Virus record (IMG/VR): IMGVR_UViG_3300030107_008116
Span: 1 to 36,231 of that record
From: a virus
DNA: 36,231 bases
Reading direction: 5' to 3' (one strand)
Below the pieces are notes generated by a model. That model ran no database searches, had not been told where the DNA came from, and saw only the letters and a list, made by a program, of their open reading frames with translations. The translations under genes and the position numbers were made by a program. Positions 1-36,231 of the stretch are shown here, one piece after another (the first letter of the stretch is position 1; each line of letters opens with the position of its first letter).

Positions 1-48
1 GATAAGATGGTAAGATGTACGGTGTGGAATTATGATGATTTAGGGTAA
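1..48 (+). CDS. Possible 3' end of a gene entering the window
   Basis: Frame 1 is open from the first base to a TAA at 46-48 (15 codons ending NYDDLG). The other two + frames stop within 13 bases. This is too short to identify and may be chance. Confidence 0.25.
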   Translation, partial: DKMVRCTVWNYDDLG

Positions 49-100
49 GTTATGGTTTTGATTCCCAAGAAACTATTTACATCATAAGGGAGGACTCAAG

Positions 101-199
101 ATGAATTTTATACACAAAGTGGTCAATATGTTCAACAAAAAGCATTGCTGCTGTTGTTGTGGTTGTTGCGAGTGCGATAAGGGATGTTGCGAACAATGA
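101..199 (+). CDS. Cysteine-rich microprotein, 32 residues
   Basis: ATG at 101 follows a good Shine-Dalgarno (GGGAGG, about 88-93). The stop overlaps the next ATG as ATGA (196-199), so the two genes look translationally coupled. The product has a short N-terminal part (MNFIHKVVNMFNKKH) and then a tail with 10 cysteines in 17 residues: five consecutive Cys, G, CC, E, C, DKG, CC. No secretion signal is evident, so metal binding in the cytoplasm is more likely than disulfide bonding. It does not match a named metallothionein that I recognise. The TGY-rich DNA could also be a slipped triplet repeat, but the ribosome site and ATGA overlap argue that it is translated. Confidence 0.6.
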   Translation: MNFIHKVVNMFNKKHCCCCCGCCECDKGCCEQ

Positions 200-573
200 A
201 AATATCAAAATCACACCTGAAAAGGCTCATTAAGGAAGAAGTGGAACAACAAAGACCACAAGAAGCAAAAATGCTGGCCGTTAGTGCGGTTGAGGAATTT
301 AGAGAGGCAGGTTCAAAAGCCCTCAATATGCTTGTAAAGCTTATTGGTGATGGCCAATCACCTGGCGAACTACAGAAACAGATGAAATTAGAGAAAAACC
401 CTAACGAGATAGAATCTACGGTCGATATGGCACAAAAGGCCATTGATATGGTAGCAGCCATTAACCGTGTTGACAGCATTTATAAAAATGATCACTCTTC
501 ACCAAGTTTTGATTTCTCAGGGCAAGTTAGAGATTTGAAAAAAGCTCTTGGTAAAACTCTTATTGGTGAATAA
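196..573 (+). CDS. Small charged protein of unknown function
   Basis: 125 residues from the ATG at 196; an in-frame ATG at 184 lies inside the preceding gene and is less likely. The N-terminus MKISKSHLKRLIKEEVEQQ has the 'MKI-K-L-R-IKEE' look that recurs at the start of many uncultured marine phage proteins of unknown function. The rest is predicted to be mostly helical (VEEFREAG, ALNMLVKLIGDG, ESTVDMAQKAIDMVAAI) with no signal peptide or membrane segment. It is coupled to the cysteine-rich peptide by an ATGA overlap. Function unknown; it could be a virion-internal or helical scaffold-type protein, but nothing in the sequence proves this. Confidence 0.7.
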   Translation: MKISKSHLKRLIKEEVEQQRPQEAKMLAVSAVEEFREAGSKALNMLVKLIGDGQSPGELQKQMKLEKNPNEIESTVDMAQKAIDMVAAINRVDSIYKNDHSSPSFDFSGQVRDLKKALGKTLIGE

Positions 574-615
574 CACCCAAACACCCCCCAAAAAAAGTTC
601 GACTAACTCACACAT

Positions 616-660
616 GAGGCAAAAAACCTTGACAAAATCCTTCTTAAGGTGCAACAATAA
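616..660 (+). pseudogene. Remnant C-terminus of a second pentapeptide-repeat gene
   Basis: The frame ending at TAA 658-660 reads AKNLDKILLKVQQ, closely matching the C-terminal end of the intact pentapeptide gene just downstream (VKNLDKVVLRV). No pentapeptide repeats or start codon precede it. I read it as the surviving tail of a tandem copy whose body has been deleted. Its TTGACA (629-634) may also act as the -35 element of the next gene. Confidence 0.5.
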
Positions 661-707
661 GCACCATGAAGATCAAGGGCCATGAGGTTAAACCAGGTGC
701 AAACCTC
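622..707 (+). repeat. Diverged direct repeat, upstream copy
   Basis: Aligns without gaps at an offset of 386 bases to 1008-1093, roughly 70% identical by eye. It spans the end of one pentapeptide gene copy, the TTGACA box, the spacer and the first codons (MKIKGHEVK versus MKVNGYEIK) of the next. Confidence 0.6.
629..658 (+). promoter_or_regulatory. Possible promoter of the pentapeptide gene
   Basis: TTGACA (629-634), 18-base spacer, AACAAT (653-658), then 7 bases to the ATG at 666. The -35 is perfect and the -10 is poor. AAGGTG at 646-651 is too far upstream to be a good Shine-Dalgarno. Similar spacing occurs before uvsE and the 55-residue gene at 2451. Confidence 0.4.
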
Positions 708-1040
708 CAAGGCGCAGACCTTACAGGCGCAAACCTCCAATGTACAGACCTCCGAGGCGCAGACCTCCAAGGAACAAACCTCACAGGCGCAAAGCTTGAA
801 TGGGCGTGGCTCAAAGGAGCAAACCTCCAGGGTGCAAACCTCCAAGGTGTAGGCCTCCTAAATGCAAACCTCCGAGATGTAAACCTCAAAAAAGCAAACC
901 TCCAAGGCGCAAACCTCCAAGGTACAGACCTCAAAGGTGCCGACCTCCAAGCTGCAATCCTTTCCCCAGACACAATCTGGAAGTTCTCAAAAGAACTCTC
1001 AGCAGTAAAGAACCTTGACAAAGTCGTCCTTAGGGTGTAA
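666..1040 (+). CDS. Pentapeptide-repeat protein
   Basis: 124 residues. After MKIKGHEVKPG there are about 15 consecutive five-residue units of A(D/N)LQG type (ANLQG, ADLTG, ANLQC, TDLRG and so on) to about residue 90, which should fold as a right-handed quadrilateral beta-helix. A non-repeat tail follows (PDTIWKFSKELSAVKNLDK). Some pentapeptide proteins such as MfpA/Qnr mimic DNA and bind gyrase, but many have no known role, and this one is not strongly acidic like MfpA. The coding DNA has an obvious 15-base periodicity. It is flanked by decayed copies of its own ends (616-660 and 1052-1123), so the locus once held at least two or three tandem copies. Confidence 0.85.
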   Translation: MKIKGHEVKPGANLQGADLTGANLQCTDLRGADLQGTNLTGAKLEWAWLKGANLQGANLQGVGLLNANLRDVNLKKANLQGANLQGTDLKGADLQAAILSPDTIWKFSKELSAVKNLDKVVLRV

Positions 1041-1093
1041 TGATAGGAACCATGAAGGTTAACGGTTATGAGATCAAGTCAGATGCATCCCTT
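1008..1093 (+). repeat. Diverged direct repeat, downstream copy
   Basis: Partner of 622-707. It covers the last codons of the intact pentapeptide gene, a conserved TTGACA (1015-1020), TAATGAT (1038-1044) and the start of the remnant reading frame at 1052. Confidence 0.6.
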
Positions 1094-1123
1094 TTTACAC
1101 TTAAAAAACCTATAGAGATGTGA
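1052..1123 (+). pseudogene. Truncated pentapeptide-gene start, 23 codons
   Basis: ATG at 1052 after TAGGA. The reading frame MKVNGYEIKSDASLFTLKK matches the first residues of the intact gene (MKIKGHEVKPGANLQGADL), loses the repeat pattern after about 15 residues and stops at 1121-1123. It is the 5' stump of a further tandem copy. It may still be translated, but a function is unlikely. Confidence 0.55.
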
Positions 1124-1135
1124 GATAACTGAGAT

Positions 1136-1543
1136 ATGATCGTAACATTTGACTTTGATAACACCCTGACCCTAACACGAGCCACATGGGACAAGGAAGG
1201 ATTCCTTGAGGATGAAGAATATATTGGACCAAACGAAAAGATGATTCAATACTTGAAAAATGCTGTCTCTTTAGGTCATAAGGTGCTTGTTGTTAGTTCT
1301 CGCCGCGCAGAATTACTAGAGGACACAAAAAATAAACTAAAGGAGTTTGGAATCCTTCAGTTACTAAATGGCGTTCACCACACAAATGAAGAGTGGAAAG
1401 CAGATTGGTGTTTGGAAAACAAAGTTATGACCAACAAGCACTTTGATGACGACAAGGAAGAGCTTAAAAGATTCAAGTTGGTCATGCCCGAAACGGAAAC
1501 AATTCTAGTCCCGCTCCATCCCTCCTGGAAAGGTGTAGACTAG
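1136..1543 (+). CDS. HAD-superfamily phosphatase-like protein
   Basis: 135 residues. HAD motif I is FDFDNTLT at residues 4-11 (nucleophile D5, second Asp D7). Motif II is the Ser of LVVSSR near residue 54, after a helix typical of the fold. An acidic motif IV candidate is HFDDDKEE near residue 102. The size fits a capless HAD hydrolase such as phage polynucleotide-5'/3'-phosphatase-like or sugar/nucleotide phosphatase proteins; the substrate cannot be told. It sits among small accessory genes, 4 bases ahead of an SH3-like gene. Confidence 0.75.
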   Translation: MIVTFDFDNTLTLTRATWDKEGFLEDEEYIGPNEKMIQYLKNAVSLGHKVLVVSSRRAELLEDTKNKLKEFGILQLLNGVHHTNEEWKADWCLENKVMTNKHFDDDKEELKRFKLVMPETETILVPLHPSWKGVD

Positions 1544-1547
1544 AGCA

Positions 1548-1784
1548 ATGGAAGAGGATTTTGGCCACAAATTTAACAAGGGAGACCTGGTAACATTTAA
1601 GTCAAACGAAGAGTATGGTAAGATTTACTACGGCATTGTAACTTACATCACTGAGCCCCCTATCATCGATCATGCAGGGGGGCTACAAGTAAGATGGAAT
1701 GATGGAGTTATTGCAACCTACTCCTTTACTCGCGAAGACCACAGAGCAATAGCGAGAAATATTAAAATCGTTTCTTGCGAATAA
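1548..1784 (+). CDS. Small SH3-like barrel protein, KGDLV family
   Basis: 78 residues, beginning 4 bases after the HAD gene. The core KFNKGDLVTFKSNEEYGK followed by beta strands (YYGIVTYI, GGLQVRWNDGVIATYSF) looks like a small SH3/KOW-type barrel. The same KGD start occurs in the genes at 4960 and 10302, so the phage carries a small paralogous family. Function unknown. Confidence 0.65.
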   Translation: MEEDFGHKFNKGDLVTFKSNEEYGKIYYGIVTYITEPPIIDHAGGLQVRWNDGVIATYSFTREDHRAIARNIKIVSCE

Positions 1785-1795
1785 GGAAAGAAAAT

Positions 1796-1879
1796 ATGAA
1801 CGCAAAAGATTACCTACTAGAATTCACCCTCTACACAGGGTTTATTTTTTATTGGATTGGCTTTACCAACATGGCATAA
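1796..1879 (+). CDS. Membrane microprotein, 27 residues
   Basis: ATG at 1796 has a strong AAGGAAAG ribosome site about 6 bases upstream. The product MNAKDYLLEFTLYTGFIFYW continues IGFTNMA: an acidic/polar start and one hydrophobic segment of about 15 residues. It lies just ahead of the lipoprotein gene. Could be a small inner-membrane peptide; otherwise unrecognised. Confidence 0.45.
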   Translation: MNAKDYLLEFTLYTGFIFYWIGFTNMA

Positions 1880-1887
1880 GAAAGAAT

Positions 1888-2391
1888 ATGATGAACAAAA
1901 AAAATATCATTACTATCGCTCTATTTTTTAACACTGGCTGTGTGCCGCCCAATTGCGACTCCGACACACAAGGAGCAGTCCTGCACTGTGGGATATTGTG
2001 CGAAGATGTCTGTATGTCTACCCACGAGTCAAGCGACATTACTGATCAATGTATTGATGAGTGTCTTGCGAGACAATGTTCTGACGCCATAAACAAAAAT
2101 GTAGAGAAGAGCTACAATACCTTTAGCGGCGCACCCTCTAGTTTCGGAATGAGAGGGACCCTTTCAGGCACTGAAGTTTTCGATGCGGGCGTTGCTGACT
2201 CGGGAGATTTTTTCGATGCCAGCCCAACAATGCAAGAGGACGCCGGGTCTTCAGATGTTGGGGCCCATGACGCAGGATTATTGGATTCGAGCGTTCCTAC
2301 AGGAAAAGCTTGCTATGTCGCATGCCTGGAGGGTGAAATATACCCTCAATGTGGCGGTCAGCCACTTTGTTGCGAAGAATCCTGCTCTTAA
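1888..2391 (+). CDS. Cysteine-rich secreted lipoprotein with Asp-Ala-Gly linker
   Basis: 167 residues from ATG 1888 (a second ATG follows at 1891). The N-terminus MMNKKNIITIALFFNTGC has a short basic n-region, hydrophobic core and TGC, suggesting a lipid-modified Cys18, though -3 is Asn rather than Leu. The mature part is disulfide-type rich (CVPPNC, CGILCEDVC, CIDEC, CYVAC, CCEESC). Between two cysteine blocks is a low-complexity stretch with repeated DAG/DAS units (FDAGVADSG, EDAGSSDVG, HDAGLLDSS). Such linkers after a lipobox are typical of Myxococcota and Bradymonadota surface lipoproteins. In a phage this could be a host-derived gene that alters the cell surface, for example superinfection exclusion; this is inference. 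Confidence 0.65.
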   Translation: MMNKKNIITIALFFNTGCVPPNCDSDTQGAVLHCGILCEDVCMSTHESSDITDQCIDECLARQCSDAINKNVEKSYNTFSGAPSSFGMRGTLSGTEVFDAGVADSGDFFDASPTMQEDAGSSDVGAHDAGLLDSSVPTGKACYVACLEGEIYPQCGGQPLCCEESCS

Positions 2392-2412
2392 GAATAAGTG
2401 TGGATAAAATAG

Positions 2413-2441
2413 TTGACACTGATGAGTTATTGTGACATATT
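2413..2441 (+). promoter_or_regulatory. Sigma-70-like promoter, near-leaderless
   Basis: TTGACA (2413-2418), 17-base spacer, CATATT (2436-2441), then 9 bases to the ATG at 2451. No Shine-Dalgarno lies between, so the transcript would begin at or 2-3 bases before the start codon. Confidence 0.55.
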
Positions 2442-2450
2442 TTATCCATC

Positions 2451-2618
2451 ATGAAGCGCACAAAAAAGAGAAATAAAGTCTCTGTGTTCAGGAGCGGGGC
2501 CGAAGCTAACACCTTCTTTAAAAGGAAGGCCGGGGTACACACAAATAAGCGCCTTAACAAAAAAGGTGTTAGCTTCAGGGGCGACGTGATTAACAACATT
2601 ATTAAGGAATATGAGTAG
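2451..2618 (+). CDS. Small basic protein, 55 residues
   Basis: Reads MKRTKKRNKVSVFRSGAEAN and continues to KEYE, with a stop at 2616-2618. It is strongly basic (about 16 Lys/Arg), with an SGAEANTFFKRKAGVHTNKR core. The start is set by the promoter directly upstream; there is no Shine-Dalgarno. Its charge suggests nucleic-acid binding. Not recognised. The GTG of the next small gene overlaps its stop by one base. Confidence 0.55.
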   Translation: MKRTKKRNKVSVFRSGAEANTFFKRKAGVHTNKRLNKKGVSFRGDVINNIIKEYE

Positions 2619-2701
2619 TGAACTATTTTAAAGATGCTATCGGACTTATAGTGCTATCAGCCATAACATATTTGGTTGTAGTTCTGGCTTTCTCGCTTTA
2701 G
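2618..2701 (+). CDS. Single-helix membrane microprotein, 27 residues
   Basis: GTG at 2618 shares a base with the preceding TAG, and AAGGA lies about 10 bases upstream. After NYFKDA the product is almost wholly hydrophobic (IGLIVLSAITYLVVVLAFSL), enough for one membrane helix. It ends 6 bases before the tRNA-Ile gene. Function unknown. Confidence 0.4.
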   Translation: MNYFKDAIGLIVLSAITYLVVVLAFSL

Positions 2702-2707
2702 GAAATA

Positions 2708-2800
2708 GGGACCATAGCTCAGTTGGTTAGAGCAACCGGCTTATACCCGGTGTAGCGTCTGATAAGCGCAAGGTCGTGGGTTCGAGTCCCACTGGTCCCA
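2708..2800 (+). tRNA. tRNA-Ile (anticodon TAT)
   Basis: A 93-base cloverleaf: acceptor GGGACCA/TGGTCCC, D-arm GCTC/GAGC, anticodon stem ACCGG/CCGGT with loop CTTATAC (anticodon TAT, reads AUA), T-arm GTGGG/CCCAC, discriminator A. CCA is not encoded. The variable region is 24 bases, able to form a 4-bp stem (GCGT/GCGC), against 4-5 bases in a normal tRNA-Ile. It would serve the AUA codons common in this AT-rich genome. Confidence 0.85.
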
Positions 2801-2851
2801 TCGCTCTTTTATAAAGAAATAGATTTGTGTTAATATAGTTTGGTGATGTTT

Positions 2852-2924
2852 TCCGGAATAGCTCAGTTGGTAGAGCGGGTGGCTGTTAACCACTAGGTCG
2901 GGGGTTCGAGCCCCTCTTCCGGAG
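2852..2924 (+). tRNA. tRNA-Asn (anticodon GTT)
   Basis: Acceptor TCCGGAA/TTCCGGA, D-arm with AGCTCAGTTGGTAGAGC, anticodon loop CTGTTAA (GTT), T-loop TTCGAGC, discriminator G, no encoded CCA. Standard 73-base form. Confidence 0.93.
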
Positions 2925-2951
2925 TTAGAAAAGTGATAGGAGAGAAAACAT

Positions 2952-3329
2952 ATGCGACATCTTGATTTGGCAAAGAAGATTGCAAAAAAATCCACACACA
3001 ACAAGAGTCGACATGGGGCGGTTTTGGTTCGAGGGGGATCAGTGCTAAACTTCTCAGAAAACTCTAACCGATTTACGAAATTTGGGCAGCGTTTTATCCC
3101 ATTTGGTCAAGATTGGAGGAGACCACATCATGCAGAAGTTGGCTGTATCCTAGGCCTACCCAAGAGCGCAACCAAGGGGGCTACTATTTATGTTGCTCGG
3201 ATTGGTAAGGATGGAAAGACAAAAAATTCTAAACCTTGTCAAGTGTGTCAAACCGTGCTAAAGCATGTGGGAGTCAAAAGAGCAATTTATACAATAGATG
3301 AAAAGACTTGGGGCTGTATGAAGCTATAA
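2952..3329 (+). CDS. Cytidine/dCMP deaminase-like protein
   Basis: 125 residues, ATG 2952 after GGAGAG. It has the zinc-deaminase signature: HAEVGCI (His ligand and Glu proton shuttle, near residues 60-66) and KPCQVC (two Cys ligands, near residues 94-99), preceded by a strand SRHGAVLVRGGSVL. The length suits a compact CDA-fold enzyme. Phages commonly carry dCMP deaminases for dTTP supply. Unlike typical dCMP deaminases, the HAE and PCxxC motifs lie close together, so the substrate (dCMP, cytidine or an RNA base) stays open. Confidence 0.75.
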   Translation: MRHLDLAKKIAKKSTHNKSRHGAVLVRGGSVLNFSENSNRFTKFGQRFIPFGQDWRRPHHAEVGCILGLPKSATKGATIYVARIGKDGKTKNSKPCQVCQTVLKHVGVKRAIYTIDEKTWGCMKL

Positions 3330-3347
3330 GTTCTTAGAGGTTTCATA

Positions 3348-3530
3348 ATGAATGATAGAACGGAAATCATAGAGATGCTCGAAAGAGCGGGCATCGAATA
3401 TGAAGATATGGGTGATCTGCTGATTACGGTAGATGATGGCGAAGTAGAGTTTCACTTCTACGATGACGGAAGCTTGGATCGAATTACGGAGCGTCTTTAT
3501 CCACGATATGATTATTCCACAGCACAGTAA
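3348..3530 (+). CDS. Small acidic protein, 60 residues
   Basis: ATG 3348. The product starts with an amphipathic helix (MNDRTEIIEMLERAGIEYED) followed by beta-like segments (DLLITVDDGEVEFHFYDDGS) and is very acidic. It resembles other short phage proteins with an 'EFHFDxDGSL' strand, but no named family comes to mind. It sits between the deaminase and a small membrane protein. Confidence 0.6.
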   Translation: MNDRTEIIEMLERAGIEYEDMGDLLITVDDGEVEFHFYDDGSLDRITERLYPRYDYSTAQ

Positions 3531-3532
3531 CA

Positions 3533-3679
3533 ATGTTAAAAAAAATATTAGCAAATTTTATTAAGAATAGGATAGGAAATGCACTTTTCTCAGCTCTTGC
3601 AGGGTCTGGTATTCTGATTATGGTTATGGTCATTTATTTTTGGGCCATTTATCAAATGATTAGCGAAAAAAAGACTTAA
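3533..3679 (+). CDS. Small membrane protein, 48 residues
   Basis: ATG 3533, 2 bases after the previous stop. A basic N-terminal helix (MLKKILANFIKNRIGNALF) precedes one strong transmembrane segment (GILIMVMVIYFWAIYQM) and a short charged tail (ISEKKT). Unrecognised. A small inner-membrane protein of holin-like or exclusion type is possible but unsupported. Confidence 0.5.
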   Translation: MLKKILANFIKNRIGNALFSALAGSGILIMVMVIYFWAIYQMISEKKT

Positions 3680-3751
3680 ATTGCTATATTTTTGTGCTAT
3701 AGTTAACAAAAACAATAAAAAAATATCTCGAAAGGTAGTTAATAAAGAGCC

Positions 3752-3967
3752 ATGTATTCACTTAATTCTTCCTTAATTAAATCTTATGATTACAATAGTG
3801 ATTCTAAGGTCTTAAAAATCTCTTTTGTGGATAATGCAGAAGTGGCTTATGACTTTGAAGGTGTGCCCGAGCCTCTTTTTCAAGAATTTCGGGCATCGAA
3901 TAGCAAGGGTCGGTTCTTCAATAGCAGTATTCGAGGTCGTTTCCCCGCGACCAAAGCTGTTGTCTGA
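3752..3967 (+). CDS. KTSC-domain protein
   Basis: 71 residues forming essentially one KTSC domain: SSLIKSYDYNSDSKVLKISF, then AYDFEGVPEPLFQEF and the conserved end SKGRFFNSSIRGRF. KTSC proteins are common in phages and bacteria, sometimes fused to lysyl-tRNA synthetase or nucleic-acid enzymes, and may bind RNA or DNA; their role is unproven. A possible promoter (TTGCTA at 3681, TATAGT at 3698) precedes it and a clear terminator follows. Confidence 0.85.
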   Translation: MYSLNSSLIKSYDYNSDSKVLKISFVDNAEVAYDFEGVPEPLFQEFRASNSKGRFFNSSIRGRFPATKAVV

Positions 3968-4013
3968 TTCTATAAAATCTAGCATCGCTGTGGATGCAAT
4001 GTTTAAGATTTTT

Positions 4014-4044
4014 AAGGCACCTTTAACGAGGTGCCTTTTTTTTT
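4014..4044 (+). terminator. Rho-independent terminator
   Basis: A 9-bp perfect stem AAGGCACCT/AGGTGCCTT with a 6-base loop (TTAACG), and a run of nine T from 4036. It ends the transcript of the KTSC gene. Confidence 0.9.
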
Positions 4045-4089
4045 ATCTTAAAGTATGGTATGAGATAGTTACTGTAAGGAACACAAAAA

Positions 4090-4491
4090 GTGAAAAAGTG
4101 CTCTGATATATATGATAAGTACCCACAACTCTTTATAAAGAATTGTATTGATTGCGAATCTGGATGGTATGACATAATAGACCACATGTGTGCCGCAATT
4201 CAAGTGTACTTAGAGCACGAGCTGGCAGACGAAGAGATCGACCCCTATTTCACTTCTATTAAGGAAAAGTTCGGTATCTTACGGATAGAGGTACAAAACG
4301 CTGATAAGGTCATCAACACTATCGTTAAAGGGTGCGAGAAATTAAGTTGCCAAATATGCGAATATTGCGGAAGAGATGGGGAGCTATATTGCTCTTCTAG
4401 ATACAAGAATTGGAGCCACTATAAAACCCTTTGTCTAGACCACGCAATCGAACTTTTCTACTATAGACTCTGGAGAGAAGAGGACTTCTGA
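4090..4491 (+). CDS. Conserved phage protein with zinc-finger-like cysteines
   Basis: 133 residues from GTG 4090 (AAGGAAC about 10 bases upstream). The order of motifs matches a widespread uncharacterised phage/bacterial family: YPQLF, then ESGWYDIIDHMC, then IKEKFGILRIEV, then CEYCGRDGELYC and finally KTLCLDHA. The CxxC and later Cys/His could bind zinc. No function is known for the family. It is transcribed toward the second tRNA cluster. Confidence 0.7.
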   Translation: MKKCSDIYDKYPQLFIKNCIDCESGWYDIIDHMCAAIQVYLEHELADEEIDPYFTSIKEKFGILRIEVQNADKVINTIVKGCEKLSCQICEYCGRDGELYCSSRYKNWSHYKTLCLDHAIELFYYRLWREEDF

Positions 4492-4502
4492 GCTTTTTCC
4501 CC

Positions 4503-4530
4503 TTGACTTTTGGGAAAAATTTGATACTAT
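4503..4530 (+). promoter_or_regulatory. Promoter for the second tRNA cluster
   Basis: TTGACT (4503-4508), 16-base spacer, TACTAT (4525-4530). The expected start near 4537 lies about 11 bases before tRNA-Met. Confidence 0.6.
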
Positions 4531-4547
4531 GTCCTTACTTTGTTGAC

Positions 4548-4620
4548 GGGGTTATAGCTCAGCGGTAAGAGCAGTTGGCTCATAACCAATTGGTCGGGGG
4601 TTCGAACCCCTCTAACCCCA
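4548..4620 (+). tRNA. tRNA-Met (anticodon CAT)
   Basis: Acceptor GGGGTTA/TAACCCC, D-arm GCTCAGCGGTAAGAGC, anticodon loop CTCATAA (CAT), T-loop TTCGAAC, discriminator A, no encoded CCA. The paired first acceptor base argues for elongator Met rather than initiator. A lysidine-modified Ile2 cannot be excluded, but the separate tRNA-Ile(TAT) makes it less likely. Confidence 0.88.
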
Positions 4621-4622
4621 TT

Positions 4623-4705
4623 GCTCACATGGTGGAATAGGTAGACACGGAAGATTTAAAATCTTTTGCCTTAAAGGCGTGTGGGTTCAAGTCCCTCTGT
4701 GAGCA
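4623..4705 (+). tRNA. tRNA-Leu (anticodon TAA)
   Basis: Acceptor GCTCACA/TGTGAGC, anticodon stem GAAGA/TCTTT around loop TTTAAAA (TAA), a long variable arm (TGCCTTAAAGGCG) as expected for Leu, T-loop TTCAAGT, discriminator A. It starts 2 bases after tRNA-Met. Confidence 0.92.
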
Positions 4706-4710
4706 TCACC

Positions 4711-4848
4711 ATGAAGATACTTATTTATTTATTGAGAAAAATAATCAGGCGTAACGTTAACCCAAAAATGATGTGCGATAAGTGCATACAAGATTATACA
4801 TTCCAAACAAAAGATGGAAAAATGTTATGCGATGATTGCCTAGAGTAG
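4711..4848 (+). CDS. Small zinc-ribbon protein, 45 residues
   Basis: ATG 4711. The N-terminal MKILIYLLRKIIRRNVN is hydrophobic/basic and could be membrane-associated. It is followed by two knuckles, CDKC and CDDC, 14 residues apart, which form a compact treble-clef or ribbon-type zinc site. The gene sits in the tRNA cluster and has no clear ribosome site, so it may be read from the tRNA transcript. Unrecognised family. Confidence 0.5.
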   Translation: MKILIYLLRKIIRRNVNPKMMCDKCIQDYTFQTKDGKMLCDDCLE

Positions 4849-4856
4849 TAGTGTGA

Positions 4857-4930
4857 GCCATCGTAGCTCAGCAGGATAGAGCAGCGGCCTTCTAAGCCGA
4901 CGGTCAGGGGTTCAAATCCTCTCGATGGCG
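4857..4930 (+). tRNA. tRNA-Arg (anticodon TCT)
   Basis: Acceptor GCCATCG/CGATGGC, D-arm GCTCAGCAGGATAGAGC, anticodon loop CTTCTAA (TCT, reads AGA), T-loop TTCAAAT, discriminator G, no CCA encoded. AGA/AGG are the favoured arginine codons in the surrounding genes. Confidence 0.92.
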
Positions 4931-4959
4931 TTTAACTTATTGAAAAAATAAGAATAGAT

Positions 4960-5172
4960 ATGGAAACAAGATTTAAAAGGGGAGATTTCATCAAGTCCAC
5001 GTGTGGAGATCGTGGAATCGTAGTCGAAGTTGGTCTTCGACCAGACGAAAATGTTCCAGGATTCTACGCATACTGGTTCCAGGAAGCAATGTGCTTTTGG
5101 ATGAGTGATGATGAGCCACAGATCTCACTTATCACAGAGAAGAGAAGCGTTGACAAAAGTAGTCAAGATTGA
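4960..5172 (+). CDS. Small SH3-like protein, KGD family
   Basis: 70 residues. The start METRFKRGDFIKSTCGDRG is followed by strands (IVVEVGL, FYAYWFQEAMCFWMSD), giving a small SH3-like barrel. Related in its first strand to the genes at 1548 and 10302. Its 3' end contains the promoter of uvsE. Function unknown. Confidence 0.6.
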   Translation: METRFKRGDFIKSTCGDRGIVVEVGLRPDENVPGFYAYWFQEAMCFWMSDDEPQISLITEKRSVDKSSQD

Positions 5173-5178
5173 CATAAT
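5150..5178 (+). promoter_or_regulatory. Leaderless promoter of uvsE
   Basis: TTGACA (5150-5155), exact 17-base spacer, CATAAT (5173-5178), then 6 bases (GCACCC) to ATG 5185. A start 7 bases after the -10 falls on the A of ATG. No Shine-Dalgarno is present. Confidence 0.65.
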
Positions 5179-5184
5179 GCACCC

Positions 5185-6114
5185 ATGAAGAACCTAGGTT
5201 ATGCATGTATCAACATGGGACTTTCCTCACGCCCAAAGTCACAGAGAATCACCACTAATCGTTCAATGATCCGACGCACGTTCGATGCGAAGGGTCTGCC
5301 CTGGGCTTCGGAACTTGCCCTTCAAAATTGTAAAGATTTGATGAAAATCGTGGAATGGAATGAAGATCACAACATTAAGTTCTATCGCATGTCTTCCAAC
5401 ATCTTCCCTTGGAACTCTGAATACGAACTTGAGCAGCTTCCTGATTTCGAGGAGATCTCTAATTGCCTTGCGAGGGTCGGCAACTTCGTCACAAAGCTTA
5501 GCCAACGATTAACTTTTCATCCAGGCCCCTTCAATAAGCTTGGGGCAAAATGTGACAGGATTGTAAAAAATACGATTAAAGACCTTGAAAACCATTCTAG
5601 AATCTTCGATCTGATGGGTTTCGAGCCTAGTTACTATAACAAGATCAATATTCATATTGGTGCTGCTTATGAAGACAAAGAGGCCACAGCTTATAGGTTT
5701 TGTAGGAATTGGGATAGGTTGTCGGATAACCTAAAGAAAAGACTTACCATTGAGAACGACGATAAAGAATCTCTTTTTACAACGTCGGAACTTTATCGAC
5801 ACATGTTCATGGATATTGGCAGTCCCATTGTGTTTGATTATCATCACCATCGCCTACACAATGAAGGTGTCCCTGAGTCTGAAGCTCTGGCTCTTGCCAT
5901 GGAGACTTGGGGTGACACGCTACCTGTATGCCACTTGTCTGAGTCTCGTAGAGAGGAGCAGAACATTGACTGCAAACCACAGGCTCACTCTGATTACGTT
6001 TACAGCCCTGTTAATACTTATGGTTTTGAATTCGACCTGATGCTTGAGGCTAAGGCCAAGGAACTAGCCTTATTGCGCTACAGGGATATCCTCAATACTG
6101 ACTCCGTCATGTAA
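5185..6114 (+). CDS. uvsE: UV damage endonuclease UvdE/UVSE
   Basis: 309 residues, full length for a TIM-barrel UvdE. Visible family motifs in order: LGYACIN (residue 4), FYRMSSNIFPW, HPGPF, NIHIGAAYEDKEA, LTIENDD, FDYHHHR, PVCHLSESR, AHSDYV and FDLMLEAKAKELAL. These supply the His/Asp/Glu metal ligands of the three-metal site. The enzyme nicks DNA 5' of UV photoproducts and other lesions without ATP, starting alternative excision repair of the phage genome. It has its own leaderless promoter and is followed by an exonuclease gene that could work downstream of the nick. Confidence 0.93.
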   Translation: MKNLGYACINMGLSSRPKSQRITTNRSMIRRTFDAKGLPWASELALQNCKDLMKIVEWNEDHNIKFYRMSSNIFPWNSEYELEQLPDFEEISNCLARVGNFVTKLSQRLTFHPGPFNKLGAKCDRIVKNTIKDLENHSRIFDLMGFEPSYYNKINIHIGAAYEDKEATAYRFCRNWDRLSDNLKKRLTIENDDKESLFTTSELYRHMFMDIGSPIVFDYHHHRLHNEGVPESEALALAMETWGDTLPVCHLSESRREEQNIDCKPQAHSDYVYSPVNTYGFEFDLMLEAKAKELALLRYRDILNTDSVM

Positions 6115-6149
6115 TGTTCTTGTGAAGTGATTTATTAGTAAAGTAACTC

Positions 6150-6178
6150 TTTAGTTTTTTACTCTTCTGTGTTATCAT
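6150..6178 (+). promoter_or_regulatory. Possible leaderless promoter of the exonuclease gene
   Basis: TTTAGT (6150-6155), 17-base spacer, TATCAT (6173-6178), 6 bases to ATG 6185. The -35 is weak. No Shine-Dalgarno precedes the ATG, and the spacing equals that at uvsE. Confidence 0.45.
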
Positions 6179-6184
6179 TCTAAT

Positions 6185-6781
6185 ATGTACCAAAAAAACA
6201 AGTACTTGGTGATCGATACAGAGACGGGGGGTCTGGATTCCACAAGACACAGTATTTTAAGTATTGCAGGTGTTTTGTGGGACCCCTCCGTAGGTGTAAA
6301 GCCTATTTTCGATTTGCTCATCAAGGAAGATAACATAATCGCAGAGCCACAAGCACTAAAAGTTAATAAAGTTAATCTAGATGTGGTGCGCGACATGGGG
6401 CTGAGCCCCAAAGAGGCGGTCAAGGAGATACGAAAGTCTCTCAATAAACATATTGGATCAGATAGAAGAAAAGTTCAAATAGTGGCACATAATGCACCTT
6501 TTGATATAGGATTTACAAAGAGGCTCTATGGCCTTGCAAATGAAAAGTACGGCGATGACTTCATGAATAAGTCTCTGGACACATGTTCAATCTTACAGTT
6601 TCTCATTATGGTGGAAAAGGCACAGGGCTTTCGAGCTACCGCAGATGTTCTGTTCGAGAATGCAAACGTGACCATCCCTGAAGAATTGAGACACACAGCG
6701 ATGGGGGATGCCTTAGCAACTGCTAAATCAATCCATAAAATTTGTAGAAGTATGAGAGGAGATAACTATGTCAGACGTTGA
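6185..6781 (+). CDS. DnaQ-like 3'-5' exonuclease (DEDDh)
   Basis: 198 residues. Exo I is YLVIDTETGGLD (D10, E12), Exo II is IVAHNAPFDIGF (Asp near 105) and Exo III is RHTAMGDALATA with the His of DEDDh type and its Asp. This is the fold of the polymerase III epsilon subunit and RNase T. Length suits a stand-alone exonuclease, used for proofreading, repair or RNA trimming. It follows uvsE and overlaps the next gene by 14 bases. Confidence 0.88.
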   Translation: MYQKNKYLVIDTETGGLDSTRHSILSIAGVLWDPSVGVKPIFDLLIKEDNIIAEPQALKVNKVNLDVVRDMGLSPKEAVKEIRKSLNKHIGSDRRKVQIVAHNAPFDIGFTKRLYGLANEKYGDDFMNKSLDTCSILQFLIMVEKAQGFRATADVLFENANVTIPEELRHTAMGDALATAKSIHKICRSMRGDNYVRR

Positions 6782-7076
6782 AAAAGATCAGTGGGGCACA
6801 CTACTAAGTGAAAAGCCAAGTCTTGAAAAGATCAAAGAACATTTTAAAGGCAAGTCTGGGGGGCCGGAGGGCGAGAGCCACATTTGCGACTCCAACTTAG
6901 ATAAAAAAGAAGGGTTTGTGTGGGTCTATAGCACCAATAAAGACGCGGCCAAAATCATTGAGAGGTGCGGTGATGCAATTTTGGATTACAGCTTTTTAGA
7001 TCCACGAGGCGTGCAATTGAAAATTGATCGAAAAGCATTTCGCGGTATTCATTGTGCGTTTCGTAATGTAAAATAA
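6768..7076 (+). CDS. Hypothetical protein, 102 residues
   Basis: ATG 6768, inside the end of the exonuclease gene, preceded by GAGGAG about 8 bases upstream, so it is coupled to it. The product has a charged N-terminal half (EKIKEHFKGKSGGPEGESH) and a more globular C-terminal half (GFVWVYSTNKDAAKIIERCG, GIHCAFRNVK). No family recognised. Confidence 0.65.
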   Translation: MSDVEKDQWGTLLSEKPSLEKIKEHFKGKSGGPEGESHICDSNLDKKEGFVWVYSTNKDAAKIIERCGDAILDYSFLDPRGVQLKIDRKAFRGIHCAFRNVK

Positions 7077-7113
7077 GATTTTTTTTGACTACTTACGATA
7101 TAGGAATTATCGT

Positions 7114-7305
7114 ATGTCAAAAAACGCATCCTACACCATTACGACAGTATCACAAAATTTAAATCAAATTTCTAGGCCTGTCTTTTCTCAAGCGATAAAC
7201 AATTGCATATCTTTACGTGATAAAAGTGCTCCGTACACGGTCACTGTGACGAAAGATGATGATTCAGGGGACGAAATACTTAAATTTCCCTTAGGTCGAA
7301 GCTAG
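7114..7305 (+). CDS. Short beta-rich protein, possible virion component
   Basis: 63 residues. The N-terminus SKNASYTITTVSQNLNQI closely resembles that of the next gene (AKGRDYTITTVSSSLRQR), so the two share an N-terminal module. The C-terminal part PYTVTVTKDDDSGDEILKF is beta-like. AGGA lies about 8 bases before the ATG. Probably part of the structural cassette up to 9769; exact role unknown. Confidence 0.5.
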   Translation: MSKNASYTITTVSQNLNQISRPVFSQAINNCISLRDKSAPYTVTVTKDDDSGDEILKFPLGRS

Positions 7306-7317
7306 GTTCTCCTTAAG

Positions 7318-7875
7318 ATGGCAAAGGGAAGAGACTATACCATCACCACAGTTAGTTCAAGTCTCCGACAGAGAGACAACACTGTTGGACCCTCGTACCA
7401 AATACCCTTTTCCTTGACACCAGGGATCAATAGATTAAGGTCTATGTGCTTACCCTATGTTGGCGGGGGAATACCTAAAGGAGCCTTTGTCTATGAAAGA
7501 GAAGCTTGTGGGATAGGTGAGGTAGAATCAACCCTTAACTATACCGAAGTTGTTAACGCCACGAACACTAATGGCACTAATCCGCTACATATAGGCTCCC
7601 TATATCTTGAGGCTAGGACCTACAACATTATTGGTGCAATAATCGGAGAACTTTACCTGGGAGGTACAGCTACAGTGACGTTGGAACTAAGGGAATCCAC
7701 GAATGGATCCAGTCTCCTATACCTTAACAGCACAATGGCCTCTGCCAATCACAGCTACATTACCCAGGAAAACATTACCGTCTCCTCAAGTGGTTGGTAT
7801 GATCTTGTACTATACGCTAATTCTGAACTAGCAATCTCTAGTGTCAGGGGTATTTATTACTCCTATAACAATTGA
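7318..7875 (+). CDS. Beta-rich structural or fibre-like protein
   Basis: 185 residues. After the shared N-terminus (YTITTVSSSL) the protein is rich in Ser, Thr, Gly, Tyr and short strands (GELYLGGTATVTLELRES, SLLYLNSTM), ending SSGWYDLVLYANSELAISSV. Its last 80 residues resemble the C-terminal half of the following gene (GWYDFHLSGSAPGVNSIVKG). Such all-beta composition fits fibre, decoration or receptor-binding proteins. No catalytic motif is seen. Function by context only. Confidence 0.55.
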   Translation: MAKGRDYTITTVSSSLRQRDNTVGPSYQIPFSLTPGINRLRSMCLPYVGGGIPKGAFVYEREACGIGEVESTLNYTEVVNATNTNGTNPLHIGSLYLEARTYNIIGAIIGELYLGGTATVTLELRESTNGSSLLYLNSTMASANHSYITQENITVSSSGWYDLVLYANSELAISSVRGIYYSYNN

Positions 7876-7891
7876 GGAAAGTATTTACATT

Positions 7892-8239
7892 ATGCCTGCT
7901 TGTTCAACAGATCTAGTTTTTAGCGCAGAGGTTGTAGGAACAACTTCGACAGTTGTAGGCTCAGCAAGAATTGAGACTGGTGATAACACATCCATCTATC
8001 TAAGAGCAATGATGGGTACCTCAACTTCCGCCACAGCATCCTTGCAAATGAGACGATTCTCTGACGGCGCTACTGTCTTAACGGTGACCGGAAGTGGTCT
8101 AGGTTTGAGGGATGTTTTGGGGCCCACTAGTACGATATCAGGCCTGGGGATTACGGATGGGTGGTATGACTTTCACTTATCGGGATCAGCACCTGGTGTG
8201 AATTCTATAGTCAAGGGAATAAGAATAGTACTAGAGTAG
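7892..8239 (+). CDS. Beta-rich protein paralogous to upstream neighbour
   Basis: 115 residues from ATG 7892, chosen because GAGGAAA sits about 11 bases upstream and the longer reading frame from 7841 only overlaps the previous gene. It is all-beta in composition (TSATASLQMRRFSDGATVLT) and ends in a GWYD module matching the C-terminus of the 7318 gene. Probably a small surface or fibre-tip domain; inferred only. Confidence 0.55.
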   Translation: MPACSTDLVFSAEVVGTTSTVVGSARIETGDNTSIYLRAMMGTSTSATASLQMRRFSDGATVLTVTGSGLGLRDVLGPTSTISGLGITDGWYDFHLSGSAPGVNSIVKGIRIVLE

Positions 8240-8271
8240 CGAACTAATTATTGCAAAAGGAAAAATAAATT

Positions 8272-9459
8272 ATGCCGAATGAAAAAACATGGTACATCAC
8301 CAATACACTTAATTTAGAATGTGCTGGCGGGACATCGGATGCGGACGTAGGGGCAAACTGGATGTTTAACCTATACACATTCTTATCAGGTGGAGCGGGA
8401 CAAGCTACAAGTCCGTGGACCATAATTTCTGCTTCAAATGCCACTTCCGTCACAACCTCTTGGACAGGGCCAAGTGATGTAACCTTTAATAGATCTGGGA
8501 GTGCACACTCTTGGTTTGTGGCTAGAAACGACAACATTCTACCAAGACCAGGCGATTCTCTATATTTGACGATTGCTTGTGTCAACACTGCTTCTGCTGG
8601 TGATGGCACTGATTTTTGGATGTCTTTTGACTACAATTCACCTGTCTTCGCTTCTGGAAACATAAATGGACCACCCTTGACCGCATCTGCGGAGAGTGCC
8701 TACAGCACTCAATACAAAGGTCCAGGCGAACAATTTGACAGATTTAGGTACCCATACGCCGGCACCAGTAATCCAACTTACTTTCACGGCCTCATGGACG
8801 AGACCACTGGCAGTTTTGTCGTGATCACCGGACAACCTCACACTTCACGATATCCATATCCCTATTCAATGGCTGCAATACGCCTAGAGACACCTAGATC
8901 TTCATCGGTAGACCGATACCCTGTTTTAATGAAGAATTGCTACAATGATCATGGTGCAACCATTTATCATGGAGGTTGGGGCAACTACAATCTAAGCACA
9001 ACTACCGTTTCTTATAATCGATGGGCGAGATATAACAATGTAGACCCCACAGATGCTACATATGAGCCGTACGTATCGCACCATGCGATGTGGTGGTCTG
9101 ATGGCTCAAGGCAAACGGTTAGCCCTAACGATGCAAACACAACAACACCGTCATATGTCACACTGGTTGCGTCATCAGCGGCATCAGCTCCGAATGCTAA
9201 CGCAGGGTTTCTCTATGATATTGATCACATTGGAGATGATATGGACGGCTCATACCCGTCTTTACCTCTCTTTGTTGCGAATCATGGATCTGGGCGCTTT
9301 TCAATCCGAGGCAGGTTACCAGATATCAATGCAGCACCAGAAGGCGGAAGCGGACCAGGTCTGGGTGGCGCGGTGACACCAGCTTCCGGCACCCCCTCAG
9401 CCTGTATTGTGGGAGACTGCTTCATGCCAGTTACCGCTTCGTTATTGCCAGGAGTTTGA
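8272..9459 (+). CDS. Large beta-rich virion protein, possible receptor-binding or baseplate fibre
   Basis: 395 residues, the largest of the cassette. Region 1 to about 135 (WYITNTLNLECAGG, NWMFNLYTFLSGG, AHSWFVARND, GDSLYLTIACVN, DFWMSFDYNSPVF) looks like a jelly-roll-type domain. The middle (about 140-330) is aromatic-rich with TTGSFVVITGQPH, MKNCYNDHGATIYHGGWGNY and YVSHHAMWWSDGS. The Gly/Pro-rich tail ends in PSACIVGDCFMP. No enzyme motif is seen. I infer a host-contacting or head-surface structural protein; an uncharacterised enzyme cannot be excluded. Confidence 0.6.
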   Translation: MPNEKTWYITNTLNLECAGGTSDADVGANWMFNLYTFLSGGAGQATSPWTIISASNATSVTTSWTGPSDVTFNRSGSAHSWFVARNDNILPRPGDSLYLTIACVNTASAGDGTDFWMSFDYNSPVFASGNINGPPLTASAESAYSTQYKGPGEQFDRFRYPYAGTSNPTYFHGLMDETTGSFVVITGQPHTSRYPYPYSMAAIRLETPRSSSVDRYPVLMKNCYNDHGATIYHGGWGNYNLSTTTVSYNRWARYNNVDPTDATYEPYVSHHAMWWSDGSRQTVSPNDANTTTPSYVTLVASSAASAPNANAGFLYDIDHIGDDMDGSYPSLPLFVANHGSGRFSIRGRLPDINAAPEGGSGPGLGGAVTPASGTPSACIVGDCFMPVTASLLPGV

Positions 9460-9463
9460 CACG

Positions 9464-9769
9464 ATGCCAGGCGCTTCAGGGTCATTAGATTTTACGCAGG
9501 ACAGCGGCTCCTATAGCGCCGCAGCAGTTTTGGCGTCACCAGGGATCTTATCGAAGAGGAGGGCAAGATCCAGGGGCGAATTTAACCCCAACATCCAACC
9601 AGCCGTTGTATTCTACTTTCAAAGAGTCTATGATTCAGGGACAGGAGGCTGGTGTTACTACACGAAAAGATTCGTAGATCCAACACCTGCGGCTTCCGAG
9701 ACGAATCCTGCCTATACTGGTGCGATATCTAACCACTCAATCGTAGAAATACTAGATGATCTAACTTAG
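9464..9769 (+). CDS. Small structural-cassette protein, 101 residues
   Basis: ATG 9464, preceded by GGAG at about 9 bases; an upstream in-frame start lies inside the previous gene and is less likely. It has a low-complexity start (GASGSLDFTQDSGSYSAAAV), then a basic patch (LSKRRARSRGEF) and a beta-like domain (PAVVFYFQRVYDS, GGWCYYTKRF). Probably a partner of the 395-residue protein. A promoter follows, so it may end the operon. Confidence 0.55.
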   Translation: MPGASGSLDFTQDSGSYSAAAVLASPGILSKRRARSRGEFNPNIQPAVVFYFQRVYDSGTGGWCYYTKRFVDPTPAASETNPAYTGAISNHSIVEILDDLT

Positions 9770-9777
9770 TTTTTTTC

Positions 9778-9806
9778 TTGAATATCTTTTATTAATATGA
9801 GATAAT
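9778..9806 (+). promoter_or_regulatory. Sigma-70-like promoter
   Basis: TTGAAT (9778-9783), 17-base spacer, GATAAT (9801-9806). The leader of about 27 bases carries GAGGTGATTT before the GTG at 9840, a conventional ribosome site. Confidence 0.6.
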
Positions 9807-9839
9807 AGAAGAAACTTTCCTTAAAAGTGAGGTGATTTT

Positions 9840-10298
9840 GTGGATATCTCTAAAGAGGCTAAGAAAATACTCTTCGAAGACGGAATCAGTACAGTCTCTA
9901 TGTGGCTACACGATAAGGGGTGGGCAATCGATTTCGATTACCTGAACAAAGATGAGATGAGTCCGACCGAGAAGCTAGTGACGGTAAACACCAGACAAGG
10001 CATCGAGAAGCAATTGTATTCTCTATTGCACGAATGTGGGCACGTATTAGTGCAGCAAAACTGGCTAAGGTATGAAAAGGACTATCCTGCAACTGCAAAA
10101 ATGAATTGTTATCCCTCCGTCAACAAAAGGCTCGAAAGGACACCTAAATACAAGGTGGACGTATTGTCCGAGGAGATCGAGGCATGGAAGAGAGGTAAAA
10201 CCCTGGCTAAAAGGTTGGGTATCTTCTTGGACGAAAAGAAATACAATGACCTTGCATCCAGATGCATTTTCTCGTATGTTAAGTGGGCCTCCAAGTGA
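9840..10298 (+). CDS. Zincin metallopeptidase-like protein
   Basis: 152 residues, GTG start with strong GAGGTG. Metal site: LLHECGHVL, giving H64-E65-x-x-H68, and a likely third ligand in LSEEIEAWKRG about 45 residues on. The HEcGH plus EEIEAW layout resembles small stand-alone zincins common in phages and ImmA/IrrE-type peptidases, but no HTH partner is adjacent. The protease substrate is unknown; host or virion maturation targets are possible. Its own promoter precedes it. Confidence 0.75.
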   Translation: MDISKEAKKILFEDGISTVSMWLHDKGWAIDFDYLNKDEMSPTEKLVTVNTRQGIEKQLYSLLHECGHVLVQQNWLRYEKDYPATAKMNCYPSVNKRLERTPKYKVDVLSEEIEAWKRGKTLAKRLGIFLDEKKYNDLASRCIFSYVKWASK

Positions 10299-10301
10299 CT
10301 A

Positions 10302-10496
10302 GTGGGCACAAAACGAAAAAAATTTAATAAAGGTGACTTAGTGTCTTGGAAAGACAATCTCCTTGGCATAAAAAAATATGGGATTTTTATGAGTACCGAA
10401 AACCCAGAAGGGCTATTGTACGCCAATATCATAAGATCTGACAGTGTAGCAGTGCGTGTACCCCTATGCATTGTTGAAAAAGAAGTATCTATTTGA
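10302..10496 (+). CDS. Small SH3-like protein, KGDLV family
   Basis: 64 residues from GTG 10302, 3 bases after the zincin. KKFNKGDLVSWKDNLLGIKK then YGIFMSTEN and strands (LLYANIIRSDSVAVRVPL). The FNKGDLV core is shared with the 1548 gene. Small SH3-like barrel, role unknown. Confidence 0.55.
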   Translation: MGTKRKKFNKGDLVSWKDNLLGIKKYGIFMSTENPEGLLYANIIRSDSVAVRVPLCIVEKEVSI

Positions 10497-10527
10497 CTTC
10501 AAGGTGCTTAAGGGCATAGTTATAGAT

Positions 10528-10716
10528 ATGACCGACAACAAAAAGCCATGGGAAGACGTCCCAGTAGAAGTACTAATTGAAATAGAGCGAAAAAAAAAGA
10601 AGAAAAAATCTAACCAAGAAAGGCCAAGATTGCACGCACCACTCTTTGAAAGATATGAGTACCCCCCTTTGGATGAAAAGGAAAGTGACGACTACAAGAT
10701 TGTCATTGAAATTTGA
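10528..10716 (+). CDS. Small charged protein, 62 residues
   Basis: ATG 10528 chosen over an upstream start that overlaps the previous gene. After KPWEDVPVEVLIEIE there is a lysine run (KKKKKK) and a proline-containing tail (RPRLHAPLFERYEYPPLDE, ending KIVIEI). Likely partly disordered. Short proteins with a similar R-P-x-L-x-x-P-L tail occur in other phages without known function. Stop overlaps the next ATG by one base. Confidence 0.55.
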   Translation: MTDNKKPWEDVPVEVLIEIERKKKKKKSNQERPRLHAPLFERYEYPPLDEKESDDYKIVIEI

Positions 10717-11030
10717 TGGAAATAGCAACAAAATCCAAGCTCTTTATTCTGCCCTTACTGGTGGCCATCCTGAACATCATGGATGCTTTTTTGTCCATGT
10801 TTTTCATAAAATTCGGCCCTCTACAGGAAATTAATCCCTTAACCGCGTGGCTATTGCACAATGAACCAAATTGGTTCCTGTTTTATAAGGTATATCTCGT
10901 TACTACCCTTCTCATCGTATTGTGTGAATATAGCCACCTTTATGTGGCGAGGGCCGGACTGTATTCCTTATTCTTTGTCTATTCGGCCACACTTCTCGCA
11001 TGGTCTTATGTCTTTTTCTTATACGTTTGA
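10716..11030 (+). CDS. Membrane protein, DUF5658-like
   Basis: 104 residues from ATG 10716 (TGATG overlap). Three predicted transmembrane helices: LFILPLLVAILNIMDAFLSM, then a segment around WFLFYKVYLVTTLLIVLC, then LYSLFFVYSATLLAWSYVF. The signature LNIMDAFLS...EINPLTAWLL matches small bacterial proteins of the DUF5658 type (D-x-x-x-T and NP motif). Function unknown. Confidence 0.6.
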   Translation: MEIATKSKLFILPLLVAILNIMDAFLSMFFIKFGPLQEINPLTAWLLHNEPNWFLFYKVYLVTTLLIVLCEYSHLYVARAGLYSLFFVYSATLLAWSYVFFLYV

Positions 11031-11045
11031 ACTATTTAAGGGGTA

Positions 11046-11648
11046 ATGCCCAAAGAAAAAGACAGAATTTCACAACACGAAGATCTAATAAAGGATCTGT
11101 ATGATGATTGTAAGAAAAAACTAGGCTTTAAGCGAGATGCAAAAATCTCTATCCTATCGGATACCAAAAACTCTGACAACCCGCTAGGAAAAACAGCCCT
11201 ATATATCCCTTCTCAGCATGAGGTTTGTCTTTATACGACTGGAAGGCACATTAAAGATATTTTAAGATCCTTGTCCCATGAATTGGTGCACCATGATCAA
11301 AATTGCCGAGGTGAGTTCACCAACAAAAGCCATGCGGGCCCAGGCTATGCGCAAGAAGACGGCCACATGAGAGAAATGGAGCGAGAAGCATATGAGAGGG
11401 GCAACTTAATTTTCAGAGATTGGGAAGATAATCTGAAAAGGAACAAGAAAAAGCGACTATTTACTGGTATATCTAACTTAAGCGAGGTAAAGATGAAAGG
11501 CTCAAAAGATAAAAAAGAGAAGGAATCCCCAAAGGAAAAGGCCGAGACATTCTTTCCCACTGATTACGACATCAGAAGAGAAGCGAGACAACAGACACAC
11601 GATGCCCTGATGAAGCGTTGGGGATACGTAAAAAAGGAGAAAAAATAG
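11046..11648 (+). CDS. Zincin metallopeptidase-like protein with basic tail
   Basis: 200 residues. The catalytic helix SLSHELVHHDQ (H-E-x-x-H, about residues 77-83) follows a strand CLYTTGRHIKD, and a likely third ligand lies in EMEREAYERGN. After about residue 130 the chain becomes basic and low in complexity (KMKGSKDKKEKESPKEK) before RREARQQTHDALMKRWG. Related 'HE-VHH' zincins recur near structural genes of marine phages, which suggests a maturation or host-envelope role; unproven. Confidence 0.75.
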   Translation: MPKEKDRISQHEDLIKDLYDDCKKKLGFKRDAKISILSDTKNSDNPLGKTALYIPSQHEVCLYTTGRHIKDILRSLSHELVHHDQNCRGEFTNKSHAGPGYAQEDGHMREMEREAYERGNLIFRDWEDNLKRNKKKRLFTGISNLSEVKMKGSKDKKEKESPKEKAETFFPTDYDIRREARQQTHDALMKRWGYVKKEKK

Positions 11649-11649
11649 T

Positions 11650-11862
11650 ATGGCAAGCCCAGCGAAAAGACGTATGAAAAAAATGGGTATCTTAAATCCC
11701 AAAAAAAAACAAGACCCCCAGGAAAAAGTGGAAATTAAAGTTCCTGTCAAAGCCCCTGTCGAGGCCCCTGTCGAAGAGGTGGCACGAGAAGAGCCTCCTG
11801 TTGAAGAAAAGGAAGTCGTCAAGGCACCAACCCCAAGACGCAGAAGAAGACGATCCTCTTAA
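11650..11862 (+). CDS. Low-complexity basic-tailed protein
   Basis: 70 residues, 1 base after the zincin. MASPAKRRMKKMGIL is followed by imperfect KVPVKAPVEAPVEE repeats and an arginine-rich end PRRRRRRSS. Almost certainly disordered. Similar short phage proteins with a basic tail are common near head/scaffold genes. Could bind nucleic acid; no function known. Confidence 0.6.
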   Translation: MASPAKRRMKKMGILNPKKKQDPQEKVEIKVPVKAPVEAPVEEVAREEPPVEEKEVVKAPTPRRRRRRSS

Positions 11863-11871
11863 TACTTTCGC

Positions 11872-12138
11872 ATGAAAACGGACTTCAACAAGAACTGGAG
11901 AGATTATGTTCTCTTAGAGGGTAGAGGCCCTGATGTCGGAGTGTGGATACAGTCCCTGAAGGAGAACTTAGGCCTATTTCGTCCTCGCACCGTAAAAGAG
12001 GGCAAGAGAATCATTTTAATGCAACACCAGTTGAACGAGGTAAAGAAGTCCACCAATCGACTCTTAAATGAAATAAAGGAACTTCAAGAGGAAAATAAAC
12101 TCCTCCAGGAAAGAAAAGAAGATGAAAGAGAAAAATAA
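11872..12138 (+). CDS. Coiled-coil protein, 88 residues
   Basis: N-terminal NKNWRDYVLLEGRG, then from about residue 45 a long helix with heptad-like spacing of L/I (LMQHQLNEVKKSTNRLLNEI, KELQEENKLLQERKEDE). Probably oligomerises as a coiled coil. It overlaps the next gene by 17 bases. Unrecognised; scaffold or adaptor is possible. Confidence 0.6.
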   Translation: MKTDFNKNWRDYVLLEGRGPDVGVWIQSLKENLGLFRPRTVKEGKRIILMQHQLNEVKKSTNRLLNEIKELQEENKLLQERKEDEREK

Positions 12139-12934
12139 AAAAAAGGTCAGTGAGGCCTCAGCAATGGCGGCAGGTGCAGTAGCTGGTGCTCCCTCGGGCC
12201 AACACCTTATTGATCGTGAGGAATTTCTAGAAGAATTAAAGCTCAGAGAGTCGATCAGGAAACTTATCCCTTTATTCCAACAACAGGAACTTAGCGAGTC
12301 TTTAGAGGAGCATACCCTAAGGAGAGTGATACGCTCCATTATCTCTGAGAAGAAAAGCCTTACAACCCCTTATAGTTCTACAGCCATTAATTTCTTAGAG
12401 GAGTTACTCAAAGAGATCTTACCTAGAATAGAGCAGGACTACAAATCGCTGACCTCAAAAAGGGAGCAAAGGGACTCTTTCCGCTCACACTTGGTGTCTT
12501 CAATAGAGGCTTCAATGAGCACCCTTGATCTGAATATGGCGGCGGCGGCACTTAAAAACGGCGACCAAGAGGCATCACGTTTCATTGATATTGATGAAGA
12601 TATCGAAGAAAATATTGAAATTGACATTAGTGACGAAGATAGAGAAAAGTTTATTGACATTGATAAAGATGAAGACAAAGAGCGTGATGAAGAGGCTATT
12701 GCAAGGGAGTTACAGCTCGACACGGGAAGTAAATTAGCGGCCCAGACATTCGATTCTATCGAAACTCAAATTTTACAATCCTACAGCACCTTGAGTGATG
12801 AAGAGGACCAGAAAACCTTTGAAGATTATATGGTCACAAATCTTAAACTTTATTTTGATAAGTGGGAGAACGAACTCTCTGATGTGATCGAACCGACAAC
12901 AAGCGAATACGAAGAAGAAAAAAACTCTGAATAA
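12122..12934 (+). CDS. Acidic conserved phage protein, possible structural/internal
   Basis: 270 residues. The start KVSEASAMAAGAVAGAPSG has the 'E-x-S-x-MA-G-A-V-x-G' look seen at the start of several marine phage proteins. A helical region follows (FLEELKLRESIRKLIPLFQQ), then an acidic stretch near 155-195 (FIDIDEDIEENIEIDISDED) and a C-terminal helical domain (AAQTFDSIETQILQSYSTLS, FEDYMVTNLKLYFDKWENEL). It overlaps the coiled-coil gene by 17 bases, suggesting joint expression. A scaffold/core or internal virion role is inferred, not shown. Confidence 0.55.
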   Translation: MKEKNKKKVSEASAMAAGAVAGAPSGQHLIDREEFLEELKLRESIRKLIPLFQQQELSESLEEHTLRRVIRSIISEKKSLTTPYSSTAINFLEELLKEILPRIEQDYKSLTSKREQRDSFRSHLVSSIEASMSTLDLNMAAAALKNGDQEASRFIDIDEDIEENIEIDISDEDREKFIDIDKDEDKERDEEAIARELQLDTGSKLAAQTFDSIETQILQSYSTLSDEEDQKTFEDYMVTNLKLYFDKWENELSDVIEPTTSEYEEEKNSE

Positions 12935-12960
12935 CCTAATAGCAGAAAGAACATAAAGAT

Positions 12961-13248
12961 TTGAAGTTTGAAAAAATTGGCCAAGATATTGGCAAACTTG
13001 TAGACGAAAAAAATCAAGCATACGGCAACGCTTTTCTAGAATCAGAAAAGATACTTAAAATCCTATACCCCAACGGCGTAAAGACAGAGCAATATCTTGA
13101 CATGTTGGCGATGACACGCATCATCGACAAACTTTTTAGAATAGCAACACATAAGGATGCATTTGGCGAGAGCCCCTTCAAGGACATAGCGGGCTATGGT
13201 ATACTAGGAGTTGCCAATGAAAGGGAAGGCCACCCAGGGAAGGAATAA
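12961..13248 (+). CDS. Nmad1/DUF1599-like protein
   Basis: 95 residues, apparent TTG start at 12961. The sequence follows the family closely: IGKLVDEKNQAYGNAFLESE, then KILKILYPNGVKTEQYLDML and RIIDKLFRIATHKDAFGESP, ending DIAGYGILGV. Nmad1 (nucleotide-modification-associated domain 1) proteins are linked by genome context to modified nucleotides in phages; the biochemical activity is not settled. The conserved polar residues (D/E/K/N/H) are present. It overlaps the next gene by 32 bases. Confidence 0.8.
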   Translation: MKFEKIGQDIGKLVDEKNQAYGNAFLESEKILKILYPNGVKTEQYLDMLAMTRIIDKLFRIATHKDAFGESPFKDIAGYGILGVANEREGHPGKE

Positions 13249-13600
13249 GTATTATTCCATTTCTAAGAAATTAAAGCAAGACAAGAAAATAAATGAAGAG
13301 TTCGAGATACTCTTTAATGCCCTAAGCCTAGAGGAAGTTATAGGTCTAAAACTAGAATTAGCTTCTAAATTTTCATTTAATGGTAAATTGTACGGAGTAC
13401 CGATATGGTATTCCTTATCTAATATCGTAAAGGATGCGGTTCTAAAATACGCCCTATCAGCTACTAAGTCTAAAAAAGAGGCCGCAAGGTTTCTAGGTCT
13501 AAGTGTGTTAACTCTAAGAAAAGAGATAAACAGGTATAAAATAGATGAATATTTTGAAGAAAAGCTCAAAGAAGATAAAACAATAGACTATAATAATTAG
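13217..13600 (+). CDS. Fis-like helix-turn-helix protein
   Basis: 127 residues from ATG 13217, which has GGAG at 6 bases; a TTG at 13211 is the alternative. A Fis-type HTH lies at about residues 85-108 (KKEAARFLGLSVLTLRKEIN). The N-terminal part is basic then acidic (KKLKQDKKINEEFEILFNAL). It resembles phage regulators that bind DNA as dimers. Target unknown; the tmRNA lies downstream. Confidence 0.65.
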   Translation: MKGKATQGRNKYYSISKKLKQDKKINEEFEILFNALSLEEVIGLKLELASKFSFNGKLYGVPIWYSLSNIVKDAVLKYALSATKSKKEAARFLGLSVLTLRKEINRYKIDEYFEEKLKEDKTIDYNN

Positions 13601-13603
13601 GGT

Positions 13604-13678
13604 GTGCAACTCAAGGAGATAGCTATATTATATAAAAACCTCTTCAATGACTCTGATGAAGAGTATGACTTGGTGTGA
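13604..13678 (+). other. Doubtful 24-codon reading frame between HTH gene and tmRNA
   Basis: GTG at 13604 opens a frame MQLKEIAILYKNLFNDSDEE to TGA 13676-13678. No Shine-Dalgarno precedes it. The region also holds a small inverted repeat ACTCT/AGAGT. Listed so the 13600-13745 gap is described; probably not a gene. Confidence 0.2.
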
Positions 13679-13706
13679 GTTAAAAATATTGAAACGAGTC
13701 TAGCTT

Positions 13707-13727
13707 TGTTGCTGTGAAAAAGCAACA
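13707..13727 (+). promoter_or_regulatory. Hairpin just upstream of the tmRNA
   Basis: Perfect 7-bp inverted repeat TGTTGCT/AGCAACA with a 7-base loop, not followed by a T run, ending 18 bases before the tmRNA 5' end. It could be a processing signal in the precursor or an operator. Confidence 0.4.
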
Positions 13728-13745
13728 ATCTCTTCGAGTGTATAC

Positions 13746-14052
13746 GGGGGTGAACTGGTATCGACTAGGTATTGAAAACAGAATGTGCAAGGCTGTGAGA
13801 GTGCGGCACAGTAAAAACACTCAACCTTTTAAGCGCCAACGATAACGTTAGCCTTGACTATGCCCTAGCGGCATAATCACGGGGTGGCAGCAACCCTGTA
13901 ACCCAGAGCTGCAAAAAGAGTTTCCAATTTCTCTAAAGAGTTGGTGGTGCACCCAGCGGGTAAGTTTGTCAGAGTTCATATAACTGACTAACCTTGTGAA
14001 TGACATTTTGTCGGATGTATTTGGGACGCGGGTTCGATTCCCGCCACCTCCA
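13746..14052 (+). ncRNA. ssrA: tmRNA (10Sa RNA), one-piece
   Basis: 307 bases. The ends pair as tRNA-like acceptor GGGGGTG (13746-13752) with CACCTCC (14045-14051) and discriminator A; CCA is not encoded. The T-arm is GCGGG TTCGATT CCCGC. The tag frame starts with a GCC resume codon at 13835 and encodes ANDNVSLDYALAA before TAA (13874-13876), ending in the ALAA degron read by ClpXP-type proteases. The molecule frees stalled ribosomes and tags incomplete proteins. It is an intact phage-encoded copy; tmRNA is known in some large phages, for example cluster C mycobacteriophages. It ends 5 bases from the stop codon of a convergent gene. Confidence 0.95.
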
Positions 14053-14057
14053 TAACT

Positions 14058-14921
14058 TTATTTCGTCCTTCCCTCTTGATTGGGTTGCATTTCTTTTAGC
14101 CGACGGACGATCATGTCCCTCCTGCTACCAAATGCCTTATCAGCCTCTTTAAAGAGTTCTTCAACTTGACCGTAAGTAGCGGACATCCCAATATTACCAA
14201 AAGCAGGTATATAGGAATGGATAACGCCAATAATATCGCCAGAACTATTCAGAACAGCCGATCCAGATGAGCCGGGCGCAATGGGAAAAGAATAGCCGGA
14301 AACTAGCCCCATTTGCATGCCCCTGGTCCGCATCTCGCCTAAGTAGTACCCGTCAAAGGCTGGTACAAATGGGCCTCCTCCAATTCCTCTAGGAAAGCCC
14401 ATATAATATGATTTTTCACCTGTGAACGGGGCTTTAATAGCTATCTTAAGAGCTGGCTGTGGTATTTTGAGCGATACCATGATGCATATATCATAAGCTT
14501 TACTCCACACGAGTGGTATCGCAGGGTGCCCTTTTCCGTTTACATCATAGATTACGTTAAGTTTTAAAAATGCTTTTTCATACTGCTCTTTGTTATAAAA
14601 TGGAAAAACTGTTTGAACTTGTCTCTCGTAAGCGAGCGTACAGACATGAGCAGCAGTTAAAACGAAGGACGTATCTTCATTATGTCTCACAACGGTTCCT
14701 GTCCCACTGGTTGAATAAGAGGTTGAAAATTTTATTGAAGTTGTGGATGTAGTGGACAAGAATGGTTTCGTGGTAATGGTTATAAATGTTTTTGATGATA
14801 TTAGACCAATCGAGTTTCTCTTTTTGTGTATCATCGTACCAGCTTTTTCCGGGGTGGCACAACCCGAACAAGAAAGTAATAGCGGTATAACCAGTGAGCA
14901 AAATATTCTTTTTATTGACAT
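14058..14921 (-). CDS. Trypsin-like serine protease lipoprotein
   Basis: The only gene on the - strand. 287 residues from the ATG at 14921, which has a perfect GGAGG 8 bases upstream; an in-frame ATG at 14963 preceded by GGTGG is a near-repeat of this signal. Signal peptide MSIKRIFCSLVIPLLLSCSGC, with lipidation at C21 or C18. Chymotrypsin-fold triad: His92 in LTAAHVC, Asp144 in AYDICIM, Ser219 in APGSSGSAVL followed by DIIGVIHS. No PDZ domain follows. It should act in the periplasm or at the outer membrane, anchored by lipid. Strand and secretion set it apart from neighbours, as in 'moron' genes that alter the host envelope. Confidence 0.85.
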   Translation of the reverse strand: MSIKRIFCSLVIPLLLSCSGCATPEKAGTMIHKKRNSIGLISSKTFITITTKPFLSTTSTTSIKFSTSYSTSGTGTVVRHNEDTSFVLTAAHVCTLAYERQVQTVFPFYNKEQYEKAFLKLNVIYDVNGKGHPAIPLVWSKAYDICIMVSLKIPQPALKIAIKAPFTGEKSYYMGFPRGIGGGPFVPAFDGYYLGEMRTRGMQMGLVSGYSFPIAPGSSGSAVLNSSGDIIGVIHSYIPAFGNIGMSATYGQVEELFKEADKAFGSRRDMIVRRLKEMQPNQEGRTK

Positions 14922-15027
14922 TAACAAACCTCCGATAAAAATAAATATAAAGCCATCATACAATCCACCGATAAAGATAAGTGAACTATTTATTTTCGAA
15001 CATATAGATTAATGTAGGAAGGATCTT

Positions 15028-16350
15028 ATGGCGAAAAAATTTTATGTACTTGATACTAGTGTGTACTTGACGGATTACCAGGCTGTTTACTCGTACGGCA
15101 ACAATGATGTTGTAATCCCCTTAGTGGTTCTAGAAGAGTTGGACAATTGCAAGAAAAGACTTAATGGAGTGGGAGTCAACGCGCGTAGCATCATTCGCAT
15201 TTTCGATGAATTAAGAGCCAGAGGCAGTTTTCAAAAGGGGATCAGAATACGAAAGGGGCACGGTGTAATTTTCACCAAGGCACCTAACTTGGAATTATTG
15301 CCAAATGGATATACCCCAAGTGTCCCAGACCACCAAATAATTGCTGCTGCTTTAACCGTTCAAGAGGAGTACCCCAACAGAAAAGTAATTGTTGTTTCTA
15401 ATGATATCAACTTGAGGATAAAGTGTGACGCCATAGGAATACAGGCCGAAAACTATAATTCCGAAAAGGTGATAACCAAGAGGGCAGAACTATATGGAGG
15501 GTTTATAAAGCTGTTAGTGGATGACCAAATTATTGACAGGTTCTATAGTGGGGAAAACATATTACTTTCTGATATTAACGAAGAGGGGGTCAATGTTTTT
15601 CCTAATCAATTTGTAATGCTAGTCTCGTCTTCGAACGAAAAAAAGACAGCAATTACAAGGTATATTGACAAATTTGTGCCATTCAAAAAAATACCAGAAC
15701 ATAAAGATGAGGGCTGGGGAATCACCCCCAAGAACAAGGAGCAGAATTTCGCCCTGGATCTCCTGATGGATACAAATGTTCCTATTGTTTCTCTAATAGG
15801 TAAAGCAGGAAGTGGTAAGACCCTATGTGCTATTGCTGCGGGACTGCAACAAGTGATGGGGCCTGAGTCTCATTATCGTAGATTAATAATCTCTAGGCCA
15901 GTCATGCCCATGGGAAAGGATCTTGGGTACCTGCCCGGCACGATGGAGGAGAAAATGGCCCCTTGGCTGGCTCCTGTTCAAGATAACCTAAGGTTTCTCT
16001 TTGGGGATGACAACCTCATGCTGCATGAGTATATGCAAAAGAAAGTTATTGAAATGGAAGCGCTCACCTACATTCGTGGTAGATCCATTCAAAAGGCTTT
16101 TATCGTAATCGATGAATGTCAAAACTTAACCCAGCATGAAATAAAGACAATCCTAACTCGCGTTGGGGAAGGCACTAAAATTGTGTTAACCGGTGACATA
16201 GAGCAAATAGATAATGTTAATATTGATGAGACCTCAAACGGCTTAACGTATGCAATTGAAAAGCTAAAAATCTCAGAACTTACAGGTCATATAACATTTA
16301 TCAAGGGTGAAAGAAGTAAAGTGGCAACTTTGTGCGCTAAAACTCTTTAA
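15028..16350 (+). CDS. PIN-PhoH family ATPase/ribonuclease
   Basis: 440 residues, AGGAAGG before the ATG. N-terminal PIN domain (about 1-150): FYVLDTSVYLTD with the first acidic residue D8, then VPDHQIIAAAL and VVSNDINLRIKCDAIGI. C-terminal PhoH ATPase: Walker A GKAGSGKT at about 258-265, ISRPVMPMGKDLGYLPG, Walker B FIVIDECQNL at about 357-366, and IVLTGDIEQID. This PIN-PhoH (PhoH2) layout is found in many bacteria and is linked to RNA unwinding and cleavage; phoH genes are very frequent in marine phages. Role here: probably RNA turnover during infection. Confidence 0.9.
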   Translation: MAKKFYVLDTSVYLTDYQAVYSYGNNDVVIPLVVLEELDNCKKRLNGVGVNARSIIRIFDELRARGSFQKGIRIRKGHGVIFTKAPNLELLPNGYTPSVPDHQIIAAALTVQEEYPNRKVIVVSNDINLRIKCDAIGIQAENYNSEKVITKRAELYGGFIKLLVDDQIIDRFYSGENILLSDINEEGVNVFPNQFVMLVSSSNEKKTAITRYIDKFVPFKKIPEHKDEGWGITPKNKEQNFALDLLMDTNVPIVSLIGKAGSGKTLCAIAAGLQQVMGPESHYRRLIISRPVMPMGKDLGYLPGTMEEKMAPWLAPVQDNLRFLFGDDNLMLHEYMQKKVIEMEALTYIRGRSIQKAFIVIDECQNLTQHEIKTILTRVGEGTKIVLTGDIEQIDNVNIDETSNGLTYAIEKLKISELTGHITFIKGERSKVATLCAKTL

Positions 16351-16402
16351 ATTACTAAAAAAAAGTCAAAAAATATGCTATTAATATATCATATTATTTA
16401 AT

Positions 16403-17104
16403 ATGAGAAAGTATGTGAAAAAAAGTGCTTCTAATGTCCTTAAGCAAAAAAAGGAATATAGCCTACTATCAGGTAAAATACCTGTTTATTTAATTAATCA
16501 CATATCTCATGAAATAGACTTAAATTCTGTCCTTGGTATAGTAGAGGAGAATGTACCTGCTTCTATTATTTCTTTAGTAGAAGGGATTTACATAGGTAAT
16601 TTTCAAGAATTAACAGACAGAAATATACAAGCAATGTTTAAAGACGGGGTAATTTATCTTTCCACCCTTAAAGAGTTGGATGTTGCTTCTGAAATGTTAA
16701 TGGCAGGCAATATAGTGCATGAATTAGCACATGCTCTGGAAGATAAATATGGTTATTTAATTTATCAAAACAAGGATATAGAACAAGAGTATCAAGCAAA
16801 AAAAGAAAAATTGTTCTTCTCCCTAAGGGCAGATTTATTTAAAAATTTTAGTAGAGATCTATTCTTTAATGAAGACAGAGTTGACGACTTGGACTCTTTC
16901 TTGTTTCACAATGTGGGGTACGACAAACTCTCTTTGTTGGCCGCAGACTTATTTACCTCCCCGTACTCAATTACTAGTATAAGAGAATATTTTGCTAATG
17001 GTGTTGAAGACTACTTACTAGGTGATTATGATACCTTAAAGCATTTGTGCCCTAAGCTCTTTAAGGTAATAAAAAATTTAATAAAAATTGTAGAAAAGGA
17101 GTAG
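16403..17104 (+). CDS. Anthrax-lethal-factor-like zincin
   Basis: 233 residues. Metal site NIVHELAHALED (H-E-x-x-H near residues 109-113) with a distal third ligand in SIREYFANGVEDYLLGD near residue 200. This HExxH plus REYFA arrangement is that of ATLF-like (M34-related) zincins, which occur in phages and toxins. No signal peptide. The start has no Shine-Dalgarno and is preceded by very AT-rich DNA with TATTAT 5 bases before the ATG, so it may be leaderless. The substrate is unknown; cleaving a host cytoplasmic protein is possible. Confidence 0.78.
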   Translation: MRKYVKKSASNVLKQKKEYSLLSGKIPVYLINHISHEIDLNSVLGIVEENVPASIISLVEGIYIGNFQELTDRNIQAMFKDGVIYLSTLKELDVASEMLMAGNIVHELAHALEDKYGYLIYQNKDIEQEYQAKKEKLFFSLRADLFKNFSRDLFFNEDRVDDLDSFLFHNVGYDKLSLLAADLFTSPYSITSIREYFANGVEDYLLGDYDTLKHLCPKLFKVIKNLIKIVEKE

Positions 17105-17107
17105 GGT

Positions 17108-17494
17108 ATGAAAATAACACACACCATAGACAAAAAAGAGGGGCTCGTAAAGGTGGAAGCGTCATTACGACCCAGAATGAAAGAAAAGATCGCCATTAGA
17201 ACTGTGGCGATCGAAAAATACCTAAAGGAGAACAACATAAAGGTATCCCATTGCATCAAAGATGCGTTTGTCCTGAACACGGTCCCCCCTCATTCAGGGG
17301 TTTGGGTTTTCGCTCTTGACAACAAGTCAGAAAAGGTGTTACAACCTATCAAAGTGCAAGAAACAGTTTCTGATAAGCCCAGCGAACAAGTAACTGTTCC
17401 TGAGGAAAACGAAGGTGACCATCTCCCCAAGCCAACAAGGGGTACAAGAATTTCAAGGACACGCAGGAAAACCTCAACCAAGAAAGACGATTAA
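17108..17494 (+). CDS. Conserved hypothetical with basic tail
   Basis: 128 residues. The globular part (about 1-75) contains RTVAIEKYLKENNIKVSHCI and VLNTVPPHSGVWVFALD, a pattern I associate with small phage proteins ending in G-x-W-V-F, without known function. The rest is disordered: an acidic linker (VTVPEENEGDHLPKPTRG) and a basic end (RISRTRRKTSTKKDD). It lies 1 base before the nuclease gene. Confidence 0.6.
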   Translation: MKITHTIDKKEGLVKVEASLRPRMKEKIAIRTVAIEKYLKENNIKVSHCIKDAFVLNTVPPHSGVWVFALDNKSEKVLQPIKVQETVSDKPSEQVTVPEENEGDHLPKPTRGTRISRTRRKTSTKKDD

Positions 17495-17495
17495 A

Positions 17496-18263
17496 GTGCC
17501 TCACGTTTCTTTCAGTGCGATAAAGAATTGGGACTTTTGTCCCTTTTATCACAAATTAACCTATGTGGATGATATTCGCCTTTTTAAGGGCAATGTCCAT
17601 ACTGCCTTTGGAACGGCAGTGCACTTAGGTTGCGAGAAGTTGATTCTCAAGGAAATTGATGATCCTGAAGAGACTTTCCAAAATTCCTTTGCAGAAGAGT
17701 TGCGTGCACTGCCCGATGATCAGGAAATAGATCAATCCCTAGTGGAGCAGATGGGCTCTATCGGTGGTGAGCTATGCAGAATGGCAATTCATGAACTTAA
17801 TTTAAAGTTTCCTGGATTTCACGTAGTATCGGTGGAAGAGGAAATCGTCGAGCCTATCCTAGACGCCCCAGGAGAGTTCGACTTCAAAGGTTACATTGAC
17901 TTAGTGATTAAGACTCCGGACGACAAATATCACATTGTCGACTGGAAGACTTGTTCGTGGGGATGGTCCCCAGAGAAAAAGAACGATAAAATTACAAATT
18001 ACCAATTAGCATACTATAAAAAATTTTTTTGTGACAAGCATGATATAGACCCAAAGAATGTAGAGGTCTTTTTTGGCCTCCTGAAGAGAACAGCTAAGAA
18101 AGATAATGCTGAAATTTTTCGTGTTTCCAGCGGTGAGAGAAAAATAAATAATTCACTTAAAGTTTTAAATCAGGCAGTGTATAATATCCATAAAAAAAGA
18201 CACCCTAAGAATAAGCTTAACTGTAGGAGATGTGAATTTCACAGAACAGAGTGGTGTCCTTAA
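17496..18263 (+). CDS. Cas4/RecB-like PD-(D/E)XK nuclease
   Basis: 255 residues from GTG 17496, the first start after the upstream stop. Motifs in order: VSFSAIKNWDFCPFYHK, AFGTAVHLGCE (conserved His), VVSVEEEI, GYIDLVI (D135), HIVDWKT (D149-x-K151) and TNYQLAYYKKFF. One Cys near the N-terminus plus three at the C-terminus (CRRCEFHRTEWCP) match the 4Fe-4S layout of Cas4/AddB nucleases. Likely a DNA end-processing exonuclease for recombination or replication. Common in marine phages; no CRISPR array is near. Confidence 0.88.
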   Translation: MPHVSFSAIKNWDFCPFYHKLTYVDDIRLFKGNVHTAFGTAVHLGCEKLILKEIDDPEETFQNSFAEELRALPDDQEIDQSLVEQMGSIGGELCRMAIHELNLKFPGFHVVSVEEEIVEPILDAPGEFDFKGYIDLVIKTPDDKYHIVDWKTCSWGWSPEKKNDKITNYQLAYYKKFFCDKHDIDPKNVEVFFGLLKRTAKKDNAEIFRVSSGERKINNSLKVLNQAVYNIHKKRHPKNKLNCRRCEFHRTEWCP

Positions 18264-18271
18264 GGATATAG

Positions 18272-19603
18272 ATGGATCCGGATAAAAAAAAAATTAAAGT
18301 ACTTACAATTTCAGACCACCCCCTTTCACCCTCTGGGGTGGGAACCCAAACAAGATATTTTATTACCGAAATGCTAAAAACTGATAAGTTTCAGTTTATT
18401 AGTCTTGGCGGTGCCATCAAACATGAGAGCTATAAGCCAATTAAGATGGAAGAGTTCGGAGACGACTGGGTCATCTACCCGGTTGATGGATACGGCAATC
18501 AAGATACCGTAAGATCAATTTTAAGAACACATAAGCCAGATATTCTTTGGTTTATGACGGATCCTCGTTTCTGGGGATGGCTTTGGGAAATGGAAAACGA
18601 GATTAGACCCTTGTGTCCCATGGTCTACTATCATGTTTGGGACAATTACCCTTATCCAAAATTCAATAAAGTGTGGTACGAATCCTCAGATGTTGTAGCC
18701 ACAATTTCGAAATTAACTTCTGACATTGTTACCAAAGTAGCGCCAAACGTGAAAGAGAGCTACATTCCTCACACTGTTCAAACAGACTTGTTTAAGCGCT
18801 CTTCCGATGTCAGTCGTAGCTCCTTTAGAAAGCAGCACTTTGACATTGAAGATGATCATTTTCTAGTGTTTTGGAATAACCGAAACGCAAGAAGAAAACA
18901 GTCGGGCACATTAATATTTTGGTTTAAGGATTTCCTAGAGAAACTAGAGAAAAAGCATGGTGCCAAAGCAACATTGTTGATGCACACTGAACCAAATGAT
19001 CCAAATGGTCAAGATCTCCAAGCTATCATAAACGAGCTATCGCTCAAAAACAAGGAGGTTCTTCTTTCGACTCAAAAGATCCCCCCAGATGCCTTATCTC
19101 AAATTTATAGCGCAGCAGATTGCACCATAAACATATCAGACGCTGAAGGTTTTGGCCTGGCAACGTTTGAATCACTGTCTTGCGGCACGCCTATTATCGT
19201 CACTATGACAGGAGGTTTACAGGAGCAAGTAACCCCCATTACAGAGTTGAATCATGAAGCCATGGAAAAGAGGAACGAAGAAAGTGATTCCGTGGTCGAA
19301 TATGAACACGGTTTTGGCCTAGAACCTACTTCCAAAACCTATGTTGGTTCTCAGGGTGTACCTTATATCTATGAAGATCGCTTATCGAAGCAGCAAGTAG
19401 TAGATTCACTCATGAAGATGTATGAATTGGGTCACGAAGGTCGCCGTACCAAGGGTGACAACGGCCGTCAACATATCTTAGATAATTATGGGTTCGAAGG
19501 TTTCGCGTCCAAGTGGGAGGAGCTACTCACAAATGTCTACGAGGAGTATGGCTCTTGGGAAAATAGAAAAGGTTATAAATCTTGGGAGTTAATCACACTA
19601 TGA
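18272..19603 (+). CDS. GT4-type glycosyltransferase
   Basis: 443 residues, GT-B fold. The N-terminal domain has the GT4 glycine loop (SDHPLSPSGVGTQTRYFITE). The C-terminal domain carries E-x7-E (EGFGLATFE at about 291-299) followed by SLSCGTPIIV, the donor-binding helix of retaining GT4 enzymes. An extra segment (NEESDSVVEYEHGFGLEPT) interrupts the last part. First gene of the glycan island, 8 bases after the nuclease gene; its stop overlaps the next ATG (ATGA). Acceptor and sugar unknown. Confidence 0.85.
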   Translation: MDPDKKKIKVLTISDHPLSPSGVGTQTRYFITEMLKTDKFQFISLGGAIKHESYKPIKMEEFGDDWVIYPVDGYGNQDTVRSILRTHKPDILWFMTDPRFWGWLWEMENEIRPLCPMVYYHVWDNYPYPKFNKVWYESSDVVATISKLTSDIVTKVAPNVKESYIPHTVQTDLFKRSSDVSRSSFRKQHFDIEDDHFLVFWNNRNARRKQSGTLIFWFKDFLEKLEKKHGAKATLLMHTEPNDPNGQDLQAIINELSLKNKEVLLSTQKIPPDALSQIYSAADCTINISDAEGFGLATFESLSCGTPIIVTMTGGLQEQVTPITELNHEAMEKRNEESDSVVEYEHGFGLEPTSKTYVGSQGVPYIYEDRLSKQQVVDSLMKMYELGHEGRRTKGDNGRQHILDNYGFEGFASKWEELLTNVYEEYGSWENRKGYKSWELITL

Positions 19604-20868
19604 AGAAAGTTATTGTTCGTGGGCCAGCCTTAAGTCAGAGTGGTTATGGTGAGCACACCAGATTCCTCCTTAGGTCACTCAAGAGTAAGCCAGATCTTTT
19701 TGATATTTACCTTCTTAATGTTCCTTGGGGACAAACAGGCTGGGTCTGGGAAGACTCTGAGGAGCGTAGGTGGATCGATTCTTTATTACAGAAGACAATT
19801 GAATATGGTCAATCTGGGGGGCAATTTGATATTTCCTTGCAAGTCACCATCCCTAATGAATGGGAGAGAATGGCCCCAGTGAACATCGGAATCACGGCTG
19901 GGATTGAGACAACGAAGATAGCCCCTGTTTGGATTGAGAAATCTTTGCAAATGGATAAGATCATTGTGACGTCAGAGCACGCTAAGTATGGCTTTGAAAA
20001 CACAGAGACCCCTGCTTTTGATCAGAGTTCAGGTCGTCAAATCATGGCGAAGGTAAATTGCCCTATTGATGTTGTGGGCTATCCCGTTAAGGAAATTGAA
20101 CCTTCTGAATTGGAACTCGAACTAAAGCATGATTTTAACTTTTTAGCTGTCGGTACGTGGATCCCTAGAAAAAATCTTGAAAACACTATTAAATGGTTTG
20201 TTGAGGAGTTTTACGATCAGAGCGTAGGACTGGTAATCAAGACCTCTTTGGCGAAAAATTGCCTGGTGGATCGCGATTTCACTCGCAAGAGAGTAAAGGA
20301 TCTTTTAAGTGAATACTCAGAACGTAAATGTGATGTTCACCTTTTGCACGGGGACATGAGCGAAGAGGAAATGACAGCCCTCTATCAACACCCAAAGGTT
20401 AAGGCTTTTATTAGCTTATCTCATGGAGAGGGCTTTTGTTTGCCCCTGTTTGAGGCAGCGTATAACGGCTTGCCCATCATTGCATCGCCTTGGTCTGGGT
20501 ATGTTGATTTCTTGTATATGAACACCAAGAGCAAGAAATCCAAAGAAAAGAAGACGGCCATGTTCAGCCCAGTCCAATACGACTTAAAGCCGGTCCAAAA
20601 GGAAGCAATTTGGGAGGGCGTCATTCAATCGGATTCTTTATGGTGTTATCCGAAGGAATGGTCCGCCAAAAAGTGCATGAGGTCACTCTTTAAGGATTAT
20701 GGTTCTCATAAGTCCAAAGCTAAGAAGCTGCAAAAAAATGTAATGGTAGACTTTTCGCCCGATAACCAATACAACAAGATGTGCAACTCTATCATGAAGG
20801 ATCAGGCAGTGGTGGACAAGTCTGAGGTGGATGGTCTCTTCGACTCATTGATGGCGGACAATGAATAG
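19600..20868 (+). CDS. GT4-type glycosyltransferase
   Basis: 422 residues from ATG 19600 in an ATGA overlap with GGGAG upstream. Glycine loop VRGPALSQSGYGEHTRFLLR at the N-terminus. GT-B C-domain with FLAVGTWIPRKNLENTIKWF, then SHGEGFCLPLFEAAYNGLPI (E-x7-E) and ASPWSGYVDF. Clearly paralogous in layout to the preceding gene and translationally coupled to it, so the two may add successive sugars. Confidence 0.85.
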   Translation: MKKVIVRGPALSQSGYGEHTRFLLRSLKSKPDLFDIYLLNVPWGQTGWVWEDSEERRWIDSLLQKTIEYGQSGGQFDISLQVTIPNEWERMAPVNIGITAGIETTKIAPVWIEKSLQMDKIIVTSEHAKYGFENTETPAFDQSSGRQIMAKVNCPIDVVGYPVKEIEPSELELELKHDFNFLAVGTWIPRKNLENTIKWFVEEFYDQSVGLVIKTSLAKNCLVDRDFTRKRVKDLLSEYSERKCDVHLLHGDMSEEEMTALYQHPKVKAFISLSHGEGFCLPLFEAAYNGLPIIASPWSGYVDFLYMNTKSKKSKEKKTAMFSPVQYDLKPVQKEAIWEGVIQSDSLWCYPKEWSAKKCMRSLFKDYGSHKSKAKKLQKNVMVDFSPDNQYNKMCNSIMKDQAVVDKSEVDGLFDSLMADNE

Positions 20869-20881
20869 AAACTGAAGGAAG

Positions 20882-22489
20882 ATGATCTTCTTTGTATCTG
20901 ATTTTTTTGCTTGTGACGTGCTTGGTGGTGCTGAGCTTACCACCGAGGCATTGCTAGAGGACTCTTTAATGCCGATAAAGAGGGTCCGCTCCTCACAAGT
21001 CACTTCGAAATTAGTAAATGAAAATATTGATAAGAAGTGGATATTCGGCAACTTCTCAGGAGTGCCTGACGAATTGTTGCTGCTAGCCGCTAAGAAGCTA
21101 GAGTATTCTGTAATAGAGTATGACTATAAATTTTGTAAGTATCGCTCCACACACAAGCACGAACAAATAGAAGGTGCGTGCAAATGTGACAGATCCACAC
21201 ACGGAAAAATTATCTCTATTTTCTTCAAGAGTGCGAAAAACATTTTTTGGATGTCGGCAGCTCAAAGAGACGTTTATCTAGACGCTTTTCCCTTCTTGAG
21301 AAAAGCCAATAATATAGTTTTAAGTTCTGTTTTCTCTGAAGAGAGTATTCAATTCATACTTTCCCTTGACACGTCAAACAAGAGTGATAACTATTTGATA
21401 CTCAATTCTGAGTCTTGGATCAAGGGGACCAAAGAGTGTATTGAATATGCAGAAGCTAAAGGTATACCGTATGAGTTAGTGGGTGGCCTATCTCACAAAG
21501 ATCTTTTAAAAAAATTGGCATCGTCTAAGGGTCTCATATTCTTACCTCAAGGCCTTGATACGTGTCCTCGTATTGTTATTGAATCTAAGTTACTTGGGTG
21601 TGACTTAATTTTAAATGACTATGTGCAACACAAGGATGAAGATTGGTTCAAGGGTGACATAATCGAGTATGTAAGGGCTCAAAAAAAGCTATTTTTTAAT
21701 AATTGCCTGGATATAAAGTTTTGCAAGCCCGGTAGGGAAAGAAAAAATAAATTCCATTTTGTCATACCCGTTTATAACTCTGAAAAATTTATTTCCAAAA
21801 CAATTAGAAGCATCAAGAATCAGAAACATGGTGACTATACTGTTTCCATAGTTGACGATGTTTCTACTGATCGGACCCTAGATGTTATTAGGCGCGAAAT
21901 AGGGGATGATGATCGATTTTCTGTCATCAGTAATCAAGAAAAGAGTTTTGCCCTCTGTGGTATATCGAAAGCAATATCTAAACTAAATCCTGGCGATGAA
22001 GATATTATTTTTGTGCTCGATGGGGACGATTGGCTAAGTTCGTCTAGTGTCCTGGATGTGTTGGAACACGCATATTCGTCTGATAGTGAACTCCTATTGA
22101 CTTATGGCAGTTATATCGAACACCCAAGCGCTCTAAGGGGACCAGAGCCATCAGAGTATCCAAAGGATGTCATAAGAAACAATACCTTTAGAAAAGACAT
22201 GTGGCGTGCTTCACATCCAAAAACATTTAAGTATAAACTATGGAAGGGCATAGATCAAAAGGATTTCTTGGATGTCGATGGAGAGTTTTTCAAGACCTCT
22301 TATGATCAAGCCTTGATGTTACCGTTACTCGAAATGGCCCAAGAGAGGATCAAGTTCATCCCAGAACTTCTATATGTCTACAATAAGTCGAACCCTAATC
22401 ATCACAACCGTGGTAAAGAGAAAGTCCAATACGAAACCATGTTGAGGGTGCGAGAGAAGAAAACGTATGGTCGCATTAATCTACAATGA
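20882..22489 (+). CDS. Fused GT4-like and GT2 glycosyltransferase
   Basis: 535 residues. The N-terminal half (about 1-280) starts FFVSDFFACDVLGGAELTTE and holds a GT-B donor-site segment (LDTCPRIVIESKLLGCDLIL), with Cys-rich CKYRSTHKHEQ and CKCDRSTHGK insertions between. The C-terminal half from about residue 290 is a GT-A family 2 enzyme: FVIPVYNSEKFISKTIRSIK, VDDVSTDRT, and the metal-binding FVLDGDDWL near 380. Two catalytic domains in one chain suggest two consecutive transfers. The Cys-rich insertion could bind zinc. Confidence 0.82.
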   Translation: MIFFVSDFFACDVLGGAELTTEALLEDSLMPIKRVRSSQVTSKLVNENIDKKWIFGNFSGVPDELLLLAAKKLEYSVIEYDYKFCKYRSTHKHEQIEGACKCDRSTHGKIISIFFKSAKNIFWMSAAQRDVYLDAFPFLRKANNIVLSSVFSEESIQFILSLDTSNKSDNYLILNSESWIKGTKECIEYAEAKGIPYELVGGLSHKDLLKKLASSKGLIFLPQGLDTCPRIVIESKLLGCDLILNDYVQHKDEDWFKGDIIEYVRAQKKLFFNNCLDIKFCKPGRERKNKFHFVIPVYNSEKFISKTIRSIKNQKHGDYTVSIVDDVSTDRTLDVIRREIGDDDRFSVISNQEKSFALCGISKAISKLNPGDEDIIFVLDGDDWLSSSSVLDVLEHAYSSDSELLLTYGSYIEHPSALRGPEPSEYPKDVIRNNTFRKDMWRASHPKTFKYKLWKGIDQKDFLDVDGEFFKTSYDQALMLPLLEMAQERIKFIPELLYVYNKSNPNHHNRGKEKVQYETMLRVREKKTYGRINLQ

Positions 22490-23376
22490 AGATAAAGCTT
22501 GAAAATGTTAATTTAAGAAGTGCTTCTGGTCCCAATTCATTCGCCAATAAATTAAAAAAATACTTCGAATTATCAGGGGTCCAAATACAAGAGGAGGACT
22601 ACGAAGCAGTCTTGTGTTTTATTGAATCGCACAGGGACTTTGGGGATGTCCCCTTGTTTCAGCGCCTTGATGGAATTTATTTCAACAATGAGCACGATTT
22701 TGAGATGCAGAACCGGAATATCCTTAGGACTTACCGGGCAGCTAAAGGAGTTATATTTCAGTCAAATTTTAACAAAAAATTGACATTCAAACACTTTGGG
22801 GCCCACGACAACAGCGTGGTCATACATAACGGCGCTGACATAGAAAAGATAAAAAACACCCGAGCACTAGAGCACTTATTCTTTGATAAGTATGAGAATG
22901 TTTGGAGTTGTGCCTCTAATTGGAGACCCCATAAGCGTCTTAAGGAAAATGTAAGATACTTTTTGGAACACAAGGGGGAAAAAGATTGCTTAATTGTAGC
23001 GGGGGATACGAATGAGCAATTTAGGGACGCAAATATATTTTTTGTAGGTCAGTTCACACACGAACTTCTTTTATCTCTCTACAAGAGAAGCAGGTACTTC
23101 ATCCATTTGGCTTGGCTGGACCACTGTCCCAATGTTGTGGTTGATGCTAGGGCTTCTGGTTGCCACATCGTATGTTCCAGTGAAGGTGGTACGAGAGAGA
23201 TTGCTGGCCTTAATTCCACTATAATAAGGGAGGAAGAGTGGGACTTTAAGCCCACCAAACTCTACAGTCCCCCTGAGATGGATTTTACGAAAAAATTTAA
23301 CAATTCAGAAGAGATATGTTATGATATGAATGTAATTTCAAAAAAATATATCAACTTTATGAACAGAGAGATCTAA
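22486..23376 (+). CDS. GT4-like glycosyltransferase
   Basis: 296 residues, ATGA overlap with the previous gene. N-domain LRSASGPNSFANKLKKYF; central QSNFNKKLTFKHFG and VIHNGADIEKI; C-domain WSCASNWRPHKRLKENVRYF, then FIHLAWLDHCPNVVVDARAS and GCHIVCSSEGGTREI. The second Glu of E-x7-E is replaced by Asp in VVVDARASG and the first falls at D in WLDHC, so the usual Glu pair is missing. Shorter than its neighbours. Probably active as a divergent enzyme; uncertain. Confidence 0.75.
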   Translation: MKIKLENVNLRSASGPNSFANKLKKYFELSGVQIQEEDYEAVLCFIESHRDFGDVPLFQRLDGIYFNNEHDFEMQNRNILRTYRAAKGVIFQSNFNKKLTFKHFGAHDNSVVIHNGADIEKIKNTRALEHLFFDKYENVWSCASNWRPHKRLKENVRYFLEHKGEKDCLIVAGDTNEQFRDANIFFVGQFTHELLLSLYKRSRYFIHLAWLDHCPNVVVDARASGCHIVCSSEGGTREIAGLNSTIIREEEWDFKPTKLYSPPEMDFTKKFNNSEEICYDMNVISKKYINFMNREI

Positions 23377-23386
23377 GAGTATACCA

Positions 23387-24376
23387 ATGAACATAGCCTT
23401 TGTATCGTCTCACAACAATAACTACACTGGGTCTTATCGTATCTGGGTTAACGACCTGGCTAAATACATCAATGAACTAGAGGGTGTAGGAACAACGGCT
23501 AGAAAGTGTGGACCACAGAGCAATCTATGTGACGCTGATGTTGTGATATGTGCCAAAGGTCATGAGGCACACGCCTCACAAATTAAAAAAAAATACCCCA
23601 ACAAAAAAGTAGGCATCATTAATTTGGCAGCCGACTCAAGAGGTCTGCCCATTGATTTTGTTATCGTGGGTTCCTTGGAGGAAAAAGATAGCCTCTCTCA
23701 CTATGATAATGTGCTCATGTTTCCCCTCATTGAAGATATGTTTCGTGATTGCATTCCCAAAAAGCACAGCAACAAAGGTCGCTTAAGAATAGGTTTTCAC
23801 GGTCATTATCCGCATCTAAGTAAGTTTGCGCCTCACTTGAAGTCAGCCCTTGAGAGCATTGATAAGGAGCGCGACATAGAGTTGCTTGTTGTCACCTCAA
23901 ACAACGGTTTCGTGTGGAGGCACGGGAGACCAAATATAAAAAACATTATTGTAGAACCATGGGACCAAGAGACAATAAAGGGGCTCCTGATGACGTGCGA
24001 CGTAGGTGTAGCCCCAAACATAACAACAATTCCTATGGATGTTAACAGATTTGAGACCTCAGTAGACGCTGGACTTTATGATACTGACTATATCTTTCGC
24101 ATGAAGAACAAATCTAACGCTGGACGCTCTTTCGTTTTTCATCAATTGGGAATACCTGTAATAGGTGACCTCACGCCAAGCAATTTTCACATCATGGGAG
24201 ATCCGTCTTGCGGCTTCCTAGTCCAGAGTAAGCTTGGATGGGAAAAGGCTTTAAATAAATTATTTGACCACGAACTAAGAAACTTAATTTCTGAAAATGC
24301 TAGAAGAGAGTTTCAAAGATTATATGACCCACACGATTGGGCTAAAAGACTAATAGAGGAGATATCAAGGTTATAA
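23387..24376 (+). CDS. Divergent GT-B glycosyltransferase
   Basis: 329 residues. N-domain FVSSHNNNYTGSYRIWVNDL; later RLRIGFHGHYPHLSKFAPHL, VTSNNGFVWRHGRPNIKN, DVGVAPNITTI, and a C-terminal FVFHQLGIPVIGDLTPSNFH. Overall topology fits GT-B with a nucleotide-sugar-binding second half, but no E-x7-E is present. Stop and next start overlap by one base (TAATG). Specificity unknown. Confidence 0.65.
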   Translation: MNIAFVSSHNNNYTGSYRIWVNDLAKYINELEGVGTTARKCGPQSNLCDADVVICAKGHEAHASQIKKKYPNKKVGIINLAADSRGLPIDFVIVGSLEEKDSLSHYDNVLMFPLIEDMFRDCIPKKHSNKGRLRIGFHGHYPHLSKFAPHLKSALESIDKERDIELLVVTSNNGFVWRHGRPNIKNIIVEPWDQETIKGLLMTCDVGVAPNITTIPMDVNRFETSVDAGLYDTDYIFRMKNKSNAGRSFVFHQLGIPVIGDLTPSNFHIMGDPSCGFLVQSKLGWEKALNKLFDHELRNLISENARREFQRLYDPHDWAKRLIEEISRL

Positions 24377-25119
24377 TGGAAAAAGGTATTCTTTACATAG
24401 CATTTGGGGAAAACTTCTTAAAAGAAATGCTAATTTCTGCTGAGTCTGTTAAAAAGCATTGCCCCGATTTACCGATCACAGTTTTCTCTGATAAGATGGT
24501 GAAGTCTGAATTCATTGATCACTGCAAACTCATAAAAGTGTCGCACTTAAGGCCGAAGATTGACTACATTCATATGACTCCATATGAAAAGACAATATTT
24601 TTAGATACCGACACCATTTTGGACAGAAGTATCGAGGATTTGTTTGATTTGCTGGATAATTTCGATTACGCAGCCACTCATGATCTAGCCAGAAAGAGAA
24701 AGAAGTACTCTAAGAACATTCCAGAATATGGCCAGATACCTTACTCTTTTTCAGAAGTGAATACGGGAGTAATGGCGTTTAGGAAAAATGAAAAAGTTTT
24801 AAAACTTTTTCAAATGTGGAAAGAGAATTTTTATAAATTTTATAATTTTAGTCCATGGGACCAGCCTTCATTTCGCATATCTCTTTGGAATAGTATTGAG
24901 GAAGGACTAAAGTTTTACATCTTCCCGGTGGAATACAACATTAGAAGTAAAGCTAACAGAGAAAAGCAAAGAAAATTCCATCATGAATTCGGCGAGGAAC
25001 ACTTAGCTCCTCGAATATATCACATGCATGTTGACACTAGAATCAACCAAGGGCGATACGATGTTGAGTCTCTGGAAGATGCTTTAGAATTTTGCAAAAG
25101 CAATTTTATGGAGTATTAA
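24376..25119 (+). CDS. GT8-like (GT-A) glycosyltransferase
   Basis: 247 residues. N-terminal strand GILYIAFGENFLKEMLISAE, then LPITVFSD and the metal site IFLDTDTIL (D-x-D near residues 76-78), followed by VNTGVMAFRKNEKVLKLFQM and WDQPSFRISLW, a pattern typical of GT8/glycogenin-like enzymes. A late HMHVD could be the third metal ligand. Part of the coupled glycan operon; directly followed by the methyltransferase gene. Confidence 0.8.
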   Translation: MEKGILYIAFGENFLKEMLISAESVKKHCPDLPITVFSDKMVKSEFIDHCKLIKVSHLRPKIDYIHMTPYEKTIFLDTDTILDRSIEDLFDLLDNFDYAATHDLARKRKKYSKNIPEYGQIPYSFSEVNTGVMAFRKNEKVLKLFQMWKENFYKFYNFSPWDQPSFRISLWNSIEEGLKFYIFPVEYNIRSKANREKQRKFHHEFGEEHLAPRIYHMHVDTRINQGRYDVESLEDALEFCKSNFMEY

Positions 25120-25695
25120 TTGACTTACGCAAAAATAATCAAGGACATGAAGCGCGCTGGGAAGGGTCTCATGTCAGAAGTGCAATACATGAGGGTCGCT
25201 AAAAGACTTAGTCAATTATCGCCATGCAATTTTCTAGTTTTTGGCCTCGGCGAAGATGCTCTCGCCTGGAAAGAAATCAATGAAGGGGGCCGAACAGCAT
25301 TTCTCGAAGATGATAGGGATTGGATTGGCCAATTTTCCGACAAAGATTTAGAAATCTACCCAGTAGAGTACAACACGAGAGCGCAAGATCACCACATGAT
25401 AGGTTTCGAATCGGATAAGTTGGAGATGGAATTACCTGAGGAGATCCTAGACACAAAGTGGGACATCATCTTTGTCGATGGACCTCTCGGTCATAATCCT
25501 CCGCGACCGTATAAAGGCCCTGGAAGAATGAAGAGCATACACGCCGCCTACAATCTCCTTAAAGATGGTGGCACTTGTGTCGTAGATGACATGGGGAGGG
25601 AAATTGAGAGAAAATACTCTTTTCACTACTTTGATGTGAGTGGTTTGTGCGAATTAGTGGAGGGAAAAGTTGGAATCTTTAAGAAGATTGGTTGA
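25120..25695 (+). CDS. GXM/DUF579-like sugar O-methyltransferase
   Basis: 191 residues, TTG start at 25120 right after the preceding stop. The sequence follows the plant glucuronoxylan 4-O-methyltransferase/IRX15 family: FLVFGLGEDALAWKEINEGG then RTAFLEDDRDWI (AdoMet-binding), EIYPVEYNTRAQD, WDIIFVDGPLGHNPPRPY, PGRMKSIHAAYNLL and CVVDDMGREIERKYS. In plants the enzyme methylates O-4 of glucuronic acid on xylan. Here it is embedded between glycosyltransferases, so methylation of an acidic sugar in the phage-made glycan is the likely role. Overlaps the next gene by 26 bases. Confidence 0.75.
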   Translation: MTYAKIIKDMKRAGKGLMSEVQYMRVAKRLSQLSPCNFLVFGLGEDALAWKEINEGGRTAFLEDDRDWIGQFSDKDLEIYPVEYNTRAQDHHMIGFESDKLEMELPEEILDTKWDIIFVDGPLGHNPPRPYKGPGRMKSIHAAYNLLKDGGTCVVDDMGREIERKYSFHYFDVSGLCELVEGKVGIFKKIG

Positions 25696-26410
25696 GGATA
25701 AGGTTGTTGCAATTGTAGGTCCTGCCAAGTATATGTCAGGCTCTAATTATGGGGCGGAAATTGATTCTCACGATTTAGTGGTCAGGATCAATAGGGGCAT
25801 CGAATCTACAAAGAAATATCCCCGTGACATAGGAAAAAGAACAGAAATACTCTACTCTTGCTTGATAGAGAGGGCCCAACAAGCAGGAAAAATAGACCCA
25901 CAAAGCTTGAAGGGTTCGTACGGCGTTAAGCATATAGTCGCTCCACCGGTCTCGGATATGAAAGGGTTTTCAAATGGAACCAGGTATCACAGCTTGGTAA
26001 AGAAAGAAACAATAAAAGCTCTATCATCCCTGTTCCAGATGAGCATTATCGACCAAGATCTTAATAATGAGATAGCTAAGGAAATCAAGTGTAAACCGAA
26101 TACAGGCTTTTTGGCGATATATCATTTGTTGTCCATGAACCCCAAAAGTTTAAAGGTATATGGCTTTAGCTTTTATCTGGATGGTTTCATACCAGGGCAG
26201 AAAAGTGGGGTTGAGAATGAAAAAAAATGCACAGAACAAGAATTTGCAGACATGGCCTTCAACTCAAAAAGGCACGTGCAAGTAGATATGTGGAGGTACG
26301 CTAAGAGAACTTTAGTTAATGACCCTAGAATCAGATTGGACCCGGTTCTAAAAGAGATTTTGAACATGAAAGAGTTTAGCAGAAAAGCGTTTTTAGGGAT
26401 TGTGAATTGA
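25670..26410 (+). CDS. GT29-like sialyltransferase
   Basis: 246 residues; TTG 25670 has GGAGGG at 5 bases (TTG 25688 is the alternative). The N-terminal block VVAIVGPAKYMSGSNYGAEI continuing DSHDLVVRINRG corresponds to the sialylmotif L, and PNTGFLAIYHLLSMNPKSLK with VYGFSFY to motif S. A final HVQVD stands where GT29 enzymes have the short His-x4-Glu motif, so that residue pattern is altered. GT29 enzymes use CMP-sialic acid or CMP-Kdo. The next gene, coupled by TTGA, encodes a CMP-sugar synthetase, which supports the call. Confidence 0.72.
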   Translation: MESLRRLVEDKVVAIVGPAKYMSGSNYGAEIDSHDLVVRINRGIESTKKYPRDIGKRTEILYSCLIERAQQAGKIDPQSLKGSYGVKHIVAPPVSDMKGFSNGTRYHSLVKKETIKALSSLFQMSIIDQDLNNEIAKEIKCKPNTGFLAIYHLLSMNPKSLKVYGFSFYLDGFIPGQKSGVENEKKCTEQEFADMAFNSKRHVQVDMWRYAKRTLVNDPRIRLDPVLKEILNMKEFSRKAFLGIVN

Positions 26411-27057
26411 AGATCTTCATACCAATAAAAGAAAAATCACAGAGAGTGCCTGGAAAAAATTTTAGAAAATTTCAAGGTGCTCCGTTATACAAGCATGTCA
26501 TGAGAAAATTCTCTAACCACGAAGTGTATGTGGACACAGATAGCGAAGAAGTTATTGTGGAGTGTCAGGGCGACAATTCCCTCTCACACGTTACCGCCTA
26601 TAAGAGAGAGGACAGGCTAATAGGTCACGAGGTTTCTGTGTGCGATCTAATAGAGCACTTTATTGACAAATACAGCATAGTGAACCCTATAGCTCAAATA
26701 CATGTCACGAGCCCCTTTATTACGCCAGAGATACTTGAAAAGGCTTATTTGCACCTTTCACCTGGGATAATTGACTCTGTAGTGTCCTGCAACGTTATTG
26801 CCTCGCGCATATGGAGGAGAGAAGATTATGGGTTTTGTCCTGTTAATCACAATCCATTGAAGATGGAGCAGACACAAGATTTACCTAGGCTTTATGAGGA
26901 GAACTCTGCCTTTTACATATTCGAGCCACGGACTATCAAGAAATATGGCAATAGGGTCGGCCAGCTACCATATTTTTTCGAGGTGGGGGCTCCCTTTAAT
27001 ATCGATATCGACACAGAAGACGATTGGCTTTTGGCGGAAAAAGCGAGTAACCAATGA
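26407..27057 (+). CDS. CMP-sialic acid/CMP-Kdo synthetase-like cytidylyltransferase
   Basis: 216 residues, TTG start in a TTGA overlap. The nucleotide-binding N-terminus is FIPIKEKSQRVPGKNFRKFQ (the R-x-P-x-K-N loop of NeuA/KdsB). Then VYVDTDSEEVI, QIHVTSPFITPEIL, VSCNVIASRIW, YEENSAFYIFEPRTI and NIDIDTEDDWLLAE, with a D-x-D for metal. It would activate a 2-keto-3-deoxy acid sugar with CTP. The protein is slightly short but all core motifs are present. Coupled to the GT29-like gene upstream and the aldolase downstream. Confidence 0.85.
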   Translation: MKIFIPIKEKSQRVPGKNFRKFQGAPLYKHVMRKFSNHEVYVDTDSEEVIVECQGDNSLSHVTAYKREDRLIGHEVSVCDLIEHFIDKYSIVNPIAQIHVTSPFITPEILEKAYLHLSPGIIDSVVSCNVIASRIWRREDYGFCPVNHNPLKMEQTQDLPRLYEENSAFYIFEPRTIKKYGNRVGQLPYFFEVGAPFNIDIDTEDDWLLAEKASNQ

Positions 27058-27737
27058 GCAAGAGACTTCTTTGGCAACAAATACCTTCTCCAATAATTTC
27101 TGAAATATTTTGTTCTAGTGGGGTGGACGGGGTTGTTCTCGACACAGAGCATGCCTGTTTCAATAAAGAAACGCTCTTTAGTTGTATACAGATCATAACT
27201 TGTTGGAAGAGGGAATGCTTTGTGCGCCTGGGGAATCTAGATGATTCTATGGTTAGGTTTTGCCTCGACGCAGGCGCTACGGGATTAATATTTTCCACTG
27301 TTGAGAGTGTCACTCAAACAGAAAAAATAATGAATTTGTGCAAATATCCTCAATATTCTGGCAAGCGTGGCCTAGGCCTAGTGAGGCAGAATCGGTGGGG
27401 CCTTGATCAATTGGTGAGCCCTCCTCCAACAATCATAGCCCAAATTGAAACACTAAAGGGGGTCGACAACATCCAGAAGTTAAAGGGGTTTGACTTCTAC
27501 ATGATAGGACCCTATGACCTGTCTGCCAGTATGGGTATTCCCGGTAACTTCCAGGATCAAAAGTTCTTGGACGCCCTAACGAGAGTCGGCAATAGCATTC
27601 CAGTGGGGAAAATGGCAGTACACATTCCCTGCGATGTGCACAATGAGATAAAAAAGTATAAAAATTATGGTATAATAGCTGTAGGGATGGACACAATAGC
27701 TCTAGTGGAGAGTTGTAAGGAAATGAAAAATGCTTAA
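27054..27737 (+). CDS. HpcH/HpaI-family pyruvate aldolase
   Basis: 227 residues, ATGA overlap. Keeps the class II (metal) aldolase residues of the HpaI family: LDTEHA with catalytic H33, VRLGN (pyruvate-binding Arg), QIET (metal Glu132) and MIGPYDLSASMG (metal Asp155). Such enzymes join pyruvate reversibly to aldehydes, giving 2-keto acids, and are usually catabolic. Its place between a CMP-keto-sugar synthetase and an isomerase/phosphatase suggests a synthetic role here: building a keto-deoxy acid sugar from pyruvate. That role is inference; the fold and active site are clear. Confidence 0.82.
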   Translation: MSKRLLWQQIPSPIISEIFCSSGVDGVVLDTEHACFNKETLFSCIQIITCWKRECFVRLGNLDDSMVRFCLDAGATGLIFSTVESVTQTEKIMNLCKYPQYSGKRGLGLVRQNRWGLDQLVSPPPTIIAQIETLKGVDNIQKLKGFDFYMIGPYDLSASMGIPGNFQDQKFLDALTRVGNSIPVGKMAVHIPCDVHNEIKKYKNYGIIAVGMDTIALVESCKEMKNA

Positions 27738-28698
27738 TTTCGAGAACCTAGACGAAAAATTTGTAAAGACTGTTAATTCGTGTGCTTGGAAAGAACTACA
27801 GGAAAAATTTAATCGATGTGATGAGGTGTATGTCTTGGGGCATGGTGGCAATTTGGCGGTCGCTGATCATGCTGCGGTTGATATCACTAGGCTTTCCAAC
27901 GGCAACAAGAACGCTATGTGCCCGGGAAGTGGTGTGGTTGCCACCTCGTTAATAAATGATGTGGGGTTTGATAATTGGATGGTCAGTTGGCTATCAAGTC
28001 GTACTACATCTCGCACGAAAAAACAAATGAAGAAATCTTTAATTTTGGGTATATCTTCTTCAGGGAAATCAAGGGACATTATAAAATCTTTACAGTGGGG
28101 CTCCGATAATGGCATGGAGATAGCCCTGATAACTTCTAACCCGATCGTAGAAAGCGTAAATAACCTAACACAAGTGGTTCTAGGGGCAGAATACTACCAC
28201 ACCTCTGAGGTCCTTACATTGCTCCTTACTTATGAGCTGACGCACGGCTCAGGAAACGTGTGTCCCCCAATAGGACAAAACTCACCAGAGGAACTAGAGA
28301 ATTTGAACTGGAAAGGGGGAAGGGTCAGAGAGCACAGTTACCCCGATGAACAAATTAACATCGGAGTAGACTTTGATGGTGTTATTCATAAGTGCTCCAA
28401 GGGGTATTATGATGGGACCATATACGATGAGCCTGTTGAGGGTGTGCACGAGGCACTTAAAGAACTCTCACAGAGGTATACCGTTATTGTCTACACGTGT
28501 AAGGCGAGAGCGGATCGAGGGCTTGTAAACGGTAAGACCGGAACTCAACTCGTATGGCAGTGGCTTGAGGAAAATAACCTCTCTCAGTTCGTAGGAAAAG
28601 TCACTTCTGAAAAACCTCGTGCCGTGGCATACATTGATGACAAATCCATTAAGTTTAATAGTTGGGAAACATGCATGAAAGAGGTGTGCGGCCTATGA
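27730..28698 (+). CDS. SIS sugar-phosphate isomerase fused to HAD phosphatase
   Basis: 322 residues, 8-base overlap with the aldolase. Residues 1 to about 190 are a GmhA-type SIS domain: VYVLGHGGNLAVADHAAVDI, SLINDVGFDNWMVSWL and ILGISSSGKSRDIIKSLQ. The usual GNGGS phosphate loop is GHGGN (residues 37-41), losing a Ser, while the second Ser loop (109-111) is kept. From about 208 a HAD domain follows: GVDFDGVIH (D214, D216), VIVYTCKAR and AVAYIDDKSIKF. GmhA isomerises sedoheptulose-7-P, and GmhB and KdsC are HAD phosphatases, so the fusion looks like two steps of heptose or ulosonic acid synthesis. Substrate uncertain. Confidence 0.82.
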   Translation: MLNFENLDEKFVKTVNSCAWKELQEKFNRCDEVYVLGHGGNLAVADHAAVDITRLSNGNKNAMCPGSGVVATSLINDVGFDNWMVSWLSSRTTSRTKKQMKKSLILGISSSGKSRDIIKSLQWGSDNGMEIALITSNPIVESVNNLTQVVLGAEYYHTSEVLTLLLTYELTHGSGNVCPPIGQNSPEELENLNWKGGRVREHSYPDEQINIGVDFDGVIHKCSKGYYDGTIYDEPVEGVHEALKELSQRYTVIVYTCKARADRGLVNGKTGTQLVWQWLEENNLSQFVGKVTSEKPRAVAYIDDKSIKFNSWETCMKEVCGL

Positions 28699-28865
28699 AA
28701 ATAATGAAGATATATATTGTGACTCATAGGGGGTGTGAGGTCCTGAACGGTACTATAGGTAAATTATTTGATTCCGACTTCTCAAGACTAGACAACACCG
28801 AGGTCAACGTAATCAATAATCATTCGCACTTTTTTTTAGAGCCAGGGTATATAATCCATGATTAA
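28695..28865 (+). CDS. Truncated GT2-like fragment, 56 residues
   Basis: ATG 28695 in an ATGA overlap. The sequence KIYIVTHRGCEVLNGTIGKL then NTEVNVINNHS is the first beta-alpha-beta unit of a family 2 glycosyltransferase. The chain stops at 28865 before any D-x-D site, and no continuation is visible in the other frames. Likely the remnant of a GT-A gene cut by replacement of its 3' part with the next gene, or a free-standing small domain. It cannot be active alone. Confidence 0.6.
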   Translation: MKIMKIYIVTHRGCEVLNGTIGKLFDSDFSRLDNTEVNVINNHSHFFLEPGYIIHD

Positions 28866-29502
28866 TGTTTGTAATTTGGGCAGGATACCAATGCCGATGG
28901 AGGACAATCCTCTATACAGAACATCCTTGCAGATCCTAGAGGATGAAAATATTTTGCCCGAACATACGCATCTGCACGATTTTAACAAGAGCTTCAGGCC
29001 TGAGAGCTTGGGGGATATTTTCGGGGTTGATTTCATGACGAATATTCCTTATTGGCCAGTTTTCCTTCCATGGCTGCACCACCGACCTCTAGAAAAGTAT
29101 CGAGACGTAGCGTTTGTGAATTTTGACCTTGAAAAGAAGGTGGACAAATTAAAAAACTTAATAACTTCCATAAAAGAGCATGGCTTTGTTCCAGAGGATT
29201 TCCCCGACAGAAAAGGCGGAATAACTGGTTATCATCTGAGTGCATTGTCGCGGAAAAGACTATACATTGTTAGCGGAAATCATCGTAGTGCCGTCTTAAG
29301 TGCCTTGGGGAAGGAAATTCAACACCAACCAGAGAGAGGAAAGGGAACCAAGGCAAGAGAGCTAGAGGGCATAGGTGTAGACTATGATACAATGCCTCTT
29401 ATATTTTCCAGTCAAGATGTGACTTCATGGCCATCTGTAAAAAGTGGCTTCTTGAGCGAATCTGAGGCTATTACCATTATGAATAAATATGTGGAGACCT
29501 AA
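28858..29502 (+). CDS. ParB/Srx-like domain protein
   Basis: 214 residues, 8-base overlap. The C-terminal half holds LYIVSGNHRSAVLSALGKEI, the G-x-H-R segment of the ParB N-terminal/sulfiredoxin-like fold that binds CTP or ATP, preceded by IKEHGFVPEDFPDR. The N-terminal half (DFMTNIPYWPVFLPWLHHRP) is unrecognised. No HTH follows, so plasmid-type partition is unlikely. In a glycan operon it might act as a nucleotide-dependent kinase or transferase; function open. Confidence 0.55.
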   Translation: MINVCNLGRIPMPMEDNPLYRTSLQILEDENILPEHTHLHDFNKSFRPESLGDIFGVDFMTNIPYWPVFLPWLHHRPLEKYRDVAFVNFDLEKKVDKLKNLITSIKEHGFVPEDFPDRKGGITGYHLSALSRKRLYIVSGNHRSAVLSALGKEIQHQPERGKGTKARELEGIGVDYDTMPLIFSSQDVTSWPSVKSGFLSESEAITIMNKYVET

Positions 29503-30189
29503 ATGAACAAAGAAAACTTAAGCAAACAGATTGACCTACTGTCTTCAGAGGGCGAATGGAATCATTGTTACGAATTCCCTTTTGGTCTCAAGACGAGACG
29601 ACACCATATTCAAAGCCCTGGCTATAATCTAAACAAGTGGGAAAGAATAGAGCCCTTAATAGAACTTTTAGATCCCAGTGGGAAGACCTTGTTAGATGTT
29701 GGGTGTAGTGATGGATTTTTTTCTATCATGTCGGCGAACAAGGGAATGGACAATGTACTAGGTATAGACCTCGATCCCTTAAGAATCAGGAAGGCAAATT
29801 TCGCTAAGGAAGTGTATGGCGTTAATAATGTAGATTTTAAAGTTTTTGATTTGTATGACTTCAAGGAGCAAGATTCTTATGATATAATATTAGGGCTTGG
29901 CTTGATTCATAGGGTCCCTGATATCGAAACTTGTTTAAAAAAACTTTCTACCATTGGTGAAAACATTATCCTAGAGTTTAAGACATATGACAGCGAAGAG
30001 CCTGTTTGTAAATATAGAGGCGGCAATACCAAGTCCAACATTTATAATGCATTGCATTATGTTCCGACAAAGAGCTTCATGATTGAGAAGATGACCGGTC
30101 TCGGGATGGGTAAGTATCAGGTCCTCGATGATGAAAAGAGTGGTCTCAAATATAAGAGAACAATAATGATGTTCTCAAGGGGTGCTTGA
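29503..30189 (+). CDS. AdoMet-dependent methyltransferase (class I)
   Basis: 228 residues, starting right after the preceding stop. AdoMet motif I is TLLDVGCSDGFFSIMSA near 60-75, motif II VLGIDLDPLRI, then FKVFDLYDF and the post-II region DIILGLGLIHRVPDIETCLK. An N-terminal cap KWERIEPLIELLDPSG precedes, in the manner of CmoB/DUF1698-type enzymes. The position suggests O- or C-methylation of a sugar, but tRNA or small-molecule substrates are possible. Confidence 0.82.
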   Translation: MNKENLSKQIDLLSSEGEWNHCYEFPFGLKTRRHHIQSPGYNLNKWERIEPLIELLDPSGKTLLDVGCSDGFFSIMSANKGMDNVLGIDLDPLRIRKANFAKEVYGVNNVDFKVFDLYDFKEQDSYDIILGLGLIHRVPDIETCLKKLSTIGENIILEFKTYDSEEPVCKYRGGNTKSNIYNALHYVPTKSFMIEKMTGLGMGKYQVLDDEKSGLKYKRTIMMFSRGA

Positions 30190-31007
30190 TTTTGAAAAAC
30201 AAGATATTTGAAAAGTTTAAAGATGCTCATGATGGAGAAAGGGTCTTCCTTGTGGCCAATGGACCCAGCCTGGCAAAAACAGACCTTAGTTTCTTGGAGG
30301 GCGAAGTATCAATAGCGATGAACAGAATCTCGTTGATTTACGATAAGTACCCCACTTGGAGGCCCACATATTATCTTTTTTCTTCCACAAATGTTAGAAA
30401 TGAAGTGTGGGGCACTTCTTGGCTTGAGTCTGTACATAAATCTATGTCTTGTGACGAAACCACTTCCTTTATTGCCAAAATGTTCAAGCCAGACATTGAC
30501 CCAAAAGGTGCTTATGCGAACACATTTTGGTTTGATTCTATGTCTGAATTTAAACCTTCGCAAGATGGCTTGGTGTCTGACAGGTGCTTCTCGACAGATG
30601 TAGTGGAAAGAATTGATAAATCCGGCACAACAATGAATTTGGCATTACAATTGGCATATCACATGGGCTTTTCTGAAGTTGTGTTCGTGGGTGCAGATTT
30701 AGGCTGGAAGCTCGATAAGGGATCAAAAAGTGATCCGAATCATTTTGACAATTCTTATCGAGCTAACATATCCAACCCTCAAAAGGCTAATAACCAAATG
30801 AGAAACATACATTCACTTGCCCTTAAAAGGTTCTTGGAGCGCGATAAGGAGGTTAATTTTTACAATGCGTCTCTGGAGACTATTTTAGATGTCTACCCAA
30901 TCATAGATTACGAAGAATATATCAAGAACAACAAGATTGTTGTGCTAGAAGAGAAGAATGAACTAGCTAAAATGGCTTGGGACCACCCTCCACAGTTTTT
31001 GGTGTGA
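30186..31007 (+). CDS. DUF115/GT42-like putative glycosyltransferase
   Basis: 273 residues. The TTG at 30186 overlaps the previous stop, but TTG 30192 has better spacing (AAGGGG 9 bases away). Motifs: VFLVANGPSLAKTDLSFLEG near residue 20, IAMNRISLIYDKYP, and TTMNLALQLAYHMGFSEVVF then VGADLGW. This order (NGPSL...N...LGF-x-x-x-x-x-G-x-D) is shared by DUF115 (MptE/Maf-like) proteins and by bacterial GT42 sialyltransferases such as CstII. A CMP-sugar-using transferase would fit the neighbours. Family assignment is moderate. Confidence 0.65.
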   Translation: MILKNKIFEKFKDAHDGERVFLVANGPSLAKTDLSFLEGEVSIAMNRISLIYDKYPTWRPTYYLFSSTNVRNEVWGTSWLESVHKSMSCDETTSFIAKMFKPDIDPKGAYANTFWFDSMSEFKPSQDGLVSDRCFSTDVVERIDKSGTTMNLALQLAYHMGFSEVVFVGADLGWKLDKGSKSDPNHFDNSYRANISNPQKANNQMRNIHSLALKRFLERDKEVNFYNASLETILDVYPIIDYEEYIKNNKIVVLEEKNELAKMAWDHPPQFLV

Positions 31008-31038
31008 GTTGTAACTAAGGCACTCCCCCCTGAACAAG

Positions 31039-31437
31039 ATGATGACCAACACTAGTTTAGTAAATTTTGTCCCTAAGGGCTGGGGATTCGAGAAGTGGAT
31101 ATGCAATAGTGAAAAATATTGTGGTAAATTATTGTACCTCGTGAAGGACAAGAAATGTTCACTGCACTACCACAAGATCAAGGACGAAGTATTCTACATA
31201 CAGTCAGGAAAAGTCAAGCTTTTATGGTCTGATGAGGTGAGTAAAGTAGAGGAGATCGCAGGGGCCGGCATTTCTGTTGATCGCCTTCTGACAAAAAATA
31301 TTTTAGAAAAAGGAGATAGATTTCACATTCCTGTCCATCGCGTGCACCAAATTATTGCCCTAGAGGACACAGAGATTTTTGAATTTTCAACACAACACTT
31401 TGATGAAGATTCGATAAGAATTATTAAAGGAGATTAA
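31039..31437 (+). CDS. Cupin-fold protein
   Basis: 132 residues (ATG 31039 or 31042). Cupin motif 1 is CSLHYHKIKDEVFYIQSGKV with two His and a Glu; motif 2 is GDRFHIPVHRVHQIIAL with His. This is the single-domain form of sugar isomerases or epimerases such as type II phosphomannose isomerase cupins and lyxose isomerase. Last gene of the glycan island, likely an isomerase in sugar supply. No Shine-Dalgarno is evident, and a C-rich run precedes the start. Confidence 0.72.
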   Translation: MMTNTSLVNFVPKGWGFEKWICNSEKYCGKLLYLVKDKKCSLHYHKIKDEVFYIQSGKVKLLWSDEVSKVEEIAGAGISVDRLLTKNILEKGDRFHIPVHRVHQIIALEDTEIFEFSTQHFDEDSIRIIKGD

Positions 31438-31439
31438 AA

Positions 31440-31643
31440 ATGAACACAATTAAGGATCACACACTTAAACTTTCTAACCAAGCTATTGGGGCACTGATGA
31501 TGGCTCTGCAAAAGGGGATCATGGAGCAGTGCGACATCACGACCATGCTAAAGGACTTTGAGCTGATGGATTCGGCAGACGGACTTGTTGTGGAGAACCC
31601 ACCTGTTCTGCAAATGGAGCCAGAAGAGGAGGGTGATGCCTAA
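31440..31643 (+). CDS. Small conserved phage protein, 67 residues
   Basis: ATG 31440, AAAGGAGA upstream. One helix-rich domain: KLSNQAIGALMMALQKGIME then QCDITTMLKDFELMDSADG, with an acidic end. Proteins with the 'LSNxAIGAxMMALQKGxMEQ' start recur in T4-like marine phages with no assigned role. Overlaps the next gene by 8 bases. Confidence 0.65.
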   Translation: MNTIKDHTLKLSNQAIGALMMALQKGIMEQCDITTMLKDFELMDSADGLVVENPPVLQMEPEEEGDA

Positions 31644-31905
31644 GTATACTTATTACTGTTCGGCGTGCAATACGACACAGGAGGTTAAGCACTCTCTACA
31701 CGAAGTTTGTGACACTTGTGAACTTTGTGGAGAAGAGGGCTTCATGACTCGAAGACCTTCTGAGATCTTCCTCAGCAAAAAGATAGATCGTTCTAACGAT
31801 AGGGAGGAGGCTGGGGCGGTTACGAAAAGAGTTATTGAAGAGGCCCGAGAAGAATTGGCCAGTGACAAAGAATTATTGAAAGGAAGAGAGTATAAAAATG
31901 GTTGA
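31636..31905 (+). CDS. FmdB-like zinc-ribbon protein
   Basis: 89 residues from ATG 31636 inside the previous gene. The zinc ribbon has CSAC (near residues 7-10) and CDTCELCG (near 25-32), the FmdB type found in many bacteria and phages. A charged helix follows (VTKRVIEEAREELASDKELL). Probably a small regulator or adaptor that binds protein or RNA. Confidence 0.72.
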   Translation: MPKYTYYCSACNTTQEVKHSLHEVCDTCELCGEEGFMTRRPSEIFLSKKIDRSNDREEAGAVTKRVIEEAREELASDKELLKGREYKNG

Positions 31906-32275
31906 AATCGTTATCGCGTTGTGTGTGTTTTTATTTCTTTCGGTGGCAATTAATGGTGTCTTGGTATGGTACGCGAAGACGAACCTATCAAAAGTTGACA
32001 CAATTTATACGGCCTCCGAAAGCGCATCGGAGATTTTCAGCATGATCGAATCATATCGCTCACATTTATCCTCAGTATACGAGAAGCCTCTTTTTTACGG
32101 AGATGAGACACTTCAAGGTCTCTTAGAACACACAAACAGTTTAATAAAGTTCCTGAAACGTTACGAAGAGGTCTATTCCTTCACACAACCGAACCTTGAG
32201 GAAAAGCTCCTAACAGTTTCAGGATTACCGGAGGAACATGACGAAGAAAATAAGGAAGAAGCGGAAGAGCAATAA
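31898..32275 (+). CDS. Membrane-anchored hypothetical protein
   Basis: 125 residues. One N-terminal transmembrane helix (EIVIALCVFLFLSVAINGVL), then a cytoplasmic or periplasmic helical domain (ESASEIFSMIESYRSHLSSV, LQGLLEHTNSLIKFLKRYEE) and a very acidic tail (PEEHDEENKEEAEEQ). Overlaps its upstream neighbour by 8 bases and the sigma factor by 38. A membrane protein at this place next to the late sigma gene occurs in other marine T4-like phages; role unknown. Confidence 0.65.
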   Translation: MVEIVIALCVFLFLSVAINGVLVWYAKTNLSKVDTIYTASESASEIFSMIESYRSHLSSVYEKPLFYGDETLQGLLEHTNSLIKFLKRYEEVYSFTQPNLEEKLLTVSGLPEEHDEENKEEAEEQ

Positions 32276-32924
32276 TTATTTCACAAAAGTGCACGAGAAC
32301 GCCATCCTGGAGTATATCGACTGCACTGAGCAGACTCAAAGGGATGTCTTATATCGAGAGGTTATACGTCCTGCATTTGTAGAAATGATTGATAAGATTG
32401 TTTTTACCTATAAGTTTACCACCTTGCCTAATATCGCTACCTTGAAAGAGGAGTGCGAAGTACACCTCATAACGGTCTTGAGCAACTACGATAAGAATAG
32501 GGGCTCAAAAGCCTTTTCTTATTTTGGGGCCGTGACAAAGAATTGGTTTATTGCCAGGGTGAAGAAAAACTCTACACAACTAAAAAGAGAATCTAGCTTT
32601 GAAGAAGTGTCAAAGGATGCTGAGATGCAGCACCTTACAATTTACAATTTGTATGACGAGCGAAGAAACTGGAATGAGTTTTGGCAACACTTATGGGGCG
32701 AAATTAATCGCTGGGACAATCAGAGGCTAAAAGACAATGAGAAAAAAGTTTTAGAAGCCATTAAAATACTTTTAGCAGAGCCAGATATGGTTCCGATTTT
32801 TAACAAAAAAGCTATTTACCATGAGATTAGAGAAATTACCAAACTTAATACGAAACAGGTATTGAATAGTCTTACCAAGTTTCGCTTTGAGTACGGTACC
32901 TTTAAGAAGAAGTGGGACGAATGA
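32238..32924 (+). CDS. Late sigma factor, T4 gp55-like
   Basis: 228 residues. Sigma-2-like region: FVEMIDKIVFTYKFTTLPNI, TLKEECEVHLITVLSNYDKN and GSKAFSYFGAVTKNWFIARV, which corresponds to the -10-binding part of region 2 in gp55-type factors. The C-terminal helices (KAIYHEIREITKLNTKQVLN) could be a small region-4 or clamp-binding part. In T4, gp55 directs host polymerase to late promoters together with gp33 and the sliding clamp. The basic start MTKKIRKKRKSNNYF lies in a 38-base overlap with the membrane gene. Confidence 0.78.
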   Translation: MTKKIRKKRKSNNYFTKVHENAILEYIDCTEQTQRDVLYREVIRPAFVEMIDKIVFTYKFTTLPNIATLKEECEVHLITVLSNYDKNRGSKAFSYFGAVTKNWFIARVKKNSTQLKRESSFEEVSKDAEMQHLTIYNLYDERRNWNEFWQHLWGEINRWDNQRLKDNEKKVLEAIKILLAEPDMVPIFNKKAIYHEIREITKLNTKQVLNSLTKFRFEYGTFKKKWDE

Positions 32925-33208
32925 AGCAAGATTTTCAAGATTTGGCAGAAGAGGCCCTGGGAAACATTCGGGACGACAGGGAGCAGACTAAGGAACTCCT
33001 TAAAGACTTGATCCGCTACATCGCGGCTGCTGAAGATAGACATCGAGAAGTTGGCCTTACTGCTGCGAAATATGTGGAGACCTTGCAGAGATCTAACGAG
33101 CAACTTGTTAAGATTGCGTCCTTGCGACAGAAAGGGGAAGGGCAGTCATCGGGATTGACTGACCAAGAACGAGAAGAAATCTTTAAAGAATTAAATGGGG
33201 GGGAATAA
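32921..33208 (+). CDS. Small helical protein, possible packaging or structural adaptor
   Basis: 95 residues, ATGA overlap with the sigma gene. Nearly all helical: MKQDFQDLAEEALGNIRDDR, then REVGLTAAKYVETLQRSNEQ, LVKIASLRQKGE and an acidic LTDQEREEIFKELNGGE. The pattern 'AAKYVETLQRSNEQLVK' occurs in small proteins next to structural genes of other phages and may be a small-terminase-like or capsid-assembly factor; low certainty. Confidence 0.55.
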   Translation: MKQDFQDLAEEALGNIRDDREQTKELLKDLIRYIAAAEDRHREVGLTAAKYVETLQRSNEQLVKIASLRQKGEGQSSGLTDQEREEIFKELNGGE

Positions 33209-34267
33209 TTGAAACCCAAAGGACTAAATCCGCGCACAAAACCCTCCGCCATCCCGAAATTAGACCCCAATACAACTGACCCTTTTGCAGTTCTTCGGGA
33301 TATAGCCGGTGACCAGTTTAACCCCAAGGTCTTTGAGACACAAGAGGGGTACAGAGGTGTTTGTTTGCGAGCTGAGTTGGGCAGTGGAATAGGAACGGCC
33401 GCCTCTTGGGTGAGTAGAAGCGATCAAAACGACGACGAATTAATAGCCGTCAAGGTTATGATACCGGAAGTTCACGCGCACTTGTGTAACCCATTTGTAG
33501 TCAATGGTGAGGGTTGTAACAACTTTACGGGTCTAGATCAGCGGTTAGTTGATCTTTATCCCACCTTTTTAGCAAAAATTAAAGACTTCTCCACAGATTT
33601 TCCAGCCCCTGGCGACATTGTTGCGGTTGATTTTGGTAATCGTTCTACAATGACAGACCCGATTTACAAAGGTAAGGTATTTTCCCAACCTACTGTCTTT
33701 GCACTTGCAGCGAAAGGTGCCAAGAATTCTTTTTGCCTCCGATTACCGCCACTTGAGTCTGTGTCCCATGATTACGGTTCTGACACAGACGAATTGAGCC
33801 TCGTGGTATCCGTTAAATTCCCGCCAGAGAGATTGTACAGTCCTGCCGCCGAAGCTTTCAACAAAATGGTGGAAGAAGCCTTAAAAGAGGGTGTGGAATT
33901 TTTAGCCACTTCTGGGTTTCGTAGCATAGAAGAACAACGTGTCTTATATGAGAAGCATAGAAGAGACCCAAAAAATAATCCTCCAGCCGCCAAGCCAGGC
34001 AAAAGTAAGCACAACTCTGGTCTTGCAGTTGATATATGGCCCTTAGGTCGTAACGCTTCAAAGGCAAGCCCTTTCCTGTCATACAAGGCTAGGGAGTGGT
34101 TGAGAAAAAATGCGGGTAGGTACGGCTTCAGAAGAACAGATTCACGTGAAGAGTGGCACTTTGTATGGTCCCAAGAATCAAAAGAACAGCCCAAGTGGTA
34201 CACTAAAATTACATTTGAAGAGTGGAAGGTTAAAGTAAATAAATACAAGGCTAAAGTAAGAAAATAA
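33209..34267 (+). CDS. Baseplate hub-like protein with VanY/M15 peptidase domain
   Basis: 352 residues, TTG start directly after the preceding stop, with GGGGGGGAA upstream. The N-terminal part (about 30-180) looks like a hub OB-type domain: GYRGVCLRAELGSGIGTA, IAVKVMIPEVHAHL, FPAPGDIVAVDFGNRS. The C-terminal domain (about 205-340) is a D,D-carboxypeptidase-type M15 peptidase: TSGFRSIEEQRVLYEKH, SKHNSGLAVDIWPLG (His and Asp zinc ligands) and REEWHFVWS (catalytic Glu, His ligand). It would cut peptidoglycan peptides during DNA injection, in place of the lysozyme of T4 gp5. Confidence 0.85.
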   Translation: MKPKGLNPRTKPSAIPKLDPNTTDPFAVLRDIAGDQFNPKVFETQEGYRGVCLRAELGSGIGTAASWVSRSDQNDDELIAVKVMIPEVHAHLCNPFVVNGEGCNNFTGLDQRLVDLYPTFLAKIKDFSTDFPAPGDIVAVDFGNRSTMTDPIYKGKVFSQPTVFALAAKGAKNSFCLRLPPLESVSHDYGSDTDELSLVVSVKFPPERLYSPAAEAFNKMVEEALKEGVEFLATSGFRSIEEQRVLYEKHRRDPKNNPPAAKPGKSKHNSGLAVDIWPLGRNASKASPFLSYKAREWLRKNAGRYGFRRTDSREEWHFVWSQESKEQPKWYTKITFEEWKVKVNKYKAKVRK

Positions 34268-34268
34268 A

Positions 34269-35270
34269 ATGTCAAATAATAGAAAAGCTGTAGATGTAAA
34301 GGGTGTATCCCCTAAGACCCTTAACAGGTATGATGATCTTCCTAATGAGGTTCGAGATACTCACTTCAAGGGAGTTAACAACTCTCACCTTGTTGAGGGA
34401 AAGCCTCGCTATGACAAGGCGGAGTGCGAAATTGTTTTAGGAAATGGGGCTTTGGTTTTCGGGCGTGATCGCCCTGGGGCTCCATGGACAGGTTATGGCG
34501 GATCTGGTGATACGTCTTGTGAATCCATTTCTCTAACCGCAGGCAGAGCCTCAGTGCAAAACTTGGGAGGCCATATCGATATTCCCGGCAAGGGTCAACA
34601 AAGGATAGTCGTAGATCCCAACAATGTAACTGATGCAGCTACACTATTATTGAGCCAGAAAACAGATGTAGATAAGAACTACAACTTATCTCTTGGTAAT
34701 ACTGTAAACCATTCTTTTGCCAAATCAGCCGCCGTTATGAAAGCGGATGCAGTTCGGCTCGTTTCGCGCGAAGCACTAAAGATATGTACAAGAACAGATA
34801 AAAGAAATTCTCAAAGTGGAGAAATTCTGGGCGTTGGCGGCATTGAGTTAATAGCCGGTAACAACGCAGCAGACTTGCAGCCCTTGGTCAAGGGTGGCAA
34901 CTTGGTTGAGGCCTTGTTGGGTTTAGCGGAACACGTAGACCGTCTTAGTGGAATGTTGGATTCATTCGTGGAATATCAAAACGATTTTAACAACACAGTG
35001 ACACACCACACACATTACCTTCCAGGTAATGTGGAAGAGCTATCTTTTGAAGATGTCGGGTATTTTATCCCTGGCCGCAAAGGTGTGAAGGTTGAGACTA
35101 AGCCGTCAAGACCGGTCCAAGATAAGGGAATGCAATGCGCAATGAGTTTATTCTCCTCAACCAAGACATCTATTTTCCTGGGCCGGGTTAATACCGGTAA
35201 TTACAGAAATAAATACTTAAAGGCTTGGGGCGAAAAGTTTATCAACAGTCGCTTGACTTCAACAACATAA
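34269..35270 (+). CDS. Baseplate or spike-like structural protein
   Basis: 333 residues, 1 base after the hub-like gene. Beta-rich N-terminal region with AECEIVLGNGALVFGRDRPG and GYGGSGDTSCESISLTAGR, as in phage baseplate/spike proteins. Then IELIAGNNAADLQPLVKGGN, a helix LVEALLGLAEHVDRLSGMLD and NTVTHHTHYLPGN, whose His cluster may bind a metal ion as in spike tips. Likely partner of the hub-like peptidase in cell puncture; by context. Confidence 0.65.
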   Translation: MSNNRKAVDVKGVSPKTLNRYDDLPNEVRDTHFKGVNNSHLVEGKPRYDKAECEIVLGNGALVFGRDRPGAPWTGYGGSGDTSCESISLTAGRASVQNLGGHIDIPGKGQQRIVVDPNNVTDAATLLLSQKTDVDKNYNLSLGNTVNHSFAKSAAVMKADAVRLVSREALKICTRTDKRNSQSGEILGVGGIELIAGNNAADLQPLVKGGNLVEALLGLAEHVDRLSGMLDSFVEYQNDFNNTVTHHTHYLPGNVEELSFEDVGYFIPGRKGVKVETKPSRPVQDKGMQCAMSLFSSTKTSIFLGRVNTGNYRNKYLKAWGEKFINSRLTSTT

Positions 35271-35271
35271 A

Positions 35272-36231
35272 ATGAGCACTAAAAATCGAAAAAATATGGA
35301 CCAAGTTTTAAAGGCAACCAAACCCTTGGTGAGCATCGATTGGACTACTTCCGAGGGTGAAGTGCCTTTCTACGACCATGAGATGCAAAAATATGCTGTT
35401 GCCGTGAAAACTGGCTTCTCCAGGATGGATAGTGATTATCGCAACGCCAACACTATTGAGTGGAAACTGTCAGGTGTCGAAAAAATAATTGCACACCACA
35501 ATAAAGTAAGTGAAAACATTGACCAAATTGTAGACGTATCAGTAATCCCCCAACAAGCATCCGGCACTTATGTGCCTTTGCGTCCACAAGAAGAGATCAA
35601 AGTCTTGGTAACAGTACCTACAGAACTGGTAGACGCTTTGGAGGATCTCCCGCCCTTAAACGTAGCAGCCTATGATGTGGTTTCGATAGAGTTGGGAGGC
35701 TTGGCTAACAAAGCCCAGAGTATCTTTGAACTTTTAAGGGTGTATGATGGTCAGGCCACCAACTTCGTAGGAAGGATTTACGACGCCGATTTTTTGTTAA
35801 TAGCAAAAAATGTAAAGAACTTTACTTCAACCTTATCAAAGCTTGTAGCGGATAATGGATTTTTACCTGATACTCTTGATAGGTCTATTGTGGAAATAGG
35901 GGTGGACTCGGAATATCTCCCCTTATATGCACAAATAGATCAAGGTAATGGCTTTGAAGATTTGATCATTGGATTTAACGAATTCAAGAGGTCAAAATTT
36001 GTTGACAGTAACACACTGTTCATCTATAGCAAATTAGATGAGGTTTTAAAATATTCTAAACAAAAGCCGATTGTAGGTGATGATGCCGCACAAAGCACTA
36101 TCTCGGAAGATTGGCAGAATTTCTTAAAGTCCTTTATTAAGTACCCGCCAGCGATCATAGAGCACTCCGAAAGTCGCCCCATGTCTCCAACGAAGACAAA
36201 GGATGATGAACCTGAGACCCCCTCAATTCAA
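35272..36231 (+). CDS. Large structural protein, 3' end outside window
   Basis: ATG 35272, 1 base after the preceding stop, and open for 320 codons to the window end. It begins MSTKNRKNMDQVLKATKPLV. A domain around residue 90 has SVIPQQASGTYVPLRPQEE and KVLVTVPTELVDAL. Then ELGGLANKAQSIFELLRVYD, IYDADFLLIAKNVKNFTSTL, and a low-complexity SRPMSPTKTKDDEPETPSIQ at the edge. No family recognised; size and position fit a large baseplate or tail protein. Confidence 0.7.
   Translation, partial: MSTKNRKNMDQVLKATKPLVSIDWTTSEGEVPFYDHEMQKYAVAVKTGFSRMDSDYRNANTIEWKLSGVEKIIAHHNKVSENIDQIVDVSVIPQQASGTYVPLRPQEEIKVLVTVPTELVDALEDLPPLNVAAYDVVSIELGGLANKAQSIFELLRVYDGQATNFVGRIYDADFLLIAKNVKNFTSTLSKLVADNGFLPDTLDRSIVEIGVDSEYLPLYAQIDQGNGFEDLIIGFNEFKRSKFVDSNTLFIYSKLDEVLKYSKQKPIVGDDAAQSTISEDWQNFLKSFIKYPPAIIEHSESRPMSPTKTKDDEPETPSIQ

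Follow-up and report, generated by a model that had tools for sequence, protein, structure and literature searches.

We analysed IMGVR_UViG_3300030107_008116, a 36,231-nt contig (the window) that represents part of a T4-superfamily phage genome and carries a glycan island of ~13 kb at positions 18272–31437. The source phage was aquatic. The island comprised 15 intact genes and one truncated remnant, all on the plus strand; most overlap their neighbours or are separated from them by a few bases (Table 1). Of the intact genes, eight encode proteins of glycosyltransferase (GT) type and two encode methyltransferases; the other five encode a CMP-ulosonate-type synthetase, a SIS-HAD fusion, a cupin, an HpaI-type aldolase, and a ParB-like protein. 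Pfam matches above the curated cut-offs included Glycos_transf_1 (three ORFs), Glycos_transf_2, Nucleotid_trans, Glyco_transf_29, MptE-like (PF01973), IRX15/GXM methyltransferase, CTP_transf_3, HpcH_HpaI, and several methyltransferase models. An earlier note on this DNA had listed methyltransferases, a CMP-sugar synthetase, an aldolase, an isomerase-phosphatase, a cupin, and at least six glycosyltransferase domains; all of these activities were recovered within the island, and the GT count was exceeded by the eight intact GT-type ORFs. The list had, however, omitted the ParB-like gene (28858–29502), and two of its GTs (18272–20868) proved to be a conserved core and not part of the variable cassette. 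No near-identical DNA to the window was found in INPHARED, and the T4 late promoter TATAAATA had zero occurrences across the window.

Table 1 Genes of the glycan island and its flanks in the window.
Feature	Position	Strand	Basis
PIN-PhoH protein, upstream landmark	15028..16350	+	PF02562 4.5e-52; phrog_2765 8.8e-111
PD-(D/E)XK exonuclease (PDDEXK), anchor just upstream of island	17415..18263	+	PF12705 1.1e-19
GT4a, core family-4 glycosyltransferase	18272..19603	+	PF00534 4.6e-11
GT4b, core family-4 glycosyltransferase, overlaps GT4a	19582..20868	+	PF00534 3.2e-8
GT with a GT2 domain at its C terminus; no Pfam match in the N-terminal half	20882..22489	+	PF00535 1.5e-17, residues 294-399
GTd, family-4-like glycosyltransferase	22486..23376	+	PF00534 27.0 bits vs cut-off 26.4
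GTe, GT-B fold glycosyltransferase	23387..24376	+	no Pfam match; AF2 model
GT8/Nucleotid_trans-like GT-A glycosyltransferase	24376..25119	+	PF03407 3.8e-7
GXM/IRX15-type methyltransferase (plant glucuronoxylan 4-O-methyltransferase family)	25120..25695	+	PF21729 2.9e-29
GT29 sialyltransferase-fold glycosyltransferase	25670..26410	+	PF00777 2.4e-11
CMP-ulosonate synthetase (NeuA/PseF type)	26407..27057	+	PF02348 3.1e-11; 1qwj 2.6e-12
HpcH/HpaI-type pyruvate aldolase	27054..27737	+	PF03328 5.6e-18; 7et8 1.2e-21
SIS (GmhA-like) isomerase fused to HAD phosphatase (SIS-HAD)	27730..28698	+	GmhA-type PDB and NCBIfam matches
Remnant: truncated N-terminus of ~309-aa GT-like gene	28662..28865	+	homologues 286-325 aa
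ParB-like protein	28858..29502	+	SGNHR motif invariant, 4/4 aligned homologues
SAM methyltransferase (DUF1698/Methyltransf_31 type)	29503..30189	+	PF08003 1.5e-12; PF13847 6e-12
DUF115/MptE-like (Maf-type) putative ulosonate transferase	30186..31007	+	PF01973 1.2e-9, above cut-off
Cupin (WbuC-like)	31039..31437	+	Cupin_1 1e-4; WbuC 0.0012; P-SSM2 homologue 2e-43
T4 gp55-like late sigma factor, downstream anchor	32238..32924	+	phrog_234 2.7e-5

The AF2 model of GTe had a mean pLDDT of 71, and its top PDB matches were GT-B glycosyltransferases with E values down to 2e-9. The GT8-like protein shared 67–75% identity with the copies in relatives. The GXM-type protein scored 102 bits against PF21729 (cut-off 27.8) and 5.2e-30 against TIGR01627, the latter under that model's cut-off. 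The GT29 protein scored 44 bits against PF00777 (cut-off 23) over the sialylmotif L region and conserved both L- and S-like blocks, the latter as PNTG..YGFSFY, in agreement with the CAZy GT29 motifs; its best PDB match was an animal alpha-2,3-sialyltransferase (3e-4).

The CMP synthetase matched PseF at 2.4e-14, under that model's cut-off, and conserved the nucleotide-binding motif SQRVPGKN, the QxTSP-type motif Q.HVTSP, QDLP, and the DxD metal site (DID.E); by these motifs it is a NeuA/PseF-type cytidylyltransferase with a putative ulosonate substrate. The aldolase kept the metal and catalytic residues of class II HpcH/HpaI enzymes (DxEH, R, E, and the D in GPxDLS). In the SIS-HAD protein, the HAD motifs DFDGV and YIDD were conserved and the SIS domain fell under the Pfam cut-off. 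Outside viruses, a search of genome contigs recovered the fusion on a single 8-kb MAG contig, together with one HAD-only match; as just two peptide patterns were used, virus specificity of the fusion is only suggestive. The DUF115 protein matched PseD (4e-5) and WaaZ (0.0025) weakly, both under NCBIfam cut-offs, and its structure model (pLDDT 47) was too poor for use. Full-length homologues of the remnant gene occurred in 20 other loci, and the ParB-like protein had no Pfam or NCBIfam match.

Single-protein scans returned no or weak viral relatives for GT29 and GXM, and SIS-HAD, GT8, and GT4a were therefore taken as queries instead. Synteny counts are biased when SIS-HAD is the criterion for including a locus, and they were redone on loci selected by GT4a alone. 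PDDEXK lay immediately upstream of GT4a in 68 of 68 such loci, preceded in most GT4a loci by the PIN-PhoH gene, and GT4b adjoined GT4a downstream in 73 of 74. GT4b was present in all 19 large records, and nearly all large relatives sampled kept both GTs. The pair was found in phages of Flavobacterium (immuto), Microcystis (Mel-JY01), and Rhodothermus (RM378). Between the PIN-PhoH and PDDEXK genes, a possible metallopeptidase toxin at 16403–17104 was rejected, its 20-bit match lying under the cut-off and being judged a generic protease-fold signal.

Across the few phages available for each comparison (7–16), GT4a identity correlated with that of gp23 (r = 0.95) and of the late sigma factor (r = 0.91), as did GT4b identity (r = 0.85 and 0.76, respectively); the values for SIS-HAD (−0.12, no vertical signal), aldolase (0.18), and CMP synthetase (0.28) were low. 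The distance from GT4b to the sigma gene ranged from 0.2 to 16.6 kb among phages and was 0.2–0.3 kb in 20 loci. The island is two-layered: GT4a and GT4b form an inherited core, and the remainder is an exchangeable cassette, absent to ~17 kb long, between GT4b and sigma.

Gp23 of the GT4a/b carriers grouped with that of RM378 in a single clade that excluded T4 and P-SSM2, with 100/100 support; its members were five contigs, two isolates, and RM378. Judged by Gp23 sequence, the relatives with the block are on the Far-T4 (RM378) side of the T4 superfamily. The window contig carries no gp23 and was placed through its anchor genes, nearest to G001 (L088) and others. Far-T4 phages are a common and actively produced group in the sea, largely linked to Flavobacteriales (PMC13037479). 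In three Far-T4 papers, including that one, no term starting with "glycos" occurred, and no link between Far-T4 phages and glycosyltransferases was found in the literature searched.

L002/L089, L057, and L088 carried the entire block intact and in collinear order, with protein identities of ~40–87% among relatives. The same gene order in related phages was what the earlier note had proposed to look for, and the scattered, degraded copies that would have spoken against it were not what we found. Median dN/dS values of the cassette genes were 0.02–0.21, indicating purifying selection. The full-block relatives additionally carry a kinase-like gene, a nucleotidyltransferase-HAD gene, an epimerase gene, and a UDP-glucose-dehydrogenase-type gene. 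All four are absent from the window, so its copy of the island is reduced, and its glycan may therefore be reduced as well. These losses, the truncated gene, and a slot tolerating 0.2–16.6 kb would also fit non-functional stuffer DNA that fills a headful genome, an alternative to function that has been raised for cyanophage LPS clusters (PMC3037559). Given the dN/dS medians, the intact catalytic motifs, and the collinearity at such protein divergence, we consider the stuffer explanation extremely improbable.

No flippase, polymerase, or polyprenyl-P initiator genes, the membrane components of a Wzx/Wzy-type O-antigen or capsule locus, were found across ~20 islands. Transmembrane (TM) segments were detected in two of the 299 ORFs of these islands and in none of the window cassette; in the control, E. 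coli O-antigen/colanic loci, 4 of 23 ORFs had them, and the flippases, polymerase, and initiator were detected. LPS-core GTs are likewise soluble, so the scarcity of TM segments is also compatible with a host-surface target. The island might thus remodel LPS, O-antigen, or capsule during infection, excluding competing phages or cutting progeny loss on debris, as in the precedent of cyanophages P-SSM2 and S-SSM7 and the superinfection exclusion proposed for them (PMC3037559, PMC7824862). The enzyme families resemble LPS/EPS and Kdo-type pathways, to which the weak WaaZ match may be added, and cassette swapping resembles O-antigen variation. Against this stand the missing membrane proteins and the base GT pair, which tracks capsid phylogeny over hosts of different phyla, whose LPS cores differ; we regard host-surface remodelling as possible but rather unlikely.

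A DNA target was also considered, in which GT4a and GT4b would attach sugars to hydroxymethylated phage DNA and the cassette enzymes would extend them. T4-like phages are known to glycosylate their DNA, the core pair sits beside DNA-metabolism genes, and GT4a also matches the GT4-conflict family. However, PF00303 (thymidylate synthase/dCMP hydroxymethylase), which T4 AGT/BGT-type glucosylation calls for in the same phage, was absent from 16 of 19 large GT4a/b records, including the complete RM378 and Mel-JY01, a test covering the large carriers, the window phage being a fragment only. A Tet_JBP search was empty, though its control was silent too, and ulosonate, GXM, and GT29 enzymes are not known to modify DNA. 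DNA glycosylation is accordingly very unlikely.

We favour, with confidence that is about evenly balanced, a functional, modular glycan-synthesis island that attaches its glycan in the cytosol to an acceptor encoded by the phage, most likely one of the virion proteins. Such an acceptor is favoured because, in phages of Flavobacterium, Rhodothermus, and cyanobacteria alike, the base GTs have been inherited together with the capsid gene and because no membrane export gene is present. The earlier claim of a complex glycan pathway encoded by the phage itself is well supported by the intact catalytic motifs, the gene order in relatives, and the dN/dS values. It had left the target as either virion or host surface; the capsid-tracking GT pair and the lack of an export gene lean towards a phage-encoded acceptor.

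Under this phage-acceptor reading, we infer the order of the pathway, the sugar, its acceptor, and a benefit (changed adsorption, masking, or competitor-phage exclusion) as follows. GT4a and GT4b would start or build the glycan base on the acceptor in the host cytosol, either ahead of assembly or while it proceeds, and the cassette enzymes would extend and cap it. The ulosonate route, pieced together from family-level matches, which do not specify the sugar, would begin with SIS-HAD converting a ketose phosphate to a free aldose, which the aldolase would join with pyruvate, yielding a 3-deoxy-2-ulosonic acid that the NeuA/PseF-like enzyme would convert to its CMP derivative; the GT29-type protein, perhaps also the DUF115/Maf-like one, would transfer this product. 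The remaining GTs may add further sugars, and the GXM-type enzyme may methylate a hexuronate.

The earlier note had also called the set much larger than single phage glycosyltransferases. That holds, but T4-like cyanophages such as P-SSM2 were already known to carry glycan clusters of several genes (PMC3037559, PMC7824862); what is new here is the two-layer organization of the block. The LPS clusters of P-SSM2, S-SSM7, and S-SM2 are likewise multi-gene sets of GTs and sugar enzymes in T4-superfamily phages, some of them near phoH and tRNAs (PMC3037559), and all P-SSM2 cluster proteins tested lacked TM segments, as in this island. In gene content they differ: the window shares with P-SSM2 only the cupin (of P-SSM2 glycan cluster 2) plus weak GT/SIS matches, and no homologues of GT4a/b, GT29, GXM, CMP synthetase, or aldolase were found in the P-SSM2 clusters tested. 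P-SSM2 also belongs to another gp23 clade, and a conserved anchor GT pair is undescribed there. The immuto and Mel-JY01 islands have the same order of PDDEXK, GT4a, GT4b, and then variable glycan genes, but their cassettes carry aminotransferases and an epimerase, and SIS-HAD, aldolase, and CMP-synthetase genes were undetected in them. Maf/PseD-type flagellin glycosylation similarly combines a PF01973-family protein with a PseF-like CMP synthetase, but the window has an HpaI-type aldolase instead of a NeuB/PseI-type synthase, and its matches fall under the equivalog cut-offs. According to a secondary citation (Freeman 2023, as cited in PMC12619734), the capsid and tail proteins of mycobacteriophage virions are glycosylated; this is a functional analogue of the virion glycosylation proposed for the island, but it differs in scale and in the CMP-sugar pathway.

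Together, these data suggest that Far-T4 phages put an exchangeable glycan on a structure of their own, probably the virion. A dedicated virion glycosylation system of the whole group, with two vertically inherited base GTs and a swappable slot whose cassette here would supply a phage-made CMP-ulosonic acid for a sialyltransferase-fold enzyme to add as the cap, is a tentative proposal. If it is true, cassette exchange would change the virion glycan type, a phage counterpart of O-antigen or flagellin glycan variation. The cassette also points to an activated ulosonic acid being made by an unusual route that relies on an aldolase. Existing isolates would allow the question of whether the cyanophage clusters are functional or stuffer to be tested, and glycosylation would become a trait that defines the Far-T4 phages if they carry a core GT pair and an exchangeable cassette.

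The island is made up of closely packed genes in a single direction, flanked by the nuclease and sigma genes. Seven of its ORFs scored over the Pfam cut-off in glycosyltransferase (GT)-type families (Glycos_transf_1 three times, Glycos_transf_2, Nucleotid_trans, Glyco_transf_29 and MptE-like/DUF115), and the other matches comprised a GXM/IRX15 methyltransferase, a general SAM methyltransferase, a CTP_transf_3 enzyme and an HpcH/HpaI aldolase. The cupin is WbuC-like. The gene inventory of the earlier note, with at least six glycosyltransferase domains, proved correct, if slightly short.

The source IMG/VR virus record is a fragment of 37,129 bases, of which the window covers 1–36231; no DNA near-identical to the window was found in the phage collection searched. 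The window also encodes five tRNAs, a tmRNA, a PIN-PhoH protein, a PD-(D/E)XK exonuclease and a T4 gp55-like late sigma factor, with late-type genes downstream, one containing a VanY-type peptidase domain.

Features of the window and of two related loci
Location	Feature	Observation
Window 13746-14055	Phage-borne tmRNA gene	Rfam RF00023, 110 bits; tag ANDNVSLDYALAA
Window 14058-14963, minus strand	Trypsin-like peptidase, possibly a moron	Trypsin_2 4e-10; N-terminal stretch similar to lipoprotein signal; amid otherwise plus-strand coding
Window 16403-17104	ORF lying between PhoH and nuclease, conserved in most of the GT4a loci listed	Sub-threshold metallopeptidase-like match only
Window 18272-31437	Glycan island	
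Window 23387 (start)	ORF (GTe)	Pfam search empty; predicted GT-B fold
Window 27730-28698	SIS-HAD fusion	SIS half closest to GmhA; HAD half retains DxD and DD motifs
Window 28662-28865	Small ORF	Start of a GT-like protein of ~309 aa that 20 other loci encode in full
Window 33209-34267	Late-region protein, likely a tail-borne cell-wall enzyme	C-terminal VanY D-Ala-D-Ala carboxypeptidase domain (2e-19)
L083 (PP395634.1) 14998-16489	GT4a of Microcystis phage Mel-JY01	Annotated as two genes; TGA inside six-frame match; broken gene or sequencing error
L102 (NHCX01000012.1) 1926-3594	CMP-synthetase-like gene adjoining SIS-HAD fusion	8.1-kb Verrucomicrobia MAG contig; may be a mis-binned phage contig

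The synthetase was closer to NeuA/PseF than to KdsB and contains the conserved blocks SQRVPGKN, Q.HVTSP, QDLP and DID.E, and the aldolase retains DxEH, the arginine, the metal-binding E and GPxDLS. CMP-sugars are the donors used by GT29, the sialyltransferase family of animal type, and Maf flagellin glycosyltransferases belong to DUF115/PF01973; the DUF115 protein of the window gave weak PseD and WaaZ matches. Together, these features point to a CMP-activated 3-deoxy-2-ulosonic acid (of Kdo, Kdn or a longer type), to which the isomerase, phosphatase, aldolase and synthetase would lead.

Scanning with SIS-HAD yielded 155 related stretches (80 loci kept); in the related phage loci L002/L089, L057/L058 and L088, block order was unchanged at about 40–87% protein identity. 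Since SIS-HAD would select loci by a cassette gene, we rescanned with GT4a, a relative of which is encoded in at least 598 stretches (80 kept). Among the matches listed for these 80 loci, the nuclease lay directly upstream of GT4a in 68/68 and GT4b directly downstream in 73/74, and the GT4b-to-sigma distance was 0.2–0.3 kb in 20 loci, 0.7 kb in one and 3.6–16.6 kb in the others; the window's is 11.4 kb. Glycan genes of several short-gap phages (L027, L042, L069, L224 and L227) lie beyond the nuclease instead. GT4b was found in 19/19 large records tested and GT4a in 41 of 44 records, with strong E-values in 38 of them. Two isolates, Flavobacterium phage immuto and Microcystis phage Mel-JY01, share the window's anchor but differ from it in their cassette; a third, Rhodothermus phage RM378, likewise has the GT4 pair.

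GT4a (r = 0.95) and GT4b (r = 0.85, n = 8) identity correlated with that of gp23, and both GT4a (r = 0.91) and GT4b (r = 0.76) correlated with late sigma (n = 16), in comparisons of few phages with no formal reconciliation. By contrast, SIS-HAD did not track sigma (r = −0.12, n = 16), and the aldolase (0.18), CMP synthetase (0.28) and GT29 (0.29) did so weakly; GTe and GT8, among some other cassette genes, tracked it in only six phages with the whole block in common. Between the window and L002, SIS-HAD is 87% identical versus mostly about 50–61% for the surrounding genes, a sign that this gene has recombined between Far-T4 phages. From the contrasting correlations and this identity gap, the GT4a/GT4b base pair appears to be a vertically inherited core and much of the cassette to be exchanged. 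The gp23 proteins of five relatives, immuto, Mel-JY01 and RM378 formed one clade with full support, separate from T4 and P-SSM2, which by phylogeny places the relatives on the Far-T4 side; the gp23 of the window phage itself falls beyond the fragment.

Simple Nei–Gojobori counts on close pairs gave median dN/dS values of 0.12 (GT4a), 0.18 (GT4b), 0.21 (GT29), 0.14 (CMP synthetase), 0.09 (aldolase), 0.09 (SIS-HAD) and 0.13 (DUF115), leaving out GT4GT2, GTd, GTe, GT8, GXM, ParB-like and MT, which had no close pair. These low medians disfavour the cassette being stuffer DNA, an open alternative raised for cyanophage clusters (PMC3037559).

In L088 and L002 the full GT-like gene precedes genes for a kinase-like protein and a nucleotidyltransferase-HAD protein, neither of which the window has. 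L002, L057 and L088 further carry genes for an epimerase and a UDP-glucose/GDP-mannose dehydrogenase-type enzyme at a site occupied in the window by the cupin alone; UDP-glucose dehydrogenase near the GXM-type 4-O-methyltransferase would fit 4-O-methyl-hexuronate. The truncated GT-like ORF and the missing genes indicate a trimmed cassette in the window phage, which may need host nucleotide sugars.

Transmembrane (TM) segments were absent from the window island proteins and present in 2 of 299 ORFs from about 20 islands; in the E. coli K-12 control, the flippases, polymerase and initiator were all picked up. The P-SSM2 cluster proteins tested also lack TM segments. A role of the island GTs in DNA glycosylation is made less likely by the absence of the thymidylate synthase/hydroxymethylase family from most large carriers (16/19). 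Across phages of Flavobacterium, Rhodothermus and cyanobacteria, inheritance of the base GTs follows that of the capsid, and this is the strongest hint that the acceptor is made by the phage. The host surface is a real alternative target, as LPS-core GTs are likewise soluble.

The glycan island is real and functional. No word beginning with "glycos" was found in the Far-T4 literature examined, nor, within a search of limited reach, was Far-T4 joined with glycosyltransferase. Phage glycan clusters are already known from cyanophages, and the island adds a new variant; its new features are the conserved GT pair acting as an anchor, the cassette slot open to exchange, and a complete-looking putative CMP-ulosonate route with a sialyltransferase-fold enzyme.
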